NCBI RefSeq assembly: GCF_000688295.1
Contig: NZ_JHZF01000014.1
Span: 62,001 to 126,000 of the forward strand
Direction of reading: 5' to 3'
Length of the DNA: 64,000 nucleotides
DNA from: Pseudooceanicola nanhaiensis DSM 18065
Lineage (GTDB): Bacteria > Pseudomonadota > Alphaproteobacteria > Rhodobacterales > Rhodobacteraceae
The position numbers and the translations under genes were made by a program. The notes beneath the pieces are model-generated. The model searched no databases. It was given only the letters and a program-made list of their open reading frames with translations, and was not told the origin of the DNA. Positions 1 to 64,000 of this stretch are shown here, piece after piece. Within the stretch, counting starts at the first letter, position 1; every line of letters starts with the position of its first letter.

Positions 1-218
1 AAGGCGGCCAGCCGTTCCTCGGTGTCGAAGACGAGGATCCATTTCGCGTCGGACAGATCGAAGACCTCGGGCGAAAGGCTGTCGTCCTTCGCCTCGGCGG
101 TCAGCAGAAGGAAAAGCTCGTTGTCGGCGAGCCTTTCGTAGAACCGCAGCCGCGCGGCGTCGTTCTCCGGCGCGGCCTCCATCGCGGCATGGGCGCGGTC
201 GAGCGGGGTCTCGGTCAT
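1..218 (-). CDS. SseB family protein, N-terminal part (runs off the window)
   Basis: The frame reads MTETPLDRAHAAMEAAPEND and continues with a stretch containing RLRFYERLADNELFLLLTAE, the usual beginning of SseB-domain proteins. SseB proteins are small proteins of poorly defined role. Only about 72 residues are visible because the 3' end lies beyond base 1. The ATG at 218-216 overlaps the stop codon of the glycosylase-family gene upstream on the same strand (ATGA), so the two genes are probably co-transcribed and translationally coupled. The family call rests on the N-terminal pattern only; the catalytic or binding role cannot be judged. Confidence 0.72.
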   Translation of the reverse strand, partial: MTETPLDRAHAAMEAAPENDAARLRFYERLADNELFLLLTAEAKDDSLSPEVFDLSDAKWILVFDTEERLAA

Positions 219-805
219 GACAGCGCCTCCTCGACGCGGGTGCGGAGGACCGGCAGGAGCTCGGTCTCGAACCATGGGTTCTTCTTCAGCCACCCGGTAT
301 TGCGCCAGGACGGGTGAGGCAAGGGGATGGTCTCGGGAAGATGGGCGCGCCAGCCCGCGACGGTCTCGGTCACGGAGGTCTTCGTGCCGAGATGCCAGCG
401 GTGCGCATGGCCGCCGATCAGAAGGCGCAGGCGCAGGCCCGGCAGGCTTTCCATCACCGCGCCATGCCAGGTGGCGGCGCATTCGGGCGGCGGCGGCAGG
501 TCCGATCCCTTGGCGTCGTAGCCCGGGAAGCAGAAGGCCATGGGCACCACCGCGATGCGGCTCATGTCGTAGAAGGTGGCGCGGTCCACGCCCATCCAGT
601 CGCGCAGCCGGTCGCCGGAGCGGTCGTCGAAGGGCACCCCGCTTTCGTGCACGCGGATGCCGGGGGCCTGTCCGGCGACGAGCAGCCGGGCGCCGGGACG
701 GAACCACGCGACGGGGCGCGGGGCGTGCCGGGTCTTCGTCGCCGCGAAGCGCGGGGCGCAGAGTCGGCAGGCGCGGATCCGGTCGGGCAGCGGGGTGTCT
801 GGCAT
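215..805 (-). CDS. Uracil-DNA glycosylase family protein
   Basis: A 196-residue protein of the uracil-DNA glycosylase superfamily, which removes uracil or related bases from DNA at the start of base-excision repair in the cytoplasm. Motif 1 is GQAPG at residues 45-49 followed by a G-P-F-DDRSG stretch, and the C-terminal motif is PHPSWRN at 163-169. Cysteines at 13, 16, 92 and 109 have the spacing that holds a 4Fe-4S cluster in family-4 enzymes, so an iron-sulphur cluster is likely. The PHPSWRN motif differs from the HPS/AA patterns of textbook UDGs, so substrate specificity is open. It overlaps the SseB-family gene by 4 bases. Confidence 0.85.
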   Translation of the reverse strand: MPDTPLPDRIRACRLCAPRFAATKTRHAPRPVAWFRPGARLLVAGQAPGIRVHESGVPFDDRSGDRLRDWMGVDRATFYDMSRIAVVPMAFCFPGYDAKGSDLPPPPECAATWHGAVMESLPGLRLRLLIGGHAHRWHLGTKTSVTETVAGWRAHLPETIPLPHPSWRNTGWLKKNPWFETELLPVLRTRVEEALS

Positions 806-1140
806 CGGTGGAGTATCTGGGGCAGGGCGGGGGTGGCGTCAATGTCGGGCGGGGACCGGGCAGACGTGCGGCGGCCGCCGGGCCATCAGGGCGCGGTCGG
901 CGGAATATTCGTCCGTCTGCGCGGAGCGAGGGTCGGGCGGAGGTGCCTTCACCGTTTCCCTTCCGGCGTTTTTCTCCAGCCTTGTTCGCGATTGACGCCG
1001 AAAGGCGCAACGTCGAACACAATTTCGCCCATAAATCTTGGCAGGAACCGCCCGATAGGCGCATAGTGGGCCCCTGAGAGCGCGTGGCGTCGTACCCAAG
1101 CTCCGTCAGAGAGTAGCGCAGAGCAGAACCGGGGCAGCGA
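806..1140. other. Intergenic region upstream of the polysaccharide block
   Basis: This 335-base gap separates the minus-strand glycosylase gene from the plus-strand KpsT-like gene, so it should hold divergent promoters. Bases 990-1045 are less GC-rich than the surroundings and contain TTGACG at 992-997. No well-spaced -10 box follows it, so I do not call a promoter. No convincing coding frame is present. Confidence 0.4.
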
Positions 1141-1800
1141 ATGCTCGAATTCGACAATGTCAGCAAGAGTTTCTGGACCGGTTCGCACCGGAAGATCATC
1201 CTCGACCGGGTGTCCTTCCGCATCGACCGCGGCCGCTCGCTCGGCATTCTCGCTCCGAACGGCACCGGGAAGACCACCGTCATCAACATGATGTGCGGGC
1301 TCGAGAAACCCGACGAGGGCACGATCCGCCGCACCGCGCGCATCTCGTTTCCGCTGGGCTACATGGGCGGCGTCGTCAGCCGCCATTCGGCCTTCGAGAA
1401 TTCGCGCTACATCGCCCGGCTCTACGGGCTCGACCCGGAATACGTGGAGGCCTTCTGCCGCTGGCTCTGCAACCTGGGCGAATATTTCGACCAGCCGCTC
1501 GGGACCTATTCCAGCGGCATGCGGGCGCGCTTCAGCTTCGCGCTGATGCTGGCGCTCGATTTCGATCTCTATCTCATCGACGAGGGGATGCCGAATTCCA
1601 CCGACGTGGAGTTCAACCGCAAGGCGGGGGAAATCCTGCGCGAGCGGCTGGAGCGGACGACGACGGTGATCGTCTCGCACCAGCCCCGCACGCTCGAGGC
1701 CTTCGCGCAGCAGGCGGCGGTCCTGATGGACGGCAAGCTCCACATGTTCGACACCTTGGAAGAAGCGAAGCAGTTGTATGACTACGAAACCCAAGGCTAG
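1141..1800 (+). CDS. Capsule polysaccharide ABC exporter ATP-binding protein, KpsT-like
   Basis: A 219-residue nucleotide-binding subunit. Walker A is APNGTGKTT at 38-46, the signature is SSGMR at 124-128 and Walker B is LYLIDE at 143-148. The short length and the signature match KpsT/CtrD/Wzt-type ATPases, which power export of capsule or O-antigen chains across the inner membrane with a KpsM-type permease. It overlaps the following KpsE-like gene by 23 bases, so the two are one operon. No KpsM-type permease gene is visible in this window, so the membrane partner must be encoded elsewhere. Confidence 0.88.
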   Translation: MLEFDNVSKSFWTGSHRKIILDRVSFRIDRGRSLGILAPNGTGKTTVINMMCGLEKPDEGTIRRTARISFPLGYMGGVVSRHSAFENSRYIARLYGLDPEYVEAFCRWLCNLGEYFDQPLGTYSSGMRARFSFALMLALDFDLYLIDEGMPNSTDVEFNRKAGEILRERLERTTTVIVSHQPRTLEAFAQQAAVLMDGKLHMFDTLEEAKQLYDYETQG

Positions 1801-3778
1801 CAAATTCCGCGTCCGCCGCGCGACGCCGCTGTCGCAATCGGGGGCGAAGCCCGCGGCGACGCCGGCGGCCGAGGCGCGGACGCCCGAAGCCGCGCGGCCC
1901 GCGGCTGCGGCCCCGAACCCGCCCGCCCCGCGCCCCGCGGCGCCGGCTGCGCGCACGCCCCGGCCCGAGGCGCCGCGGCGCGCTGCATCGGAGGCCGAGG
2001 CGCCGCGGCGCGCTGCATCGCAGGCCGAGGCGCCGGGCGCCCCGTCGGCGCCGGAGGCCGCCGCCTCGGCGGGGGTGGTGAGCGTGGTGAAACGCCGGGC
2101 CGAGGACCTCGCGCGCCGCAAGGCCGCCGCCGGCCCCGAGGCGCCGGCGCCCGAAGCCGCCGCCCCGACGCAGCCGCCGCTCCGCCTGACGCCCGATGCG
2201 GCCGCGCCGCGCGCCGCAGGCCCCGCGCCGCGGTCCGAGCCGCCCGCGGAGGCCGCCGCCATGCGCCCCGAGGCCGCCGCCGCCTCGCTGCGGCCGGCCG
2301 CCGCCGAACCCGAACAGCCACCGCGCGAGGGCGAGGTCGCCTCGGCCCGCGAAGCGCGCGCCGATCTCGACATCGACGCGATCCGCCGCGAGGGGCTGAC
2401 CGGCCGCCAGCTTCGCATGGCCCGCCGGGTGGCGCAGAAATACGGCATCGCCGCGACCTCGGATTTCGACGCTGTGCGGCAGTTGCGCGCCCAGGGGATC
2501 GACCCGTTCGAACGGGCGAACATGCTCCAGCTCGTCGTGCCGCAGGGCGAGGGCGAGGGGCCCGTGCAGCTGCCGCAGACCGTGCCGGTCAAGCCCACCA
2601 ACCTGCCGTCGACCGAGCTGCGCCCCGCCGACCGGCGCGCGGCCGAGATCGGCAAGCTCCAGCAGGACCTCGCCCGGCGCCGCCGCAAGCGGATGATGCT
2701 GCTCTTCACGCGGCTCTTCTTCTTCGTCTTCGCGCCGACCTTCCTTGCCGGATGGTATTTCTTCGTCGTCGCCACGCCGATGTATGCCGCCAAGTCCGAA
2801 TTCCTGATCCTTCAGGCCGACAACCAGGGCGGCGGCGGGCTGGGCGGGCTGCTGTCGGGCACCCAGTTCGCGACGAACCAGGATTCGATCGCGGTCCAGA
2901 GCTACCTCGGGTCGAAGGACGCGATGCTGCGGCTCGACCGCGACGTGGGCTTCAAGAGCCACTTCAGCCAGCCGTGGATCGACCCGATCCAGCGGCTCGA
3001 GGCCGATCCCTCGAACGAGGAGGCCTACAAGATCTACAATCGGAACGTGAAGATCGGCTACGACCCGACCGAAGGCGTGATCCGGATGGAGGTCGCCGCG
3101 GCCGACCCCGCCGTGGCCGCCCAGTTCAGCGAGAACCTGATCCAGTACGCCGAGGAACGCGTCGACGAGCTGTCCCGCCGCAAGCGCGAGGACGGCATGG
3201 CCACCGCGCAGGCAAGCCTCGAGCGGGCCAAGGTCGAACGGCGCGAGGCGCAGGAGCGGCTGGTCGCCCTGCAGGAGGGGACCTTCGTCGATCCCGAGGG
3301 GATCATCGCGGGGCTCCGGCAGCAGATCAACAGCTACGAGGTCCAGCTGAACGAGAAGGAGCTTCAGCTGGCCGCGCTGCTCGACAACTCCCGGCCGAAC
3401 TCGGCCCGGGTCGAGGGGGCGCGGGCGGATGTGGACCGGCTGAAAACGCTGCTGGCCGAGCTGAACGCCAAGATGACCGAGGCGACCAGCGGCGACAGCT
3501 CGCTCGCCGCCAAGGCCGCGCAGATCCAGATGGCGCAGGCCGACCTCGCCACCGCCGACCTGTTCCTGCAATCGGCGCTCCAGAACGAGAAGCAGACCGA
3601 GCTGGAGGCCAACCGGCAGGTGCGCTACCTGACGACCAGCGTGCGGCCGGTGCCGCCCGAGGACCCGTCCTACCCGCGCGCCTTCGAGAACACGTTGCTG
3701 GCCTTCCTGATCTTCGCGGGCATCTACCTGATGATCAGCCTGACGGCCTCGATTCTGAGGGAGCAGGTCTCTGCCTGA
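1778..3778 (+). CDS. KpsE-like capsule polysaccharide export inner-membrane protein with long Ala/Pro-rich N-terminal arm
   Basis: A 666-residue protein. The C-terminal half has the architecture of KpsE/CtrB polysaccharide co-polymerases: a membrane segment around residues 305-330, a periplasmic domain with a long coiled coil (about 440-560, rich in E, R, Q and A), and a second membrane segment near 640-661. These proteins link the inner-membrane ABC exporter to the outer-membrane exporter. The first 220 or so residues are almost pure Ala, Pro, Glu and Arg, with a 10-residue tandem repeat (EAPRRAASEA). This cytoplasmic extension is far longer than in E. coli KpsE (about 380 residues in total). 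The start lies inside the kpsT-like gene. Confidence 0.85.
   Translation: MTTKPKASKFRVRRATPLSQSGAKPAATPAAEARTPEAARPAAAAPNPPAPRPAAPAARTPRPEAPRRAASEAEAPRRAASQAEAPGAPSAPEAAASAGVVSVVKRRAEDLARRKAAAGPEAPAPEAAAPTQPPLRLTPDAAAPRAAGPAPRSEPPAEAAAMRPEAAAASLRPAAAEPEQPPREGEVASAREARADLDIDAIRREGLTGRQLRMARRVAQKYGIAATSDFDAVRQLRAQGIDPFERANMLQLVVPQGEGEGPVQLPQTVPVKPTNLPSTELRPADRRAAEIGKLQQDLARRRRKRMMLLFTRLFFFVFAPTFLAGWYFFVVATPMYAAKSEFLILQADNQGGGGLGGLLSGTQFATNQDSIAVQSYLGSKDAMLRLDRDVGFKSHFSQPWIDPIQRLEADPSNEEAYKIYNRNVKIGYDPTEGVIRMEVAAADPAVAAQFSENLIQYAEERVDELSRRKREDGMATAQASLERAKVERREAQERLVALQEGTFVDPEGIIAGLRQQINSYEVQLNEKELQLAALLDNSRPNSARVEGARADVDRLKTLLAELNAKMTEATSGDSSLAAKAAQIQMAQADLATADLFLQSALQNEKQTELEANRQVRYLTTSVRPVPPEDPSYPRAFENTLLAFLIFAGIYLMISLTASILREQVSA
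1965..2035 (+). repeat. 30-bp in-frame tandem repeat, about 2.4 copies
   Basis: Bases 1965-1994 are repeated with one mismatch at 1995-2024, and a third partial copy follows to about 2035. Each unit encodes EAPRRAAS followed by EA or QA, so the repeat stays in frame within the Ala/Pro-rich arm of the KpsE-like protein. Such a unit can expand or contract by replication slippage without breaking the gene. Confidence 0.9.
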
Positions 3779-3779
3779 C

Positions 3780-4613
3780 ATGAAGACAATCGACGTGGGC
3801 CAGGTGGCCGTCGGCAACGACCGGCCCCTGACCGTGATCGCCGGCCCCTGCCAGCTGGAAGGCCGGGACCACGCCCTGATGATCGCCGAGAAGATGGCCG
3901 AGATCTGCGCCGCCCATGGCGCGGGCTTCATCTTCAAGTCGAGCTACGACAAGGCCAACCGGACCTCCGTCACCGGCAGGCGCGGCCTCGGCATGGCGGC
4001 GGGGCTCGAGGTGCTGGGCGACGTGAAGGCGGCGCTCGGGGTGCCGGTCCTGACCGACGTGCACGCGCCCGAGCAATGCGCCCCGGTGGCCGAGGTCTGC
4101 GACGTGCTCCAGATCCCCGCCTTCCTCTGCCGCCAGACCGACCTTCTGCTGGCCGCGGGCGAAACCGGCGCGGTGGTGAACGTGAAGAAGGGCCAGTTCC
4201 TCGCCCCCTGGGACATGCCGAACGTGGTCGCCAAGATCGAGAGCACGGGCAACACGCGCATCCTGCTGACCGAACGCGGCACCAGCTTCGGCTACAACAC
4301 GCTGGTCGCCGACATGCGCAGCCTGCCGCAGATGGCCGCGACGGGCTACCCGGTGGTGATGGACGCGACCCATTCCGTGCAGCAGCCCGGCGGCCTTGGC
4401 GGGTCCAGCGGCGGTCAGCGGGAATTCGCCCCGGTGATGGCGCGGGCCGCGGTCAGCCTTGGCATTGCTGCCGTTTTCATCGAGACACATGAGGATCCGG
4501 ACCGTGCGCCTTCTGACGGTTCCAACATGGTCCCGTTAAGGGATATGGATAGGCTGGTGGCCGGGCTGATGGCCTTCGACAGGATCGCCAAGGCCGACCC
4601 GCTCCGGATTTGA
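3780..4613 (+). CDS. kdsA: 3-deoxy-8-phosphooctulonate synthase (KdsA)
   Basis: A 277-residue enzyme condensing phosphoenolpyruvate with arabinose 5-phosphate to give Kdo-8-phosphate, in the cytoplasm. Visible family motifs are AGPCQLEG at 21-28, KSSYDKANRTS near 58-68 and the C-terminal HEDPDRAPSDG block. Residue 24 is Cys where the E. coli metal-independent enzyme has Asn, so this should be the metal-dependent class. It starts one base after the KpsE-like stop. Its place in a capsule export operon suggests that it may supply Kdo for a capsule lipid linker as well as, or instead of, lipopolysaccharide. Confidence 0.93.
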   Translation: MKTIDVGQVAVGNDRPLTVIAGPCQLEGRDHALMIAEKMAEICAAHGAGFIFKSSYDKANRTSVTGRRGLGMAAGLEVLGDVKAALGVPVLTDVHAPEQCAPVAEVCDVLQIPAFLCRQTDLLLAAGETGAVVNVKKGQFLAPWDMPNVVAKIESTGNTRILLTERGTSFGYNTLVADMRSLPQMAATGYPVVMDATHSVQQPGGLGGSSGGQREFAPVMARAAVSLGIAAVFIETHEDPDRAPSDGSNMVPLRDMDRLVAGLMAFDRIAKADPLRI

Positions 4614-4637
4614 TCGAGACAGAAGAGAGTTTTCCAC

Positions 4638-6134
4638 GTGACCAAGCCGATTACCGAGGTGACGCCGAACACCTGGTCCTTCCTGCGCGACCCGATGATC
4701 ACGCCGACGGGCTTCCGCGAATACGATGCCCGCTGGAAATATCCGGACGAGATCAACCTGCCGGGCATGACCGCCCTCGGCCTCGGCATCGGCACCCAGA
4801 TGCGCCGCCGCGGGATCGAACCCGTGATCGCGGTGGGCAACGATTACCGGGATTATTCGCTGACCATCAAGAACGCGCTGGTGCTCGGCCTCATGCAGGC
4901 CGGGATCGCGGTGAAGGACATCGGGCCCTGCATCACGCCGATGGCCTATTTCTCGTCCTTCCACCTGGGCGTTCCGGGCGTGGCGATGGTCACCGCCTCG
5001 CACAACCCGAACGGCTGGACAGGGGTGAAGATGGGCTTCGAGATGCCGCTGACCCACGGGCCGGACGAGATGGGCGAGCTCAAGGAGATCGTGCTGGAGG
5101 GCAAGGGGGAGCCGCGCGAGGGCGGCTCCTACGAATTCGTGGAAGGCGTCTGGGACGCCTACATGGACGACCTCGTCGGCGATTTCCGCATGACCCGGAA
5201 GCTGAAGGTGGTCTGCGCCACCGGCAACGGGACGGCCGCGGCCTATGCGCCCGCGCTCTTCGAGCGGCTGGGGGTCGAGGTCGTGGATAGCCACAACCGG
5301 CTGGATTACACTTTCCCGAACTACAACCCGAACCCCGAGGCGATGGAGATGCTGCACGACATGTCCGCCTCGGTGAAGGCCTCGGGGGCGGATTTCGCCC
5401 TGGGCTTCGACGGGGACGGCGACCGCTGCGGCGTGGTGGACGACGAGGGCGAGGAGATCTTCGCCGACAAGGTGGGCGTGATCCTCGCGCGCGACCTGTC
5501 GAAGATCTACCCGGGCTCCACCTTCGTGGCGGACGTGAAGTCGACGGGGCTGTTTGCCTCCGATCCCGAGCTGATCGCGAACGGCGTGAAGGCGGATTAC
5601 TGGAAGACCGGGCATTCCCACATGAAGCGCCGGGTGCACGAGCTGGGCGCTCTGGCCGGGTTCGAGAAGTCGGGACATTACTTCATGGCCGAGCCCGTGG
5701 GCCGCGGCTATGACGACGGGATGCGGGTGGCGGTCGAGATCTGCAAGCTGATGGACCGCAACCCCGACATGAAGATGTCGGACCTGCGCAAGGCGCTGCC
5801 CAAGACCTGGTCGACGCCGACCATGTCGCCCCATGCGGCGGATACCGAGAAATACGACATCCTCGAGCGGCTGGTGCAGAAGCTGGTCGCCAAGGCCGAG
5901 GCCGGGGAGACGTTCGCGGGCCGCCCGATCAAGGAGGTCGTGACGGTGAACGGCGCGCGGGTGATCCTCGACAACGGCTCCTGGGGGCTGGTGCGGGCCT
6001 CGTCCAACACGCCGAACCTGGTGGTCGTCTGCGAGAGCTCGGAAAGCGGCGAGGAACTGCGCGCGATCTTCGAGGAGATCGACGCGGTGATCCGGACCGA
6101 AGAGGGCGTCGGCGCCTACGACCAGACGTTCTGA
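4638..6134 (+). CDS. Phosphomannomutase/phosphoglucomutase
   Basis: A 498-residue alpha-D-phosphohexomutase that interconverts hexose 1- and 6-phosphates to supply nucleotide-sugar synthesis. The phosphoserine loop is TASHNPNGW with Ser121, and the metal-binding loop is FDGDGDR near 255-261. Length and motifs fit the bacterial ManB/AlgC-type PMM/PGM family. It lies 24 bases after kdsA and is probably in the same operon, feeding sugars to the exported polysaccharide. Which hexose it prefers cannot be read from the sequence. Confidence 0.9.
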   Translation: MTKPITEVTPNTWSFLRDPMITPTGFREYDARWKYPDEINLPGMTALGLGIGTQMRRRGIEPVIAVGNDYRDYSLTIKNALVLGLMQAGIAVKDIGPCITPMAYFSSFHLGVPGVAMVTASHNPNGWTGVKMGFEMPLTHGPDEMGELKEIVLEGKGEPREGGSYEFVEGVWDAYMDDLVGDFRMTRKLKVVCATGNGTAAAYAPALFERLGVEVVDSHNRLDYTFPNYNPNPEAMEMLHDMSASVKASGADFALGFDGDGDRCGVVDDEGEEIFADKVGVILARDLSKIYPGSTFVADVKSTGLFASDPELIANGVKADYWKTGHSHMKRRVHELGALAGFEKSGHYFMAEPVGRGYDDGMRVAVEICKLMDRNPDMKMSDLRKALPKTWSTPTMSPHAADTEKYDILERLVQKLVAKAEAGETFAGRPIKEVVTVNGARVILDNGSWGLVRASSNTPNLVVVCESSESGEELRAIFEEIDAVIRTEEGVGAYDQTF

Positions 6135-6199
6135 GCGGCGCCGTGCGTGCAGGGCGCGCGCCCTGCGGCCTGGTTTAAGCGCGACGCCTGCACCTCTTC

Positions 6200-6259
6200 C
6201 CGATCCGGCTTTGCCGGATCGGATCGCGCCCGACCCCGCCCCCCAGGGCGGGCGCGATC
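6200..6259. repeat. Two-hairpin GC-rich intergenic repeat, copy A
   Basis: A perfect 10-bp hairpin (6200-6209 with 6213-6222, loop TTT) is followed directly by an 11-bp inverted repeat (6222-6232 with 6249-6259). The core GCGCCCGACCC recurs at 12625-12635. The element lies between two convergently transcribed genes and may act as a bidirectional terminator, but there is no T-run. Confidence 0.75.
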
Positions 6260-6372
6260 TGGCGGTGGTCCGTCCAGGTTCGCCACTTCGGGGCTTTCGG
6301 ACATGACGGCGCAAAGCTCGACGCCGCCCTCGGGGTCGGGCGCGATCCTGTGGCGCGGGCTGACGGATTGGC

Positions 6373-7239
6373 CTACGACCGGAACAGCTTCGTCGCCGAG
6401 AACATCCGTTCCAGCGCCTCGATCCGGTCCCGCGCGGTGTCCCACCTCGCCGCCTGGACCTCGGCGATCAGCGCCTCGACCAGCAGCATGATCGCGACGG
6501 TGGAATCCCAGGAGGAGGGCGCCTCCACCGGCGCGTTGAACACGTGCCCGGCGACCGCCGTGATGGGCGAGCCCCATTGGTCCGTGAAGAGCACCACCAC
6601 CGCGCCCCTTTCCCGCGCGAGCTCCGCCAGCCTGAGCAGCTCCGCCTCGTAGCGCCGGATGTCGAAGAGCACGAGCACCGTCTCCGGCCCCATGTCGAGC
6701 AGGTATTGCGGCCAGACGTTCGGGCTCTGCGACAGGAGGGTCACGTCGGACCGGATGATCTGGAGATGGTTGAACAGGTAATCCGCGTTCGACCGCGTGA
6801 TCCGCCCGCCCGCGATATGCACCTTGCGCGCCGGATCGGCCAGAAGCCGCGCGACCCGGTCGAACTCCTCGGGGTCCACCCGGTCGAGCGTCATCCGCAG
6901 GTTCGCCGTCACGGCCGCCGCGAAACGGTGCAGCACATGCCCGTCCTCGCCGCCCGCGGTCCAGGCCTCGCGCCGGGCGATCGGCGCGCGGATCTGGGCC
7001 GCCGCCTCCTCGCGCAGCGCGTTCTGGAGGTCGGGATAGCCCTCGAACCCCAGCTTGCGCGCCATCCGGATGACCGTCGGTGTGGAAACCCCGGCCGCCG
7101 CCGCCAGCCGCGTCACCGATTGCAGCCCGGCCACGGGGTAGTCCTTGAGGAGGACCGCGGCCAGCTGCCGCTCGGAAGCGGTGAGGTCGCTGCGCAGCGC
7201 GTGGATGCGGTCCTTGACGATCTCCGGACGGTCGCTCAT
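6373..7239 (-). CDS. MurR/RpiR family transcriptional regulator
   Basis: A 288-residue regulator. The N-terminal helix-turn-helix (residues about 35-75, containing AAAAGVSTPTVIRMARKLGF) binds DNA, and the C-terminal SIS domain (about 120-260) usually senses a phosphosugar or related metabolite. It is transcribed away from the amidohydrolase-TRAP-ligase-dehydrogenase operon, and the 96-base gap between them holds repeated CTACA/TGTAG motifs. It is therefore the likely local regulator of that operon. The effector is unknown; for an amine or amino-alcohol pathway it need not be a sugar phosphate. Confidence 0.88.
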   Translation of the reverse strand: MSDRPEIVKDRIHALRSDLTASERQLAAVLLKDYPVAGLQSVTRLAAAAGVSTPTVIRMARKLGFEGYPDLQNALREEAAAQIRAPIARREAWTAGGEDGHVLHRFAAAVTANLRMTLDRVDPEEFDRVARLLADPARKVHIAGGRITRSNADYLFNHLQIIRSDVTLLSQSPNVWPQYLLDMGPETVLVLFDIRRYEAELLRLAELARERGAVVVLFTDQWGSPITAVAGHVFNAPVEAPSSWDSTVAIMLLVEALIAEVQAARWDTARDRIEALERMFSATKLFRS

Positions 7240-7335
7240 CGGCTGCTAGGTTTTTCTACAAGGCAACATGCTTCTGTAGCAAAGACTACAAATTGTCCGT
7301 TGACAAGTCCCTTGCCCGAGGGTCACCTGAACGGC
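7240..7335. promoter_or_regulatory. Divergent control region with putative RpiR operator motifs
   Basis: This AT-richer gap between the divergent regulator and the catabolic operon contains TCTACA (7255-7260), TGTAG (7275-7279) and CTACA (7286-7290). The first two form an imperfect inverted repeat of the type TTTnCTACA. TTGACA occurs at 7300-7305, but no -10 box is well placed after it. I infer an operator for the RpiR-type protein; the sequence does not prove it. Confidence 0.42.
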
Positions 7336-8100
7336 ATGACGAGCCCCAGCGAACCCAGCATCCTCGCCGCCGGCGAGGGCTCTCCGGTCGAGTGCCTGAA
7401 CCCGCAGGGGACGGCCGGCGTGGTGCTTGTCTGCGAACATGCGAGCCCCTTCATTCCGGCCGGGCTGACCGACCTGGGGCTTTCCGAGGCCGACCGCTGG
7501 AGCCATGCCGTCTGGGATCCCGGCGCGATGGAGGTGGCCCGGGCGATGTCCGCCGCACTGGACGCGCCGCTCGTGGCCGCGCGGGTGTCGCGGCTGGTCT
7601 ACGATTGCAACCGCCCGCCCGAGGCCGAGGGCGCGATGCCCGCGCGGACAGAGACGGTCGAGGTGCCGGGCAACCGCGACCTCACGCCCGAGGCGCGGGC
7701 GCTGCGGGTGCGCGAGGTCTACGAGCCCTTCCGCCGGACGCTGGCCGAGGTGCTGGCGGACCGCCCGAACGCCGCGCTGGTGACGGTCCATTCCTTCACG
7801 CCGGTCTGGTTCGGCACCCCCCGCAGCGCCGAGATCGGCCTGCTGCACGACGCCGACGACAGGCTGGCGCGGGCAATGCTCGGGAAGTCCTCGATCCTGC
7901 CGTCCGGGGTTGCGCTGAACGTGCCCTATTCCGCCGCGGACGGGGTGACGCACACGCTGAGGGAACACGGGCAGGGACGGCAGAGCGTGATGATCGAGAT
8001 CCGCAACGACCTGATCGCCGACACCGCCGCCGCGCACGAGATGGGTGGCGCCCTGGCGGCGGTCTGCATCGCCTCGATCGCGCCGGAGGGCGCGGCATGA
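7336..8100 (+). CDS. N-formylglutamate amidohydrolase family protein (first copy)
   Basis: A 254-residue metal-dependent amidohydrolase of the HutG/N-formylglutamate deformylase family. Typical segments are VLVCEHAS near 36-43, SRLVYDCNRP, VHSFTPVW and MIEIRNDLI. The start was set at ATG 7336 because upstream sequence in the same frame is the divergent control region, and a GAGGG lies about 10 bases upstream. The stop overlaps the start of the TRAP small permease (ATGA). With a glutamine-synthetase-like ligase and two dehydrogenases in the same operon, I infer that it may cleave a gamma-glutamyl amide rather than formylglutamate. Confidence 0.82.
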   Translation: MTSPSEPSILAAGEGSPVECLNPQGTAGVVLVCEHASPFIPAGLTDLGLSEADRWSHAVWDPGAMEVARAMSAALDAPLVAARVSRLVYDCNRPPEAEGAMPARTETVEVPGNRDLTPEARALRVREVYEPFRRTLAEVLADRPNAALVTVHSFTPVWFGTPRSAEIGLLHDADDRLARAMLGKSSILPSGVALNVPYSAADGVTHTLREHGQGRQSVMIEIRNDLIADTAAAHEMGGALAAVCIASIAPEGAA

Positions 8101-8693
8101 GGGGGTTCATCCGGATCGTCGACGGCTTCAACCGCGGCATCGGGCGGCTCATGATGTACGGGATCTTCGTCATCATGGGGATCCTGCTCTGGTCCTCCTA
8201 TTCCAAGGTCTTCGCGACGCCCTCGCTCTGGACGCTCGAAATGGCCCAGTTCGCGATGGTGGCCTATTACATCCTCGGCGGCCCCTACTCGATCCAGCTG
8301 GGCTCGAACGTGCGGATGGACCTGCTCTACAGCGAATGGTCGCTGCGCAAGAAGGCGTGGTGGGACGCGTTCACCATCTTCTTCCTGATCTTCTACCTCG
8401 GGGTGCTGCTCTGGGGCGGGCTGTCGTCGCTGGCCTACAGCCTCGGGCATTTCTCGGGCGGCTTCTGGGGCTTCTACGGCGAGGTCATTTCGGGCTTCTT
8501 CACCGGCGGCCCCGCGGGCGCGGCCGAGCCAATGGGTGTCATCGAGCATTCCCCGACCGCCTGGCGGCCCATCGTCTGGCCCGTCAAGCTGACGATGTGC
8601 GTCGGCATCTTCCTGATGCTGCTGCAATGCGTTTCCGAGTTCTTCAAGGATGTCCTGCGTCTGCGCGGTGAGGACATGGGGGAAAAGGCCTGA
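8097..8693 (+). CDS. TRAP transporter small permease (DctQ type)
   Basis: A 198-residue integral membrane protein with about four predicted membrane segments, beginning MRGFIRIVDGFNRGIG. It is the small membrane subunit of a tripartite ATP-independent periplasmic transporter, which imports organic acids or related small solutes using a sodium or proton gradient. It overlaps both neighbours by 4 and 1 bases, so translation is coupled. A region of about 40 residues between the third and fourth segments (GHFSGGFWGFYGE and onward) is longer than in minimal DctQ proteins. Confidence 0.88.
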   Translation: MRGFIRIVDGFNRGIGRLMMYGIFVIMGILLWSSYSKVFATPSLWTLEMAQFAMVAYYILGGPYSIQLGSNVRMDLLYSEWSLRKKAWWDAFTIFFLIFYLGVLLWGGLSSLAYSLGHFSGGFWGFYGEVISGFFTGGPAGAAEPMGVIEHSPTAWRPIVWPVKLTMCVGIFLMLLQCVSEFFKDVLRLRGEDMGEKA

Positions 8694-10018
8694 TGTCCTA
8701 CGAGATGATCGCGCTGCTCATGTTCTCGAGCATGATGGTGATGCTGCTGACCGGCCAGAGGGTCTTCGGCGCCATCGGCTTCGTGGCCGTGGTGGCCGCC
8801 CTGCTGCTCTGGGGCGACCGGGGCGGCTATGACCTGGGCTTCGCGGCGGCGATGAAGCTGATGAAATGGTATCCGCTGCTGACCCTGCCGATGTTCATCT
8901 TCATGGGCTACGTGCTGAGCGAGAGCCGGATCGCGGACGATCTCTACAAGATGTTCCACGTCTGGACCGGGGGGCTGCACGGCGGCCTCGCCATCGGGAC
9001 GATCGGGCTGATGGTGCTGATCTCGGCGATGAACGGGCTCTCGGTCGCGGGCATGGCGATCGGGGCGACCATCGCCCTGCCGGAACTGCTGAAGCGGGGG
9101 TATGACAAGCGGATGGTCACGGGGGTGATCCAGGCGGGGTCGTCGCTGGGGATCCTCGTGCCGCCCTCGGTGGTGCTGGTGCTCTACGCGATGATCGCGC
9201 GGCAGCCCGTGGGGCAGCTGTGGCTCGCCGGGGTGGTCCCGGGGCTGATGATGGCCTTCTTCTTCATCGTCTACATCGCGGTCCGCTGCCGGTTGCAGCC
9301 GGAGCTGGGCCCGGTCCTGCCGAAGGAGGAACGCACCGTCCCGATGGGCGAGAAGCTGAGGCTCCTCGGCGCGGGCCTCCTGCCGCTCTTCATCTTCTTC
9401 GCGATGATGGTGCCCTTCGTGAACGGCTGGACGAGCCTCGTGGAAAGCTCGGCCATCGGCGCGATCACGGCCTTCCTCGCCGCCGTCGTGAAGGGCCGGA
9501 TGACGCGGGAGGTCTTCGAGAACTCGGTCCGCAACACGCTGGGCATCTCCTGCATGTTCATGTGGATCATCCTCGCCGCGCTGGCCTTCGGCGCGGTCTT
9601 CGACGGGCTGGGCGCGGTGAAGGCCATCGAGGGCTTCTTCACCGAGAAGCTCGGCCTCGGGCCCTGGGGCATCCTGATCCTGATGCAGCTCAGCTTCATC
9701 CTGCTGGGGACCTTCCTCGACGACACCGCGATGCTGGTGATCGTCGCGCCGCTCTACGTGCCGCTGGTCGGGGAACTGGGCTTCAACCTGATCTGGTACG
9801 GCGTGCTCTACACCGTGACCTGCCAGATCGCCTACATGACGCCGCCCTTCGGCTATAACCTGTTCCTCATGCGCGCCATGGCGCCGCCCGAGATCACCCT
9901 TCGCGACATCTACGGCTCGATCCTGCCCTTCGTGGCTGTGATGGTCTTCACGCTGGTGGTGCTGATGCTCTTCCCCGAGATCGCGCTGTGGCTGCCCGAC
10001 ACGATCTACGACAACTGA
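8693..10018 (+). CDS. TRAP transporter large permease (DctM type)
   Basis: A 441-residue very hydrophobic protein with 12 or so membrane segments. It is the ion-coupled channel subunit of the transporter. Family features include GVIQAGSSLGILVPPSVVLV in the middle and LGTFLDDTAMLVIVAPLYVP near residue 340. The ATG shares a base with the small-permease stop. The substrate is set by the binding protein encoded next; gene order is small permease, large permease, binding protein. Confidence 0.93.
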   Translation: MSYEMIALLMFSSMMVMLLTGQRVFGAIGFVAVVAALLLWGDRGGYDLGFAAAMKLMKWYPLLTLPMFIFMGYVLSESRIADDLYKMFHVWTGGLHGGLAIGTIGLMVLISAMNGLSVAGMAIGATIALPELLKRGYDKRMVTGVIQAGSSLGILVPPSVVLVLYAMIARQPVGQLWLAGVVPGLMMAFFFIVYIAVRCRLQPELGPVLPKEERTVPMGEKLRLLGAGLLPLFIFFAMMVPFVNGWTSLVESSAIGAITAFLAAVVKGRMTREVFENSVRNTLGISCMFMWIILAALAFGAVFDGLGAVKAIEGFFTEKLGLGPWGILILMQLSFILLGTFLDDTAMLVIVAPLYVPLVGELGFNLIWYGVLYTVTCQIAYMTPPFGYNLFLMRAMAPPEITLRDIYGSILPFVAVMVFTLVVLMLFPEIALWLPDTIYDN

Positions 10019-10026
10019 CAACCAGA

Positions 10027-10043
10027 CCCCCGGCGCACGGGGG
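10027..10043 (+). other. Intercistronic hairpin between large permease and binding protein genes
   Basis: CCCCCG (10027-10032) pairs with CGGGGG (10038-10043) around the loop GCGCA. It lies in the only sizeable gap of the transporter genes, just before the binding-protein gene. It could stabilise a processed mRNA for the abundant binding protein. No T-run follows, so it is not a typical terminator. Confidence 0.4.
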
Positions 10044-10081
10044 CGCAGACCGATGAAACCGAAACCAGGGAGTTCTGACAG

Positions 10082-11119
10082 ATGACACTTTCCAGAAGAA
10101 AGATGCTGGCCGGCGCCGCGATGGTCGCCCCCGCCACGCTTGCCGCCCCGCGCATCGGCCGCACGCAGGAGCCGATCCGCTGGCGGATGCAGACCTATGC
10201 CGGCGCCGCGCTCGGCGAAGAGGTGACGAAGCCGATCGTCGACTACATCAACGAGGCGGCCGACGGCGAGATGGAGATCGAGCTGTTCTTCGCCGACCAG
10301 ATCGTGCCGACCGGAGAGCTGTTCCAGGCGCTCCAGCGCGGCACCATCGACATGGTGCATTCGGACGACGACTCGATGGCCTCGCCGACCCCGGTGCGGC
10401 AGTTCGGGGGGTATTTCCCGTTTGCGACCAAGCACATCCTCGACGTGCCGGTGCTGTTCGAGCAATACGGGCTGGGCGATATCTGGCGGTCCGAGTACGA
10501 GAAGGTGGGCGTCACCTGGCTGTCTTCGGCCGGGCAGGACCCGTGCAACTTCAACACGAAGAAGGAGATCACCAGCCTTGCCGATCTCGACGGGCTGAAG
10601 CTCTACACCTTCCCGACGGCGGGGCGCTTCCTTGCGCAGTTCGGCGTGGTGCCGGTGAACATCCCCTACGAGGATGCCGAGGTCGCGGTGCAGACCGGCG
10701 AGCTCGACGGCATGGCGTGGTCGGGGATCACCGAGGATTACACGGTCGGCTGGGCCAACGTCACCGACTACTTCCTGACCAACAACATCTCGGGCGCCTG
10801 GATCGGGTCGATCTTCGCCAACCAGGGTCGCTGGGCGGACCTGCCGGATCACCTCAAGCAGCTCGTCATGGCGGGGATCAAGGCGGCTGACACCTATCGC
10901 AACCAGTGGTACTGGGGCGGCGAGGCGCGGCTGCGGGCGACCGGCGACAAGCTGGAGCTGCGGACCGTGCCGGCCGAGGAATGGGCCGAGGTCGAGAACG
11001 CGGCCAAGGCCTTCTGGAAGGAAATCGCGCAGGAAGGCGAGATCGAGGCGAAGATCGTCGGGATCTTCGAGGAGTACAACTCGGTCATCAACCAGGCCGG
11101 CCCGCCGTACACGTTCTGA
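10082..11119 (+). CDS. TRAP transporter substrate-binding protein (DctP family)
   Basis: A 345-residue periplasmic binding protein. The N-terminus MTLSRRKMLAGAAMVAPATL looks like a twin-arginine signal (SRRKML) followed by a hydrophobic stretch and cleavage near residue 25-30. The mature domain is of the DctP type. It captures the solute and hands it to the two permeases encoded upstream. A GGAG ribosome binding site precedes the ATG. The substrate is not identifiable by motif; the downstream ligase and dehydrogenases suggest an amine, amino alcohol or a related compound. Confidence 0.9.
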   Translation: MTLSRRKMLAGAAMVAPATLAAPRIGRTQEPIRWRMQTYAGAALGEEVTKPIVDYINEAADGEMEIELFFADQIVPTGELFQALQRGTIDMVHSDDDSMASPTPVRQFGGYFPFATKHILDVPVLFEQYGLGDIWRSEYEKVGVTWLSSAGQDPCNFNTKKEITSLADLDGLKLYTFPTAGRFLAQFGVVPVNIPYEDAEVAVQTGELDGMAWSGITEDYTVGWANVTDYFLTNNISGAWIGSIFANQGRWADLPDHLKQLVMAGIKAADTYRNQWYWGGEARLRATGDKLELRTVPAEEWAEVENAAKAFWKEIAQEGEIEAKIVGIFEEYNSVINQAGPPYTF

Positions 11120-11211
11120 GCGGCGCCACCTTGCGCACGGGGGGCGGCCGGGCCCCAATGAGAAACGGTCGGGCGGGGACGCCCGGCCTCGTCACCTGAA
11201 GGAGAGACCCC

Positions 11212-12576
11212 ATGCCCGGGAACCTGACATTCGCCGATCTCAAGAAGAAGGCCAAGGCCGGCGAGATCGACACGGTGCTGGCCTGCATCGTCGACATGCA
11301 GGGCCGCCTGATGGGCAAGCGCTTCACTGCCGGGCATTTCGTCGAAAGCGCCTGGGAAGAGAGCCATTGCTGCAACTACCTGCTGGCGACGGACCTCGAT
11401 ATGGCGACGCCGGAGGGCTATGCCTCGACCTCGTGGCACGCGGGCTATGGCGATTACATGATGAAGCCCGACCTCGACACGCTGCGGCTGGTGCCCTGGC
11501 TCGAGGGCACGGCGATGGTGCTCTGCGACGTGCGGGACCATCATGACCACGGCGACATCGAACATTCCCCCCGCGCGGTGCTGAAGCGCCAGATCGCCCG
11601 GGCGGAGAAGATGGGCCTCACGCCGATGATGGCGACGGAGCTGGAGTTCTTCCTGTTCAAGGGCGGCTACAACGAGCTGCGCGAGCAGGGGTATCGCAAG
11701 CTCGAGCCCTATTCGGCCTACAACATCGATTACCACATGCTCGGCACGATGAAGGAAGAGCACGTGATGCGGCCGATCCGGAATCACCTCGTCGCCGCCG
11801 GTGTGCCGGTGGAGAACACGAAGGGCGAGGCGGAAGCCGGGCAGGAGGAGCTGAACATCCGCTACGCGGAGGCTCTGGACTGCGCCGACAACCACACGAT
11901 CGCCAAGCAGGCGGTGAAGGAGATCGCCTGGCAGCAGGGGGTCTCGGCCTCGTTCCTGTCGAAGTACAAGGCGGGCAAGGTCGGCTCGGCCGCCCATGTG
12001 CACGTGTCGCTCTGGAAGGACGGGTCGCCCGCGTTCTACGACAAGGACGGCGATCACGGCATGTCGCCCCTGATGCGCCAGTTCTGCGCCGGGATGATCA
12101 AGTACGCGGCCGACATCACCTGGTTCCTCGCGCCCTACATCAATTCCTACAAGCGCTTCGCCAAGGGGACCTTCGCGCCGACCAAGATCGCATGGTCGGT
12201 GGACAACCGCACGGCCGGGTTCCGGCTTTGCGGCGAGGGCTCCAAGGGGGTGCGGATGGAATGCCGGATCCCCGGGTCCGACGTGAACCCCTACCTTGCC
12301 GAGGCGGCCCTGCTCGCCGCCGGGCTGAAGGGGATCGAGGAGGGGCTGGAGCTCGCCCCTCCGGTCGAGGGCGACATCTACGACGACGCGACCGTGCCCG
12401 AGATCCCGCGCTCTCTGGGGGCCGCGACCGAGCGGATGCGGGCCTCGGCCATGCTGCGCGAGGCATTCGGGGACTGGACCATCGACCATTACTGCCGCAC
12501 GGCGGAGGTCGAGCAGGAGACCTTCGACGCCGCCGTGACCGATTGGGAAATCGCGCGGGGGTTCGAGAAGGCGTAA
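11212..12576 (+). CDS. Glutamine synthetase-family ligase (gamma-glutamyl-amine synthetase type)
   Basis: A 454-residue type I glutamine-synthetase-fold enzyme. Family blocks are ELEFFLF near residue 144, the metal/glutamate segment GSAAHVHVSLW near 263, and SYKRFAKGTFAPTKIAW with DNRTAGFR near 308-335. Enzymes of this subgroup (for example PuuA and GlnA4) often join glutamate to an amine other than ammonia. Its placement between an uptake system and aldehyde and alcohol dehydrogenases supports a catabolic gamma-glutamylation role rather than nitrogen assimilation. An AGGAGA ribosome binding site precedes the ATG. The exact amine is unknown. Confidence 0.85.
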   Translation: MPGNLTFADLKKKAKAGEIDTVLACIVDMQGRLMGKRFTAGHFVESAWEESHCCNYLLATDLDMATPEGYASTSWHAGYGDYMMKPDLDTLRLVPWLEGTAMVLCDVRDHHDHGDIEHSPRAVLKRQIARAEKMGLTPMMATELEFFLFKGGYNELREQGYRKLEPYSAYNIDYHMLGTMKEEHVMRPIRNHLVAAGVPVENTKGEAEAGQEELNIRYAEALDCADNHTIAKQAVKEIAWQQGVSASFLSKYKAGKVGSAAHVHVSLWKDGSPAFYDKDGDHGMSPLMRQFCAGMIKYAADITWFLAPYINSYKRFAKGTFAPTKIAWSVDNRTAGFRLCGEGSKGVRMECRIPGSDVNPYLAEAALLAAGLKGIEEGLELAPPVEGDIYDDATVPEIPRSLGAATERMRASAMLREAFGDWTIDHYCRTAEVEQETFDAAVTDWEIARGFEKA

Positions 12577-12599
12577 GACGGAAGCGCCACGTTCGAACG

Positions 12600-12750
12600 G
12601 GCTCGCCCGGCCGCAGGCCGGGCCGCGCCCGACCCTCCCCCCCGGGAGGGCGCATCGTCTCCGCCCCGCGCCGAAGCATCGGCATGTGCGCGACGATGCC
12701 TCGCTGACCTTCGAGGTCGCAGCGCCCACCCAGGGTCGGGCGCTGCCCTC
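12600..12750. repeat. Two-hairpin GC-rich intergenic repeat, copy B, with inverted half-copy
   Basis: Hairpin 1 is 12606-12612 with 12616-12622 (loop GCA), and hairpin 2 is 12633-12639 with 12644-12650. The core GCGCCCGACCC at 12625-12635 matches copy A near 6227 and is present again in reverse complement at 12733-12743. The element fills the 212-base gap between the ligase and aldehyde dehydrogenase genes. It may cause partial termination or mRNA processing inside the operon. I see no gene here. Confidence 0.72.
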
Positions 12751-12788
12751 CACTCCAAGGACCCCACGCCAGAAGAAAGGCGCCCGAC

Positions 12789-14162
12789 ATGACCACACTC
12801 CACTGCATCTCCCCCATCGACGGCTCCGTCCTCGCGACCCGCGAGGCGCTCTCCCTCGACGCCGCCCGCTCCGCCGCCGCACAGGCCCGCGCCGCGCAGA
12901 AGAACTGGGCCGCGCGCCCGCTGCAGGAGCGGATCGACCTCGTCATGGCGGGCGTCGCGAAGATCGGTGAGCAGACCGACCGGATGGTGACGGAGCTCGC
13001 CCAGCAGATGGGGCGCCCGATCCGCTACGGCGGCGAGTTCGGCGGCTTCAACGAGCGTGCCGCCTACATGGCGCAGATCGCCGAGGAGGCGCTGGCGCCG
13101 ATGGTGATCGAGGACAGCGCCACCGCCCGCCGCGTGATCAAGCGCGAACCGGCGGGGGTCGTGCTGATCGTGGCGCCGTGGAACTATCCCTACATGACGG
13201 CGATCAACACGCTGGCGCCGGCGCTCATCTCGGGCTCCACGGTGATCCTGAAGCACGCGACCCAGACGATGCTCGTGGGTGAACACCTCGCCGAGGCGTT
13301 CCACGACGCAGGTGTCCCGCCGGACGTGTTCCAGAACGTCTTCCTCGACCACGAGACGACCTCGGCCCTGATCGGGGAACGCGCCTTCGATTTCGTGAAC
13401 TTCACCGGGTCGGTGAACGGCGGCAAGGCAATGGAAGTCGCCGCCGCCGGGACCTTCACGCAGGTCGCGACCGAGCTCGGCGGCAAGGACCCGGGCTATG
13501 TCCGCGAGGATGCCGACGTGCAGGCGGCGGTCGACGGGCTGATCGACGGCGCGATGTTCAACTCGGGCCAGTGCTGCTGCGGGATCGAGCGGATCTATGT
13601 CCACGAGAGCCTCTACGACGCCTTCGTCGAGAAGGCCGTGGCACTGGTGAAGGGCTACCGGCTCGGCCACCCGATGGACCCGACGACCGACATCGGCCCG
13701 ATGGCCCATGTGCGTTTCGCCGACCTCGTCCGCCGCCAGATCGCGCAGGCGCTGAACATGGGCGCGACCGCCCATATCGACCACATGGAGGCCGATGACG
13801 AGGGCGCCTATCTGACGCCCCAGATCCTGACGGACGTCACCCACGAGATGGACGTGATGACCGAAGAGAGCTTCGGCCCCGTTGTCGGCATCATGAAGGT
13901 CCGCGACGACGAGCACGCCATCGAGCTGATGAACGACTGCAAATACGGCCTGACGGCGGCGATCTGGACGAAGGACGCCGCCGCCGCCGAGGCGATCGGC
14001 GCGCGGCTGGAGACGGGGACCGTCTTCATGAACCGCCAGGACTACCTCGACCCCGCGCTCTGCTGGACCGGCTGCAAGGACACCGGACGCGGCGCGGGCC
14101 TCTCCGTGCTGGGCTATCACGCGCTGACCCGGCCGAAATCCTACCACCTGAAGAAGGGCTGA
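12789..14162 (+). CDS. NAD(P)-dependent aldehyde dehydrogenase
   Basis: A 457-residue aldehyde dehydrogenase. The substrate-oxidising motif is NSGQCCCGIERIYV with Cys262-264, and the general-base glutamate lies in TELGGKDP. It is PuuC/BetB-like in its fold. In this operon it would oxidise the aldehyde made by the downstream alcohol dehydrogenase, possibly while the amino group is masked by glutamate. Three consecutive cysteines at the catalytic site are unusual but do occur in the superfamily. It is separated from the alcohol dehydrogenase gene by 5 bases. Confidence 0.9.
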   Translation: MTTLHCISPIDGSVLATREALSLDAARSAAAQARAAQKNWAARPLQERIDLVMAGVAKIGEQTDRMVTELAQQMGRPIRYGGEFGGFNERAAYMAQIAEEALAPMVIEDSATARRVIKREPAGVVLIVAPWNYPYMTAINTLAPALISGSTVILKHATQTMLVGEHLAEAFHDAGVPPDVFQNVFLDHETTSALIGERAFDFVNFTGSVNGGKAMEVAAAGTFTQVATELGGKDPGYVREDADVQAAVDGLIDGAMFNSGQCCCGIERIYVHESLYDAFVEKAVALVKGYRLGHPMDPTTDIGPMAHVRFADLVRRQIAQALNMGATAHIDHMEADDEGAYLTPQILTDVTHEMDVMTEESFGPVVGIMKVRDDEHAIELMNDCKYGLTAAIWTKDAAAAEAIGARLETGTVFMNRQDYLDPALCWTGCKDTGRGAGLSVLGYHALTRPKSYHLKKG

Positions 14163-14167
14163 CCCCC

Positions 14168-15313
14168 ATGGCTTTGACCGGCAACTGGTCCTACCCCACC
14201 TCGATCCGCTTCGGCGCGGGCCGCATCTCGGAACTGGCCGAGGCCTGCATTGCGGCGGGGATCGAGAAACCGCTCCTGATCACCGACAAGGGGCTGGCGT
14301 CGATGGACATCACCGCGCAGGCGCTCGACGTGCTGGACGGCGCGGGCATGGGCCGCGCGATCTTTTCCGAGGTCGATCCGAACCCGAACGAGACGAATGT
14401 CGAGGCCGGGCTGAAGGTCTACCGCGAGGGCGGGTATGACGGCGTCGTGGCCTTCGGCGGCGGCTCGGGGCTGGACCTCGCGAAGACCGTGGCCTTCATG
14501 GCCGGGCAATCGCGCCCGCTCTGGGATTTCGAGGACATCGGCGACTGGTGGACCCGCGCCGACCCGGCAGGCATCGCGCCCATCGTGGCGGTGCCGACGA
14601 CCGCCGGCACCGGATCGGAGGTGGGGCGCGCCGGCGTCATCACCAATTCCGAAACCCATGAGAAGAAGATCATCTTCCACCCGAAGATGCTGCCCGCCGT
14701 GGTGATCTGCGACCCCGAGCTGACCGTGGGGATGCCTAAGGGCATCACCGCCGGCACCGGGCTCGACGCGTTTGCGCATTGCGTGGAGGCGTTCTCCTCC
14801 CCGCATTACCATCCGATGAGCCAAGGCATCGCGCTGGAGGGGATGCGGCTGGTCAAGGACTACCTGCCGCGCGCCTACAACGACGGCACCGACATCGAGG
14901 CCCGCGCCCAGATGATGAGCGCGGCGGCCATGGGCGCGACGGCGTTCCAGAAGGGTCTGGGGGCGATCCACGCGCTCTCGCATCCGATCGGGGCGTGGCA
15001 TCACACGCACCACGGCACGACCAACGCGGTCTGCATGCCGGCGGTGCTCCAGTTCAACAAGGACGTGATCGCGGAGCGCTTCGACATGGCCGCGGCCTAT
15101 CTCGGGATCAAGGGCGGCTTCGTGGGCTTCTGCGATTACGTGAACGGGCTGAACGACGCGCTCGGCGTGCCGAAGAGCCTGACCGAGCTGGGGGTGAAGG
15201 ACCCGGATATCGAGACGCTGACCGAGGCCGCGCTGAAGGATCCGAGCGTGGGCGGAAACCCGGTGGAGATGACCTACGAGAACACGAAGGCGCTGCTCGA
15301 GAGCCTCGTCTGA
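14168..15313 (+). CDS. Iron-containing alcohol dehydrogenase
   Basis: A 381-residue group III (iron-type) alcohol dehydrogenase. The nucleotide-binding GGGSGLDLAK motif lies near residue 97, and metal-ligand histidines are in DAFAHCVEAF and HALSHPIGAWHHTHHG (about 200-285). It oxidises a primary alcohol to the aldehyde using NAD. As the last gene of the operon, 5 bases after the aldehyde dehydrogenase, it completes an alcohol-aldehyde-acid oxidation pair. Strong hairpins follow its stop codon. Confidence 0.92.
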   Translation: MALTGNWSYPTSIRFGAGRISELAEACIAAGIEKPLLITDKGLASMDITAQALDVLDGAGMGRAIFSEVDPNPNETNVEAGLKVYREGGYDGVVAFGGGSGLDLAKTVAFMAGQSRPLWDFEDIGDWWTRADPAGIAPIVAVPTTAGTGSEVGRAGVITNSETHEKKIIFHPKMLPAVVICDPELTVGMPKGITAGTGLDAFAHCVEAFSSPHYHPMSQGIALEGMRLVKDYLPRAYNDGTDIEARAQMMSAAAMGATAFQKGLGAIHALSHPIGAWHHTHHGTTNAVCMPAVLQFNKDVIAERFDMAAAYLGIKGGFVGFCDYVNGLNDALGVPKSLTELGVKDPDIETLTEAALKDPSVGGNPVEMTYENTKALLESLV

Positions 15314-15324
15314 GGCCTGGCCGA

Positions 15325-15414
15325 CACCTCTCTTCCGAGAGGTGGGCGGGGCCTGAGCCCTGCCCCTGAGATGACGGAGCGCCCGCCGGGGGATCGGCGG
15401 GCGCTTCTGCTTTT
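15325..15414. terminator. Tandem hairpins between convergent genes, the second a rho-independent terminator
   Basis: A perfect 8-bp hairpin (15325-15332 with 15337-15344, loop TTCC) is followed by a 10-bp hairpin (15378-15387 with 15396-15405) and a T-rich stretch TTCTGCTTTT. The second hairpin is a clear plus-strand terminator for the catabolic operon. It sits before the stop codon of the convergent dehydrogenase gene, so it may serve both directions. Confidence 0.82.
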
Positions 15415-15427
15415 CCGGGTCGGGCGG

Positions 15428-16810
15428 TTACCCGGCCACCACCATCACGGCCTTGGTGTTGGTGAACTCCTTCATCCCGAAGCCGCCGTGCTCGCGGCCA
15501 TAGCCCGAGCGTTTCACGCCGCCGAAGGGCATCTCGGGCGTCGCAAGGCCGAAGCCGTTGATGAAGACCATGCCGGTGTCGAACTCGGCCTCGGCCAGTT
15601 TCACCGCGCGGTCCACGTCGCCCGACATGATGCCGCCGCCGAGCCCATAGGGGCTGTCGTTGGCGATGCGCATGGCGTCCTGGGCATCCTTCGCCCGGAT
15701 CAGCGAGGCGACGGGGCCGAAGAGCTCGTCGTCATAGGCGGGCTGGCCGGGCGTCACCTCGTCCAGCACGGTGGCGGGGTAATAATAGCCCGTGCCCTCG
15801 GGCTTCTCCCCGCCGCAGAGGATCTTCGCACCTTTCGAGACGCTCTCCTCCACCTGCTTGTGCAGCGTGTCGCGCTGGTCGCCGGTGACGAGCGGGCCGA
15901 GCTGCGTGCCGTCCTGCGTGGGATCGCCGACCTCCACGGCCTTCATCTGTTCGACGAAGGCGTCGCGGAACCTGTCGTAGATCGCATCCACCACGACGAA
16001 GCGCTTGGCGGCGACGCAGGTCTCGCCGTTGTTGTAGATCCGGCCCGTGACGCAGGCCTTCACCGCGGTCTCCAGATCGGCGTCCTCGAGCACGACGTAG
16101 GCGTCGTTCGAGCCGAGCTCCAGCACCGACTTCTTCAGCGCACCCGCCGCCTTGGCACCGACATGTGCGCCCGCGCCGGGGCTGCCGGTCAGGGTCACGC
16201 CGCGCACCTTGTCGTGTTCGATGATCGCGTCCGACTGGTCGTGGTCGATCAGCAGGACGGTGAAGAGGTCCTTCGGCAGGCCACCCGCCTCGATGATCTC
16301 GGCCAGCATCAGGCCGGAGCCGGTGCAGGAGGCCGCGTGCTTCAGCAGCACGCCGTTGCCCGCCATCAGGTTCGCGATGGTGTAGCGGATCACCTGGTAG
16401 GCCGGGAAGTTCCACGGCTGGATGCCGTAGATCACCCCGATGGGCGCATGCACCACGCGGCCGCGCTTGCCGTTGGAGATCGCGCGCTCCTCGGGCGCCA
16501 GTTCCTTCGGCCCGTGCTCGGCGGTCCAGTCGCAGATGGCGGCGCAGAGCTCGACCTCGTCGCGCGAGGCCGAGAGCGTCTTGCCCATCTCGCGGGTCAT
16601 CAGGGCGGCGAGGTCCTCCTTGCGGTCCCGCAGCGCCTTGCCGATGCCGCGGAGCACCTCCGCGCGGTCCTCGACCGACCGCGTGCGCCATTCGAGGAAG
16701 GCGGCGTGGCAGGCCTCGACCGCGGCGTCCGCGGCGTTGTCGGTCATGTAGGTGTAGGTCTCGATCACCTCTTCGGTGGCCGGGTTGATGGTGTTGAACG
16801 TGCCTGGCAT
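15428..16810 (-). CDS. NAD(P)-dependent succinate-semialdehyde dehydrogenase-type aldehyde dehydrogenase
   Basis: A 460-residue aldehyde dehydrogenase of the GabD/Sad type. The catalytic Cys is in NNGETCVAAKRF, the glutamate is in LELGSNDAY, and the C-terminal segment PFGGVKRSGYGREHG is typical of succinate-semialdehyde dehydrogenases. The start was placed at ATG 16810 because AAGGA lies 7-8 bases upstream and the longer frame has no supporting site. It converges on the amine/alcohol operon across a terminator, and it could handle a semialdehyde product of that pathway, but it is separately transcribed. Confidence 0.85.
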   Translation of the reverse strand: MPGTFNTINPATEEVIETYTYMTDNAADAAVEACHAAFLEWRTRSVEDRAEVLRGIGKALRDRKEDLAALMTREMGKTLSASRDEVELCAAICDWTAEHGPKELAPEERAISNGKRGRVVHAPIGVIYGIQPWNFPAYQVIRYTIANLMAGNGVLLKHAASCTGSGLMLAEIIEAGGLPKDLFTVLLIDHDQSDAIIEHDKVRGVTLTGSPGAGAHVGAKAAGALKKSVLELGSNDAYVVLEDADLETAVKACVTGRIYNNGETCVAAKRFVVVDAIYDRFRDAFVEQMKAVEVGDPTQDGTQLGPLVTGDQRDTLHKQVEESVSKGAKILCGGEKPEGTGYYYPATVLDEVTPGQPAYDDELFGPVASLIRAKDAQDAMRIANDSPYGLGGGIMSGDVDRAVKLAEAEFDTGMVFINGFGLATPEMPFGGVKRSGYGREHGGFGMKEFTNTKAVMVVAG

Positions 16811-17018
16811 GGGGATCCTTTCCGCGGGAAATCCGGATGGGCGGGCGCAGGGCCCTTTCCAGAGGCAACGGGGGCCTCGGCGCGTTGTTCCCTCACGAAA
16901 TTCTGTTCCGCCAAGGCCTTGTCCGGGCGCGGGAAAGGGCACGGCGGCTGGTTGACGGGAGCCAAGGCTGATATAGCTTTCGAGAACCCTCCGTTCGTCA
17001 CAGGGATCCCCGACGGTC

Positions 17019-17651
17019 ATGGACAGCCACCCCGCATCCGGGTCGGAAGACACCTCGGACCTCATCGCATGCCCGAAATGCGACGCGCTCTACCGCGTGG
17101 TCGAGCCCGACCCGCGTGAGCGGGCGGTCTGCGCGCGCTGTCACACGGTGCTGATCGCGCCGCGGGCCCGGGCCGGCATGCAGCTGATCGCGATCTCGCT
17201 CACGGTGGTGATCCTCGTGGTCGCGGCAACGATCTTTCCGTTCCTGACGATCCACATCGGGGGCGCATGGCATTCCAGCTCGATCCTCGACGCGGCGCTC
17301 AGTTTCCGCGGCGGCACCTTCTACGCGCTGGCCCTGACCGTGGCGGCGCTCATCGTCTTCTTTCCGGTCCTGCGGGCGCTGCTCACGCTCTACGTGCTGG
17401 TGCCCGTGGTCTTCGACCGCCCGCCCGCCCGTGGCGCCAGGGCCGCCTTCAACCTGTCCGAGAGCCTGCGCCCCTGGTCCATGGCCGAGGTCTTCGCCAT
17501 CGGCTGCGCGGTCGCGCTGGTGAAGGTCGTCGACCTGGCCGACGTCGAATTCGGGCCGGCCTTCTACATGTTCTCGTCCCTCGTGATCCTGGTCGTCGTG
17601 CAGGACACCTTCTTGTGCAGGTACTCGGTATGGAAAGCCCTGGAAGAATGA
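17019..17651 (+). CDS. pqiA: Paraquat-inducible protein A family, first subunit
   Basis: A 210-residue membrane protein of the PqiA family. A zinc-ribbon-like motif CPKCDALYRV...CARCHTVL lies in the first 45 residues, followed by four predicted membrane segments. PqiA sits in the inner membrane and works with PqiB and PqiC to move lipids between membranes. E. coli PqiA is one protein with two such halves; here the halves are two separate genes. The stop overlaps the next start (ATGA). Confidence 0.88.
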   Translation: MDSHPASGSEDTSDLIACPKCDALYRVVEPDPRERAVCARCHTVLIAPRARAGMQLIAISLTVVILVVAATIFPFLTIHIGGAWHSSSILDAALSFRGGTFYALALTVAALIVFFPVLRALLTLYVLVPVVFDRPPARGARAAFNLSESLRPWSMAEVFAIGCAVALVKVVDLADVEFGPAFYMFSSLVILVVVQDTFLCRYSVWKALEE

Positions 17652-18292
17652 TCACGGCGCGGGACGCCGGGCTCGTCGCCTGCCGCCGCTGCACGCGGGT
17701 CTGGCCGATGGGCACCGAATATTGCGGCCGCTGCGGGCACGAGATCACCTCGCGCCACACAAAGTCGCTGCAGCGGGTGTGGGCGTGGTGGATGGTGGGG
17801 CTGGCCTGCTACGTGCCCGCCAACGTGCTGCCGATGCTGCACACGAGAACGCTGGTGATGGTCGACGAGAGCACCATCATCGGGGGCGCGGCCGAGCTTG
17901 CCCAGCACGGCAACTGGGGTGTCGCCATCGTCATCCTCGTCGCCTCGGTGCTGATTCCGATGGGCAAGTTCGCCGTGATCGCCGCGCTCGCGCTCGGCGT
18001 GCGCCACGGCAGCCAGCTGAGCGAGCTGCGGCGGCAGCAGCTGTTCGAAATCGTGGAATACATCGGCCGCTGGTCGATGATCGACGTCTTCGTCGTGGCC
18101 CTCCTGTCCTCTCTGGTGCAGCTCGGGGCGCTCGCCGCGGTGGCTCCGGGACCGGCAAGCCTTTACTTTGCCTTGTCGGTCATCTTTACCATGCTCTCGG
18201 CACAGGCCTTCGACAGCCGCCTCATATGGGACCCCGACACCACAGTGACGCATGACGAATACCAGGGCGCGCCGGAGCGACGCGCCGAATGA
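17648..18292 (+). CDS. pqiA: Paraquat-inducible protein A family, second subunit
   Basis: A 214-residue PqiA-family protein starting MITARDAGLVACRRCTRVWP, with the CxxC pairs CRRC and CGRC near residues 11-33 and four membrane segments after them. It is the second half of what is a single tandem protein in E. coli. It overlaps the first pqiA by 4 bases and the pqiB gene by 4 bases, so all are translated together. The pair probably forms the inner-membrane part of a lipid-transport complex. Confidence 0.88.
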   Translation: MITARDAGLVACRRCTRVWPMGTEYCGRCGHEITSRHTKSLQRVWAWWMVGLACYVPANVLPMLHTRTLVMVDESTIIGGAAELAQHGNWGVAIVILVASVLIPMGKFAVIAALALGVRHGSQLSELRRQQLFEIVEYIGRWSMIDVFVVALLSSLVQLGALAAVAPGPASLYFALSVIFTMLSAQAFDSRLIWDPDTTVTHDEYQGAPERRAE

Positions 18293-20931
18293 CCGAAACG
18301 CCTCCCAACGTCCCGGTGCGTCCGCGGCGCCGGTCCTTCCTGGAACGTGTCTCCATCGTGTGGATCATTCCGTTGGTGGCGCTCGTCATCGCCCTTGGCG
18401 TGGCGTGGCAGACCTACACCAGCCGGGGCCCGGTGATCGACATCACCTTCGAGAACGCCAGCGGCGTCACCGCGAACGAGACCGAGCTGCGGTATCGTGA
18501 CGTGGCCGTCGGCGTCGTGGAGCGCGTGACCTTCACCAATTCGCTCGACCGGGTGCTGGTTCGGGTGCGCCTGGACAAGGACGTGGCGCCCTATGTCGAC
18601 GACGAGGCGCAGTTCTGGGTGGTGCAGCCGCGGATCTCGACCGAGGGGATCGAGGGGCTCGACACCGTCCTGACCGGGGTTTTCATCGAGGGCCTGTGGG
18701 ACAACGTCCCCGGCGTGCCCGCGGATCAGTTCGAGGGTCTGGCCGAGGCGCCCCTCTCGCGCGACGGGCGCGGCGGCCTGGCGATCAAGCTGCGCGCCAC
18801 GGGCGAGGCGGGGATCACCGAGAACGCGCCGCTGGTCTATCGCGGGATCGAGGTGGGCCGGGTCGGCCGGGCCGAGATCTCGGATGACGGCAGCACCGTC
18901 GAGGCCGAGGCGATGATCTTCGAGCCGCACGACCGGCTGGTCTCGGACGCGACCCGCTTCTGGGACACCTCGGGCTTCACCTTCAAGCTGGGCCCCGCGG
19001 GGGCCGAGATCGACTTCTCCTCCGTCGCGACGCTGATTTCCGGCGGGATCACCTTCTCGACCGCGGTCTCGGGCGGTCTGCCCGCGCGGGACGGCGCCGT
19101 GTTCTCGGTCTTCCCGGACGAAGAGACCGCGCAGGCCAGCGCGAATGCGACCGAAGGGGGCGAGCCCCTGTTCCTGACCGCGATCTTCGAAGAGAACGTC
19201 GCGGGCCTGTCGACCGGCAACCCGGTCGATCTGGGCGGCATCCGGGTGGGCCGGGTCACGGCCGTCAACGGCATGGTCGATCAGGAACGCTTCGGCGACC
19301 GCAATGTGCGGCTGGCGGCGACGCTGGCGATCCGGCCGGGCCGGCTGGGCCTGCCCGAGGGCGAGGCGACCCCGGGCGCGGCGCTGGCCTTCCTCGACGA
19401 ACTCGTCGAGGACGGGCTGCGCGCGCGGCTGGTGACGTCCTCGATCCTGACCGGCGGGCTGAAGGTCGACCTGACCAAGGTCGACGGGCTCGAAACCGCG
19501 CATATCGACACCGAGGCGCAGCCGAACCCCGAGATCCCGACGACCGAGGCGGACATCGCCGATGTCACCGCCACGGCGGAAGGGGTCTTCGAACGGATCA
19601 ACTCGCTGCCGATCGAGGAGCTGATGCAATCGGTGATCGGCGCGCTCGACAACGTCAGCAGCTTCATGGGCAACGACGATCTGCAGCAGCTGCCGGGCGA
19701 TGTACGGGGCCTCGTGGGCGACGCCCGCGGCGTCGTCGGCTCCGAGGCGGCGCAGCAGCTGCCGGTGGAGCTGACCGCGGCCGTGACCGAGGTCCGGACC
19801 CTGCTGGAAGAGCTGAACGAACAGCAGGCGGCGACCCGTCTTCTGAGCGCGATCGACGACGTTTCGGCGGCCGCGCAGGCGACGACCGCCGCCCTCGACG
19901 GGGCGCCCGAGCTGATCGCGGACATCGACGTGGTGGCCAAGCAGGCGGCCGAGCTGGGCCTCGACGAGATGGTGGCCGAGATCACCGCGCTTGCGGCGAG
20001 CGCCAATGCGCTCTTCGGCAGCGAGGCGGCGCAGGCGCTGCCCGCCTCGGCGGCGGCGAGCCTCGAGACGCTGAACACCTTCCTGTCGGACCTGCAGGAC
20101 CGCGACATCGCGGGCGCCGCGACCGAGGCGCTGAACGCGCTGCGCGACGCCGCGACCGAGGTCTCCTCGTCCGTGGAGGGCGTGCCGGCGCTGGTCGAGA
20201 AGATCGACGCGGTCGCGGCCAACGCGCAGAACCTGCCGCTGGAAGAGCTCGCCAACGAGCTTCAGGGCGTGCTGACCAACGTGAACGCGGTCATCGGCAC
20301 CGAGGCGGCGCGACAGCTTCCGGCCTCGGTCCGCGACGGGATCGCGGAACTGCAGGGGCTCATCGCCGAGCTGCGGGCGCAGGACATCGCGGGCAAGGCG
20401 GGCGAGGCGCTGGCCTCCGTCCGCTCCGCCGCGCAGGATGTCTCGACCTCGCTCGACGGGGTGCCGGCGCTGATCGAGAAGATCGACGCGGTCGCCGCCA
20501 AGGCCGAGACGCTGCCGCTGAACGAACTGGCCGACGACCTGTCGAGCCTGCTCGAAAGCGCCGACGCGCTGATCGGGACGGACGCGGCGCGGCAGCTGCC
20601 CGCGGACCTCTCGGCGGCGCTCGGTTCGCTCCGCCAGATCCTCGACGAGCTGCGCGAGGGCGGGGTGATCGAGAACGCCAACCAGACCTTCGCCTCGGCC
20701 CGCGCGGCGGCGGACAACATCTCGGCCGCGGCCTCGGACCTGCCGGCCCTGATCCAGCGCGCCGAAGCGGTGCTGGCGCAGGCCTCCGAGACGCTGCGTG
20801 GCTATGACGCCAACGGCATCGGCCGCGACGCCTCGCAGGCGCTGCGGGAGGTGGAGCGCGCGGCGGCGGCCGTCTCGGCCCTCGCCCGGGCGCTGGAACG
20901 CAAACCGAACTCGATACTCTTCGGAAGGTAG
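18289..20931 (+). CDS. pqiB: PqiB-like MCE protein with four 93-residue C-terminal repeats
   Basis: An 880-residue intermembrane transport protein. One membrane segment (about 23-45) is followed by three MCE domains (about 48-140, 165-265 and 285-400). MCE domains stack as hexameric rings forming a lipid tunnel through the periplasm. The C-terminal part, which forms a helical needle in E. coli PqiB (546 residues in total), is much longer here. It contains four repeats starting at residues 484, 577, 670 and 763, exactly 93 residues apart, each opening with G-S/T-E/D-AAxxLP. The repeats are Ala/Leu/Glu rich and helical. The gene overlaps the second pqiA by 4 bases. Confidence 0.88.
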   Translation: MTETPPNVPVRPRRRSFLERVSIVWIIPLVALVIALGVAWQTYTSRGPVIDITFENASGVTANETELRYRDVAVGVVERVTFTNSLDRVLVRVRLDKDVAPYVDDEAQFWVVQPRISTEGIEGLDTVLTGVFIEGLWDNVPGVPADQFEGLAEAPLSRDGRGGLAIKLRATGEAGITENAPLVYRGIEVGRVGRAEISDDGSTVEAEAMIFEPHDRLVSDATRFWDTSGFTFKLGPAGAEIDFSSVATLISGGITFSTAVSGGLPARDGAVFSVFPDEETAQASANATEGGEPLFLTAIFEENVAGLSTGNPVDLGGIRVGRVTAVNGMVDQERFGDRNVRLAATLAIRPGRLGLPEGEATPGAALAFLDELVEDGLRARLVTSSILTGGLKVDLTKVDGLETAHIDTEAQPNPEIPTTEADIADVTATAEGVFERINSLPIEELMQSVIGALDNVSSFMGNDDLQQLPGDVRGLVGDARGVVGSEAAQQLPVELTAAVTEVRTLLEELNEQQAATRLLSAIDDVSAAAQATTAALDGAPELIADIDVVAKQAAELGLDEMVAEITALAASANALFGSEAAQALPASAAASLETLNTFLSDLQDRDIAGAATEALNALRDAATEVSSSVEGVPALVEKIDAVAANAQNLPLEELANELQGVLTNVNAVIGTEAARQLPASVRDGIAELQGLIAELRAQDIAGKAGEALASVRSAAQDVSTSLDGVPALIEKIDAVAAKAETLPLNELADDLSSLLESADALIGTDAARQLPADLSAALGSLRQILDELREGGVIENANQTFASARAAADNISAAASDLPALIQRAEAVLAQASETLRGYDANGIGRDASQALREVERAAAAVSALARALERKPNSILFGR
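19738..20853 (+). repeat. Four in-frame 279-bp repeats in pqiB
   Basis: Repeat starts are at 19738, 20017, 20296 and 20575. The spacing is exactly 279 bases each time, encoding 93 residues. Shared landmarks are AAxxLP at the start, EL near residue 25, an AxxAL(R)xAA stretch, and IDAVAAxAxxLPLxEL near the end. The DNA has diverged, but the length is kept without any indel. Confidence 0.9.
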
Positions 20932-20935
20932 GACG

Positions 20936-21499
20936 ATGCGAACGAACCTGATCGGTGCCACCGCGGCCCTCGCCCTTCTCGCCGGATGTGGCGACAACGC
21001 GCTGCGCTACTCGGTGCCCGCGGTGCCGGTGACGCAGGAGCGCGTCGGGATCGCCTACAACAGCGTCGAGGTGCTGGCGGTCTCGCTGCCCAGCTACGCC
21101 GCGGCCGAGGAGATCTACATCCGCGGGGCGGACGGGGCGCTGACCTCGTCCACCGACCTGCTCTGGTCCGACGACCCCTCTCGGGCGGTGACGCTCGAGC
21201 TGACGCGCTACCTGGGCCAGATCACCGGCGCGCGGGTCGCGCCCGAGCCCTGGCCTTTCGCCGAGCGGGCCGCGGCCCGGCTCGATGTCCGGGTCGAGGA
21301 GATGTACGCCGAGCCCGGCCGCTTCGTGATGACCGGCCAGTTCTTCGGCGCGCCCGAGGACGGCGGCCGCGACCGCGCGGGCCTCTTCAGCCTCGCGGCC
21401 CCCATCCCCGAGGGCGGCGGCGCGGCCGCGATCGCCGCGGCACGGGCGCAGGTGATGCGCGATCTCGCGGCGGATATCGCCCGCCGGGCGCTGCGCTGA
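20936..21499 (+). CDS. pqiC: PqiC-like outer-membrane lipoprotein (ABC-type transport auxiliary family)
   Basis: A 187-residue protein with a lipoprotein signal: MRTNLIGATAALALLAGCGD, with the lipobox Cys at residue 18. The mature part fits the PqiC/DUF330 family, which anchors the PqiB tunnel at the outer membrane. It starts 4 bases after pqiB and closes the operon; a hairpin follows. Together the operon encodes a complete PqiABC-type system. Confidence 0.86.
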   Translation: MRTNLIGATAALALLAGCGDNALRYSVPAVPVTQERVGIAYNSVEVLAVSLPSYAAAEEIYIRGADGALTSSTDLLWSDDPSRAVTLELTRYLGQITGARVAPEPWPFAERAAARLDVRVEEMYAEPGRFVMTGQFFGAPEDGGRDRAGLFSLAAPIPEGGGAAAIAAARAQVMRDLAADIARRALR

Positions 21500-21504
21500 T
21501 CCGG

Positions 21505-21524
21505 CGGAATCCCGGCGGATTCCG
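21505..21524 (+). terminator. Hairpin after the pqi operon
   Basis: CGGAATCC (21505-21512) pairs perfectly with GGATTCCG (21517-21524) around a CGGC loop, five bases after the pqiC stop. There is no T-run, so termination strength is uncertain. Confidence 0.5.
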
Positions 21525-21630
21525 GCCTAGCGCCGTCCCCGAGTGTTACAAATGTTTCTGTTTCCGGCGGGATCGGGGGCGGGAAAAGCAACTATGGGCG
21601 CAACGTGACGGAACGGGCCTTAATTAGACT

Positions 21631-21658
21631 TTGACGCATTGCATGATGTTTTTATGAT
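21631..21658 (+). promoter_or_regulatory. Near-consensus sigma-70 promoter for the lipid operon
   Basis: TTGACG at 21631-21636 and TATGAT at 21653-21658 are separated by 16 bases, within an AT-rich patch in an otherwise GC-rich region. It points at the GTG start of the serine palmitoyltransferase-like gene about 88 bases downstream. It is the clearest promoter in the window. Confidence 0.72.
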
Positions 21659-21746
21659 CTCTATGACAGCGTGCGATCGGTGACCGTCTGCGCCATTCCC
21701 TTACGGCCCCGACACCCATAATGAGACGCTCGCGTCGGAGGGAAGA

Positions 21747-22982
21747 GTGGACAAGCCGAACCCCAAGAGTTCGAGTTTCGAGGCCTATGCGCGCCGCCGT
21801 TTCAGAATGGCCGGTTCCGCGCTGCTTGAAGGTGGGCACCCCTGGTTTGCCGCCACCGACAAGGTCGCCGAGGAAGCTGCCAAGAAGCCCGGCGGATACG
21901 TCAGCTTTGCACATTACGATTATCTCGGCCTGCTGAAGGACCCCCGCGTCACCGACGCGGCCAAGCAGTCGATCGACGATTTCGGCAGCGGGGCCGGTGC
22001 CTCGCGCCTCGTCGGCGGGGAGCGCTCGGCGCACCGCAAGTTCGAAGAGGACATGGCGGAGTTCCTCGGGGTCGGCGGCGTGCTCGCCATGATCTCGGGC
22101 TACCTGACCAACATGTCCATCATCTCCCATATCCTGGGGCCGCGCGACCTGGTCATCACCGATGACCTCGCGCACAACTCCATCGTCATGGGGGCGAAGG
22201 CGGGCAAATTCGCTTACAAGAAATTCCGCCACAACGACCTCGACCATCTCGAGCACCTGCTCGAGACGGAGCGGTCGAACTACGCCCGCGTCCTGATCGC
22301 GGTCGAGGGACTCTACTCGATGGATGGCGATCTCGCCGACCTGCCCCGGCTGGTCGACATCAAGGATCGCCACGACGCCTGGCTGCTCCTCGACGAGGCG
22401 CATTCCTACGGCGTTCTGGGTGAAACGGGCGCAGGCCTGTGCGAACGCTGCGGGGTCGATCCGGAACGGGTCGAGCTGCAGATCGGCACACTGTCGAAAA
22501 GCTTCGTCTCCTCCGGCGGCTTCATCGCCGCCTCGCGCGAGGTGATCGAATGGCTGCGCTTCACGCTGCCCTGCTTCGTCTACTCGGTGGGCCTCTCGCC
22601 CGCCACGCTGGCGACGGCGCAGACCGCGCTGGACATCCTGAGGGCCGAGCCCGAGCGTGTCCGGCAGCTGCGCCACAACTCCCAGTATTTCCTGAGCAAG
22701 GCCCGCGCGGCCGGGCTGAACACGCATACCGCGCTCGGCGAGGCGGTGATCCCCGTGCTGTTCCAGACGCAGGCGCAGACGCTCGCCGTCTCGCACATCC
22801 TGCTGGAGCAGGGGATCTTCGCGCCGCCGATCATCCACGTCGGCGTACCGAAGGACCTGCCGCGCATCCGGTTCTTCATCTCCGCCGGCCATCAGGAGGC
22901 CGACATCGACCGCGTGGTCGCGGCTCTGGCCGAAGCGGCCGAGATGACGGCCGACCTCGCGGGCAAAGCTGTCGGAACATAA
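21747..22982 (+). CDS. Serine palmitoyltransferase-like alpha-oxoamine synthase
   Basis: A 411-residue PLP enzyme of the alpha-oxoamine synthase family, which condenses an amino acid with an acyl thioester. Motifs are SFAHYDYLGL, DDLAHNSIVMGAK, LLLDEAHSYGVLG and the PLP lysine K251 in TLSKSFVSSGGF. The same fold includes 8-amino-7-oxononanoate synthase, KBL and ALA synthase. I favour serine palmitoyltransferase, the first step of sphingoid-base synthesis, because a 3-ketodihydrosphingosine reductase-like gene lies in the same operon. The start is GTG with GGAGGGA about 6 bases upstream. The next gene starts 4 bases after its stop. Confidence 0.82.
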   Translation: MDKPNPKSSSFEAYARRRFRMAGSALLEGGHPWFAATDKVAEEAAKKPGGYVSFAHYDYLGLLKDPRVTDAAKQSIDDFGSGAGASRLVGGERSAHRKFEEDMAEFLGVGGVLAMISGYLTNMSIISHILGPRDLVITDDLAHNSIVMGAKAGKFAYKKFRHNDLDHLEHLLETERSNYARVLIAVEGLYSMDGDLADLPRLVDIKDRHDAWLLLDEAHSYGVLGETGAGLCERCGVDPERVELQIGTLSKSFVSSGGFIAASREVIEWLRFTLPCFVYSVGLSPATLATAQTALDILRAEPERVRQLRHNSQYFLSKARAAGLNTHTALGEAVIPVLFQTQAQTLAVSHILLEQGIFAPPIIHVGVPKDLPRIRFFISAGHQEADIDRVVAALAEAAEMTADLAGKAVGT

Positions 22983-22986
22983 CCGC

Positions 22987-23607
22987 ATGGCACAGACCCG
23001 AACCGCGACCCCGGCCCCGGTCAGGGGGCTGGTGGCGCTTCTTTTCGCGTTTCTCACCGCCCTGATCCTCGCCGCCCCCGCTTGGGCGGCGCCCCAGCTC
23101 GACCTCGTGTCGCGCGACACCACGGCCGCCCTGCCGGTGATCCGAAAGGACTACCCGGTCCCGAACGACGGCGGGCAGGTCTTCTATATCCAGCGCTCGC
23201 CGAACGCCAACACGGTGGTCTACGGCACCCGCGTCGCAGGTGGCCAGATCGACCCGAAGGCCCCGGTCTCGGCCTATTGGCGGCGGTTCAACACCGGCGG
23301 CGAGGCCAAGGCGCTTGGCGGGCTGGAACGGCGCATGGCCTACGGGGTCAACGCGCAGCCCAATGGCGATGGCACCTACCGGGTGACCTTCAGGGCGCTG
23401 CCCGCGAAATCCATGACCCTGCGGATGGAGGGTGGCCGTCCGGCGCTTTTCATGCCAATGGGCAACGCGGAAGCGCGTTTGATCTATGCCTACCTCGATG
23501 TTGAGGACGGGCTGATCCCGAGCGTGACAGGCCTCAAGATAGTCGGGCGCCTGCCTTCGGGACAATACGTAACTGAAACATATCGAGTGAAGGGCGGAGA
23601 GCTCTAG
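22987..23607 (+). CDS. DUF4833-like secreted protein
   Basis: A 206-residue protein with an N-terminal signal peptide (hydrophobic stretch to about residue 34, cleavage after AWA). The rest resembles DUF4833 proteins: FYIQRSPNANTVVYGTR, SAYWRRFNTGG and a conserved mixed-strand body. Function is unknown. It is embedded between the serine palmitoyltransferase-like and inositol-phosphate synthase genes with gaps of 4 and 2 bases, so a periplasmic role in making, modifying or handling the lipid product is likely. The domain name is from memory of the family and was not checked. Confidence 0.7.
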   Translation: MAQTRTATPAPVRGLVALLFAFLTALILAAPAWAAPQLDLVSRDTTAALPVIRKDYPVPNDGGQVFYIQRSPNANTVVYGTRVAGGQIDPKAPVSAYWRRFNTGGEAKALGGLERRMAYGVNAQPNGDGTYRVTFRALPAKSMTLRMEGGRPALFMPMGNAEARLIYAYLDVEDGLIPSVTGLKIVGRLPSGQYVTETYRVKGGEL

Positions 23608-23609
23608 GA

Positions 23610-24722
23610 ATGACAACAGACAAGAAGGCCCCGATCCGGGTGGCCATCGCCGGGGTCGGGAACTGTGCAAGTTCGCTCGTGCAGGGCGTCAGCTACTGCA
23701 AGCGCATGGGCGACAAGGCCATCGGGGTCAGCTTCCCCGAACTGGGCGGCTACGCCCCGACCGACATCGAATTCGTCGCAGGCTTCGACGTCGATGCCCG
23801 CAAGGTGAACAAGTCGCTGGGCGAGGCCATCATGGCCGAGCCCAACTGCACCGCGATCTTCGAGACCGAGGTGTCCGAGCACACCGCCGTGGTCCGCCGC
23901 GGTCCGGACCTCGACGGCGTGTCGAACTTCATGCGCAACCAGGACCCGCGCCGCGCCTTCCAGGTGTCGCCGGAACCCGCGCTGTCGAAGGACGATGTCG
24001 TCTCGGTCCTGAAGGAGAGCGGCGCCGAGGTGCTGATCATCTTCCTGCCCGTCGGCTCCATCGAGGCCGTCGAGTTCTACGCCCAGTGCGCGCTCGAGGC
24101 GGGTGTCTCGATCGTCAACGGCATCCCGGTCTTCATCGTCTCCAACCCGACCTGGGCCAAGAAGTTCGAGGATGCGGGCATCCCGGTGCTCGGCGACGAC
24201 TTCAAGGCCCAGTTCGGCGCGACGATCATGCACCGCGCGATCACCCAGCTCGCCGACATGCGCGGCGTGCAGATCGACCGGACCTACCAGCTGAACGTCG
24301 GCGGCAACACCGACTTCCTGAACATGATGGACGGCGACCGGCTGGCGATGAAGCGCGAGTCGAAGACCGAAGCCGTTCAGGAAAGCATGAAGGCCCGGCT
24401 CCAGAACAACGACATCCGCGTCGGACCCTCGGATTACGTGCCGTGGCTGAACGACCGCAAGGTGGCCTACATCCGTCTCGAAGGCCGTCTCTTCGGCGGC
24501 GTGCCGACGAGCGTGGAGATGCGCCTGGAAGTCGAGGACAGCCCGAACGCCGCCGCCGAGGCGCTGGCGGCGATCCGCTGCGCCCGCATCGCGCGCGACC
24601 GCGGTCTTGCCGGTCCGGTCAAGGCGGCCTCGGCCTTCATCTTCAAGCACCCGCCCGAGCAGATGGGTGACGAAGAGGCCTATCGCAAGATGATCGAGTT
24701 CGCCGAGAAGGCGGACGGCTGA
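23610..24722 (+). CDS. Inositol-3-phosphate synthase
   Basis: A 370-residue myo-inositol-phosphate synthase, which converts glucose 6-phosphate to inositol 3-phosphate using NAD. The Rossmann motif AGVGNCASSLVQG is near residue 14, and the family stretch RTYQLNVGGNTDFLNMMDGD is near residue 230. It is closest in style to the short actinobacterial/bacterial form rather than the 500-residue eukaryotic enzyme. De novo inositol synthesis is uncommon in Proteobacteria and points to inositol lipids or inositol solutes. It shares one base with the reductase gene that follows. Confidence 0.92.
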   Translation: MTTDKKAPIRVAIAGVGNCASSLVQGVSYCKRMGDKAIGVSFPELGGYAPTDIEFVAGFDVDARKVNKSLGEAIMAEPNCTAIFETEVSEHTAVVRRGPDLDGVSNFMRNQDPRRAFQVSPEPALSKDDVVSVLKESGAEVLIIFLPVGSIEAVEFYAQCALEAGVSIVNGIPVFIVSNPTWAKKFEDAGIPVLGDDFKAQFGATIMHRAITQLADMRGVQIDRTYQLNVGGNTDFLNMMDGDRLAMKRESKTEAVQESMKARLQNNDIRVGPSDYVPWLNDRKVAYIRLEGRLFGGVPTSVEMRLEVEDSPNAAAEALAAIRCARIARDRGLAGPVKAASAFIFKHPPEQMGDEEAYRKMIEFAEKADG

Positions 24723-25534
24723 TGCCAGCGCCCGGTCAGCGCGCCCCGGCCTGGGTATCGGGCGGGTCGAGCGGGATCGGGCTCGAAATCGGGCGGCTTC
24801 TGGCTGCCCAGGGGCGCCCCGTCGTGCTGATGGCACGGAACGGGGCGCGCCTCGAGGCCGCCGCCGCCGACATCCGGTCGGGCGTGAGCGGGGCCGAGGT
24901 GCTCTGCATTCCCGTCGATGTCAGCGACCGTGACGCGGTGGCCGCCGCCGCGGCGCAGGCCGTGGCGGCCCATGGCGCCCCCGGCTGCGTCGTGGCAAGC
25001 GCGGGGATCGTCGAGCCCGGGCTCTTCCTCGAGCAGCCGCTCGAAAGCTTCGAGCGCCAGATGGCGGTCAATTACCACGGCAGCCTCTACCTGCTGCACG
25101 CCGCCGCGCCCTTGATGCGGGACGCGGGCGGCGGCCAGATCGGGCTGATCGCCTCGGCCGCGGCCTTCTTCGGGATCTACGGCTACGCGGCCTATGCGCC
25201 GACGAAATACGCCGTCCGCGCCCTGGCCGAGGTGCTGCGCGTCGAACTGGCGCCCGACAACATCACCGTCACCCTCTGCTATCCGCCGGACACCGACACG
25301 CCGCAGCTGGCCGCCGAAAGGCTGACGAAGCCCGAGGCGACCTCGGTCATCACCGGGGGCGGCGGGCTCTGGCAGCCCGGGGCGGTCGCCGCGCGGCTCG
25401 TCCGGGGGATGGAGAAGGGCCACTTCGCCGTCACGCCGGGCTGGCAGGTGAGCCTGCTGAACCTCATCGCGCCGCTGATCGCCCCGATCCTGCGCTGGCA
25501 CCAGGGCCGCGTGATCCGGACGTTCGCAAAATGA
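24722..25534 (+). CDS. SDR oxidoreductase, 3-ketodihydrosphingosine reductase-like
   Basis: A 270-residue short-chain dehydrogenase. The cofactor loop is GGSSGIG at 14-20, and the catalytic triad residues are S145, Y158 and K162. The segment YPPDTDTP at 187-194 followed by TKPE is characteristic of eukaryotic 3-ketodihydrosphingosine reductases (KDSR/FVT1). The C-terminal 40 residues (VSLLNLIAPLIAPILRW) are hydrophobic, as in KDSR. It would reduce the ketone made by the upstream PLP enzyme to a sphingoid base. It differs from the extended-SDR ceramide reductase CerR described in Caulobacter. It is coupled to both neighbours by overlaps. Confidence 0.82.
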   Translation: MPAPGQRAPAWVSGGSSGIGLEIGRLLAAQGRPVVLMARNGARLEAAAADIRSGVSGAEVLCIPVDVSDRDAVAAAAAQAVAAHGAPGCVVASAGIVEPGLFLEQPLESFERQMAVNYHGSLYLLHAAAPLMRDAGGGQIGLIASAAAFFGIYGYAAYAPTKYAVRALAEVLRVELAPDNITVTLCYPPDTDTPQLAAERLTKPEATSVITGGGGLWQPGAVAARLVRGMEKGHFAVTPGWQVSLLNLIAPLIAPILRWHQGRVIRTFAK

Positions 25535-26412
25535 TCGCCCCGCCGCCGACCCTGGGCGTCGTCGCGGCCGCGCTGGTCGTGCTGGCGCTCGGCTATGCCA
25601 TCGTGGGCGCGATGATGTGGATCCCCGCCACCTCGGCCAGTGCGCGGAAGATCTGGCCGATCCTGAACATCGAGGCGCTGACCGTCGGCGCGGTGCTGGT
25701 GATCTTCGCCTTCGCGCCGGTGCTCATGGTCCCCGCCATGCTCGCCTTCACCCTGCGCGTGGTCTGGGAGGCCGCCTCGGTCCGCCACCGCCCCTCGGGC
25801 GGCGGCCACGCGGTGTTCTGGGCGGGGGCCGCGGGCGCGGTGCTGATCCTCTGCTTCCTGCTGCCCTGGACCGTCGCGGTCGCGGCGCTCGGCCTGTCGT
25901 GGCTGGCCGCCGCCGCCTGGCGCCTGGCCCGGCCCGGGGAACCGGCTGCCGACCTGCTGGTCTTCCCGGTCCTGCCGCTGCTGGCCTTCGCCACCGCCTG
26001 CGCCGGCACCAACCCGGCGATCTTCCTCGCCGCCTGGATCGGGATCGAGACCTTCGACAGCTACGCGCTGCTCGCCGGCAAGGTCTTCGGCAGGCGCAAG
26101 GCCTTCCCCGTCCTCAGCCCCAACAAGACCATCGAGGGCCTCGCGGGCGGCGTCGCCATGCTGGTCCTCACGGTCCTCGTGGCCGCGGCCTTCCTCGACA
26201 ACCTGAGCTACGGCCGGGCGCTGGCCTTCGCGCTGCTGATCGGGGTCTTCACCGTGACCGGCGACCTTGCCGCCTCGCTGATGAAGCGCCGCGCCGGGGT
26301 GAAGGACTTCCCGCCGCTGGTGCCGCACCAGGGCGGCCTTTTCGACATCTTCGACAGCTGGATCGCGACCGGCGGCGCGCTCGCCGTTCTGCTGGCGGTC
26401 TGGGCAGGGTAG
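25531..26412 (+). CDS. CdsA-like phosphatidate cytidylyltransferase
   Basis: A 293-residue polytopic membrane protein with a C-terminal signature SLMKRRAGVKDFPPLVPHQG, close to the CDP-diglyceride synthetase pattern S-x-K-R-x4-KD-x3-P-x-H-GG. The usual D-R after the glycines reads DIFDS. CdsA makes CDP-diacylglycerol from phosphatidic acid and CTP. A second copy in a lipid operon suggests a dedicated supply of an activated lipid for the CDP-alcohol phosphotransferases nearby, or activation of a different lipid phosphate. It starts within the reductase gene's stop. Confidence 0.8.
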   Translation: MIAPPPTLGVVAAALVVLALGYAIVGAMMWIPATSASARKIWPILNIEALTVGAVLVIFAFAPVLMVPAMLAFTLRVVWEAASVRHRPSGGGHAVFWAGAAGAVLILCFLLPWTVAVAALGLSWLAAAAWRLARPGEPAADLLVFPVLPLLAFATACAGTNPAIFLAAWIGIETFDSYALLAGKVFGRRKAFPVLSPNKTIEGLAGGVAMLVLTVLVAAAFLDNLSYGRALAFALLIGVFTVTGDLAASLMKRRAGVKDFPPLVPHQGGLFDIFDSWIATGGALAVLLAVWAG

Positions 26413-26424
26413 GGTGTCCGGGCC

Positions 26425-27558
26425 ATGCGTCCCTATTTCCGCCTGACCCTCCGCCCGATCCTCGCGACCTCGCTCATCATCCTCGCGCTCGTCGAGATCG
26501 TCTTCCTCTCGGAACAGTTCACCGGGCTGATGGACCGCGTCCTCAAGACCGGGGGCACCGGCTGGGACCTCGTGCGGCTGCTGCTCTGGGAGGTGCCCGA
26601 GATCCTGGACCTCGCCCTGCCGGTCGCGCTGCTGGTCGGCGTGCAGAGCGCCGTCGGCCGCGCCCGCACGCAGGGCGAGCTGGTCGTGCTGACCGCCGCG
26701 GGCGCGCCGGTCGGGGGGCTGGTGCGGGGCGTGCTGCTGGTCGGACTGCTGGGCGGGCTGCTCAGCTTCGCCATCGCCGGGATCATCGCGCCCGCCGCGA
26801 GCTATGCCCAGAGGGTCGCGCTGCACGCGCTGACCGTGCAGCACATCCGCGCCCGCATATCGGAGCCGGGCGAGAGCGGGTCGACCTTCCGCGCGCAGGG
26901 CGTCGATTTCGTCGCCACCGGCGCGGATGATGCGAGCCCCTCGCTCATGGTGCGGCGCCCGGCCGACGCCCGGCCGTGGCGCTTCGCCTTCGCCGGGGAA
27001 TGGGAGGTGACGGGGCCCGACGAGGACGGTGAGCGCGGCAACTTCCGGCTGGGGCAGGTGACCGCCTTCGGCGATCTGCCGCGGCTCGACGGCGAGATGA
27101 CCGAGGCGCAGATGAACCGCATGGCCGCCGGTTCGGTCGACGTGGGCTTCGACATGGACGACATCCTGCCCGTGCTCGACCGCACCCCGCGCGAGAACGA
27201 GCGCCCGGTGGTGCCCGCGCTGCAGGCGCTGATGGCGGGCGAGGTGCTGGAAGAGGCGACGAACCCCGAACGCATCGCGCGCATCTGGGCCCGGGCCCTG
27301 CTGGTGCCGGCCGCCGCCCTGCTGGCGCTGATGGCCGTCTGGGGCGGCTCGGTGCGGGGGGTGCGCGCCGCCGCCCTGCCGCTGGCGCTTCTGGCGCTGG
27401 TGGCCTGCGACCTCGTGACGAGGGCATGGCTGGGCGGGATCGCCGCCGGGCCGTCGCTCTGGGCGGCCTCCGGGGTGGTGACGCTGGCGCTGCTCGGGCT
27501 GCCGCTGGCCGCGCTCTGGCGCGCCGGCGAGGCGCTCGTCCGGCCGGGGCGCGGCTGA
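26425..27558 (+). CDS. LptF/LptG-family permease, first subunit
   Basis: A 377-residue protein with three N-terminal membrane segments (about 10-125), a soluble periplasmic middle (about 130-280, jellyroll-like) and three C-terminal segments. This is the LptF/LptG architecture: these subunits extract lipopolysaccharide from the inner membrane with the LptB ATPase. It lies 12 bases after the CdsA-like gene and overlaps the second subunit by one base. No lptB, lptD, lptC or surA is nearby, so it is more likely a dedicated exporter for the lipid made by this operon than the housekeeping LPS pair. Confidence 0.82.
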   Translation: MRPYFRLTLRPILATSLIILALVEIVFLSEQFTGLMDRVLKTGGTGWDLVRLLLWEVPEILDLALPVALLVGVQSAVGRARTQGELVVLTAAGAPVGGLVRGVLLVGLLGGLLSFAIAGIIAPAASYAQRVALHALTVQHIRARISEPGESGSTFRAQGVDFVATGADDASPSLMVRRPADARPWRFAFAGEWEVTGPDEDGERGNFRLGQVTAFGDLPRLDGEMTEAQMNRMAAGSVDVGFDMDDILPVLDRTPRENERPVVPALQALMAGEVLEEATNPERIARIWARALLVPAAALLALMAVWGGSVRGVRAAALPLALLALVACDLVTRAWLGGIAAGPSLWAASGVVTLALLGLPLAALWRAGEALVRPGRG

Positions 27559-28685
27559 TGGCGATGCGGAGCCTCACCGGCCGGGCCATGCGGATGGCGC
27601 TGCGCGAGCATGTCGCGGCCTTCGTGATCGTGCAGATGGTGCTGATCTTCATCGCGCTGATGCTGGATTTCGCGGACAGCTTCGAGTCGATCCGCGCCGC
27701 CGCCGAGGGGCGCAACCTCGTGGCGGTCATCGGGCAGTATACGCTCTACCGCACCGCCGACATCGTCGCGCGGCTGATGCCGGTGGCCGCGCTCCTCGGT
27801 GCCTTCCTGGCCGAGATCCGGCGGCGGGCGCTGCTCGAGACGGTGATCCTTTCGGCCGCCGGGGTCTCGGCCCTGCCGACCATCGCCGCGCTCTGCTGGA
27901 TGGGCGCGGTGACCGGCTGGCTGCAATGGAAGCTGGAACGCGACTGGCGGCCCGCGGCGGTCTTCGCGCAGGTCGAGCTGGGCGCGGGCGATTACGCCGA
28001 ACGCTATGCCGAGGGTCTGACCGACGACCAGCACTGGTTCGTGCGCGAGGATTCCGCGCTGGCCGGACGTGTCCTTGTCGGGCCGCAGCCGGAACTGCGC
28101 GAGGTCAGCTATTTCATCGGCCTGAACGGGGCCGGGTTCGACCGGCTGATCCGGGCCGACACGGTGCGGCCCCTCGGCGGCGGGCAGTGGGAATTCGAGG
28201 ATGCCGAGATCTGGACCTCGACCCCCGACGGCCGCCTGATCGGCCTGCCGGCCCAGACCATGGAGCTGCCGCTCTGGTTCCAGACCAACCGGCTGCGCTA
28301 TCTCAACCCCTCGGCCTATTACCTGCCGCAGGAGGTGCTGCTGACCCGGGCCGAGGCCGATCCCGAGGATCCCTACATGCGCACCACGATCTGGCGGCGC
28401 GGGACGGCATGGCTGCTGCCGGGCCTGTTCTCGATCCTCGGGGCGACGCTGGCGATGACCGGCTTCCGGGGGCGGGTGACACGGGTGCCGATCCTCGTCG
28501 GGATGGCCTTCGGCGGCTACCTCGTGACCCTGTCGCTCAAGATCTTCTGGGCGCTCGGCGAACAGGGCGCGCTGTCGGTGCCGGTGGCGGTGCTGATCCC
28601 GCCGGCGCTGGCGCTGACGATTTCGGCCGTGCTGCAATGGCTGATGCACCGGGAATCCCGGGGACGCCGCCTGCCGCTCGGCTGA
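27558..28685 (+). CDS. LptF/LptG-family permease, second subunit
   Basis: A 375-residue partner of the upstream permease with the same plan: three membrane segments within about the first 120 residues, a periplasmic domain of some 160 residues, and three more segments after residue 285. The C-terminal membrane part (LLPGLFSILGATLAMTGF) resembles LptG. ATG is at 27558, overlapping the stop of the first subunit. Such heterodimers form the membrane core of an ABC-type lipid extractor; the ATPase must come from elsewhere, for example a shared LptB. Confidence 0.82.
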   Translation: MAMRSLTGRAMRMALREHVAAFVIVQMVLIFIALMLDFADSFESIRAAAEGRNLVAVIGQYTLYRTADIVARLMPVAALLGAFLAEIRRRALLETVILSAAGVSALPTIAALCWMGAVTGWLQWKLERDWRPAAVFAQVELGAGDYAERYAEGLTDDQHWFVREDSALAGRVLVGPQPELREVSYFIGLNGAGFDRLIRADTVRPLGGGQWEFEDAEIWTSTPDGRLIGLPAQTMELPLWFQTNRLRYLNPSAYYLPQEVLLTRAEADPEDPYMRTTIWRRGTAWLLPGLFSILGATLAMTGFRGRVTRVPILVGMAFGGYLVTLSLKIFWALGEQGALSVPVAVLIPPALALTISAVLQWLMHRESRGRRLPLG

Positions 28686-28692
28686 GGGCGGA

Positions 28693-29448
28693 TCAGATCG
28701 CCTTGCGCCGCGCCGCCTCCACCAGCCCGGCGCTGGCGCGCGGCCAGACATGCTCGCGGGCATGGGCGAGCATCTGTTCGTCGTCCACCTCGGCCCAGGC
28801 GAGATCCGGGATCAGCGGGCAGTGGAAGTCCGTGTCCTGCGCGAAGGCCACGACGCCCGCCTCGTAATCGAGCTTGGGCCGGTCGGCCAGCAGCGCCTCG
28901 GCCGTGCCGCGGAAGGCCGCGACATGCGCCGCGGTGAAGGCGGTGATGCCGACAAGCTCGCCGCGCGGCGCGTCGCTGCGGTGATCCGCCTGTTTCGACA
29001 TGTCCACGAGGTTGCCCGCGGCGTCGGTCCAGACATAGACCTCGTCCCCCGCGCCGGTCGGGCCCGACAGCACCATGCCGGAGCCCGCCGCGATCAGCGG
29101 ATCGAGCGCGCGCGGCTCGTACATGATGTCGGATTCGAGCACCAGCAGCGGCCCGTCGAGCCCCGCGAGCCCGGTCATCATCGACCTGAGGCTGCCCGTC
29201 GTCGCATAATCGGGGTTGTGGATCAGCTCCACGCCCGGCGTGGCCGAGAATTCCTGCTGGTAGAGTTCCGACAGGTGGCCCGTCACGATCCGCACCCGCT
29301 CGACCCCGCGCGCGGCGAGATGCATGACCGAGGCGCGCACCAGCGGCAGCCCGTCGAGGGCGATCAGACCCTTGGGCGTCAGCCGTCCCCGCGCGCCCAT
29401 GCGCACACCAAGACCCGCCGCGACGATCAGCGCCGTAAACTCACCCAT
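28693..29448 (-). CDS. NTP-transferase family nucleotidyltransferase (choline/inositol-phosphate cytidylyltransferase type)
   Basis: A 251-residue nucleotidyltransferase. The N-terminal motif ALIVAAGLGVRMGARG with LTPKGL (residues about 5-28) binds NTP and the phosphate acceptor. Size and the motif LVLESDIMYE resemble LicC-type phosphocholine cytidylyltransferases and the cytidylyltransferase half of inositol-1-phosphate cytidylyltransferases. In this setting it could make CDP-inositol or another CDP-alcohol for the adjacent CDP-alcohol phosphotransferase. It is convergent with the permease operon (7 bases apart) and divergent from the phosphotransferase. Substrate is inferred only. Confidence 0.75.
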   Translation of the reverse strand: MGEFTALIVAAGLGVRMGARGRLTPKGLIALDGLPLVRASVMHLAARGVERVRIVTGHLSELYQQEFSATPGVELIHNPDYATTGSLRSMMTGLAGLDGPLLVLESDIMYEPRALDPLIAAGSGMVLSGPTGAGDEVYVWTDAAGNLVDMSKQADHRSDAPRGELVGITAFTAAHVAAFRGTAEALLADRPKLDYEAGVVAFAQDTDFHCPLIPDLAWAEVDDEQMLAHAREHVWPRASAGLVEAARRKAI

Positions 29449-29559
29449 TCGCTCTTTCTCCCGGAGTGGCCCCGTGTCATGGAACCCTTACCCAATTGTC
29501 ATTCGTCTGATACATGAGGCGCCACCCTGCGCCAAGACACGAACCGAGAAGACCCCCGC

Positions 29560-30255
29560 GTGACTTCCCCCGACCATCCCGGCCCGCGGACCCTGGCCCG
29601 CGCCTATTTCGCAAGCTCCAAGTCGGGCGAGGAACTGCGCGGCAACTGGGTGATGTGGGTGCTGCACCGCTGGCCGAGCTTCGTGCTGACGTCCCTGTGC
29701 CTGCGGGCGGGGATCCGGCCCGACCGGGTGACATTGCTGGGCGGGGCGCTGGTCTGGCTGCTGCCGCTGATGGCCTGGCTGCTGCCGCCCGCAGGGGCGG
29801 CCTGGGCGGTCTGCGTGACCGGGTTCGTGGTGATCGTCCTGGATTGCGTCGATGGCGACGTGGCCCGCTGGACGGGCATGACGAGCGCACGGGGCGCGCG
29901 GCTCGACTTCATCGTCGACATGACCTTCTGGGGGCTGCTCTACCTGTCGATCGGGATCATCGCGGCGGGCGGCACCTTCGGCGGCTGGGCCGTGCTGGGC
30001 ATGGCGGCGGGCTGGGCGCGGCTGCTGGCGCGCGTGGTCAACGACAGCATGGGCGGCCATTCGACCGAGGCGGCGCCGGCCCGCTGGACCCCGCTCGCCG
30101 TGGGTGAGGCCGCGGTGGTCGGCCTGTCCGGCGCGATCCCCTTCCTCGCGCTGGCCGCGCCTTCGGCGCCCTGGGTCGTCTGGCTGCTGCTCGGCTACAG
30201 CGCGCTCGATCTGGGCGACGCGCTGCTGCGCCTTCTGAGGTCCGACGCCGCATGA
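29560..30255 (+). CDS. CDP-alcohol phosphatidyltransferase family protein (first copy)
   Basis: A 231-residue integral membrane enzyme. The full family motif is present: D95-x2-D98-G99-x2-A102-R103-x8-G112-x3-D116-x3-D120. Such enzymes transfer a phospho-alcohol or phosphatidyl group between a CDP-activated donor and an alcohol acceptor, as in phosphatidylinositol-phosphate synthase. The start is GTG at 29560. It overlaps the PimA-like glycosyltransferase gene by 4 bases, linking lipid head-group attachment to glycosylation. Confidence 0.88.
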   Translation: MTSPDHPGPRTLARAYFASSKSGEELRGNWVMWVLHRWPSFVLTSLCLRAGIRPDRVTLLGGALVWLLPLMAWLLPPAGAAWAVCVTGFVVIVLDCVDGDVARWTGMTSARGARLDFIVDMTFWGLLYLSIGIIAAGGTFGGWAVLGMAAGWARLLARVVNDSMGGHSTEAAPARWTPLAVGEAAVVGLSGAIPFLALAAPSAPWVVWLLLGYSALDLGDALLRLLRSDAA

Positions 30256-31352
30256 AGATCGTCCACGTCAGCCCCTACCCGATGGCGCGCCCCGGCGGGG
30301 TCCAGAGCAACGTCCGCGACCTCTGCGCCTGGCTCGACCGCTCCGGGCACGAGACGCGCATCGTCTCGCCGGTGAGCCCCGGCGCGGATCTGGCGCCGGG
30401 CGAGATGGCGCTTGGCCGGGCGCGCGAGATGTCGCTGCACGGCACGGGGTTCGAATTTTCGCTCGCCGGGCCTGGCCGCCTGCGCGCCGCGGTGCGCGCG
30501 CTGCGGGACTGGGGGGCCGAGATCGTCCACCTGCACACGCCGTGGACGCCGATGATGCCGTGGCAGCTCTGGCGCCGGCTGGACCTGCCGAGCGTGGCCA
30601 CCTTCCATGCGACCCTGCCCGAGACCGACCGCCCGGGGATCGAGGACCGCTACATCGCGCGCGCCGCGCGGCATTTCCACGCCCGGCTGGACGCCCTCGT
30701 GGTGCCCTCCGTCGCGCCGCTGCGGCAATGGGACCGTCTGGGCGTCACGCCGCTGCCCGAGGTGCTGCCGCCGACCATCGACCTGGCCGACTGGCGGGCG
30801 GGCGACACCGGCGGCATCCGGCGGCCGGGGCCCTTCCGGGTCGCCTACCTGGGCCGGTTCGAGGCGCGCAAGGGCGTCGACGTCCTGCTGAAGGCCTGGG
30901 CGCAGCGCCCGCCCGCGCTGCGCGATGCCGAGCTGGTGCTGGCGGGGCGGGGCGACCTGCCCGGCCCGCTGCCCCAGGGCGCGCGGCTGGTGCAGAGCCC
31001 CGGCCGGTCCGAGGCGATCCGCCTGATCGCCGATGCCGACGTCTCGGTCGCGCCGGCGGGCTACGGCGAGAGCTTCGGCCTTGTCCTGATCGAGGCGATG
31101 GCGGCGGGCACCGTGCCGGTGGCGGCGGCGAATGTCGGCTATTCCACCGTGATGACGGGCGCGGGCAGCGCGCTGCTCTTCCCGCCGGGCGATGCCGCGG
31201 CACTGGCTGCACGGCTGGCCGAACTGGCGACCGATCCCGCGCGGCTGGCCCGGCTGACCGACTGGGCGCGCGGGCATGCCATGGCCTATGACGTGAGCCG
31301 GGTCGGGCCCGAATACGTCGCGCTCTACGAGCGCGTGCTCGGCCGTTCGTAG
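30252..31352 (+). CDS. Glycosyltransferase family 4, PimA-like
   Basis: A 366-residue GT-B glycosyltransferase. The N-terminus MKIVHVSPYPMARPGGVQSN closely matches the PGGVQ start of PimA-type phosphatidylinositol mannosyltransferases, and the donor-binding E-x7-E motif is ESFGLVLIE near residue 272. It would transfer a hexose from a nucleotide sugar to a lipid acceptor on the cytoplasmic face. Coupling to a CDP-alcohol phosphotransferase and proximity to inositol-phosphate synthase suggest a glycosyl-inositol lipid. The last 28 bases overlap the convergent Stealth gene. Confidence 0.85.
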   Translation: MKIVHVSPYPMARPGGVQSNVRDLCAWLDRSGHETRIVSPVSPGADLAPGEMALGRAREMSLHGTGFEFSLAGPGRLRAAVRALRDWGAEIVHLHTPWTPMMPWQLWRRLDLPSVATFHATLPETDRPGIEDRYIARAARHFHARLDALVVPSVAPLRQWDRLGVTPLPEVLPPTIDLADWRAGDTGGIRRPGPFRVAYLGRFEARKGVDVLLKAWAQRPPALRDAELVLAGRGDLPGPLPQGARLVQSPGRSEAIRLIADADVSVAPAGYGESFGLVLIEAMAAGTVPVAAANVGYSTVMTGAGSALLFPPGDAAALAARLAELATDPARLARLTDWARGHAMAYDVSRVGPEYVALYERVLGRS

Positions 31353-32293
31353 GGGGAGGGCTCGGGGAACCGCGCCTCGAGCCAGCGGCGCATCCACGCC
31401 ACCATGCGCGGGTTGGGCCGGTCCCCGAAACTGTCGTTGAAGGTGGCGGTCAGGGGGGCACGGCGCTCCATCCGGCGCATCGTCCAGAGCGTCCACGGCA
31501 TGAAGTTCTCGATCGAGACATAGCCCTCGACTGCCCGGGTCTCTGCCGTGCTGGCGGCCCGCGCCGTCCCCTCTGCCACCGCGTAATGCGGATAGAGCAC
31601 CTCGGGCGGGATGTTGTCGGTGCCCCGGAAGCGGCTGGCGCGGGTGGCGGCGGTCTCTTCCGGGAAGGCGGCGAGCATCGCGGCATATTCCGCCCGGTCG
31701 ATCAGCCGCGGCCCGTGGATCACGTGCCTGCGGGGGGCGGGGCCATAGCTCCGGTCGAGCAGGTCGGCCGTGTTGGCCAGCGCGTGGTTCCAGGGGCTGG
31801 CCTTCGGGCCGAGCCTGCGCGCCACGGGCAGCTTCGCCTGGGTGAAATGCGAGACGCGCCGCCCGTCCCGGTCCTCGAGCGCCTGCATCAGCCCGGGGCG
31901 GAGCAGCACCATGTCGTCCTCGAGGTAGAGGAACCGCGCCCCGAGCCCGGGCAGCAGGTGCAGATGGCTGACGATGGCGAAGGAGTTGAAGGTCGGCAGG
32001 ATCTCCGGCGCCATCACCGCATCGTGGTGGTGCACGGTGATGCCCTCGGCGTCCGGGTCCAGCCACCGGGGGATCTGCGGGCGGCAGGTCAGCAGGTGGA
32101 CATGCCCCAGCTCGGGCAGGTGCCTGAGCGAACGCAGCGAATAGCGCAGCAGGTCGAGGTTGTCCCGCGTGCGGTTCGGGTTGGTGTCGGCGGGCACGTC
32201 CGCGTAGCGCGACAATTGCTCGGCATAGCCGGGAAAGGTGTCGTCCACCCAGGTGTAGACCACGTCGATCTTGCTGGTGTTCTGAGCCGTCAT
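31325..32293 (-). CDS. Stealth family protein (capsular polysaccharide phosphotransferase type)
   Basis: A 322-residue protein with Stealth conserved regions: IDVVYTWVDD near residue 9 (CR1), a segment NRTRDNLDLLRYSLRSL near residue 39 (CR2), FLYLEDDMVLLRPGL near residue 116 (CR3) and a C-terminal CR4-like end. Stealth proteins transfer hexose-1-phosphate onto sugar chains, making phosphodiester-linked polysaccharides. The start was set at ATG 32293. It is divergent from the kinase gene and overlaps the glycosyltransferase gene tail to tail. Confidence 0.85.
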   Translation of the reverse strand: MTAQNTSKIDVVYTWVDDTFPGYAEQLSRYADVPADTNPNRTRDNLDLLRYSLRSLRHLPELGHVHLLTCRPQIPRWLDPDAEGITVHHHDAVMAPEILPTFNSFAIVSHLHLLPGLGARFLYLEDDMVLLRPGLMQALEDRDGRRVSHFTQAKLPVARRLGPKASPWNHALANTADLLDRSYGPAPRRHVIHGPRLIDRAEYAAMLAAFPEETAATRASRFRGTDNIPPEVLYPHYAVAEGTARAASTAETRAVEGYVSIENFMPWTLWTMRRMERRAPLTATFNDSFGDRPNPRMVAWMRRWLEARFPEPSPYERPSTRS

Positions 32294-32420
32294 GGCCAAC
32301 TCGCATAGCCGTCCCGGCGGCGCTTGGCGAGAGGGGAATGCCGGGTTGCCGCGCCCGGAACCCCATGCCACAAGAACCGCGCCCGGCGCAGACCGGGCGC
32401 GGGACGGGACAGATGCACAG

Positions 32421-33965
32421 ATGAGCCGGGGAACGCTGATCATCGCGGCCGATTTCGGGACCTCGAGCGTGAAGCTCGGGGTGGTCGCGGAAGGGATGAA
32501 GCTCCTGTCGCGGCGGATCGAGAGCTACCCGGTGCAGCTGGGATCCGGCGGGGTCGCCGAACAGCGGCCCGAGGAATGGTGGGCGGCCCTCGCCCGCGGG
32601 CTGTCGCACATCGAGGCGGACATGCCCGGCACGCTGTCCCGGGCCGGGGCGCTGGTCTTCTCGGCCCAGATGGCGGGCGTGACCTGCGTGGACCGCGACG
32701 GCGTGCCGCTCCGGCCCGCGATCATCTGGCAGGACATCCGCGCCGCCCGCCTCGCCCGCGGGCTGATCGGCGGCTTCCCCGAGGCCCTGGGCTACAACCT
32801 GCCGCGGCTGGCGAAGTGGATCCGGGTGGCCAACGGTGCCCCGGCCAAGAACGGCATGGATCCGATCGCCAAGATGCATTTCCTGATGCGGGAAGAGCCC
32901 GAGACATGGGCCCGCACCTATCGCACGCTCGACGTGAAGGACTGGCTCGTGCACCGCGCCACCGGGCGTTTCGTGACGACCGGCGACAGCGCGAACCTGA
33001 CGTGGCTCATGGACACGCGCCCCGGCCGGGAGGGCTGGTCCGAAACGCTGTCCGAGATGACCGGAACGCCGCTCGACAAGCTGCCCGAGATCGTCGACGG
33101 CTGCGAGGTGGTCGGAGAGCTCACCCCGCGCGCGGCGGCCGAACTGGGCCTGCCCCCGGACCTCGCGGTGGTGGCGGGGGGCGGCGACGTGACGGCGACC
33201 GCGCTCGGCTCGGGCGCGGTGGAGGACGGCGCGTTGCACCTGTGCATCTCGACCTCGGCCTGGGTCAGCGGCTTCTTCCCGAAGCGCGTGATCTCGGTCC
33301 CGCATTCCTATGCCACCGTCGCCAGCGCCGCAGGGTTCCGGCCGCTCCTGATCGCGACGCAGGAAAGCGCGGGCTCGGCGCTGGACTGGGTGGCGCGTCT
33401 GATGGGCTATGGCGACACGCCGGACCTCGCCGCGGCCTACGGAGAGCTTGGCACCTGGCGCGACGACGACCCCTTCCTGCTGCCGTGGTTCGCGGGCGAG
33501 CGGGTGCCGGTCGACAACGATGCGCTGCGGGGCACGATCTACGGCCTGTCGATCGACCATGACCGCCAGGCGGTCGCCCGCGCGGCGATCGAGGGCGTGG
33601 CGCTGAACCTTCGCTGGGCCTACGATTCCGTGGCGAAGAAGCGGGGTGTGCAGCTCGACGGTCCGCTGCCGCTGGTCGGCGGCGGCGCGGCGAACCCCGA
33701 GCTGGCGCAGACCGTGGCCGACGCGCTGAACCGCGAGGTGACCACCGGCGAGACCCGGTTCGCGGGCGTGCTGGGCACCGCCGCGCTGGCCGCGCCCTAC
33801 ATGGGCTGGGACCGCGACGTCTGGCACGCGGCCGCGCGGCTCGGCAATCGCGTGCAGACGCGCTATGCCCCGCTTCCGGGACGGCGCGAGATGCTGGAAC
33901 GGCGCTACGCGCGGCTCAGGACATTGCGGAAGCGGATGGTGAAAAGCTACGGGAGCGGGGCATGA
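32421..33965 (+). CDS. FGGY-family carbohydrate kinase
   Basis: A 514-residue kinase. The N-terminal phosphate loop ADFGTSSVKLGVV, the ADP-binding motif GGGGDVTATALGSG near residue 253 and the C-terminal signature GGGAANPELAQTVADALN near 417 fit the FGGY family (xylulose, glycerol or ribulose kinases). It shares 4 bases with a CDP-alcohol phosphotransferase gene, so it may phosphorylate the polyol that becomes the lipid head group rather than a sugar for catabolism. The start at 32421 is the ATG nearest the phosphate loop; longer frames lack support. The substrate is unknown. Confidence 0.85.
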   Translation: MSRGTLIIAADFGTSSVKLGVVAEGMKLLSRRIESYPVQLGSGGVAEQRPEEWWAALARGLSHIEADMPGTLSRAGALVFSAQMAGVTCVDRDGVPLRPAIIWQDIRAARLARGLIGGFPEALGYNLPRLAKWIRVANGAPAKNGMDPIAKMHFLMREEPETWARTYRTLDVKDWLVHRATGRFVTTGDSANLTWLMDTRPGREGWSETLSEMTGTPLDKLPEIVDGCEVVGELTPRAAAELGLPPDLAVVAGGGDVTATALGSGAVEDGALHLCISTSAWVSGFFPKRVISVPHSYATVASAAGFRPLLIATQESAGSALDWVARLMGYGDTPDLAAAYGELGTWRDDDPFLLPWFAGERVPVDNDALRGTIYGLSIDHDRQAVARAAIEGVALNLRWAYDSVAKKRGVQLDGPLPLVGGGAANPELAQTVADALNREVTTGETRFAGVLGTAALAAPYMGWDRDVWHAAARLGNRVQTRYAPLPGRREMLERRYARLRTLRKRMVKSYGSGA

Positions 33966-34585
33966 TCGACGGTCTCATAAAGCATGTGCTGGACCCGCTT
34001 TGGGAAAAGGCCTCGACCCCGCTGGTCAAGGCACGGATGACGCCGAACCAGGTGACGCTGGCCGGGCTGGGGCTGATCTGCCTCGGCGCGGGGCTCTATC
34101 TCTGGCACCGCAGCGACCTGGTCTTCGGGCTGTGGCTGGCGGTCTCCTTCGCCTTCGACGCGCTCGACGGGGCGGTGGCGCGGCGGCGCGACATGCGCTC
34201 GAAGGCGGGCGGCTACCTCGATGCCATGGTGGATCGCTATCAGGAGCTGGTCGTGCTGGCCGCCATCGCCCATGTCCACGACCTCTGGGCGCTTGCCCTG
34301 CTGAGCTTCGCGGGCAGCGTCATCACCTCCTACGCCAAGGCCCGCACCGCGCTCGAGGCCGAGATCTCGAACGACGGCTGGCCCGAGCTCTTCGAGCGGC
34401 TCGAGCGGATCATTTACACCTGCGTGCTGCTCGTGGTCGCGGGGCTGGTGCCGCAGGCGTGGGTGCCGAACGTGATGGCGGCGGGGCTGCTGATCTTCGC
34501 GGGGCTGACGAACCTCACCGCCCTTCAGCGGGGCTGGCGGGCTTTCTCGATGCTGCGCCGGATCGACCGTGGGCCCGGAGGATGA
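33962..34585 (+). CDS. CDP-alcohol phosphatidyltransferase family protein (second copy)
   Basis: A 207-residue membrane enzyme with the complete motif D66-x2-D69-G70-x2-A73-R74-x8-G83-x3-D87-x3-D91. About six membrane segments follow the usual pattern. It is translationally coupled to the FGGY kinase (ATGA overlap), which suggests that the kinase product or a derivative is its substrate. Its last 71 bases overlap the 3' end of the convergent membrane-protein gene. A second such enzyme within 4 kb points to a multi-step head-group pathway. Confidence 0.88.
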   Translation: MIDGLIKHVLDPLWEKASTPLVKARMTPNQVTLAGLGLICLGAGLYLWHRSDLVFGLWLAVSFAFDALDGAVARRRDMRSKAGGYLDAMVDRYQELVVLAAIAHVHDLWALALLSFAGSVITSYAKARTALEAEISNDGWPELFERLERIIYTCVLLVVAGLVPQAWVPNVMAAGLLIFAGLTNLTALQRGWRAFSMLRRIDRGPGG

Positions 34586-35345
34586 GCACGAATTCCACCG
34601 CGTGCAGCATGAGATAGGCCATCAGCGCGGCGATCACCACGACCTCGGTCGAGACGTAGACGGCGTAGAGCGTGGCCGAGTCCCAGACGTCCTTGGCCAC
34701 GAAGAGCCCGAGGTAGAACACCGTCAACAGAAGCGCGCAGACCGCGAACCACGTCCGCATCCGCGTGGCGACCGGATGGATCAGCCCGAGCGCGCGGCGC
34801 GTGCCGACGGCCTCGCACTGGCGCAGCACCTCGACGCAGACGAAGATCGAGATGATCTGCCCGATGGCGGCCGAGAAGAACAGCAGGTAGCTGCCGATCA
34901 TGTGCAGGTCGTTGTCGATGGCGAGCGTGTAGACCGACTGCATGACCATCCCGATCGAGACCGGCAGCTGGATCAGGAAGATCCCCAGCCCGCGCCACGC
35001 CAGCTGGCGGCGCTCGGGCTCGGGCAGCGGCAGGGCCGCCGCGGTCCGGATGTAGAGCAGCGAGATGATGCCGGCCCCGATGGCGAGCAGCACCGCGCAG
35101 ACCGACAGGGCAAGGCCCATGTCGGCGCCCAGCGGGACATCGGCCATGGCACGGCTGATCGTCGGCGGTTTGCGCAGGCTGTCTTCGGGAAAGGCCGCCA
35201 TGTATTCCCAGCGGATGCGGACGATCCAGTAATCGATATAGGCCGGCACGGCGAAGGTGCAGAACAGGCCGAGCGCGGCGAGCGGTGCGGACATCCGCGC
35301 GGGCGGAGGGCTGTCGGGCCGCGCCCTGTCGTCGTTGTCGGTCAT
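34515..35345 (-). CDS. Uncharacterised six-segment membrane protein, possibly Frag1/DRAM/Sfk1-like
   Basis: A 276-residue polytopic protein with about six membrane segments. A conserved-looking first loop contains IRWEYMAAFPEDSLRKPPTI, and the middle has LAIDNDLHMIGSYLLFFSAA. The pattern weakly resembles the Frag1/DRAM/Sfk1 family, whose members in eukaryotes are linked to phosphoinositide or GPI lipid handling; this is a low-confidence resemblance. It converges on and overlaps the second CDP-alcohol phosphotransferase gene by 71 bases. Confidence 0.6.
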   Translation of the reverse strand: MTDNDDRARPDSPPPARMSAPLAALGLFCTFAVPAYIDYWIVRIRWEYMAAFPEDSLRKPPTISRAMADVPLGADMGLALSVCAVLLAIGAGIISLLYIRTAAALPLPEPERRQLAWRGLGIFLIQLPVSIGMVMQSVYTLAIDNDLHMIGSYLLFFSAAIGQIISIFVCVEVLRQCEAVGTRRALGLIHPVATRMRTWFAVCALLLTVFYLGLFVAKDVWDSATLYAVYVSTEVVVIAALMAYLMLHAVEFVLILRAHGRSGAASRKPASPAEGR

Positions 35346-35590
35346 GCGGTCGTCTGCCCCCGGGGTGATGTTGCCCCGTCCTAGCCGGTCGGAGGCATCT
35401 GGGCCAGCGGGGCCGGCGCCTGTCGCGGCTTTTTGTCCGTGTCTTTACGGCTTTGTCACGTTACGTGTCCGACCTGTCGCGGCGTGTCGGCTTGCATTCC
35501 GCGGCCGCCCCCGGCAAAGCGGTGCCGCAATCCGCGCACAGGAACGAGGACAGGCATGACCGGCAGCACTTTCCCCGCGGGAGCGGGCGC
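35346..35590. other. Intergenic region, divergent promoters expected
   Basis: This 245-base gap lies between the divergent membrane-protein and exostosin-like genes. Frames extending the latter upstream are GC-rich but lack a ribosome binding site or family similarity. I see no clear promoter or repeat. Confidence 0.35.
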
Positions 35591-36742
35591 ATGATGACGA
35601 TCCTCTGGTGGCTTCTGGGCCTCGCCGTCGTCCTGGGCGTGGTGGCCTTCGCCATCGCGTGGCATCACTACCCGTTCAAGAAGTGGGTGATCCGCAACCT
35701 CGATCCCTCGTGGCGCCGCCGCGCGCGGACCGACAGCTTCCCGCCCGAACGGATCGCCGAGGAAGAGGCCGACATGTTCGTCTCGTCCACCGTGATGCGC
35801 GACGCCTGCGACATCATCTGGGAAGAGTTCGACGACGGTCCGCCCGCGACCCTGACCGACCCGCATCCGCATGGCACGGTGATCTGGGTGAACACCAGCC
35901 TGGTGCCCCGCTTCATCGAGGAATTCCTGCCGCGCATGCAGTCGAAATTCGTCCTCGTCACCGCGCGCGAGAATAACCCGACCCGGTTCTTCGACGTGGA
36001 GCGGGTGCTGGGCGACGACAACGTGCTCTGCTGGTTCATCGAGAATTACGAGTTCTCGCCGCATTACCTCGAGACCGGCCGGATCGTGCCCCTGCCGCTC
36101 GGCATGAACTATCACAAGCTCGACCCGAACAGCCCGAACCGCTCGGGCGACATGGGCGTCTCCGCGGTGCCGGGCGCGCAGCAGGCGCAGCTGAGGACGA
36201 TCCGGGACGAGATCGCCCCGATCCGCGAGCGGCCGCTGAAGGTCTACTGCAACTTCCAGCTCAACATGGACACCTTCCTGCGCCATCACCACGCGCTGCC
36301 GCGCGCCGAGGCGCGGGCCGAGGCGATCGCGGCGCTCAAGGACAAGCCCTTCTCGATCATCGAGCCGCGGCAGACCACCCGGAACGACGTCTGGCGCCGC
36401 CACAAGGAGGCCGTGTTCGAAGCCTCGCCGCGCGGCAATTCCATCGACTGCCACCGGACGTGGGAGGCGCTGCTGCTGAAGTCCATCCCGATCGTCAAGA
36501 CGACGCCCATGGACCCGATCTACGAGGGGCTTCCCGTCGCCATCGTGCAGGACTGGTCCGAGGTCACCGAAGAGCGGCTGCGCGGCTGGCTCGAGGAATT
36601 CGCGCCGTGGTTCGACCGGCCGCTGCCGCCCGAGATGTATTCGAACCACTGGATCGCCCGCTTCCATGCCTGGAAACCGGCCGAGCTGCAGCCACGGCTC
36701 AGCGGCCACGGCGCGACCGTCACGACGGCCGCGGCGTCCTGA
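35591..36742 (+). CDS. Exostosin-like glycosyltransferase-type membrane protein
   Basis: A 383-residue protein with one N-terminal membrane segment (about 3-25, WWLLGLAVVLGVVAFAIAW). The C-terminal half contains SPRGNSIDCHRTWEALLLKS, a pattern of exostosin/GT47-like bacterial glycosyltransferases. It may add a sugar to surface glycans or lipids. The start at 35591 (MMTILWW) gives a natural membrane anchor; a longer frame from 35453 would add a non-hydrophobic leader. It is followed 84 bases later by an ABC exporter gene. Confidence 0.68.
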   Translation: MMTILWWLLGLAVVLGVVAFAIAWHHYPFKKWVIRNLDPSWRRRARTDSFPPERIAEEEADMFVSSTVMRDACDIIWEEFDDGPPATLTDPHPHGTVIWVNTSLVPRFIEEFLPRMQSKFVLVTARENNPTRFFDVERVLGDDNVLCWFIENYEFSPHYLETGRIVPLPLGMNYHKLDPNSPNRSGDMGVSAVPGAQQAQLRTIRDEIAPIRERPLKVYCNFQLNMDTFLRHHHALPRAEARAEAIAALKDKPFSIIEPRQTTRNDVWRRHKEAVFEASPRGNSIDCHRTWEALLLKSIPIVKTTPMDPIYEGLPVAIVQDWSEVTEERLRGWLEEFAPWFDRPLPPEMYSNHWIARFHAWKPAELQPRLSGHGATVTTAAAS

Positions 36743-36826
36743 ACCCTTCAATTCGCCACCGCCTCGCGCTATACGGGCGGGTCATGCGGACCCGCCCGCC
36801 CGGAACGATACGAAGTTGATCCGACC

Positions 36827-38491
36827 ATGCTGAATCTCGTCTCTTTCGTCTGGAACGGCGTGCCCGGTCCCAAGTACCGCGTGATCGCCATGTCGATCAT
36901 CGTGGGCCTCGCCAACGGCGCGATGCTCTCGGCGATCAACGGGGCGATCAGCGCGCGGACGGACGGGACCTTCGACTGGACCTACCCGGCGCTCTTCCTC
37001 GCGGCCGTGCTGGTCTTCTTCGTCGGCGGCTACTTCGCGATGTACCGCGCCACCGAGATGGCGCAGCGGTTCACCCAGACCCTGCGCGAGACGACGATCC
37101 GCAAGGTGCAGGGCAGCGCGCTGCGCAATGTCGAGCGGTACGGGCGCGGCGAGATCTACACCCACATCACGCGCGATTCATGGACCCTGGGCGGGATCTG
37201 GACCAAGCTCGTCACCGCGTTCCAGGCGATGCTGGTGGTGTCCTTCTGCCTCGTCTACCTCGTCTGGCTCTCGCCCGTGGTCTTCGCGCTGACGGCGGTG
37301 GCGATCGCGGTCGGCATCTGGGTCTACTTCCTGCAGGAGAAATTCGCCAAGTCGCACCTCGTCGCGGCGCGGCGCCACGAGGTGCGCCTGTTCGGCGGCG
37401 TGGGCGACATGCTGGACGGGTTCAAGGAGCTGAAGCTCTCGCAGCCGATGGCCGAGGGGCTGATCCAGGAGCTCGACTGGAACAACGACCAGGCCCGCCG
37501 GCATTTCGTGCGGGCGGAGTTCCTGTTCTACGCCACCTCCATCATCTCGAAGGCGATGCTCTTCCTCCTGCTGGGGGTGATCGCCTTCGTGCCCGCGGAA
37601 TACATCGGCACGCGCTCGGCGCAGACCTTCCAGACGCTGGCCCTGCTGCTCTACCTCGTGCCCCAGCTCGAGCAGATGGTGAACATCGTCTCGCCCATGA
37701 TGCAGGCCGAGGTCGCCAAGCAGCGGCTCGACAGCCTCGACACGGCGCTGGCGCGCGAGGACGTGGGCCGGATCGAGGGCGTGGGCTTCGGCGAGGGGCT
37801 GAGGCTCAAGGGCGTGGAGCTCGACTACACCGACCCCGAGCTCGGCACGACCTTCACCCTCGGGCCCATCGACTTCGCGGCCCGCCCGGGCGAGATCGTC
37901 TTCCTCGTGGGCGGCAACGGGTCGGGCAAGACGACGCTGATGAAGGTGCTGGCCGGGCTCTATCCGCCCGACCGTGGCGAGGTCAGGCTGGGCGACACGG
38001 TGCTCGACCTGCGGTCGATCGGGTCCTGGCGCGACCAGATCGCCTCGGTCTTCCACGACTTCCACCTCTTCGACAAGGCGTTCGGCCACGACCCGGAGCG
38101 CGACTTCGACCACATCCGGGACGAGATCGCGCGCGTCGGGCTCGCCGACAAGGTCACGCTGAACGAGGACGGTTCCTTCTCGACCGTCCGGCTCTCCACC
38201 GGGCAGCGCAAGCGGCTCGCGCTGGTGCTGGCGCGGGCGCAGAAGAAGCCGCTGCTGCTGCTGGACGAATTCGGCGCGGAGCAGGACCCCGAGTTCCGCG
38301 CGTTCTTCTACACCGATTACCTCGATGCGCTCCGGGCCGAAGGGATCACCGTGATCGCCGTCAGCCACGACGACCGCTACTTCGGCACCTGCGACCGGCT
38401 GGTGAAGCTGGACCTCGGCCGCATCGTCCACGACGGGCCGCCCGACGTGGGCGCGGACGGGCTGTCGCTGCGCCCCGCCCGCGAGGCCTGA
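36827..38491 (+). CDS. Fused ABC transporter of the SyrD/YojI (cyclic-peptide exporter) family
   Basis: A 554-residue protein with six N-terminal membrane segments and a C-terminal ATPase domain. Walker A is GGNGSGKTT near residue 364, the signature is LSTGQRKRLAL near 463 and Walker B is LLLLDEFGAEQD near 482. The signature LSTGQ and overall length fit the SyrD/PvdE/YojI exporters of peptides or siderophores. No peptide-synthesis gene is nearby, so the cargo is unknown; in this neighbourhood a glycolipid or surface product is possible. Confidence 0.85.
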   Translation: MLNLVSFVWNGVPGPKYRVIAMSIIVGLANGAMLSAINGAISARTDGTFDWTYPALFLAAVLVFFVGGYFAMYRATEMAQRFTQTLRETTIRKVQGSALRNVERYGRGEIYTHITRDSWTLGGIWTKLVTAFQAMLVVSFCLVYLVWLSPVVFALTAVAIAVGIWVYFLQEKFAKSHLVAARRHEVRLFGGVGDMLDGFKELKLSQPMAEGLIQELDWNNDQARRHFVRAEFLFYATSIISKAMLFLLLGVIAFVPAEYIGTRSAQTFQTLALLLYLVPQLEQMVNIVSPMMQAEVAKQRLDSLDTALAREDVGRIEGVGFGEGLRLKGVELDYTDPELGTTFTLGPIDFAARPGEIVFLVGGNGSGKTTLMKVLAGLYPPDRGEVRLGDTVLDLRSIGSWRDQIASVFHDFHLFDKAFGHDPERDFDHIRDEIARVGLADKVTLNEDGSFSTVRLSTGQRKRLALVLARAQKKPLLLLDEFGAEQDPEFRAFFYTDYLDALRAEGITVIAVSHDDRYFGTCDRLVKLDLGRIVHDGPPDVGADGLSLRPAREA

Positions 38492-38501
38492 ACCCGCGCG
38501 G

Positions 38502-39107
38502 CTAGCGGTTCTGGAAGACCCGCCGCAGCAGGACGAGGGCCAGCGCGACGAGGCAGAGGCCGACGAGGTCGCCGAACGCGTAGACCGCCATCACCGGCCC
38601 CCAGTTCACGGGCGCGATCTGGCCGCTGAAGACGAAACTCTGGCCCAGAGAATTCAGCACCGAGGTCACCAGCCCGACCAGCAGGATCCGGTGCCAGCGC
38701 ACCCGCCGCCCCCGGCCGGCCCGGTCGACGATGCCCGCGATCCGCAGCGCCTCGAACCCGATCAATGCGCTCAGTGCGCCCACGAGGATCGAGAAGAAGA
38801 GCACCGGTTCGGTGATGTTCGACGCGGCTTCGGGCGTGAAGAGCAGCTCCGAGAAGTAGGCGCCCAGCATCAGGCCCGGCACCGCGCGCCAGCCCCAGAC
38901 CCAGATCGACAGGACCCGCACGCCATGCGGCAGGTAGGCGAGGCTGGCGAAGACCGTCACCTCGGGAAACAGGCGCGCCTGCAGCGGCGTCAGTACGAGC
39001 GCCGTGATACCGTGGCACAGCACGTAGGCCGCGAAGACGATCGCCGTCATCGCGACATAGGGCCCCGCTCCGGAGGGGGCGGAGACGTCTCGCGCCGGGT
39101 CCTTCAA
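38502..39107 (-). CDS. Small integral membrane protein, MASE1-like
   Basis: A 201-residue membrane protein with about five or six hydrophobic segments. The stretch YLPHGVRVLSIWVWGWRAVP resembles the conserved loop of MASE1-type sensory membrane domains, but no output domain follows. The function is unknown. The start overlaps the stop of the upstream 88-residue gene (TCAT), so the pair forms a small operon. Confidence 0.62.
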   Translation of the reverse strand: MKDPARDVSAPSGAGPYVAMTAIVFAAYVLCHGITALVLTPLQARLFPEVTVFASLAYLPHGVRVLSIWVWGWRAVPGLMLGAYFSELLFTPEAASNITEPVLFFSILVGALSALIGFEALRIAGIVDRAGRGRRVRWHRILLVGLVTSVLNSLGQSFVFSGQIAPVNWGPVMAVYAFGDLVGLCLVALALVLLRRVFQNR

Positions 39108-39370
39108 GCGTCCTGCGGAGGTCGTCGGAGGCCCGGCGCGGTGTCGTATATGTCGCCGGTCTTCATCATCTCCCCGTCGATCTGGGTGAGCAGGTCGAAG
39201 ATGTCCTCGCGCGTCCTTTCGTCCGTGACGTAGCCGAGGATATGACGGAAGACCCAGCGGGTCTTCGACAGGTGAAGCTGGTGACGCAGCTGCGTGTCGG
39301 CCAGGTCGTATCTGAGCTGCGCGTTCTGTTCGCGCAGCTCGGACAGGGATTTCTCGTCTTTATCAGGCAT
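39104..39370 (-). CDS. Conserved hypothetical protein, 88 residues
   Basis: A short protein beginning MPDKDEKSLSELREQNAQLR with a heptad-like coiled-coil N-terminus and a C-terminal half containing FRHILGYVTDERTREDIFDL. The start at 39370 is preceded by GGAAAG at a good distance, and the longer frame from 39442 has no site. It overlaps the MASE1-like gene by 4 bases. No function can be given. Confidence 0.6.
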   Translation of the reverse strand: MPDKDEKSLSELREQNAQLRYDLADTQLRHQLHLSKTRWVFRHILGYVTDERTREDIFDLLTQIDGEMMKTGDIYDTAPGLRRPPQDA

Positions 39371-39500
39371 CTGGGCAACTTTCCAAAATGCACTCGACCG
39401 CGCTCCCGCAGCCCGGTCAGGAGTCCAGTCTAGGACCGGCATGCGACGGAATCAAACGGCGCGCACATATCGGGCCGATCCGATGCGTGAAGGCCACGGA

Positions 39501-39577
39501 TGGCGATCCCTTGAGGACTCGAACCCCAAACCTGCTGATTAGAAGTCAGCTGCTCTATCCAGTTGAGCTAAGGGACC
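39501..39577 (-). tRNA. tRNA-Arg (anticodon UCU)
   Basis: Read on the minus strand, the 77-base sequence folds as a cloverleaf. The acceptor GGTCCCT pairs with AGGGATC, the anticodon arm is GCTGA-CTTCTAA-TCAGC with anticodon TCT, the T arm contains GGTTCGAGTCC, and an encoded CCA is at the 3' end (39503-39501). It decodes AGA, a rare codon in this GC-rich genome. No integrase or attachment repeat is seen next to it. Confidence 0.96.
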
Positions 39578-39664
39578 GCTGGTGCCTGATTACCCAGCAG
39601 GCTCCGGGCGGTGCAAGCGAAACCGCGCTGCGGGGTGCGATTCCGTGCCGTCGCCTCTGACGGG

Positions 39665-40855
39665 TCAGGCGTGGCGGGTCGGCCCCTCCGTGCCCTGCGC
39701 CTCGTGCCAGGCGAGGATGGCCTCGTTCACGGCGGAGAGGCTGCCGGGGCGGTAGCGCTCGGGCAGGGTGGTGTCGCCCCATCGGGTCAGGACGGTGTCG
39801 TGCACCTCTTCGAGGCGTTCCGGCCCGATCCGGTCCTTGGGGCGGAAGCGGGTGATGCTCTCGCCCAGGCCGCGCGAGGGCCTGGAGCGGTTGCTGAGCG
39901 GGCCGAGCGGCTTGCACTCCGCCCGGATGGCGTCCCGCTGGGAGGCATTGACGCAGAGCCCGGCCCGTTCGGCGCCCTCGATCATCCAGTCCAGCGCGAT
40001 GCTGGAGAGGTCGCGGATGTCGCCGCCGCCGCCGACCGACCCGTGATCGCCCGCGAAGAAGAGCTCCCGGTAGGGCAGGGCGGAGGGGTCCGGCGCTGCG
40101 GCGTTCAACTCGGCCACGTTGGTCCAGCGCGCCGGCTCGAAGGCCCGGCGGCGTTCGTCCAGCGCGACAGCATGGCGGGCGGAGGCGACCATGCTGGACA
40201 GATCGGCGTCGTGAAAGCGATAGCGGCGCCGGGTGAGGCTGCCGATCACCGGCACATGCGCGGGCACGCCGAGCGCACCCACCGTGTCCCAGACGCCGAG
40301 GAAATCGATGCGGAGCCGTGGCGCGTCCGGAAGGCCCTGCGCACGGCGCCACTCGGCCTCCTGCCGGCTCGTGACGAGGCCGGGCGACATCTCGGAGCGG
40401 AAGCGGTGGCTTTCGTCGCTGTCCGGATGGGTCGTCGGATCGCCCATCGTGCGGTAGCGCCGGATCGCCTCGGGGATGCGGTCGAGCGCGTTGCGGTTCA
40501 CGATTCCGGTTGAGCGGATGAAGCCCGCGAGCGAGCGCGCGGTATAGGCGCCGCGGGAGAAGCCGAAGATCTGGATCGCGTCGCCGGGTTCGTAGAGGAA
40601 GACGAGGTGGCGGTAGGCCTCGACGATGTTCTCGAGCAGGCCCCAGCCGAAGGCCCCGCCAAGCGTCCGGTCGAGCGTGCGCGACAGCCAGGTCACGCCG
40701 TCGCCGGTGCCGACGCCCTGGATGTAGATCGGGATCTGCACGGTGCCGGAGGCGTCCGACGGCTCCACCGCGCGGGCCAGTTGCACCACGTTGGTGGGCG
40801 TGGTGCTGTCGGACCTGTTCCAGGTCCCGTCACAGAAGATGACGATGCGCTTCAC
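39665..40855 (-). CDS. DUF2235 domain protein (alpha/beta hydrolase)
   Basis: A 396-residue DUF2235 protein. It begins KRIVIFCDGTWN and has the nucleophile elbow FGFSRGAYTAR near residue 97, followed by FLGVWDTVGALG near residue 185. The family includes predicted lipases and some type VI secretion phospholipase effectors. No secretion-system gene or immunity gene lies nearby, so a housekeeping or stress-related hydrolase is more likely. It has no signal peptide. Confidence 0.87.
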   Translation of the reverse strand: MKRIVIFCDGTWNRSDSTTPTNVVQLARAVEPSDASGTVQIPIYIQGVGTGDGVTWLSRTLDRTLGGAFGWGLLENIVEAYRHLVFLYEPGDAIQIFGFSRGAYTARSLAGFIRSTGIVNRNALDRIPEAIRRYRTMGDPTTHPDSDESHRFRSEMSPGLVTSRQEAEWRRAQGLPDAPRLRIDFLGVWDTVGALGVPAHVPVIGSLTRRRYRFHDADLSSMVASARHAVALDERRRAFEPARWTNVAELNAAAPDPSALPYRELFFAGDHGSVGGGGDIRDLSSIALDWMIEGAERAGLCVNASQRDAIRAECKPLGPLSNRSRPSRGLGESITRFRPKDRIGPERLEEVHDTVLTRWGDTTLPERYRPGSLSAVNEAILAWHEAQGTEGPTRHA

Positions 40856-40995
40856 GGCTCCGCTCCAAGCTGCGCCCCTCCGGCGGGGCGGCCTGCGGCC
40901 ATTGAAGGCGCAACCGGCGCTCGGATCAAGTCAGAGTTGTGCGGAGACGTTGGTCTTCAGCTGAAGGTAGCGTCGCGGGCACGCCGCCGCCTGGG

Positions 40996-41307
40996 TCAGT
41001 GGGTCCAGACCGCGCGACGGTTGGTGGCGAAATTCTCGCCATAGCCGCCGGGGCGGACGTTGGGCTTGCGCTCCTTCGGCTCGGTCACGACGGCTTCGAT
41101 CCCGTGGTCGCGGGCGTAGTCCAGCGCCTCTTCCTTGGTGTCGAACCGCAGCCGCACCTGGGCCTGCGTGTCGTCGGAGGAGGTCCAGCCCATCAGCGGA
41201 TCGACCTCGCGCGCGGAGTCGGGGAAGTAGTCCAGCACCCATTTCTTGGTCCGGGCGGTGCCGGATTGCGTGGCCGTTCTGGCAGGGCGGTAGATACGTG
41301 CGGTCAT
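40996..41307 (-). CDS. NDUFS4-like NADH dehydrogenase accessory subunit
   Basis: A 103-residue protein of the complex I NDUFS4 (18 kDa) family, an accessory subunit found in mitochondria and alphaproteobacteria. Conserved parts are [33 protein letters not shown] and the C-terminal [14 protein letters not shown]. It probably stabilises respiratory complex I. The start was set at ATG 41307, which agrees with family length. It is away from the nuo operon, as is common. Confidence 0.9.
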
Positions 41308-41744
41308 GCGAAGAAACTCCCCGGAAGTCGAAGGTTTTATGCTGAAATTCCTGCCCGGCGGCAAGTCCGAAATCCGGACGATCCGAGGCGTCGTCGGTTC
41401 CGGCTGCCCCTCCGCGGGATCGGGGAGTGAGGGGATCGGGGGATCCCGCGGCGGGGCAGCCAGTTCCGCTGCATGCAGGAATCAGATTATGAGGGTGAGT
41501 CGCATCTCCGCAAGGGGCAGATCCCGGTCAGGCGCAGGGTCCGGGCGGATGTTCGCCGACATATCAACGCCATGCGGAGACGCTTCGGTCTCTGCAGCCG
41601 ATGGTATCGAGCGGGTCCGCCCCGGGGGCTCCGGCCTGCTGCTGCCATCTGCTGACACCACGCTGTCAGCAAGTCCGGCCCCGCGCCCTTGCGTTTCCGG
41701 CGCCGGGACACACATCATGGCAGTACTCCATCCGAGGTTCCCCG
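41308..41744. other. Divergent intergenic region upstream of uvrB
   Basis: This 437-base gap separates the NDUFS4-like gene from uvrB. It contains a G-rich direct repeat of GGGATCGGGG near 41418-41445 and a perfect hairpin at 41650-41671. No GTTC-N7-GTTC alphaproteobacterial SOS box was found. Small frames exist, such as one beginning at ATG 41473, but none has coding support. Confidence 0.5.
41650..41671. promoter_or_regulatory. Perfect 8-bp inverted repeat upstream of uvrB
   Basis: TGCTGACA (41650-41657) and TGTCAGCA (41664-41671) are exact reverse complements separated by CCACGC. It lies 73 bases before the uvrB start. It could be an operator or an RNA hairpin; it does not match the known alphaproteobacterial LexA box. 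Confidence 0.45.
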
Positions 41745-43940
41745 ATGCCCCCGCAAGACGCCGACACCCTGCCGATGATGAACGCCCCCGCGCCGGACGT
41801 GCGCGCGCGCGAGAAGCTCGAGGGCGGCAAGCGGCTGGTGATGAAGACGGAATTCTCCGCTGCAGGCGACCAGCCGACGGCGATCCGTGAGCTGTCGGGC
41901 GGCATCGGCACCGGCGAGCGTGACCAGGTGCTGCTTGGCGCGACCGGGACCGGCAAGACCTTCACCATGGCCAAGGTGATCGAGGAGACGCAGCGCCCGG
42001 CCATCATCCTCGCGCCCAACAAGACGCTGGCGGCCCAGCTCTACGGCGAGTTCAAGGGCTTCTTCCCGGACAACGCGGTCGAGTATTTCGTGTCCTATTA
42101 CGATTACTACCAGCCCGAGGCCTATGTCCCGCGGTCGGACACCTATATCGAGAAGGAATCCCAGATCAACGAGCAGATCGACCGGATGCGCCACTCGGCC
42201 ACCCGGGCGCTGCTGGAACGCGACGACGTGATCATCGTCGCCTCGGTGTCCTGCATCTACGGCCTCGGCTCGCCCGAGCTCTACATGGCGATGACGATGG
42301 ACCTCGTGGCGGGGCAGAGCTACGACCAGCGGCAGGTGATGGCCGACCTCGTCGCCCAGCAGTACAAGCGCAACGACCAGGGCTTCCAGCGCGGGTCTTT
42401 CCGGGTGCGGGGCGACAGCCTCGAGATCTGGCCCGCGCACCTCGAGGACCGGGCCTGGCGGATGTCGTTCTTCGGCGACGAGCTCGAGGCGATCGACGAG
42501 TTCGATCCCCTGACGGGGCAGAAGACCGGCAGCTACGACAAGATCCGGATCTACGCCAATTCGCACTACGTCACGCCCAAGCCGACGATGAAACAGGCGA
42601 TCGAGGGCATCAAGAAGGAGCTCCGCCAGCGGCTCGACCAGCTGGTGGCCGAGGGCAAGCTGCTGGAGGCGCAGCGGCTGGAGCAGCGCACCAACTTCGA
42701 CCTCGAGATGCTGGAGGCCACCGGCGTCTGCAACGGGATCGAGAACTACTCGCGCTATCTCACCGGCCGCGCGCCGGGCGAGCCGCCGCCGACGCTCTTC
42801 GAGTTCATCCCAGACGACGCCATTGTCTTCTGCGACGAGAGCCACGTCTCGGTCCCGCAGATCGGCGGCATGTACCGGGGCGACTACCGGCGGAAGTTCA
42901 CCCTGGCCGAACACGGCTTCCGGCTGCCCTCCTGCATGGACAACCGCCCCCTCAAGTTCGAGGAATGGGACGCGATGCGGCCCCAGTCGATCTATGTCTC
43001 CGCCACGCCCGGAAGCTGGGAGCTGGAACAGACCGGCGGCGTCTTCACCGAGCAGGTGATCCGTCCCACGGGCCTGCTGGACCCGCAGGTCGAGATCCGG
43101 CCCGTCGACATGCAGGTCGACGACCTTCTCGACGAGGTCCGCAAGGTCGCCGCCGACGGCTACCGGACGCTTGTGACGACCCTCACCAAGCGGATGGCCG
43201 AGGACCTGACGGAATACATGCACGAGCAGGGCATCCGCGTCCGCTACATGCATTCCGACATCGACACGATCGAGCGGATCGAGATCCTGCGCGACCTGCG
43301 CCTCGGCGCCTTCGACGTGCTGATCGGCATCAACCTGCTGCGCGAGGGGCTCGACATCCCGGAATGCGGGCTGGTCGCGATCCTCGACGCGGACAAGGAG
43401 GGCTTCCTGCGGTCCGAGACCTCGCTGATCCAGACCATCGGCCGCGCCGCGCGGAACGTGGACGGGCGCGTCATCATGTATGCCGACAAGATCACCGGCT
43501 CGATGGAGCGCGCGCTGGCCGAGACCGAGCGGCGCCGCGAGAAGCAGATCGCCTACAATGAGGAACATGGGATCACGCCGGCCACGGTGAAGAAGAACGT
43601 CGATGACATCCTCGCCGGGCTCTACAAGGGCGACGTGGACATGAACCGCGTGACCGCCAAGGTCGAGAAGCCGGTCGCGGGCGGGAACCTGCAGGCCCAT
43701 CTCGACGGGTTGCGGGACGCCATGCGCAAGGCGGCCGAGAACCTCGAGTTCGAGGAGGCCGCGCGGCTCCGCGACGAGGTCAAGCGGCTGGAGGCCGTCG
43801 ACCTCGCCATCCACGACGACCCCTTGGCGCGCCAGCAGGCGGTCGAGAAGGCGGCGGACGAGGCGGTCGGACGGAGCGGGCGCTCCACCGCCGGGCGCCC
43901 CGGCCAGCGCGGCGGCAACGTGAAGCGGCGCAAACGCTAG
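41745..43940 (+). CDS. uvrB: Excinuclease ABC subunit UvrB
   Basis: A 731-residue helicase-like subunit of nucleotide-excision repair, which loads with UvrA, verifies damage and recruits UvrC. Walker A is GATGTGKTF near residue 66, the beta-hairpin is [10 protein letters not shown], helicase motif VI is QTIGRAARN, and the C-terminal UvrB/UvrC-interaction motif is near residue 660. The start was set at ATG 41745 with GAGG 9 bases upstream, which gives normal family length; the frame extends upstream but without coding character. Confidence 0.97.
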
Positions 43941-44025
43941 GCATCCTCTCCGAGAGGGCGCTTGCGGCGGCCATGATCCTCGCGCAGGTCAACGAAGGTC
44001 AACAACGTCCTGACGCGGGGCCGCC

Positions 44026-44287
44026 ATGCGCCGATCTTCCGCCGCGGCCCCTGTGGCCGCGCTCGCCATCCTCGCCGGTGGCGCCGCCGCCGCGCAGGAG
44101 CAGACGGCGCAGGCCTGCGATCCGAATGACAGGGGATGACACGGGCGCCTGCGTGCCGATCGCCCCGGACGTGGAGTGCGCCGACGGCTCCGGCCACGGA
44201 CGTGCTTAGGTGCGGGGTCCCGTCCGGGTCATCGGACGGGACGTCCACGGGCTCGACCGCGACGGCGACCGGATCGCCTGCGACTAG
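44026..44287 (+). pseudogene. Broken excalibur-domain secreted protein gene
   Basis: The sequence starts as a signal peptide (MRRSSAAAPVAALAILAGGA) then reads CDPND. Ten extra bases (AGGGGATGAC, which partly repeat the preceding GATGAC) shift the frame into a stop. The second frame continues TGACVPIAPDVECADGSGHG, meets TAG at 44207-44209 where a Tyr codon is expected, and then gives VRGPVRVIGRDVHGLDRDGD and ends IACD. The joined product matches small excalibur calcium-binding proteins of Rhodobacterales ending LDRDGDGxxC. Two independent lesions indicate a pseudogene. Its end overlaps the convergent gene's stop. Confidence 0.78.
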
Positions 44288-45381
44288 GCCCGGGCCCCGG
44301 GCAGCGCCTCGGCCATCGCGCTCCAGAGCGTCTCGAGCGGTTCGATCCCCACCGACAGCCGCACGAAGCCCGGCGCCACGGCATCGCCCCAGCGGGCACG
44401 CCGCTCGGCACTGGTGTGCACGCCGCCGAACGAGGTCGCGGGCTGGATCAGCGGGCAGGTGGTGATGAAGCGCTCCGCGACCGCCTCGCTCTCGAGCGTG
44501 AAGGAGATCAGGAAGCCGCCATGGGCCATCTGCTTGAGCGCCGGGTGGTTCGACATGCCCGGATAGCGCAGATCGGACACCGCGGGGTGCTCCGCCAGCC
44601 GCCCGGCAATCGCCTCGGCCGAGGCGACCATCCGGCTCAGCCGCAGTTCCAGCGTCTCGAGCCCGCGCAGCGTCAGCCAGGCCTCGAACGGCCCCGGGAT
44701 CCCGCCCGCGAGCTTCCGCCAGTCCTTGATCCGCGCCAGCAGCGCCTCGTCCCGCGTCGCCACGTGGCCCATCAGCAGGTCCGAATGTCCGTTCGGCGCC
44801 TTGGTGTCCGAGGCCACCACGATGTCGGCGCCCAGGTCGAGCGGCCGCTGCCCGAGCGGCGTCATCGTGGTGTTGTCGACCACCAGCAGACCGCCCGCGG
44901 CATGGACCTTCTCCGCCGCCGCGGCGATGTCGCAGAGCTCCAGCCCCGGGTTCGAGGGCGTCTCGAGGAACACCAGCCGGAAGCCGTCGAACCCGCCCTC
45001 GTCGAAGCGGGCGGTGTCGCGCAGCACCATCTCGACGCCGAGCGCCTTCAGGAACTGGTCGCCCAGAAGCCGTGTGGTGTAATAGCCGTCCGTCGGCACG
45101 AGGATGCGGTCCCCGGCGGACAGGCAGGCGAAGAGCGCGGCCGAGATCGCGCCCATCCCCGAGGGGAAGGCCAGCGCCGGCGCCTGCTCGAGATGCCCGA
45201 GCGCCGCCTCCAGCGCGGCCCATGTCGCATTGTCCATCCGCCCGTAGCCCGGAACGCCGGCCGGGTCGCCCGGCAGGTGGAACATCGAGGCCATCTCGAC
45301 CGGCGCCACCACCGGCGCCCCCTTCTCCAGCCCCTTGGCGCGCAGGTGCAGCAGGGTCGCGGCGAGTGTCTCATCGGTCAT
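44284..45381 (-). CDS. Cystathionine gamma-synthase/lyase family PLP enzyme
   Basis: A 365-residue enzyme of the Cys/Met metabolism PLP family (MetB, MetC, cystathionine gamma-lyase). The PLP-lysine motif is SDTKAPNGHSDLLMG, and the usual PSGMGAIS and FLETPSNPGLELCD segments are present. It acts on sulfur-amino-acid precursors in the cytoplasm. The start was set at ATG 45381; the longer frame runs through a GC-rich repeat. The exact reaction (synthase or lyase) cannot be decided from these motifs. Confidence 0.87.
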   Translation of the reverse strand: MTDETLAATLLHLRAKGLEKGAPVVAPVEMASMFHLPGDPAGVPGYGRMDNATWAALEAALGHLEQAPALAFPSGMGAISAALFACLSAGDRILVPTDGYYTTRLLGDQFLKALGVEMVLRDTARFDEGGFDGFRLVFLETPSNPGLELCDIAAAAEKVHAAGGLLVVDNTTMTPLGQRPLDLGADIVVASDTKAPNGHSDLLMGHVATRDEALLARIKDWRKLAGGIPGPFEAWLTLRGLETLELRLSRMVASAEAIAGRLAEHPAVSDLRYPGMSNHPALKQMAHGGFLISFTLESEAVAERFITTCPLIQPATSFGGVHTSAERRARWGDAVAPGFVRLSVGIEPLETLWSAMAEALPGARA

Positions 45382-45503
45382 GGGTCGGCTCCTCGAAATC
45401 GTGTCGCCGCCAGCTATCCGCAACCCGCGCCGCTCCGCAAGCGCGACTCCCCGTCTTTCCTCTGGTCCCCACCTTCCTCTGGTCAATGTATCCCGGGGGG
45501 AGT

Positions 45504-45536
45504 CGGGCCGCAGGCCCGGCGGGGGGCTGGCCCCCC
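45504..45536. repeat. Two-hairpin GC-rich intergenic repeat, copy C
   Basis: CGGGCC-GCA-GGCCCG (45504-45518) is followed by GGGGGGC and GCCCCCC (45521-45536). The 11-mer GGCCGCAGGCC of the first hairpin is identical to that in copy B near 12609-12619. It lies in the 222-base gap between two minus-strand genes and could act as a terminator or attenuator. Confidence 0.65.
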
Positions 45537-45603
45537 TCCGCCCCTGCCACAGGCGAAAGGGGCGGACCGATGGCCCGCCCCCCGTCATGCGCCCGCCTGC
45601 CGC

Positions 45604-47241
45604 TCAGCGCAGGTCGGGATGCTTGTAATCCTCCAGGAGCCGCTGGCGCAGCGTCAGTTTCGACACCTTGCCGGTCGCGGTCAGCGGCAGGTCCTCGACC
45701 CAGATGATGTCGTCGGGCAGCTGCCACTTGGCGAAATGCTCCGACATCGACTGCTGCAGCGCGTCGAGCGAGGGCTTCTCCTCGCCCGCCGCCACCGCCA
45801 CGAGGATCGGCCGCTCGTCCCATTTCGGATGCGGCACCGCGATCACCGCGGCCGAGGCGACCCCGGGATGCGCCATCGCCGCGTTCTCGAGGTCGATGGA
45901 CGAGATCCACTCGCCGCCCGATTTCACCAGGTCCTTCGCCCGGTCCTGGATCGACAGCACCCCGTTCGGATCGATCGAGGCCACGTCGCCGGTTCCGAAC
46001 CAGCCGTCCGCATCCAGCGCCTTGGCGGTCGCCTCCTCGTTCTTGAAGTAGCCCGAGACCACGGTGTTGCCGCGCACGTAGAGCTCACCCACGGCCTCGC
46101 CGTCCTTCGGCAGCACCTTGCCGTCCTCGTCCACGATCTTGAAATCGACCCCGAAGCAGCGGCGGCCCTGTTTCTGCTTCATGTCGAGCCGTTCCTCCAG
46201 CGGCGCGTCCTTCAGCGTCGCGGGCAGGACCCCGTGCGAGCCGACCGGGCTCATCTCGGTCATGCCCCAGGCGTGGGAGACGGAGGCTCCCATTTCCTCG
46301 AACCCCTTGATCAGCGAGCGCGGCGCGGCGGAACCGCCGACGACCACGTCCTTGAAGCCCGCGGGCATCTGGCCGCGCTTGCGGATCTCGGCCATCAGCC
46401 CCATCCAGATCGTCGGCACGCCCCATGCGGAATGCACGACCTCCTTGTCCATCAGGTCGTAGAGGCTGGCGCCGTCCAGCGCCGCGCCGGGGAAGACGAT
46501 CGAGAGCCCCGCCAGCGGCGCCGAATAGGGCAGGCCCCAGGCGTTCACGTGGAAGAGCGGCACGACGGGCAGCACCTTGGCGCCTTCGACGAAACTGTCG
46601 GATTGCATGACGATGATCATCATCGCGTGCAGCACCGTCGAGCGGTGCGAATAGAGCGCGCCCTTCGGGTTGCCGGTGGTCCCCGAGGTGTAGCAGAGGC
46701 CGGCCGCGGTGTTCTCGTCGAACTCGGGCCACTCGATGGTCTCGGGCTGGCCCTCCAGCAGGTCCTCGTAGCAGAGCGCCTCGAAGGCCAGGTCCTTCGG
46801 CATGTGCGCCCGGTCCGTCATGATGACGTAGGTGAGGTCCTTCGGCAGGTGATCCTTCACCGCCGCGATCAGCGGCACGAAGGTGGTGTCGAGGAAGAGG
46901 AGCTTGTCCTCGGCGTGATTGACGATGTAGATCAGCTGCTCGGCCGAGAGCCGCGGGTTGATCGTGTGGCACACGGCCCCGATGCCGGAGATCGCGTAAT
47001 AGAGCTCGAAATGGCGGTAGCCGTTCCAGGCGAGGGTCGCGACCCGGTCGCCAAGCTCCACCCCCTGCGCCTGCAGCCCGTGGGCAAGCTGGCGGGTCCG
47101 TTTCACGGCGTCCGGATAGGTGTAGCGGTGCACGTCTCCCTCGGTGCGGACCGAGACGATCTCGCCCTGCGGATACTGCTCTGCGCCGAATTCCAGAATC
47201 TCGCTGATCAGCAGCGGACGCTGCATCATCATGCCCTTCAT
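45604..47241 (-). CDS. Acyl-CoA ligase (AMP-forming), FadD/DmdB-like
   Basis: A 545-residue AMP-forming ligase that activates a carboxylic acid to its CoA thioester. The AMP-binding motif is YTSGTTGNPKG near residue 190, and GMTEMSPVGS, GWFGTGDVA and the C-terminal lysine motif TATGKVSK are present. The start (MKGMMMQRPLLISEILEFGA) resembles DmdB-type 3-methylmercaptopropionyl-CoA ligases and medium/long-chain ligases of marine Rhodobacteraceae. No dmdA, dmdC or dmdD gene is adjacent, so the substrate is open. A perfect palindrome lies 51 bases upstream of the start. Confidence 0.88.
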   Translation of the reverse strand: MKGMMMQRPLLISEILEFGAEQYPQGEIVSVRTEGDVHRYTYPDAVKRTRQLAHGLQAQGVELGDRVATLAWNGYRHFELYYAISGIGAVCHTINPRLSAEQLIYIVNHAEDKLLFLDTTFVPLIAAVKDHLPKDLTYVIMTDRAHMPKDLAFEALCYEDLLEGQPETIEWPEFDENTAAGLCYTSGTTGNPKGALYSHRSTVLHAMMIIVMQSDSFVEGAKVLPVVPLFHVNAWGLPYSAPLAGLSIVFPGAALDGASLYDLMDKEVVHSAWGVPTIWMGLMAEIRKRGQMPAGFKDVVVGGSAAPRSLIKGFEEMGASVSHAWGMTEMSPVGSHGVLPATLKDAPLEERLDMKQKQGRRCFGVDFKIVDEDGKVLPKDGEAVGELYVRGNTVVSGYFKNEEATAKALDADGWFGTGDVASIDPNGVLSIQDRAKDLVKSGGEWISSIDLENAAMAHPGVASAAVIAVPHPKWDERPILVAVAAGEEKPSLDALQQSMSEHFAKWQLPDDIIWVEDLPLTATGKVSKLTLRQRLLEDYKHPDLR

Positions 47242-47291
47242 GGGTCTCCTCCCGTTTTCTTCTTAGCGATTTGTTAGCGCGGCTCCGACAC

Positions 47292-47312
47292 CTGCGAAAG
47301 TAAATTTCGCAG
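47292..47312. promoter_or_regulatory. Perfect 8-5-8 palindrome in divergent control region
   Basis: CTGCGAAA (47292-47299), spacer GTAAA, and TTTCGCAG (47305-47312) form an exact inverted repeat. It lies in an AT-richer patch between the divergent acyl-CoA ligase and quinone oxidoreductase genes, 51 bases from the ligase start. It looks like an operator for a dimeric repressor of the TetR, MarR or GntR type. No regulator gene is adjacent. Confidence 0.68.
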
Positions 47313-47440
47313 AATCCGGAGGGTGGCCGCCGATGCCGCGCTGCGGCATTCCAAATATAGGGAAAACAAGGTGAATTCACTGGTCACTGCCGCGCGGCTT
47401 CCTATGGTGGCGGCAATGCGAAACAGGGAGGCATATCTCG

Positions 47441-48418
47441 ATGAAGGCCATCGTCTGCAATGAATTCGGTCCGCTGAGCGACCTCGAGTACAAGGACCTT
47501 CCGGACCCCGAGGCCGGCCCCGGCCAGGTCCTGATCAAGGTCGAGGCCTGCGGCGTGAACTACCCCGACGGGCTGCTGGTCCAGGGCAAGTACCAGGTCC
47601 GCCCCGACCGGCCCTTCATCCCCGGCTCCGAGGTCGCGGGCGAGATCGTGGCGCTCGGCGAGGGCGTGACCGACCGCGAGGTCGGCCAGCGGGTCGTCGG
47701 CTATGCGGGCCAGACCGGCTATGCCTCGATGGCCGCGATCCCGGCGGCCTCGACCTTCCTGCTGCCCGAGGGCGCGGACGCGGCCGAGGCCTGCGCGCTG
47801 ATCATCGCCTACGGCACCTCGCACCACGCCCTGAAGCAGCGCGCGCAGCTCAAGCCGGGCGAGACGCTGGTCGTCTTCGGCGCGGCCGGTGCGACGGGCG
47901 TCGCCGCGGTGCAGATCGGCAAGATCATGGGCGCGACGGTGATCGCGGTCGTCTCCTCCGAGGAGAAGGGCAAGATCGCGAAGGAGTGCGGCGCGGACCA
48001 CGTGATCGGCTACGACGGGCTCAAGGACAAGGTCAAGGAGCTGACCGGCGGCAAGGGCGCCGACGTCTGCTACGACGTCGTGGGGGGCGAGGCCTTCGAC
48101 GCCGCCTCGCGCTTCATGGCGCGCAACGGTCGGCTGCTGGTGATCGGCTTCGCGAGCGGCGACATCCCGAAGTTCCCGGTGAACCTCGCGCTGGTGAAGG
48201 AATACGCGGTGGTCGGCGTCTTCTGGGGCAATTTCACCCGGGCCGAGCCACAGGTCTACGCCGAGAACATGCGCGAGCTGCTCGACTGGTTCGGCAGCAG
48301 GACGGTCAAGCCGATCGTCGCCGGGCGCTTCCCGCTGAAGGACGCGGCCGAGGTGCTCGAGACGGTGCTCGGGCGCGGCGGCGTCGGCAAGTTCGCCCTG
48401 ATCCCCGAAGGGGTCTGA
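47441..48418 (+). CDS. NADPH:quinone oxidoreductase family protein (zinc-free MDR)
   Basis: A 325-residue medium-chain reductase that reduces quinones or enoyl compounds with NADPH. The cofactor motif is GAAGATGVAAVQIGK near residue 147; no structural or catalytic zinc-binding cysteines of alcohol dehydrogenases are present. The N-terminus MKAIVCNEFGPLSDLEYKDL is typical. It is divergent from the acyl-CoA ligase and may be controlled by the same palindromic operator. Confidence 0.9.
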   Translation: MKAIVCNEFGPLSDLEYKDLPDPEAGPGQVLIKVEACGVNYPDGLLVQGKYQVRPDRPFIPGSEVAGEIVALGEGVTDREVGQRVVGYAGQTGYASMAAIPAASTFLLPEGADAAEACALIIAYGTSHHALKQRAQLKPGETLVVFGAAGATGVAAVQIGKIMGATVIAVVSSEEKGKIAKECGADHVIGYDGLKDKVKELTGGKGADVCYDVVGGEAFDAASRFMARNGRLLVIGFASGDIPKFPVNLALVKEYAVVGVFWGNFTRAEPQVYAENMRELLDWFGSRTVKPIVAGRFPLKDAAEVLETVLGRGGVGKFALIPEGV

Positions 48419-48488
48419 CGCAGAGACAGGCGCAGGGCCTTTCCGCGCCGCGCGGCGCGGGGAGGCCGCTGGAGGGAGGAGGAACCCC

Positions 48489-49535
48489 ATGGCCACGAAA
48501 CGCTGGAAACTGAAACCGAAGGGCTCGAACTGGGGGGAGTTCGGGGAGGACGACCAGCTCGGTCGTCTGAACCTCATCACCCCCGAGAAGGTCCGGCAGG
48601 GCATCGCCGAGGTGCGGGAGGGCCGGACCTTCTGCCTTTCGCTGCCGCTCGACCGGCCGGGCGGCAACGCGCTGAACCCGCGCCGCCACCCGCCGGTGCT
48701 GCGGCCCACCCTGCGCGGCGAGGCGGTGAACTTCCTCGCCAGCGACGGGGCGGCGCCCGACGTGCTCTGCGACGATCTCGTCATCATGCACCTGCAATAC
48801 TCGACCCAGTGGGACGCGTTCTCGCATGTCGGCGGCCGTTTCGACGTGGATGGCGACGGGGTGGACGAGCACGTCTTCTACAACGGCTTCCGCGCCGGGC
48901 AGGACATCACCGGCCCGTCCGATCCGCAGGACGCGGGCGTCCGGTCGGGCATGAAGGGCGAAAGCACCTCGCGTGCGGCCAAGCTCGGGGTGGAGAATGC
49001 CGCCGTCCACGGCATGCAGGGCCGCGCGGTGATGATCGACCTGCGCGCGCATCTGGGCGACGGGCGGACCTACGTCGGCTATGACGAGCTGATGCGGGTG
49101 ATGGAGGCCGACGGGGTCGAGGTCGAACAGGGCGACATGGCCTGTTTCCACACCGGCTTCGGGCAGCGCATCCTCGACATGGCGGCGCCGGACGAGGATG
49201 TCCTGCACAACGCCTGCGCCGTGCTGAACGGGCGGGACGGCAAGCTCCTGCAATGGATCACCGACAGCGGCGTCTCGGCGCTGATCTCGGACAATTACGC
49301 GGTCGAGGGGCTGCCCGCGCAGCCCTGCGACCACGACCACGAGATGTGTTCGAACCTGCCGCTGCACGAACATTGCCTGTTCAAGAACGGCATCCCGCTG
49401 GGCGAGCTCTGGCACCTGACGCCCCTGGCCGAATACCTGCGGGCCGAGGGCCGGACCCGGTTCCTGCTCACCGCGCCGCCGCTGCGCCTGCCGGGCGCGG
49501 TCGGCTCGCCGGTGACACCGATCGCCACGGTCTGA
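48489..49535 (+). CDS. Cyclase family protein (kynurenine formamidase-like fold)
   Basis: A 348-residue metal-dependent hydrolase of the cyclase (PF04199) family. The metal-binding stretch HLQYSTQWDAFSHVGGRFD and the later EQGDMACFHTGFG are visible. Family members hydrolyse amides or lactones; this long form is common in Rhodobacteraceae and uncharacterised. It starts 70 bases after the quinone oxidoreductase gene with GGAGGAGG upstream, so the two may be co-transcribed. Confidence 0.85.
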   Translation: MATKRWKLKPKGSNWGEFGEDDQLGRLNLITPEKVRQGIAEVREGRTFCLSLPLDRPGGNALNPRRHPPVLRPTLRGEAVNFLASDGAAPDVLCDDLVIMHLQYSTQWDAFSHVGGRFDVDGDGVDEHVFYNGFRAGQDITGPSDPQDAGVRSGMKGESTSRAAKLGVENAAVHGMQGRAVMIDLRAHLGDGRTYVGYDELMRVMEADGVEVEQGDMACFHTGFGQRILDMAAPDEDVLHNACAVLNGRDGKLLQWITDSGVSALISDNYAVEGLPAQPCDHDHEMCSNLPLHEHCLFKNGIPLGELWHLTPLAEYLRAEGRTRFLLTAPPLRLPGAVGSPVTPIATV

Positions 49536-49547
49536 GGCGGCAGCGCC

Positions 49548-50288
49548 TCAGAGCCCCGAGATCGCCAGCGCCTCGGCCAGCATCGGCGCCAGCCGCGCGG
49601 CCCAGGCGCGCTGGCCCTCCGGCGTGGCGATCAGGTCGTTCCGCAGCTCGATGAGCACGTTGGGCCGCCCGTGGTCGATCGCGTGCCGCTCCACCGCGTC
49701 GCCGGGCAGGTGGCCGCCGTAGGGCTCGTTCTCGCCCACGCAGAGGTCCGGCTCCTGCCGGAGCCGCGTCAGCAGCGCCTGCGCCAGCCGTTCGTCGCGG
49801 CCGTAGAGCACGCCGACCTGCCAGGGCCGGGGCGGCCGCCCGCGCAGCTGCGGCGTGAAGGAATGGATCGACAGGAGCACCGTGTCGTCCCGCCGCGCCG
49901 CCAGCCCCGCGAGCGCGGCGTGGTAGGGCCGGTAACAGGCGTCGAGCCTGCGCTCCAGCTCCTCGGGGCCGGCGTGCCGGTTCGCCGGGATGATCGAGCC
50001 GTCGTAGAGCTTCATCAGGAGCGTCGGATCGTCCTCGCCCCGGTTCGGGTCGATCACCAGGCGCGAGAAGTTCGACAGGATCGCGGGGCCATCCAGCGCC
50101 TCGGCCAGCGCCAGCGTCACCTCGGCGGCGCCCGGGTCGTAGGCGATGTGGCGGTTCATGTCCGCTTGCGGAAGGCCCAGCGACCCGCCGCCGACGAAAT
50201 CCGGCACCGTGTTCGCGGCGTGATCGCAGGTCACGAGCCAGCGGGACGGGCGGTCTGCGCCAATAATTTGGTAGGGCTTGTATGTCAT
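49548..50288 (-). CDS. N-formylglutamate amidohydrolase family protein (second copy)
   Basis: A 246-residue amidohydrolase related to the protein encoded at 7336-8100 (shared patterns CDHAANTVP, SRLVIDPNR, LSIHSFTPQLRG and VLIELRNDLI). It has no transport or ligase genes beside it and sits tail to tail with the cyclase-family gene. The start was set at ATG 50288; the longer frame lacks a ribosome binding site. It may be the general N-formylglutamate or N-acyl-amino-acid hydrolase, leaving the first copy for a special substrate. Confidence 0.85.
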   Translation of the reverse strand: MTYKPYQIIGADRPSRWLVTCDHAANTVPDFVGGGSLGLPQADMNRHIAYDPGAAEVTLALAEALDGPAILSNFSRLVIDPNRGEDDPTLLMKLYDGSIIPANRHAGPEELERRLDACYRPYHAALAGLAARRDDTVLLSIHSFTPQLRGRPPRPWQVGVLYGRDERLAQALLTRLRQEPDLCVGENEPYGGHLPGDAVERHAIDHGRPNVLIELRNDLIATPEGQRAWAARLAPMLAEALAISGL

Positions 50289-50404
50289 GCCTGCGTCACC
50301 CGGCCGTGGCACGGCTCTGTCGGTTGTTGCCTCATGGGAAAAACGCAATACTAAGGGCGGGGCTCGGGCACAAGCGGCGCCCAACGGGCAGTCAAAGGAG
50401 AGAC

Positions 50405-51850
50405 ATGAGACGCCTTCGCAACACGAAGATCGTCGCGACCCTCGGGCCGGCGTCGAACGATTACGAAACGATCCGGGCGCTGCACGAAGCGGGGGCCGAC
50501 GTCTTCCGCCTCAACATGAGCCACGGCAGCCATGACGAGATTCGCGAACGCCACCGGATCATCCGCCAGATCGAACGCGATCTGGACAGCCCGATCGCCA
50601 TCCTCGCCGACCTGCAGGGGCCGAAGCTGAGGGTGGGGGCGTTCAGGAACGGCTCGGAAGAGCTCGAGGTCGGCCAGCGCTTCCGGCTCGATCTGGACGA
50701 GGCGGAGGGTGACGCGACCCGCGTGACGCTCCCGCACCAGGAGATCTTCGACGTGCTCGAACCGGGGCAGAAGCTGCTGGTCAACGACGGGAAGATCCGC
50801 CTGAAGGTCGTGGAATGCGGGCCGGATCATGCCGATTGCGAGGTGACGACCGGCGGCACGATCTCGAACCGCAAGGGGGTGAACGTGCCCGACGCGGTGC
50901 TGAACCTCGCGGCGCTGTCGGAAAAGGACCGCGATGACCTGGAATTCGTCTGCCAGCTGGGCGTGGACTGGCTGGCGCTGTCCTTCGTCCAGCGCCCCGA
51001 GGACGTGCAGGAGGCGCGGAGCCTCGCCGGCGGCCGCGCGGCGATCCTGTCCAAGATCGAGAAACCGGCGGCGGTGAAATCCTTCGACGCGATCCTCGAG
51101 GCCTCGGACGGGATCATGGTCGCACGCGGCGACCTGGGCGTGGAGCTTCCGGTGCACGCGGTGCCGCCGATCCAGAAAAGCCTCGTCCGGAAATGCCGCA
51201 ACGCCGCCAAGCCGGTGATCGTCGCGACCCAGATGCTGGAAAGCATGATCGAGAGCCCGATGCCCACCCGGGCCGAGGTCTCGGACGTCGCGGCCGCGAT
51301 CTACGAGGGCACCGATGCCGTCATGCTCTCGGCCGAGAGCGCGGCGGGCAGCTTCCCGGTCGAGGCGGTGAAGACGATGGACAGCGTCGCCAAGTCGGTC
51401 GAGGACGATCCGCTCTACCGCGAGATCATCGAGGCCAGCCGCAGGGTGGTCCGCGGCACCGTCGCCGACGGCATCGTCGCCGCCGCCCGCGAGATCGCCG
51501 AAACGACGGACATCAAGGTGATCTGCTGCTTCACCGAAAGCGGCACCACCGCGCTGCGCGTCGCGCGCGAACGGCCCCGGGTGCCGATCATCGCGATGAC
51601 CTCGAAGCGTGGCACCGCGCGGCGGCTGGCGCTGTCCTGGGGCTGCAACACGGTGATGACCGGCGAGCTCGAACGCTTCAAGCAGGCGGTGGTGAACGCC
51701 GCCCGCGCCGCCCGTGTCGGCGGCTACGCGACCGAGCAGGACCAGATCGTCGTCACCGCCGGGGTGCCCTTCAACCAGGAGGGCACGACCAACATCCTGC
51801 GCGTCGCACCCTGCCAGGAGCGGCTGATCTACGCGACCGATCCCGGCTGA
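50405..51850 (+). CDS. pyk: Pyruvate kinase
   Basis: A 481-residue glycolytic enzyme that converts phosphoenolpyruvate and ADP to pyruvate and ATP. The N-terminus RNTKIVATLGPAS, FRLNMSHG, the catalytic block ILSKIEKPAAV and MVARGDLGVELP, and ATQMLESMIESP are all present. The start at ATG 50405 is preceded by AAAGGAGAG. A small membrane-protein gene begins one base after the stop. Confidence 0.97.
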   Translation: MRRLRNTKIVATLGPASNDYETIRALHEAGADVFRLNMSHGSHDEIRERHRIIRQIERDLDSPIAILADLQGPKLRVGAFRNGSEELEVGQRFRLDLDEAEGDATRVTLPHQEIFDVLEPGQKLLVNDGKIRLKVVECGPDHADCEVTTGGTISNRKGVNVPDAVLNLAALSEKDRDDLEFVCQLGVDWLALSFVQRPEDVQEARSLAGGRAAILSKIEKPAAVKSFDAILEASDGIMVARGDLGVELPVHAVPPIQKSLVRKCRNAAKPVIVATQMLESMIESPMPTRAEVSDVAAAIYEGTDAVMLSAESAAGSFPVEAVKTMDSVAKSVEDDPLYREIIEASRRVVRGTVADGIVAAAREIAETTDIKVICCFTESGTTALRVARERPRVPIIAMTSKRGTARRLALSWGCNTVMTGELERFKQAVVNAARAARVGGYATEQDQIVVTAGVPFNQEGTTNILRVAPCQERLIYATDPG

Positions 51851-51851
51851 C

Positions 51852-52136
51852 GTGGACGGCGCCCTGAACCTCGTGATCGGCACGATCCTGATGTGCCTCG
51901 CCATCCCGTCGCTGCTTTCGGCGGTGATGGACCGGCGCTTTCCGCTGGTGGCGCTGCTGGTCTTCTGCGCGGGCGCCGCGCTGATCGTGGTCGAGGCCGC
52001 GGCGCGCCACCGCGGCCTGCCCGGCGACATGGCCGCGGTGCAGGCCTTCGCGACGCAGACCCTGCCCGCGACCCTCGCCCAGGTGCCCCATGCCTTCCTG
52101 GAGGTCGCGGGGCAGGTGGTCTCGGGCTTCTACTGA
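51852..52136 (+). CDS. Small hypothetical membrane protein following pyruvate kinase
   Basis: A 94-residue protein with two hydrophobic segments (about 5-25 and 30-50) and no recognised domain. It starts with GTG one base after the pyruvate kinase stop, so it is probably translated from the same mRNA. The coding frame is supported by its position and GC-rich third positions. No function is known. Confidence 0.6.
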   Translation: MDGALNLVIGTILMCLAIPSLLSAVMDRRFPLVALLVFCAGAALIVVEAAARHRGLPGDMAAVQAFATQTLPATLAQVPHAFLEVAGQVVSGFY

Positions 52137-52173
52137 GGCTTGCGGGCCGGGCCCGGATCGCTAGGCTCCGCCC

Positions 52174-53208
<1,035 letters not shown>

Positions 53209-53255
53209 CGCCGGCATGCTATCCTGCCGCCCATCCGAACGGCAGGAGCGCGCCC

Positions 53256-54179
53256 ATGGCATCCGATCCGCTTCCCTCGTGGCAGGAGACCGGCCCCCGG
53301 GCCGCGCTCCTCGACTTCGTTGCCCGGGTCAGCGATCCGGACCACGCGGATTTCGTCCCCGCGCCCGAGCGGATCGCCGTCTTCGACAATGACGGCACGC
53401 TCTGGAGCGAACGGCCGACCTATTTCCAGCTGCTCTATGCCCGCGACCGCCTGAACCAGAAGGCGGGCGAGGATCCGGCGCTGCTGGAGAACGAGGTCAT
53501 GCGCGCGGTGGCGGAGGGTGACTGGGACGGCGCCTTCTCGGGCGGCTACGAAGGGCTGATCGGCGTGGTCACCGTCAGCCATTCGGGCATGACGGTCGAG
53601 GATTTCCAGACCGATGTCCGCGACTGGCTGGCCGGGGCCCGCCACCCCGAGACCGGGCGCCGCTACACCGACATGGTCTTCGCCCCGATGCTCGAGCTGA
53701 TGGCGCTGCTGCGCGATGCGGGGTTCACGGTCTGGATCGTCACCGGCGGCGGCGTGCATTTCGTCCGCGCCTTCGCCGCCGAGACCTACGGGATCCCGCC
53801 CGAGCGGGTGGTCGGCTCGACCGGGCCGATCGAATACCGGACCGAACCGGGGCCGCCGCGCATCTTCAAGCTGCCGGGGCTGGAGTTCATGGACGACGGG
53901 CCGGGCAAGCCCGTGGGCATCGACCGCCAGATCGGCCGGGTGCCGATCTTCGCCGCGGGCAATTCCGACGGCGATTACGCGATGCTGGAGTACGTCACCT
54001 CGGCCCCCGGGCCCCGCTTCGGCCTGCTGGTCCACCACACCGATGCCGAGAGGGAATTCGCCTATGACCGCGACGTGGCGCTCGGGGCGCTCGAACGCGG
54101 TCTGATCGACGCCGAAGGCCGCGGATGGTGCGTGCTCGACATGGCGCGCGACTGGTCCGCGGTCTGGCCGGAACGGTGA
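53256..54179 (+). CDS. HAD-family phosphatase
   Basis: A 307-residue haloacid-dehalogenase-fold hydrolase. Motif I is FDNDGTLW near residue 44, motif II is WIVTGGG near 160 and motif IV is AAGNSDGDYAML near 230. The long insert between motifs I and II is a cap domain, as in phosphoserine-phosphatase-like enzymes. The start at ATG 53256 has GGAG 9 bases upstream. It has no signal peptide; the substrate is unknown. It precedes the sulfatase gene by 118 bases. Confidence 0.85.
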   Translation: MASDPLPSWQETGPRAALLDFVARVSDPDHADFVPAPERIAVFDNDGTLWSERPTYFQLLYARDRLNQKAGEDPALLENEVMRAVAEGDWDGAFSGGYEGLIGVVTVSHSGMTVEDFQTDVRDWLAGARHPETGRRYTDMVFAPMLELMALLRDAGFTVWIVTGGGVHFVRAFAAETYGIPPERVVGSTGPIEYRTEPGPPRIFKLPGLEFMDDGPGKPVGIDRQIGRVPIFAAGNSDGDYAMLEYVTSAPGPRFGLLVHHTDAEREFAYDRDVALGALERGLIDAEGRGWCVLDMARDWSAVWPER

Positions 54180-54297
54180 CGTTCTCCCGCCAAGGACGAG
54201 CCTTCCGTCAGCAGTTCATCCTAAACTTGCTTAACGCTACGTAACGCGCAAAGGTGGGTCTGCGCGCCTGTTCCGGGCGGATGACGAGGATCTCGCA

Positions 54298-55785
54298 ATG
54301 GCAGACAAACCGAACATTCTCATACTCTGGGGTGACGATATCGGCACCTGGAACCTGAGCTATTTCAACCGCGGCCAGATGGGATACCGGACGCCCAACA
54401 TCGACCGCGTCGCCAACGAGGGCGCGGCCTTCACCGATTACTATGGCCAGCAGAGCTGCACCGCCGGGCGCGCGGCCTTCATCACCGGGCAGAACCCGAT
54501 CCGCACCGGGCTCACCAAGGTGGGGATGCCGGGCGCGGATGTTGGCCTCCAGAAGGAGGATCCGACGATCGCGACCCTGCTGAAGGCCGAAGGCTACGCC
54601 ACCGGCCAGTTCGGCAAGAACCACCTTGGCGACAAGGACGAATACCTGCCGACGATGCACGGGTTCGACGAGTTCTTCGGCAACCTCTACCACCTGAACG
54701 CCGAGGAAGAGCCGGAGCTGCCGGACTACCCCAAACAGGACTGGTTCAAGGACCGCTACGGCCCGCGTGGCGTGCTGCACAGCTGGGCCGACGGCAAGGG
54801 CGGTCAGAGGATCGAGGACACCGGCCCGCTGACCAGGAAACGGATGGAGACGGTGGACGAGGAATTCCTCGAAAGCGCGATCCGGTTCATCGAGGACGCG
54901 GTGAAGAACGACCAGCCGTTCTTCGTCTGGTTCAACACCACCGGCATGCACTTCCGCACGCATTGTCCCGACAAGCACAGGGGCAAGAGCGGGCAGGGGT
55001 TCTACAACGACATGATGGTCGTCCACGACGAGACCATCGGCGTGCTGCTCGACAAGCTCGACGAGCTCGGGATCACCGACAACACCTTCGTGATGTATTC
55101 GACCGACAACGGCCCGCATTTCAACACCTGGCCGGATGCGGCGATCACCCCCTACCGGTCCGAGAAGAACACCAACTGGGAAGGCGCCTGGCGGGTGCCG
55201 TGCTTCATGCGCTGGCCCGACCGGATCAAGGCGGGCACGGTGCTGAACGACATCGCCTGCCATCAGGACATGCTGCCGACGCTGCTGTCGGCGGCCGGCG
55301 CTCCGGGCGTGAAGGAGAAGCTCCTCGACGGCCACACGGTCGGCGACATGACCTACAACGTGCATGTCGACGGCTTCGACCTGCTGCCCTGGCTCTCGGG
55401 CGAGGCCGAGAAGGGCCCGCGCGAGACGATGTTCTACTTCTCCGACGACGGCGACCTGCTGGCGATCCGGCACAATGACTGGAAGGCGGTGCTGATGGAG
55501 CAGCGGGCGCGGCAGCTGCAATGCTGGATCGAGCCCTTCGTGCCGCTCCGGGCGCCCAAGATCTTCAACCTCCGGCGCGATCCCTTCGAGAGGGCGGACG
55601 AGAATTCCAACACCTACTGGGACTGGTATCTCGACCATGCCTTCCTGATCTACGGGATGCAGGGGCTGGTGGCGGACCAGATCGAGGCCTTCGTGAAGTA
55701 CCCGCCGCGGCAGAAGCCCGCGGCCTTCAACCTCGATGCGGTGATGACCCAGCTCGAGACCATGGGCAGCGGCGCCGGCCATTGA
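54298..55785 (+). CDS. Type I sulfatase (arylsulfatase family)
   Basis: A 495-residue alkaline-phosphatase-superfamily sulfatase. The N-terminus ILILWGDDIG supplies metal-binding Asp13 and Asp14, and the nucleophile motif is QQSCTAGRAAF with Cys54 in a C-x-A-x-R context, which must be converted to formylglycine. There is no signal peptide, so it works in the cytoplasm on an imported or internal sulfate ester. The maturation enzyme gene lies convergent just downstream, with a SulP anion transporter behind it. Confidence 0.92.
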   Translation: MADKPNILILWGDDIGTWNLSYFNRGQMGYRTPNIDRVANEGAAFTDYYGQQSCTAGRAAFITGQNPIRTGLTKVGMPGADVGLQKEDPTIATLLKAEGYATGQFGKNHLGDKDEYLPTMHGFDEFFGNLYHLNAEEEPELPDYPKQDWFKDRYGPRGVLHSWADGKGGQRIEDTGPLTRKRMETVDEEFLESAIRFIEDAVKNDQPFFVWFNTTGMHFRTHCPDKHRGKSGQGFYNDMMVVHDETIGVLLDKLDELGITDNTFVMYSTDNGPHFNTWPDAAITPYRSEKNTNWEGAWRVPCFMRWPDRIKAGTVLNDIACHQDMLPTLLSAAGAPGVKEKLLDGHTVGDMTYNVHVDGFDLLPWLSGEAEKGPRETMFYFSDDGDLLAIRHNDWKAVLMEQRARQLQCWIEPFVPLRAPKIFNLRRDPFERADENSNTYWDWYLDHAFLIYGMQGLVADQIEAFVKYPPRQKPAAFNLDAVMTQLETMGSGAGH

Positions 55786-55836
55786 GCCGGGGGTGCAACG
55801 CGGCGCGCCGGGCCTTCGGGGCCGGCGCGCGGCCTT

Positions 55837-56802
55837 TCAGACCCGCGCCACGCAGCGGAAACCGATATGCGTGGTCCCGGTGTCGACCATCTGCGGGCGC
55901 CGCGCCGCGGGGCGGTAGCGCAGGCAATAGTTCGGCGCACAGAGATGCGAGCCGCCCTTCACCACCCGGCGTTCGATCGGCCAGTCCGGCGCCGCCGGGT
56001 CGTGGCTGCCCGTGGCGGTGCCGCGCAGCGGGTTCTGCGGGATGCAGCAGGGCTTGTCGGCCTCGGGCGGATGCGCCTCGGTCCAGAAGTCGGCGCACCA
56101 TTCCCAGACGTTGCCCGCCATGTCCCGCAACCCGAAGCCGTTCGGCGGGAAGCTCCCGACCGGAGAGGTTCCGGCGAAGCCGTCGGTGCAGAGGTTCTGC
56201 CACGGGAATTCGCCCTGCCACGTATTGGCCCGCGGCGGTCCGCCGGGGAGGTGCGTGTCGCCCCAGGTGAAGGCCTTGCCCTCCAGCCCGCCCCGGGCGG
56301 CGCACTCCCATTCCGCCTCGGTCGGCAGCGCCTTGCCCGCCCAGGCGGCATAGGCCAGCGCGTCCTCGTAGGCGATATGGACGACCGGGTGCTGCCCGCG
56401 CTTCCGGACATGGCTCCCCGGCCCCTCGGGGTGGCGCCAGCAGGCGCCGGGGGTCCAGTGCCACCAGCTGTCGATGCGCGTCAGGTCCACGGGGCCAGCC
56501 GTCGGACGGAAGACCAGCGACCCGGGCACGAGGTTCTCGGCCGGGGCGCCGGGAAAGAGCGCCGGATCGGGCGCCCGCTCGGCCACGGTCACATGCCCGG
56601 TGCGCTTCACGAACAGCGCGAACTGGGCGTTGGTCACCTGCGTGCGGTCCATCCAGAACCCGTCCACGGCGACGCGGTGCACCGGCGCCTCCTCGGGGTA
56701 ATGCGCCTCCGAGCCCATCAGGAACGTGCCGCCGGGGATCCATTTCATCCCCGGATGCGGCGGGGCCGAGGGCGCTTCGGAGGCCGGTGCGTGCAGGGTC
56801 AT
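55837..56802 (-). CDS. Formylglycine-generating enzyme (SUMF1/FGE family)
   Basis: A 321-residue oxidase that converts the active-site Cys of sulfatases to formylglycine. The start is PGGTFLMGSEAHYPEEAP after residue 24, and the catalytic pair Cys288/Cys293 lies in GGSHLCAPNYCLRYR with the same 5-residue spacing as the human enzyme. GNVWEWCADFW and IGFRC are also present. ATG 56802 overlaps the SulP stop (ATGA). Its convergent neighbour is the sulfatase gene, a clear functional pair. Confidence 0.93.
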   Translation of the reverse strand: MTLHAPASEAPSAPPHPGMKWIPGGTFLMGSEAHYPEEAPVHRVAVDGFWMDRTQVTNAQFALFVKRTGHVTVAERAPDPALFPGAPAENLVPGSLVFRPTAGPVDLTRIDSWWHWTPGACWRHPEGPGSHVRKRGQHPVVHIAYEDALAYAAWAGKALPTEAEWECAARGGLEGKAFTWGDTHLPGGPPRANTWQGEFPWQNLCTDGFAGTSPVGSFPPNGFGLRDMAGNVWEWCADFWTEAHPPEADKPCCIPQNPLRGTATGSHDPAAPDWPIERRVVKGGSHLCAPNYCLRYRPAARRPQMVDTGTTHIGFRCVARV

Positions 56803-58460
56803 GCCGCGCCCCTCCGGGTGGAGGCCAGCGCGGATTCGGTCGCGGCGAAGACGACCTCGGAGGCGGGGAAGATGTTCGCGCCCCCGATCTCCTCGGCCAG
56901 GCCCGTGGCCTCGAGCGTGCGCATCAGCTCCGGCCCGACCTCGGCGAGGACGAGGCGGGCGCCGTTGCGGCTGAGGGTCGCGTGCAGGTCTTCCAGCCAT
57001 TCGACGCCGGTCAGGCTTTCGAGGTTGCGGTCGCGGACCCGCAGGACGAGCGTCGCGCCCTGCGCCTCGGTCGTGTCGGGGAAGATGTCGTCCAGAGAAT
57101 GGACCGAGGCGAAGTTCGCCGGGCCGCGCATCTCGACCACCGCGACCTCGCCCGGCGCCAGCGCGGCGGGCGGCGGGATTTCGCGCCAGCGCCCCTCCGC
57201 ATCGCGGGTGAGGGCGAGGAAGCGGAACTCGCCCGAGGCGGTGACCGCGTAGACGATCAGCGACAGGACGACCCCGGTGAAGATCGCCACGGTCAGGTCG
57301 GTGAAGACCCCGGCGAGGATGGTGATCCCGGCAATCGCGGTATTGGCGCGCGATGTGGCCCAGGCCCGCCGCAGGATGCGCCCTTCGCGCAGCATCACGC
57401 CGACGCCGATCACGGTCAGCAGGGCGCCGAGGCCGGTCAGCGGGATGAGCTCGGCCAGCGCGCCGAAGAAGAACAGGATCACGATCATCATCAGGCTGGC
57501 GCACATCCCCGACAGGCGGCTGCGCGCGCCGCCGCTGACGTTCACGCCCGTCCGCGAGAGCGAGCCGCCCGCGGGCATCGCCTGGAAGAACGACCCGACG
57601 AGGTTGCCCACCCCCTGGCCGAGGAAGTCGCGCGACATGTTCGACCGGCTGCCGTCCGCGTTCGGATAGGCCGCGCCGACGCCGGAGCTTTCCGACAGCC
57701 CGACGACGGTCGCGGCCAGCGCGCCCGCCATCAGCGCCGGGATCATCGAGAAGTCGGGCAGCATCGGGCGGGGCAGGGCGTCCAGCCCGCTGGGCACCTC
57801 GTCGATGTAGGCGACGATCTCGACCCCGGTCCAGCCGAGCAGCACCACCATCAGGCCGGCGAAGGCGATCACGAGGATGTCGGCGAACCGCCTGACCGGC
57901 GTCCGCTCGAGCGCCAGCAGCACCCCGATGGAACAGAGCCCCACGACCGTCGCCTGCGCGTTCCAGTCGCCGGGGCGCGAGAGGATGTCGATGGCCTGGA
58001 ACAGCTTGTTCGTGTCGCGTTCGGAATCGAGGCCCACCACATGCTTGAGCTGCCCCAGCACGATCAGCAGCGCGGTGACGAAGACGAAGCCCGCCATGAC
58101 CTCCTTCGACACGAAACGGATCACGCTGCCCAGCCGGAAGAGGCCGAGCACGGTCATGATCACCCCCACGAGGAAGGTCAGCGTGAAGAGCGCCTGCATG
58201 CTGGCCTCGGGCGGCAGCTTGCCCAGCTGGTCCCCGGCGACCAGCGCCAGCGCATTCGTCAGGGTGACGATCAGCCGGTTGGTGCCGACGAAGAGCGACG
58301 CGATGATGGTCGTCACCATGCCGGTGTAGAGCCCGTAGATCGGGCTGACCCCGGCGACCAGCGCATAGGCCATGCCCTCGGGGATCGAGACCAGCGCGAC
58401 GGTCAGGCCGGCGCCGATGTCCGGGGCCAGTGGCCCGCGCCTGCCGGAGCTGAACTGCAT
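56799..58460 (-). CDS. SulP-family anion transporter with STAS domain
   Basis: A 553-residue inner-membrane transporter with 10-12 or more membrane segments and a C-terminal STAS domain (about residues 440-540). SulP proteins move sulfate, bicarbonate or other anions. The segment IPEGMAYALVAGVSPIYGLY near residue 26 is a family signature. It is translated into the formylglycine-generating enzyme gene, which suggests it handles sulfate released by the sulfatase (export or reuse) or takes up the sulfated substrate. Confidence 0.9.
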   Translation of the reverse strand: MQFSSGRRGPLAPDIGAGLTVALVSIPEGMAYALVAGVSPIYGLYTGMVTTIIASLFVGTNRLIVTLTNALALVAGDQLGKLPPEASMQALFTLTFLVGVIMTVLGLFRLGSVIRFVSKEVMAGFVFVTALLIVLGQLKHVVGLDSERDTNKLFQAIDILSRPGDWNAQATVVGLCSIGVLLALERTPVRRFADILVIAFAGLMVVLLGWTGVEIVAYIDEVPSGLDALPRPMLPDFSMIPALMAGALAATVVGLSESSGVGAAYPNADGSRSNMSRDFLGQGVGNLVGSFFQAMPAGGSLSRTGVNVSGGARSRLSGMCASLMMIVILFFFGALAELIPLTGLGALLTVIGVGVMLREGRILRRAWATSRANTAIAGITILAGVFTDLTVAIFTGVVLSLIVYAVTASGEFRFLALTRDAEGRWREIPPPAALAPGEVAVVEMRGPANFASVHSLDDIFPDTTEAQGATLVLRVRDRNLESLTGVEWLEDLHATLSRNGARLVLAEVGPELMRTLEATGLAEEIGGANIFPASEVVFAATESALASTRRGAA

Positions 58461-58558
58461 GCCGTTCCCTCAACCCTCGATTGACCCAAGGGAAATGGAA
58501 CACGTTACGGCGGCAAGGTCACGATGATTTTGCCGTCGTCCTGCGACGGCGACGGCGG

Positions 58559-58888
58559 CTATTGCGCGGCGTTCACACGCTCGACATAGGCGCGCATTTC
58601 CTCGGCCTCGTGACGGGCCTCGCGCAGGCCGTCCATCGCGGCGCGCAGCTCGGCCTCGGTCTGGTGCAGCTGGTTGGTCAGGTCCGCTTCGCGCTGCTGG
58701 AGGTAGGTGATCGCCTGATCGCGGGCCTCCTCGGCCTCGTGCAGTTCCTGCGCCATCTTCTCGAGCTCGCCCATGTCGGCCTTGGAGACCCGGGTGAAGC
58801 GGTGGATGAGCCAATAGGCGAACCAGCCGAGGCAGAAGGCAATGAAGAGGATGATCGCGGTTGCGACAATGAATTCGGTTCTGTTCAT
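58559..58888 (-). CDS. Membrane-anchored coiled-coil protein
   Basis: A 109-residue protein with one membrane segment (about 5-27, FIVATAIILFIAFCLGWFAY) and then a long coiled coil rich in Glu, Ala and Arg. The start at ATG 58888 gives a natural anchor; an upstream extension is Arg/Pro-rich and out of character. It follows the OmpA-family gene by about 40 bases on the same strand and may link the inner membrane to the cell wall or other partners. No function is known. Confidence 0.68.
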   Translation of the reverse strand: MNRTEFIVATAIILFIAFCLGWFAYWLIHRFTRVSKADMGELEKMAQELHEAEEARDQAITYLQQREADLTNQLHQTEAELRAAMDGLREARHEAEEMRAYVERVNAAQ

Positions 58889-58928
58889 CCGCCCTGCCGG
58901 CCTCTTCCCGTTCCCTCGCGTCGGCGCC

Positions 58929-60899
58929 TCAGTCGTCGCCGGAGCCTTCTTCCGTGGCGTCGCCGGAGCCGTCCTCCGCGGACGCTGCCGGCGCGTCCTC
59001 GGCGGCGGTCTCCTCGTCGGACGCCGCTGACGCAGCGTCTTCTTGCGCCGAACGGGCATGATCTTCAAGGCTTGATTCGTCTTCCGTCGCGTCCGTGGTC
59101 AGCAGCGTGAACTCGATCCGGCGGTTGGCCTCGCGGCCCTCCTCGGTGCCGTTGTCGGCGATCGGGAACTCCTCGCCATAGCCCTTGGCCGAGAAGCTCG
59201 CGGTCAGCACGCGGCGCATCCGGAGCTCGTTCAGCACCGCCTGGGCGCGGTTGGCCGAAAGCTGCTGGTTCATCGTCTCGCGGCCCTGGCTGTCGGTGTG
59301 GCCGGCGACTTCCATGCGGAACGGGCCGCAGGCCTTCAGCACCTCCGAGATGTCGTCCATGACGCCCATGGATTCCGCGTCGATCGTGGCGGAGCCCGGT
59401 TCGAAGTTGATCTTCTTCACTTCCTGGATCTGCTTGAGTTCGGCGATGCACTGCTCGGGTTCGGGGACATTCGCCTGCGGGTCCAGCTTCTCCTGATAGA
59501 CCACCTCGACCGAGAAATCCTCGGCCTCGCCCAGCTTGTCCGACAGCAGGCCCGTGATCTCGTCGCTGGCGCTCTCGAGCCCGGTGTTGCCCGAGACCGA
59601 GACGGTGTCGGGCGTGACGACGACCGCGCCGTTCGACAGCTTGGCCAGCGCCTCGAGCGCGGTCAGGACGCGGATCGACCAGCCCTTGGGCAGCGTCTCG
59701 TCCAGCCGGGCGCCGTTGTGCACCGCGTCCGAGCCGAACCGGGCCTGCGCGAGGCTCACGATGGCGCTGCGGGATTGCTCGTCGGTCATCCGCCCGCGCA
59801 TCTGGAGCAGCCCTTCGGGCGACAGGGTGGCGGTGAATTCCGGCGGACCTTCCTCGCCCTTCTCGGGCGTCTCGGGCAGGACCGCGTGCAGGGTGAAGAG
59901 CTCGGGCAGGCCGTTTTCTAGCTCGCCCACCACGTCGTCGAACAGCCCCTGCTCGGTGCCCTCCGCGGCGATCAGGGTGATGTCGGCATCCGAGAAGGTG
60001 ACCGACCCGCCCTTGAGCTTTGCCAGCGCGGCGATGGATTTCGTGGCCGCCTCGGACCATTCGGGCGCAGGCACGCCGAGGCCGATGGTGCAGCGCGCGG
60101 CGCCTTCCAGCCCGGCGGAGGCTGCGGCGGCGAGGATCTCGGCCCGGGCCTCCTCGGTATCGGCCGAACAGGCGTCGAAGCGGGGGGCGCCGTCCTCGAT
60201 TAGGAAGCGCAGCGTGAAGGGCGCGATGACCGGGCGCGGCGCCGAGATGTCGAGCTTGAGCTTGATCTCGCGCGGGGCGGCCTTCTTGAGCGCGGTCTCC
60301 ATCTGGTTCCGCTCGGCCGGGCTGTCGGCCATGCCGGTGACCGAGACGCGGCTCGCCTCGACCGAGATCTTCGAGCGCGGCACGATGTTGAGCGCCTTCA
60401 CCGCGTAGTCCAGCGCCGGGCTCCAGCCGTCGGGGACCCGGTGGGCGGCGACGTCGAGCAGGTCCGAGACCTCCTCCACGCCCTTGAGCTTGTTCAGCCG
60501 CGCGACCAGGGCCTCGCGGTCGGTCTCGGCCGGGATCAGCCCGATCAGCGACAGCGTCCCCTCGTTGCGCAGGATCTCGACCGAGAATTTCGGCGCGGCG
60601 ATCTGCTCGGCCGGCGTGACGTTCATGCCGTCGATCACCCGGCTGGCGTCGATGATCCGTCCCGCCACCGTCAGCGCGGCGAAGCGGCGCGCCTCGGACG
60701 GCGCGGTGCCGGTGAGATGAAGCTGGAGACCGTCGGCCTGCACCTCGGCCCATCCCATCTGGCTTTCGTCCAGCGCCTGCCGGATCTGGATCTCGGTGGT
60801 GGCTTCGACCTGGGTGACGGCGAAGCTCGCGGCCACGAGGCTCGAGACGGCGGCGAAGAGGAAGGCTGAGGCGAGGATGGCGATGGATGACAGTCGCAT
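58929..60899 (-). CDS. OmpA-family outer-membrane protein with several BON-like modules
   Basis: A 656-residue secreted protein. A signal peptide or anchor (MRLSSIAILASAFLF) is followed by repeated alpha/beta modules of about 75-90 residues that resemble BON-type domains (for example DGLQLHLTGTAPSEARRFAA and SRVSVTGMADSPAERNQ). A C-terminal OmpA domain (about 500-610) carries the peptidoglycan-binding GHTDSQGRETMN and Arg. The last 45 residues form an acidic Ala/Glu/Asp/Ser tail. It probably tethers the envelope to peptidoglycan. The start was chosen at 60899. Confidence 0.85.
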   Translation of the reverse strand: MRLSSIAILASAFLFAAVSSLVAASFAVTQVEATTEIQIRQALDESQMGWAEVQADGLQLHLTGTAPSEARRFAALTVAGRIIDASRVIDGMNVTPAEQIAAPKFSVEILRNEGTLSLIGLIPAETDREALVARLNKLKGVEEVSDLLDVAAHRVPDGWSPALDYAVKALNIVPRSKISVEASRVSVTGMADSPAERNQMETALKKAAPREIKLKLDISAPRPVIAPFTLRFLIEDGAPRFDACSADTEEARAEILAAAASAGLEGAARCTIGLGVPAPEWSEAATKSIAALAKLKGGSVTFSDADITLIAAEGTEQGLFDDVVGELENGLPELFTLHAVLPETPEKGEEGPPEFTATLSPEGLLQMRGRMTDEQSRSAIVSLAQARFGSDAVHNGARLDETLPKGWSIRVLTALEALAKLSNGAVVVTPDTVSVSGNTGLESASDEITGLLSDKLGEAEDFSVEVVYQEKLDPQANVPEPEQCIAELKQIQEVKKINFEPGSATIDAESMGVMDDISEVLKACGPFRMEVAGHTDSQGRETMNQQLSANRAQAVLNELRMRRVLTASFSAKGYGEEFPIADNGTEEGREANRRIEFTLLTTDATEDESSLEDHARSAQEDAASAASDEETAAEDAPAASAEDGSGDATEEGSGDD

Positions 60900-60965
60900 G
60901 CGGTGTTGGTGTCCGGCGTTGTCCGAGAGAGGGGTAGGATTACAGGGGGCGTCGGGCCTGCGCAA

Positions 60966-61928
60966 TCACAGCAGCAGGGCGCAGGCGAAAAACGGCAGAG
61001 GCAGCAGGCCCGCGTCGCGGTTCGACCGGAACAGCATCAGGAGCCGGTCGTGATCGTCCGACCTGAGGGTCCTGAGCTGCCAGACCATGTGCCAGCCCAT
61101 GGCCCAGGGCCCGGCGAGCGCCACGACCAGCGACAGCGGGCTGTCGCGCCCGATGGCGGCGCCGAGGACGGCCAGCCCGATCAGCCCGACGGTCGCGATC
61201 AGGAAGCGCCGCAGCCACGCGGGGGTGTTCTCGCCGAAGAGGCGGGCGGTGGATTTCACGCCGATCAGCGCGTCGTCCTCGCGGTCCTGAAGCGCATAGA
61301 TCGTGTCGTAGAACAGCGTCCAGGCGATGCCGCCGAGGTAGAGCACGAAGGGCGGCCAGGACAGCGTGCCGCTGTGCGCCGCCCAGACCAGCAGCGCGCC
61401 CCAGTTGAAGGCGAGCCCGAGGAAGACCTGCGGCCACCAGGTGAACCGCTTGGCGAAGGGATAGATGCAGACCGGGACGAGGGAGATCACGCCCAGCAGG
61501 ATCGCCAGCGGGTGGAAGGTGAGCAGGATGCCGAAGGCCACCAGCGCCTGCAGCGCCATCCAGACGGCGGCGCCCTTCACGCTGACCGCGCCCGAGGGGA
61601 TGGGCCGCGAGGCGGTGCGCGCGACCGATCCGTCGATGTCGCGGTCGGTGATGTCGTTCCAGGTGCAGCCCGCGCCGCGCATCAGCAGCGCGCCGATGCC
61701 GCAGCCGGCGAAGATCCAGAGGTCCTCCCACCGGGCCTGCCCGTCCCAGAGCATGGCCAGCAGCAGGCTCCACCAGCAGGGCAGCAGCAGCAGCCACGTG
61801 CCGATCGGGCGGTCGAGCCGCGAGAGCCTGAGGTAGGGGCGCAGACCGGCGGGGGCGTAGACATCGACCCAGTTGCCTTTCACCGCGTCCCGGACCTGTC
61901 CCTCTGGCGTGTTCCCCGCCTGCGTCAT
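60966..61928 (-). CDS. ubiA: 4-hydroxybenzoate polyprenyltransferase (UbiA)
   Basis: A 320-residue membrane prenyltransferase of ubiquinone synthesis. The two Asp-rich motifs are NDITDRDID near residue 85 and YDTIYALQDREDD near 210, and the RPIPSG motif is present. It joins the polyprenyl tail to 4-hydroxybenzoate. Its start codon is only 12 bases from the divergent rsmE start, so the promoters of both genes must extend into the coding regions. Confidence 0.95.
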   Translation of the reverse strand: MTQAGNTPEGQVRDAVKGNWVDVYAPAGLRPYLRLSRLDRPIGTWLLLLPCWWSLLLAMLWDGQARWEDLWIFAGCGIGALLMRGAGCTWNDITDRDIDGSVARTASRPIPSGAVSVKGAAVWMALQALVAFGILLTFHPLAILLGVISLVPVCIYPFAKRFTWWPQVFLGLAFNWGALLVWAAHSGTLSWPPFVLYLGGIAWTLFYDTIYALQDREDDALIGVKSTARLFGENTPAWLRRFLIATVGLIGLAVLGAAIGRDSPLSLVVALAGPWAMGWHMVWQLRTLRSDDHDRLLMLFRSNRDAGLLPLPFFACALLL

Positions 61929-61940
61929 AGATTGCCCCCC

Positions 61941-62678
61941 ATGAACCATACCCGCCTGTCGCCGAAAATCCGTCTTCATGTAGCCCAGCCACTGGGGGCG
62001 GCGCAAACCGTTCAACTGGATCGTGAACAGGCGAACTATCTCTTTAACGTGATGCGGCTGGGTCCCGGCGACGTGGTCGCGCTCTTCAACGGACAGGACG
62101 GGGAGTGGGTGGCCGAGGTCGTCACCGCCGGCAAGCGCGCCGGCGAACTGCGCTGCGACCGGCAGAGCGCGCCGCAGCGGATGCCGCCCGACGTCTGGCT
62201 GATCTTCGCGCCGATCAAGAAGGCCCGCACCGATTTCATCGTCGAGAAGGCGGCCGAGATGGGCGCCGCGCGCATCCTTCCGGTGCAGACCGACTTCACC
62301 AATTCCGAGCGCATCCGGCGCGACCGGCTGCAGGCGCATGCGGTGGAGGCGGCCGAGCAATGCGGCGGGACCTACGTGCCCGAGGTCGCAGAGCTCGAGC
62401 GGCTGGACCGGATGCTCGACACATGGCCCGAGGGCCGGCAGCTGATGTTCTGCGACGAGGCGCTGGCGGGCGAGGCGGCGGGGCTGGCCGGGCTGGACCG
62501 GGGCGCGCCCTGGGCGATCCTGATCGGGCCCGAGGGCGGCTTTTCCGAGACCGAGCGCGCGCGGCTCCATGCGGCGCCCTTCGCGCGGCCCGTCAGCCTC
62601 GGGCCGCGGGTGCTGCGGGCGGACACCGCGGCGGTGGCCGCGCTGACCCTGTGGCAGACGGCGCTCGGGGATTGGTGA
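61941..62678 (+). CDS. rsmE: 16S rRNA (uracil-1498-N3)-methyltransferase RsmE
   Basis: A 245-residue SPOUT-class methyltransferase that methylates U1498 of 16S rRNA. The knot motifs are LIGPEGGFSETE near residue 195 and LGPRVLRADTA near 215. The N-terminal PUA-like part (about 1-80) is present. The stop shares one base with the next start. Confidence 0.95.
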   Translation: MNHTRLSPKIRLHVAQPLGAAQTVQLDREQANYLFNVMRLGPGDVVALFNGQDGEWVAEVVTAGKRAGELRCDRQSAPQRMPPDVWLIFAPIKKARTDFIVEKAAEMGAARILPVQTDFTNSERIRRDRLQAHAVEAAEQCGGTYVPEVAELERLDRMLDTWPEGRQLMFCDEALAGEAAGLAGLDRGAPWAILIGPEGGFSETERARLHAAPFARPVSLGPRVLRADTAAVAALTLWQTALGDW

Positions 62679-63538
62679 TGCGGCGGGCGCATGCGGCGGA
62701 CATCCCCGCCATCCGGGCGTTTCTGACCGCGCAGGCGGATGTCGCGATGTTCCCGCTCTCCAACATCGACACCGACGGTCTGGCGGTGGCGGGCGGCGAC
62801 AACGCAGCCCGCGCCATGTTCGTCTGGATCGACGGCGCCCCGGTCACGGCCTTCATCGCGATCACGGCCGAGGGGATGCTTCTGCCGGTCCTGCCGGAGG
62901 CGCCCGCAGGGCACTGGCGGGCGGTGGCGCCGGACCTGGCCGGCCACCGCGCCTTCGGAATGGCCGGAGAGGCGCGGGCGGCGCGGTCCGGGCTGGAGGT
63001 CCTGGGCCTCTCCGGCACCGGCTCGGCGCTCGACCGGGACGAGCCGCATTTCGCGCTGGAGCTCGACGCGCTGGAGCTGCCGGCCGGGCATGACGGCTTC
63101 ACCCTCACCCGTCCCGGCCCGGATGATCGCACGCTGATGGAGGCGTGGCGCGCCAGCTATCACATCGAGGTGCTGGGCACCGCCCCGGACCAGGCGATGG
63201 CCGTCGCCGCGCGCGACATCGCGCGGGCGCTGGAGCGCGACACCTACCGGATCCTCTGGCGGGACGGCGCGCCGGTCTCGATGGCGGGGATCAACGCCGC
63301 GGCGCCGGGGATCGTCCAGATCGGCGGGGTCTACACCCCGCCCGAGCTGCGCGGGACGGGTTTCGCGCGCCATGCCGTCGCGGGCCTCCTGGCCGAGAAG
63401 CGCGCGGCAGGGATCACCCGCGCCGTGCTTTTCGCGGCGAGCGAGGCGGCGGCGCGGGCCTATGTCGCGATCGGCTTCCGGCGGATCGGCGACTACACCC
63501 TGACGCTGCTCGATCCGCCGGTGGAGATCGCGCCATGA
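62678..63538 (+). CDS. GNAT family N-acetyltransferase
   Basis: A 286-residue protein with a C-terminal GNAT domain (about 150-280), including GVYTPPELRGTGFARHAVAG, the acetyl-CoA-binding loop, and AARAYVAIGFRRIGDY. The N-terminal half is a second, weaker acyltransferase-like region. Substrate is unknown. It overlaps rsmE by one base and the next gene by four. Confidence 0.87.
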   Translation: MRRAHAADIPAIRAFLTAQADVAMFPLSNIDTDGLAVAGGDNAARAMFVWIDGAPVTAFIAITAEGMLLPVLPEAPAGHWRAVAPDLAGHRAFGMAGEARAARSGLEVLGLSGTGSALDRDEPHFALELDALELPAGHDGFTLTRPGPDDRTLMEAWRASYHIEVLGTAPDQAMAVAARDIARALERDTYRILWRDGAPVSMAGINAAAPGIVQIGGVYTPPELRGTGFARHAVAGLLAEKRAAGITRAVLFAASEAAARAYVAIGFRRIGDYTLTLLDPPVEIAP

Positions 63539-64000
63539 GCGGCTTCGTCCGTCCCGAGATCGCTGCCGCCGCGCGGCGCTGGCGCGAGGCGCTGGCAGGC
63601 GCCGGCGTGGTCGCGCTCGGGCTCTGGTGGGCGATCGGCACCGGGCCGCTGGTGAACTGGGTCGGCTGGCTGATGGCGGCCCTCGGCGGCGGGCTGATCG
63701 CGGCGGGCATCCAGCGCGGCCGGTTCCGGCAGGGCCGCGACGGGCCGGGCGTCGTCCGGGTGGACGAGGGCCAGATCGCCTATTTCGGACCCTGGGACGG
63801 CGGCATCGCCGCGCTGAGCGAGATCACCGAGGTCACGCTTGACCGCGGCCGCGATCCGGCCGTCTGGCGGATCCGCCAGCCCGGGCGCGGCGATCTCGAG
63901 ATCCCGGTGACCGCCGAGGGGGCCGAGGCGCTTTTCGACGCCTTCGGCGCACTGCCGTTCTTCGACACGCGGGCCATGCTCGCGGCGCTGCACGGGGTCG
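63535..64000 (+). CDS. Hypothetical membrane protein, 5' part (runs off the window)
   Basis: The first 155 residues show two hydrophobic segments (about 20-60) and then a soluble, mixed-strand domain (VDEGQIAYFGPWDGGIAALS). The gene overlaps the GNAT stop by 4 bases and continues beyond base 64000. The arrangement resembles small PH-like membrane proteins, but no domain can be named. Confidence 0.6.
   Translation, partial: MSGFVRPEIAAAARRWREALAGAGVVALGLWWAIGTGPLVNWVGWLMAALGGGLIAAGIQRGRFRQGRDGPGVVRVDEGQIAYFGPWDGGIAALSEITEVTLDRGRDPAVWRIRQPGRGDLEIPVTAEGAEALFDAFGALPFFDTRAMLAALHGV

Follow-up and report, generated by a model that had tools for sequence, protein, structure and literature searches.

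A TRAP transporter gene block of Pseudooceanicola nanhaiensis, very probably an ethanolamine gamma-glutamylation operon of the eto type

The presence of TRAP transporter genes beside those of a glutamine-synthetase-like ligase and two dehydrogenases raises the questions of which compound is imported and whether its processing follows a known route. This gene combination was analyzed in a 64,000-nucleotide stretch of the Pseudooceanicola nanhaiensis DSM 18065 genome, referred to here as the window. The initial annotation proposed that an imported amino alcohol or amine is glutamylated, oxidized twice and released from glutamate by an amidohydrolase, and regarded several of the participating protein families as new in this role.

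Gene content and published counterparts

The block comprises eight genes between 6373 and 15313. A gene for an RpiR-family regulator on the reverse strand (6373-7239; Pfam HTH_6 2e-16, SIS 3e-17) is separated by a divergent intergenic region of 96 bp (7240-7335) from seven operon genes on the forward strand. These encode an FGase-family amidohydrolase (7336-8100; PF05013, 4e-36), the small TRAP permease DctQ (8097-8693; PF04290, 1e-12), the large TRAP permease DctM (8693-10018; PF06808, 4e-66), the TRAP solute-binding protein DctP (10082-11119; PF03480, 2e-27), the glutamine-synthetase-like ligase (11212-12576; PF00120, Gln-synt_C, 5e-99), an aldehyde dehydrogenase (12789-14162; PF00171, Aldedh, 2e-117) and an iron-containing alcohol dehydrogenase (14168-15313; PF00465, 3e-48; PF25137, 1e-42). 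The genes and the divergent regulator had been annotated correctly, as had the extent of 7336-15313, since all are open reading frames with strong Pfam matches.

Two neighboring genes were considered as members of the operon and rejected. The aldehyde dehydrogenase gene at 15428-17065 is SSADH-like, lies on the reverse strand convergent with the operon, and was not found beside it in the 20 relatives of a first set or in 80 named relatives. The phosphoglucomutase gene upstream (4638-6134) recurs in no relative but the closest one (L039). The window also contains a second FGase-family amidohydrolase gene on the reverse strand (49548-50384), away from the ethanolamine genes, and the whole genome has four FGase genes.

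All eight genes, including the divergent regulator, are found in the same order in 57 of the 80 named relatives, where several of the loci without the full array are cut by contig ends. The full array occurs in Roseovarius, Pseudooceanicola, Sulfitobacter, Ruegeria, Hoeflea, Mesorhizobium and others. In alignments of 74-77 relatives per enzyme, the cysteine and Glu229 of the aldehyde dehydrogenase and H35, D90, R93, H152 and E221 of the amidohydrolase are conserved. The metal ligands D200, H204, H268 and H282 of the alcohol dehydrogenase are invariant (76 relatives), as are the metal, ATP and glutamate residues E143, E145, E213, H262, H264, R315, E350 and R352 of the ligase (77 relatives). Since catalytic and metal residues are kept across relatives, the operon genes look functional rather than decayed.

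An array of the same eight genes, arranged identically and with the same divergent regulator and proposed chemistry, forms the ethanolamine operon of the marine Phaeobacter sp. MED193 (MED193_10021-10056) described by Westermann et al. 2023, who also refer to previous studies of C. salexigens and A. tumefaciens (PMC10132767). The comparison is based on the published map and not on sequence; because the MED193 locus tags are consecutive, their gene order equals that of the window, and no difference in gene content or order was found by this map. The tags correspond to RpiR (10021), the gamma-glutamylglycine amidohydrolase GGAH (10026), the transporter proteins EtoV, EtoW and EtoX (10031-10041; DctQ, DctM and DctP in the window), the ethanolamine gamma-glutamylase ETAGA (10046), GAADDH, assigned to the conversion of gamma-glutamylacetaldehydeamide to gamma-glutamylglycine (10051), and the gamma-glutamylethanolamide dehydrogenase GETADH (10056). 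Five of the encoded proteins were induced on phosphorylethanolamine, EtoX binds ethanolamine with a Kd of 7.9 +/- 1.9 uM, and the enzyme steps in the published pathway figure carry the label 'predicted' (PMC10132767). The block in the window can be regarded with high confidence as an eto-type ethanolamine gamma-glutamylation operon of Rhodobacterales, and this operon is already known from 2023.

The initially proposed chemistry of import, gamma-glutamylation, two oxidations and glutamate release agrees with the published model for this operon (PMC10132767). Since the MED193 operon and a proposal of the same chemistry for Streptomyces have been published, the novelties claimed for three protein families were anticipated. 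The TRAP importer corresponds to EtoVWX in the same gene order (PMC10132767). In the available part of Krysenko et al. 2019, the GlnA4 pathway of Streptomyces coelicolor (SCO1611-1615) likewise consists of gamma-glutamylation of ethanolamine, two oxidations and a predicted FGase-family last step that releases glycine and glutamate, but in contrast to the window, no TRAP operon is described there (PMC6529630). The alcohol dehydrogenase occupies the same operon place in the MED193 map, where the enzyme is named just 'gamma-glutamylethanolamide dehydrogenase' (PMC10132767). Its iron type is shown here by family, through the PF00465 and PF25137 matches of the window protein. The logic of protection before oxidation is also that of the Puu pathway with PuuA, in which putrescine is the substrate and the hydrolase PuuD is of the class I amidotransferase type.

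Substrate of the transporter

The best PDB match of DctP is Csal_0678 of Chromohalobacter salexigens (4UAB/4XF5; E 1e-137; 62 % identity, 198/317 AA), with the next match far behind (E 1e-16). In 4UAB, ethanolamine is bound to Csal_0678 with Glu220 as the platform residue, and this protein is without the carboxylate-binding arginine typical of most TRAP binding proteins. Vetting et al. 2015 is reportedly the original Chromohalobacter paper. The platform residue corresponds to Glu218 of DctP, an assignment based on sequence position and not on coordinates (PDB 220 to chain index 217), and Glu218, Tyr220, Trp224 and Trp240 are invariant in 100/100 relatives. By these sequence features, DctP can be placed in the ethanolamine-binding clade of Csal_0678.

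A congener (G014, L139:5865-11093) carries the genes for DctQ, DctM, DctP, EutB and EutC contiguously, with the last two replacing the glutamylation enzymes. Its TRAP transporter is of the same family as that of the window (DctP 53 % identical), and its position directly before eutB and eutC supports ethanolamine as the substrate independently of the publication. The EutBC ethanolamine ammonia-lyase route is a B12-dependent deamination of the same substrate and, through this congener, has the TRAP family in common with the operon. However, it lacks glutamylation, and EutB (PF06751) was not found in the window genome by profile search.

Among 100 relatives, 39 have both the TRAP transporter and the ligase, 47 have neither, nine only the transporter and five only the ligase (Fisher p 1e-13, uncorrected for relatedness). 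At the thresholds used, ligase and EutB are both absent from seven transporter-positive relatives. For 17 genomes with the transporter away from the ligase, a ligase relative is found elsewhere in nine, and another four lack the ligase but carry EutB. Co-occurrence of the transporter with EutB alone shows no association in the 100 relatives (3/48 vs 5/52). Therefore, only the adjacency in the congener and the split between ligase and EutB in the 17 genomes carry weight in this comparison. In one genome (G043, L044:2910-4246), the DctM match is in two pieces and the ligase is on another contig, which could be a frameshift or an assembly error. In another, near-complete genome (G099, L046), the TRAP, FGase and RpiR genes are present, but neither EutB nor, at E 1e-100, a relative of the ligase was found.

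Any primary amino alcohol would suit the chemistry of the two dehydrogenases, so that the main natural substrate could also be 2-amino-1-propanol, 1-amino-2-propanol or a similar small compound. Csal_0678 is represented in the PDB by 4UAB and 4XF5, the latter presumably with 2-amino-1-propanol. Such a substrate is nevertheless improbable, since the pocket region of the window DctP is the same as that of the ethanolamine binder, the same-family transporter is paired with the annotated ethanolamine ammonia-lyase in the congener, and the Phaeobacter EtoX binds ethanolamine at micromolar concentration (PMC10132767). Ethanolamine, one of several candidates in the initial annotation, is now the most likely substrate of the operon.

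The ligase and the proposed pathway

The best solved relative of the ligase is 5DM3 (66 % identity, 295/450 AA), a glutamine-synthetase-like protein which is presumably Csal_0679. The ligase scores below all NCBIfam equivalog cut-offs for glutamine synthetases, including GlnA (244 bits, cut-off 429), the type III enzyme (235 bits, cut-off 470) and the PuuA-type GGputSyn (213.5 bits, cut-off 650). Near the ammonium site, D61 and Y174 are invariant; the region of D50 does not align unambiguously. Y174 aligns with a tyrosine of GlnA for which GlnA4 and PauA7 have other residues, so by sequence alignment the window ligase keeps a residue that GlnA4 does not (PMC6529630). These residues do not settle the amine specificity of the ligase on the basis of its sequence. 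Their lack of a clear replacement would fit an ordinary, ammonium-assimilating glutamine synthetase that stands in a transport operon by chance. This is very improbable given the scores far below the profile cut-offs, the presence of a separate canonical GlnA, which is the best PF00120 match in the genome (C11:574608), and the joint occurrence of the ligase gene with the transporter and dehydrogenase genes. It is hardly credible that a carboxylate is the import substrate and that the enzymes belong to a different pathway: a conserved arginine binds carboxylates in most TRAP binding proteins (Arg147; arginine in 2hzk), but its equivalent in DctP is Tyr175, the 100 relatives have tyrosine (79) or phenylalanine (21) and never arginine at this position, and the nearest structure is an ethanolamine complex.

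For the other enzymes, the closest genomic paralog of the operon aldehyde dehydrogenase is just 31-35 % identical, and the sole PDB relative of the amidohydrolase is 2ODF, Atu2144 of Agrobacterium (E 5e-59). In an ethanolamine pathway, EtoX would capture ethanolamine in the periplasm and EtoVW would bring it into the cell, where the ligase would join it to glutamate at the expense of ATP, yielding gamma-glutamylethanolamide. The alcohol of this compound would be oxidized to the aldehyde by the iron-containing dehydrogenase, and the aldehyde to gamma-glutamylglycine by the aldehyde dehydrogenase. Finally, the FGase-family amidohydrolase would release glycine and glutamate, the latter being recycled. 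For the window strain, we infer each enzymatic step, as well as the RpiR operator, from operon order, protein families and models in the literature. Ethanolamine binding by EtoX and Csal_0678 and the induction of operon proteins have been shown experimentally in other bacteria (PMC10132767 for EtoX and induction).

A candidate operator and the significance of the operon

The intergenic region contains the palindrome TGTAG-N6-CTACA (TGTAGCAAAGACTACA, 7275-7290), which is the sole match in the 4.66 Mb genome. In 73 equivalent gaps of relatives, it is the commonest dyad, with 16 occurrences by exact-dyad count, and any dyad reaches at most 3/73 in shuffled gaps. Since the relatives are not independent and the dyad is lacking in other lineages, it is considered a candidate operator only. 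TGTAGCAAAGACTACA is probably the site through which RpiR would govern the divergent promoter. This single-site operator and the replacement, within one genus, of the glutamylation module by EutBC downstream of a same-family TRAP transporter may be undescribed, with about equal chances for and against.

An apparently new pathway is the published one, and the EutBC exchange provides independent genomic support for the substrate of the operon. Ethanolamine is a headgroup product of membrane lipids and is abundant in the sea. The operon, which often occurs without EutB in the genomes surveyed, lets bacteria use it as a source of nitrogen and carbon.

Follow-up and report, generated by a model that had tools for sequence, protein, structure and literature searches.

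The needle region of an 880-residue PqiB homologue from Pseudooceanicola nanhaiensis DSM 18065 contains four tandem units of exactly 93 residues, and among relatives in the Rhodobacteraceae this region changes in length by whole modules or by heptads, as expected of coiled coils. We give even chances to the explanation that this PqiB is a lipid tunnel whose needle has grown as one helical module was duplicated in tandem. The gene lies in a 64,000-nucleotide stretch of the genome (hereafter the window), and the coordinates of the locus are collected in Table 1.

The protein has one N-terminal transmembrane helix followed by three MCE domains (three PF02470 matches; AlphaFold2), and its best match in a Foldseek search was E. 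coli PqiB (PDB 5uvn, E 4.7e-29 over 409 columns). The NCBIfam PqiB equivalog model NF008070 scored 375 bits over residues 18–521, under its cut-off of 525 bits; since fold and operon agree while this score is too low, we name the protein a PqiB homologue rather than a curated equivalog. LetB (type IV MCE, seven MCE domains) was rejected as an identity, because the protein has three MCE domains and its repeats are helical, without an MCE match. The sequence-only reading had called the protein PqiB and had set its length against about 546 residues in E. coli; the three MCE domains, the operon, the NCBIfam match and the likeness to 5uvn in sequence and fold confirm the name, and E. coli PqiB indeed has 546 residues. 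The region after the third MCE domain holds a needle module, as an HMM built from the repeat unit matches E. coli PqiB needle residues 448–508 (i-E 1e-9). The repeat unit and the E. coli needle module are thus homologous, and the part that was multiplied is the needle-forming region.

Table 1. Features of the pqi locus (positions in the window)
Feature	Position	Strand	Basis
pqiA first half, 210 aa	17019..17651	+	Pfam PqiA 2.4e-34; PqiA domain and zinc-ribbon-like N-terminus
pqiA second half (separate gene)	17648..18292	+	Pfam PqiA 1.3e-45; DNA read
pqiB, 880 aa, ATG start	18289..20931	+	ORF; NCBIfam PqiB NF008070; PDB 5uvn by sequence and fold
N-terminal transmembrane helix, residues 23–44	18355..18420	+	AlphaFold2 helix 23–44; hydrophobic sequence
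MCE domain 1	18427..18687	+	PF02470 match
MCE domain 2	18781..18978	+	PF02470 match
MCE domain 3	19192..19476	+	PF02470 match
Needle entry part with extra 23-residue sub-repeat, residues 440–462 (LPIEEL...)	19606..19674	+	self-diagonals 23, 116, 209, 302
Repeat unit 1, residues 463–555	19675..19953	+	
Repeat unit 2, residues 556–648	19954..20232	+	
Repeat unit 3, residues 649–741	20233..20511	+	
Repeat unit 4, residues 742–834, runs into C-terminal cap	20512..20790	+	
Conserved C-terminal cap ending ERKPNSxxxGR	20791..20928	+	
pqiC, outer-membrane lipoprotein	20936..21499	+	PF03886 3.4e-19

The operon order in the window, by Pfam, is pqiA-pqiA'-pqiB-pqiC, with pqiA upstream and pqiC downstream of pqiB. 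Unlike in E. coli, where PqiA is encoded by a single 417-aa gene, there are two half genes, whose junctions overlap at ATGA such that the start of the second gene lies over the preceding stop in the DNA as read. The split into two half genes was also seen at two other loci, that of Oceanicola granulosus (L158 3704-5004) and that of Defluviimonas denitrificans (L119 3735-4987), whose PqiB has 603 aa. Among 174 related loci, PqiA2 neighbours pqiB at all 174 and PqiC at 161, the identity of these neighbours having been confirmed with Pfam in the 1-unit form and in the longest form. Directly 3' of pqiABC (window 21747–34585) lies an apparent inositol/sphingolipid-type synthesis and export cluster, comprising an alpha-oxoamine (serine palmitoyltransferase-like) synthase, DUF4833, myo-inositol-1-phosphate synthase, an SDR, a CdsA-like cytidylyltransferase, two LptF/LptG-type permeases, an NTP transferase, two CDP-alcohol phosphatidyltransferases, a glycosyltransferase, a Stealth protein and an FGGY kinase. 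The combination of synthase, DUF4833 and inositol-phosphate synthase was found next to pqiB again only in the closest relative, L113, among the 174 loci, many of which are short. Lying next to pqiABC, this cluster may give a clue to the lipid transported.

An ungapped self-comparison of the protein scores 531 at an offset of 93 (residues 448–739), 316 at 186 and 133 at 279, whereas the best scores from 100 shuffles of the tail lie at 44 ± 6 (maximum 71); we therefore rejected an artefact or chance origin of the repeat. At the DNA level, one repeat family (D2) occurs at 19726, 20005, 20284 and 20563, that is, three spacings of 279 bases, and another (D1) consists of two 236-nt copies, 279 apart, with 72% identity. 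The copies share 25–54% protein identity, and Tandem Repeats Finder reported no array on the window DNA, since they are too diverged. The claim made from the letters alone, of four diverged repeats of exact length spaced three times by 279 bases, is thus upheld. The landmarks within a unit are fixed (QALP -48- GLP -17- LP -28- next QALP), and in copy 4 the homology ends after roughly the first half, from where the copy runs on into the conserved C-terminal cap. The 23-residue sub-repeat in the tail shows at offsets of 23, 116, 209 and 302, and the resulting spacing of 51 (28+23) at the needle entry is kept in relatives.

A PqiB homologue was found in 102 of 295 sampled Rhodobacteraceae genomes; PqiB is thus carried by only about one third of them, and the sole further genome from the genus of the window gave no match. 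Among 174 complete or near-complete PqiBs from the family, the unit HMM gave 628–630 matches, from 1 to about 9 per protein with partial ones counted, and by tail length 8 proteins have one unit, 101 have two, 32 have three and 33 have at least four. The tail lengths are stepped, and inside a step they lie sevens apart (288, 295, 302, 309; 388, 395, 402); the units themselves measure 93, 100, 107, 116 or 123 residues. On a tree of the 174 proteins, unit number changed at least 46 times, and PqiB length varies even inside Sulfitobacter (694, 815 and 824 aa). In the Sulfitobacter-type proteins L161, L171, L183 and L185 (815 aa) and L176 (824 aa), an odd unit of 121 residues (93+28) replaces one of 93. 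Counting repeats in related species, for comparison with periplasm width, had been proposed as a check; the count was made, and with such a range in one family and so many changes on the tree the number is not fixed and the ruler is not supported.

Elsewhere in the class, PqiB open frames have 545–594 aa, as in E. coli, with one exception of 981 aa. This exception (L201, G424:C1:1257163-1258377) lies outside the family, and its own family mate has 571 aa. As PqiB is otherwise E. coli-sized in the class, and as the unit HMM also matches the E. coli protein, the needle with several modules is an expansion, at the level of the family, of a module present approximately once in E. coli. The distance from the last LP to the C-terminus is about 64 residues in most relatives, and a C-terminal block of 48–64 residues is invariant. 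The nearest relative, L113, a Pseudooceanicola MAG, has a PqiB of 790 aa; its first unit pairs with the first unit of the window protein (51%) and its last with the last (63%), and units 2 and 3 of the window protein both match unit 2 of L113 best (58 and 67%). Compared with L113, the array grows in the middle by duplication, and its two ends, the needle entry and the C-terminal cap, do not change.

The length variation inside units follows the heptad. In relatives, the QALP–GLP spacing is 41, 48, 55 or 62 and the GLP–QALP spacing 38, 45 or 52, and indels inside units are multiples of seven in 119 of 129 cases, whereas the 304 indels in the MCE part of these proteins include no such case; as the proteins are related, the events counted are not independent, yet the difference remains large. 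The hydrophobicity period inside segments is 3.46, the heptad value, and the heptad phase is unbroken across GLP, with large shifts at QALP, GG and LP. Couplings in 425 aligned units (Neff 327) mostly join residues 5–11 apart, with no hairpin antidiagonal and no long-range signal. Over two consecutive units the coupling analysis was noisy (Neff 179), and the MCE domains are a weak positive control for it, since long-range pairs make up the majority of their column pairs in any case. Seven-residue insertions number 84 in the QALP–GLP arm, of which about 10 are mirrored in the other arm. Judged from these sequence patterns, the unbroken phase at GLP, the couplings and the unmirrored insertions favour extended helices.

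Extended helices, if straight, meet a problem of length. The tail of the window protein comprises about 490 residues from the third MCE domain, of which about 440 lie from the first LP on, and at 1.5 Å per residue the latter would reach about 66 nm; the 1295-aa form of Oceanicola granulosus would exceed 120 nm. By comparison, E. coli PqiB is about 230 Å long, with a single C-terminal helix per protomer in a flexible needle (PMC10897342), and two further papers give a periplasm of 24 nm in Veillonella, with about 150 helical residues in a 23.5-nm tunnel (PMC10665443), and of about 30 nm in Brucella (PMC12436622). For the species studied here, the literature search yielded no measurement of periplasm width. 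Against 24–30 nm, a straight perpendicular tube of about 66 nm is implausible, and the needle would therefore bend or tilt at joints, or its units would fold back. The proposal that the repeats lengthen a helical barrel thus survives in part: the coiled-coil region is extended, as the homologous unit and the heptad steps indicate, but lengthening as a straight tube is doubtful. The full-length AlphaFold2 model of the window protein, built with an alignment of 40 relatives, is good in the MCE part, with tail pLDDT of about 40–85, and a model of its tail alone was built with 69 relatives (pLDDT 78.5, pTM 0.50). The helices break at LP, GVP and QALP; both are models of a monomer, a poor test for a hexameric tube. 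In fold searches, the tail model resembles 4-helix bundles weakly, with no match below E 0.1.

TamB, which is unrelated to PqiB, spans the gap between inner and outer membrane with a beta fold (beta-taco), and YhdP is another envelope-spanning lipid transporter. TamB ranges from 1139 to 2093 aa in a first set of 57 genomes and from about 1085 to 2093 aa across all 93 Rhodobacteraceae genomes compared; in the window genome, its C-terminal domain is at G000:C13:1310826-1311890. In the first set, TamB length correlates with PqiB tail length (Spearman 0.56, p 5e-6; 0.49 as a partial correlation on GC), and so it does in phylogenetic contrasts (r 0.45, p 5e-4) on a midpoint-rooted tree that was itself inferred from portions of PqiB and TamB. 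Contrasts gave r 0.48 (p 0.003) in a second set, 36 genomes picked solely for absence from the first, and r 0.50 (p 4e-7) in all 93, or 0.35 (p 0.001) without the longest needles. The slope of TamB on PqiB tail is about one residue per residue. Long and short TamBs agree in the composition and alternation of their middle part, which in the long ones is therefore not disordered filler. RNase E length, taken as a control, is flat against the PqiB tail (rho 0.02; contrasts r 0.006). YhdP length, measured on stop-to-stop frames rather than from curated starts, shows no correlation (about 1130 aa, CV 3%), and the 1-unit group lies off the TamB trend, with a mean of 1448 aa vs 1300 in the 2-unit group. 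An independent sister-pairs test for TamB points in the same direction (2.9 vs 0.6) and is not significant, the pairs being too few. Taken together, the co-variation of PqiB and TamB lengths looks real, and it gives partial and indirect support to a link with envelope size. Of the earlier suggestion of a wider periplasm, the part that stands is that the tail tracks TamB length; YhdP does not follow, and its constancy, along with the geometry, disfavours a plain widening of the periplasm.

In the explanation to which we give even chances, the needle would be a tube of parallel helices from six protomers, like that of E. coli, with LP, QALP and GG acting as joints that shift the heptad phase. 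Given such joints, a long needle would be a chain of stiff segments able to bend or tilt into the periplasm, and the constant C-terminal cap may dock to PqiC. Because longer needles go with longer TamBs, needle length may also be adjusted, if only loosely, to the gap that such lipid bridges span; YhdP length, however, does not follow, and the 1-unit group lies off the TamB trend. Against a jointed tube stand its contour length, the large phase shifts, needless in a continuous straight helix, and the predicted breaks of the monomer at the joints, with their weak bundle likeness and moderate pLDDT. In a rival arrangement, each unit would fold back on itself into antiparallel helices or stacked helical layers and add thickness or a small rise, so that the needle stays near periplasm length. 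Straight tubes would be 3–5 times too long, and the monomer models break at the motifs and recall 4-helix bundles; further, because a beta-taco would rise far less per residue than a helix, the TamB slope would mean, if the two proteins share a gap, that each unit adds little net length. However, antidiagonal and long-range couplings are absent from the 425 units, heptad insertions go unmirrored in the partner arm, and E. coli PqiB, with a homologous module, has one needle helix per protomer (PMC10897342). Such coiled coils can, moreover, fold over themselves in AlphaFold predictions, as the MpcD authors report (PMC12436622). We consider folding back possible, if somewhat unlikely.

Unit number might instead change by unequal recombination and be functionally loose, long needles being slack or tilted and the TamB correlation reflecting some other shared trend. 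The many changes on the tree, the differences inside genera such as Sulfitobacter, the constancy of YhdP, which also bridges the envelope, and the non-significant sister-pair test would fit such drift, but the TamB correlation survives contrasts, a second set, removal of the longest needles and correction for GC, with a flat RNase E control, and we think drift rather unlikely. About equally doubtful is that PqiB and TamB lengths co-vary because the gap differs among species, which would make them a gauge of the envelope. A straight ruler of fixed length across a wide periplasm has the exact 93-residue spacing inside the window protein in its favour, but it is highly improbable in view of the variable unit number and unit length in relatives and the implausible straight length.

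The window protein resembles E. coli PqiB (PDB 5uvn; pqiABC) in its N-terminal transmembrane helix, three MCE domains, LP/QLP needle module and operon partners, but has four modules and an extra 23-residue element in place of about one module. Like E. coli LetB/YebT, a hexameric envelope-crossing MCE tunnel, it is lengthened by repetition of a domain, although in LetB these are seven MCE rings rather than coiled-coil modules, and a hexamer is expected here by analogy. Other comparable systems are the long MlaD of Veillonella parvula and MpcD of Brucella, MCE proteins whose extended helical needles were proposed to bridge the periplasm, MpcD having a PqiC-like partner, as in the window operon (PMC10665443, PMC12436622). 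They differ in having one MCE domain, an ABC transporter and a needle that matches the 24–30 nm periplasm, and the available text of the two papers describes no register-exact duplicated modules (PMC10665443, PMC12436622). In the coiled-coil linkers of phytochrome-diguanylate cyclases, natural length variants are likewise mostly multiples of seven residues, but these are signalling linkers without large module duplication (PMC9587094). In the literature searched, we found no report of modular growth or heptad quantisation of PqiB, or of its co-variation with TamB.

The family thus provides naturally occurring trans-envelope lipid tunnels of graded length, with fixed ends and 1 to about 9 modules in between, which makes testable the match of tunnel length to membrane spacing, the flexibility of the tunnel and the joint tuning of independent lipid bridges. 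If the link to the envelope is true, PqiB module number and TamB length would together be a gauge of envelope architecture that can be read from sequence.

Follow-up and report, generated by a model that had tools for sequence, protein, structure and literature searches.

A second LptF/LptG-type pair in a lipid gene cluster

It is an open problem how bacteria deliver their sphingolipids and other non-LPS lipids to the outer membrane; according to a 2024 paper, neither a flippase nor a transporter had yet been identified (PMC11087976). Within the window, i.e. the whole stretch of 64,000 nucleotides from Pseudooceanicola nanhaiensis DSM 18065 analyzed here, two adjacent genes for LptF- and LptG-like permeases (LptF2 and LptG2) lie among genes of lipid synthesis (Table 1), raising the question of whether they serve LPS or the lipid of their own cluster. 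A sequence-only reading of this locus had favored the latter, proposing a dedicated extractor that perhaps uses the shared LptB ATPase.

Table 1. Genes of the lipid cluster, in window coordinates
Feature	Position	Strand	Size, family matches and remarks
AOS-family (alpha-oxoamine synthase; SPT/KBL/BioF class) PLP enzyme	21747..22982	+	Pfam/NCBIfam; first cluster gene
DUF4833 protein	22987..23607	+	PF16117; N-terminal signal-like segment
Inositol-3-phosphate synthase Ino1, mycobacterial type	23610..24722	+	PF01658, TIGR03450
SDR	24722..25534	+	PF00106; KDSR-like by position and pairing with AOS
CdsA-like cytidylyltransferase, divergent	25531..26412	+	PF01148, 118.6 bits
LptF2	26425..27558	+	377 aa; LptF-like permease, 3 TM - periplasmic - 3 TM
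LptG2	27558..28685	+	375 aa; LptG-like permease
MobA-like NTP transferase	28693..29448	-	PF12804; only in some relatives
CDP-alcohol phosphotransferase A	29560..30255	+	PF01066; only in some relatives
GT4-family glycosyltransferase	30252..31352	+	PF00534
Stealth-family sugar-phosphotransferase	31325..32293	-	PF11380; optional
FGGY-family kinase	32418..33965	+	PF00370/PF02782
CDP-alcohol phosphotransferase B, phosphatidylinositol-phosphate (PIP)-synthase-like	33962..34585	+	NF040950/NF045883/NF052561, all below cut-off
Frag1/DRAM/Sfk1-family membrane protein	34515..35345	-	PF10277; kept at cluster end
Fused ABC exporter (cyclic-peptide-exporter class), candidate lipid flippase	36827..38491	+	TIGR01194, 307.9 bits, cut-off 286.2

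Profile matches and predicted structure place both LptF2 and LptG2 in the LptF/LptG superfamily (PF03739). Against a Pfam gathering score of 27.9 for LptF_LptG, LptF2 scored 75.2 bits and LptG2 90.8 bits, and AF2 models built from ten homologues gave each permease two sets of three TM segments on either side of a beta-rich periplasmic domain of the jellyroll type, with a short helix on the cytoplasmic side between TM2 and TM3. The pLDDT was 86.5 for LptG2 and 76.2 for LptF2, with low values in the periplasmic/jellyroll part of the latter. When either model was compared with the PDB by Foldseek, the top matches were all LptG/LptF chains of LptB2FG complexes, the best match of LptG2 being LptG (E 3.5e-12). 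The AF2 models bear out the 3 TM - periplasmic domain - 3 TM plan previously read from the sequence for both subunits. The gene order is the usual F-G, and the stop of LptF2 overlaps the start of LptG2 by 1 base (TGATG).

Relation to the housekeeping Lpt machinery

The genome containing the window (G000; 4.66 Mb, 99.9% complete) encodes four PF03739 proteins in two pairs, and the window pair is thus not its only lptFG. The housekeeping lptF-lptG on contig C11 is followed directly by lptD, surA and rsmA, bearing out the expectation of a separate lptFG near lptD; of the neighbors predicted for it, lptD and surA were in place, but no pdxA was seen between surA and rsmA. The window pair itself has no genomic link to LptD, and no plasmid-borne copies of it were found. 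The top NCBIfam models for its two members are LptF (TIGR04407) and LptG (TIGR04408), but the scores of 67.0 and 70.9 bits fall short of the LPS-export equivalog cut-offs of 230 and 240, which the C11 pair passes with 253.9 and 328.8 bits, respectively. Among the genomes tested, LptF/G proteins number four in all 10 that carry the cluster and two in all 6 that do not.

These scores bear on the notion that the second pair is a backup to the housekeeping pair, acting on LPS or a variant of it. Its family and fold are indeed those of the LPS exporter, and the sole LptA/LptC bridge would be available to take such cargo; however, 67 and 71 bits vs. 254 and 329 for the housekeeping proteins leave it far under the LPS-export cut-offs, and we consider this backup role quite unlikely.

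Of the other Lpt components, LptA, LptB and LptC are each encoded once in G000, the count for LptB being of proteins above cut-off, and the three genes are adjacent on contig C13. We found no second LptC or LptA (hence no LptC2) and no second LptD in G000, and neither an NBD-only subunit nor an LptB in the lipid cluster. As LptB is single and the cluster encodes no NBD-only subunit of its own, the simplest reading is that LptF2/LptG2 would be powered by the shared LptB. The glutamate of the cytoplasmic coupling helix through which LptF and LptG contact LptB (E84 and E88 in E. coli) corresponds to E85 in LptF2 and, in the aligned LptG2, to E94; this position is glutamate in 12/12 LptF2 proteins and in 11 LptG2 proteins, with one aspartate. 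A lysine of LptG (position 34 in E. coli) was also tried as a discriminator and set aside, the genome's own housekeeping LptG being likewise without it (by eye).

Gene content and predicted product of the cluster

Family matches confirmed all the neighbors named in the sequence-only reading, namely the CdsA-like, KDSR-like and Ino1 genes, the CdsA-like enzyme, at 58.5 bits, staying under the cut-off of 385 for the CdsA equivalog. The accompanying claim of coupled translation stood for Ino1/SDR, SDR/CdsA and LptF2/LptG2, which overlap by 1-4 bases, but not for CdsA and LptF2, which are separated by a 12-base gap. A promoter-like site (TTGACG-16-TATGAT) is located ~90 bases upstream of AOS. Toward the other end of the cluster, the Frag1/DRAM/Sfk1 protein belongs to a family that in eukaryotes touches GPI and phosphoinositide lipids, and the fused ABC exporter matched the MsbA model at 118 bits, below cut-off.

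Genes for inositol lipid synthesis are present, comprising the inositol phosphate synthase (Ino1 vs. PDB 1gr0, E 3.4e-112) and the PIP-synthase-like CDP-alcohol phosphotransferase B, which resembles the PIP synthase 6h53 (E 2.6e-9) while scoring below cut-off with PIP-synthase models. As for the hydrophobic part, the PDB relatives of AOS include KBL/AONS-type enzymes and bacterial serine palmitoyltransferases (3a2b, E 2.8e-59) at similar scores. A search for a GNAT-like ceramide synthase (bCerS), with the CerS-like protein of the alphaproteobacterial genome G370 as query, gave no match in G000; the protein was likewise undetected in 3 of 4 cluster-positive relatives tested and found in G256, and also in G311. 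Since the ceramide synthase known from clusters of other proteobacteria was undetected in G000, the cluster may make something other than a ceramide. Judging from these genes, the product is predicted to be an inositol-phosphate lipid that possibly contains a sphingoid base.

We also considered that AOS and SDR act as RkpG/RkpH-like enzymes in making a lipid that anchors a capsule or polysaccharide, with LptF2G2 exporting a glycolipid and not a free phospho-sphingolipid. In line with this, the next-closest AOS proteins of the order (41-47% identity) lie beside ABC-2 capsule-type exporters, one of them beside a type-I PKS, and the cluster has a GT4 enzyme plus, in some genomes, the Stealth sugar-phosphotransferase. 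On the other hand, it comprises neither a PKS nor a capsule exporter, and Ino1 together with the PIP-synthase-like enzyme indicates an inositol phospholipid head, making an anchor lipid an unlikely product in our judgment.

The AOS paralogues at 41-47% identity reside in the Rhodobacteraceae loci L150-L153. Those of L150 and L151 adjoin the ABC-2 capsule-type exporters, L151 also carrying the type-I PKS (2482 aa), and from this gene content the two may represent another uncharacterized lipid or capsule-anchor locus in Rhodobacteraceae.

Co-occurrence of the pair with the cluster

In the order Rhodobacterales, LptG2 is present in 11/292 genomes. Two independent queries each recovered the identical 11/292: the PIP-synthase-like protein, and AOS with a threshold of >=60% identity, the latter with a clear gap to 5 others at 41-47%. 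Neighborhoods were retrieved for 10 LptG2 genomes, and in 9 of these AOS through the ABC exporter form one block, from which some optional genes are missing and whose flanks are not shared. In G087, LptFG (101-103 kb), the FGGY/PIP-synthase-like genes (~220 kb) and AOS (283 kb) are on one contig but spread over 180 kb, yet all parts of the cluster have been kept.

An alignment-based scan of named genomes, where a single-protein query gave none, yielded 26 loci, mostly from Shimia and in addition from Oceanicola sp. 22II-s10i (72% identity), Thiosulfatihalobacter and other Rhodobacteraceae; several genomes are common to this set and to the ten neighborhoods. LptF2, LptG2, DUF4833, Ino1 and CdsA are kept in 26/26 loci and AOS in 24/26. 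As the arrangement recurs in 26/26 relatives, it is not due to chance. The strict tie across genomes (the same 11/292; 26/26 loci) supports the earlier suggestion that the pair is dedicated to the lipid cluster, and its occurrence only where the cluster occurs speaks further against an LPS backup. This co-occurrence is phylogenetically narrow, covering 4 genera: 8 of the 11 LptG2 genomes belong to one genus, and the independent sample amounts to ~4 genera.

The DUF4833 protein, with its signal-like N terminus, is likewise found in 26/26 loci and, on these features, could be the missing periplasmic partner of the pair. It showed no profile similarity to the genome's own LptA or LptC by hhalign, and the idea that it is a missing LptC or LptA was set aside. 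Searches of the open-licence literature for DUF4833, and for Shimia with phosphatidylinositol, returned nothing.

Origin of the pair

In a tree of 74 LptF/G proteins, the two sort with their namesakes, LptF2 on the LptF side and LptG2 on the LptG side, and the cluster set of each is a clade with support of 100. When the two proteins were concatenated, the cluster pairs were placed outside 20 housekeeping alphaproteobacterial pairs (100/100), a position that again argues against an LPS backup. A recent duplication of the Rhodobacterales housekeeping pair was rejected on the concatenated pair (AU p 0.00076) but not by the single-gene trees (AU 0.37 for LptF and 0.19 for LptG).

Second pairs near ceramide-type genes were also found in two other alphaproteobacterial genomes, G311 and G370. 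Both pairs have a fatty-acid hydroxylase as neighbor, joined in G311 by an AOS, an acyl carrier protein and an NTP transferase and in G370 by a GNAT-like protein; these pairs served in the trees as proxies for the Caulobacter type. The window clade lies on the same side as these proxies with respect to the housekeeping pairs, with no supported join.

Two further observations came from this survey. Three alphaproteobacterial genomes, G368, G301 and G321 (loci L124, L133 and L137), have a single LptFG pair that groups with the sphingolipid-cluster pairs and not with housekeeping ones; they may be LPS-poor, sphingolipid-rich lineages. In G345, a complete single-contig alphaproteobacterial genome of 5.4 Mb, no LptF/LptG-family protein was found.

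A model for the pair and its relation to known systems

We surmise that a second ABC extractor of the Lpt type, reserved for the lipid of the cluster, has LptF2 and LptG2 as its transmembrane dimer. AOS and SDR would generate a long-chain amino-alcohol (sphingoid-type) base, to which the Ino1, CdsA-like and PIP-synthase-like enzymes would add an inositol-phosphate head, with the glycosyltransferase and kinase decorating this head. The fused ABC exporter would then flip the lipid, whereupon LptF2G2, driven by the cell's only LptB, would lift it out of the inner membrane and pass it to the single LptC-LptA-LptD bridge or to another acceptor, e.g. the DUF4833 protein. Overall, we think it probable that the pair, with the shared LptB, serves as an extractor devoted to a lipid that bears inositol and is possibly sphingoid. 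The dedication and family of this extractor are well supported, with cargo and destination predicted: it is the substrate, the direction, the use of LptB and the outer-membrane destination that we infer.

Against this model, the lack of a second LptC, LptA or LptD leaves a dedicated periplasmic path unaccounted for. The same lack of a dedicated partner would fit a role of LptF2G2 within the inner membrane, where it might flip or retain the lipid or regulate the enzymes while feeding no Lpt bridge. However, the cluster already has a flippase candidate in its own ABC exporter, and the jellyroll, which in LptFG hands the lipid to LptC, has been kept; such a role therefore strikes us as very unlikely.

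Compared with the LptB2FG extractor of LPS, the proposed extractor pair shares 1) the fold; 2) the 3+3 TM plan with jellyroll; 3) the coupling glutamate; and 4) the organization as an adjacent gene pair, but differs in being part of a lipid cluster and not at lptD, in scoring below the equivalog cut-offs and in forming a distinct clade. A closer precedent is found in Caulobacter, where LptC2/F2/G2 (CC_1168, CC_1156, CC_1155), encoded in a sphingolipid cluster, have been proposed, without test, to carry phosphosphingolipids to the outer membrane, with no second LptB reported (PMC11324152). Both have, within a sphingoid-lipid cluster, a second LptFG pair accompanied by an ABC flippase candidate. 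In contrast to the Caulobacter type, the window cluster is without LptC2 and without a detectable ceramide synthase and instead has Ino1 and the PIP-synthase-like enzyme, and its pair forms its own clade beside the G370/G311 proxies, which stand in for the Caulobacter sequences. Given this precedent, the extractor idea is not wholly new; the window pair represents a lineage of its own, lacking LptC2 as well as any detectable ceramide synthase.

Inositol-lipid clusters have been characterized in Bacteroides (BT_1522-1526 and a B. vulgatus-type alternative; PMC9246714). The window cluster shares with them an inositol phosphate synthase, a CDP-alcohol phosphotransferase (its match to the PIPSynBT1523 model being below cut-off) and an optional NTP transferase, but shows no IPC synthase or PIP phosphatase and adds AOS, SDR, the CdsA-like enzyme and the LptFG pair. 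No published account of the window cluster was found in the open-licence literature.

More tentatively, and with our doubts slightly outweighing our confidence, we postulate a third, separately diverged lineage of Lpt-type extractors, one that would use the same LptB as the LPS machine and whose cargo would be an inositol-headed sphingoid lipid undescribed in Rhodobacterales. If so, one ATPase serves two lipid-specific permease pairs. The combination of one LptB and one LptC with two permease pairs raises the question of whether substrate choice resides in LptFG alone, with ATPase and bridge held in common, and Shimia strains in which the second pair is dispensable would make this question approachable without lethal loss of LPS.

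Finally, directly upstream of the AOS cluster (17019-21499) lies a PqiABC-like MCE lipid-transport operon. Absent from the Shimia-type loci, this operon also precedes the cluster in Oceanicola sp. 22II-s10i (L064).
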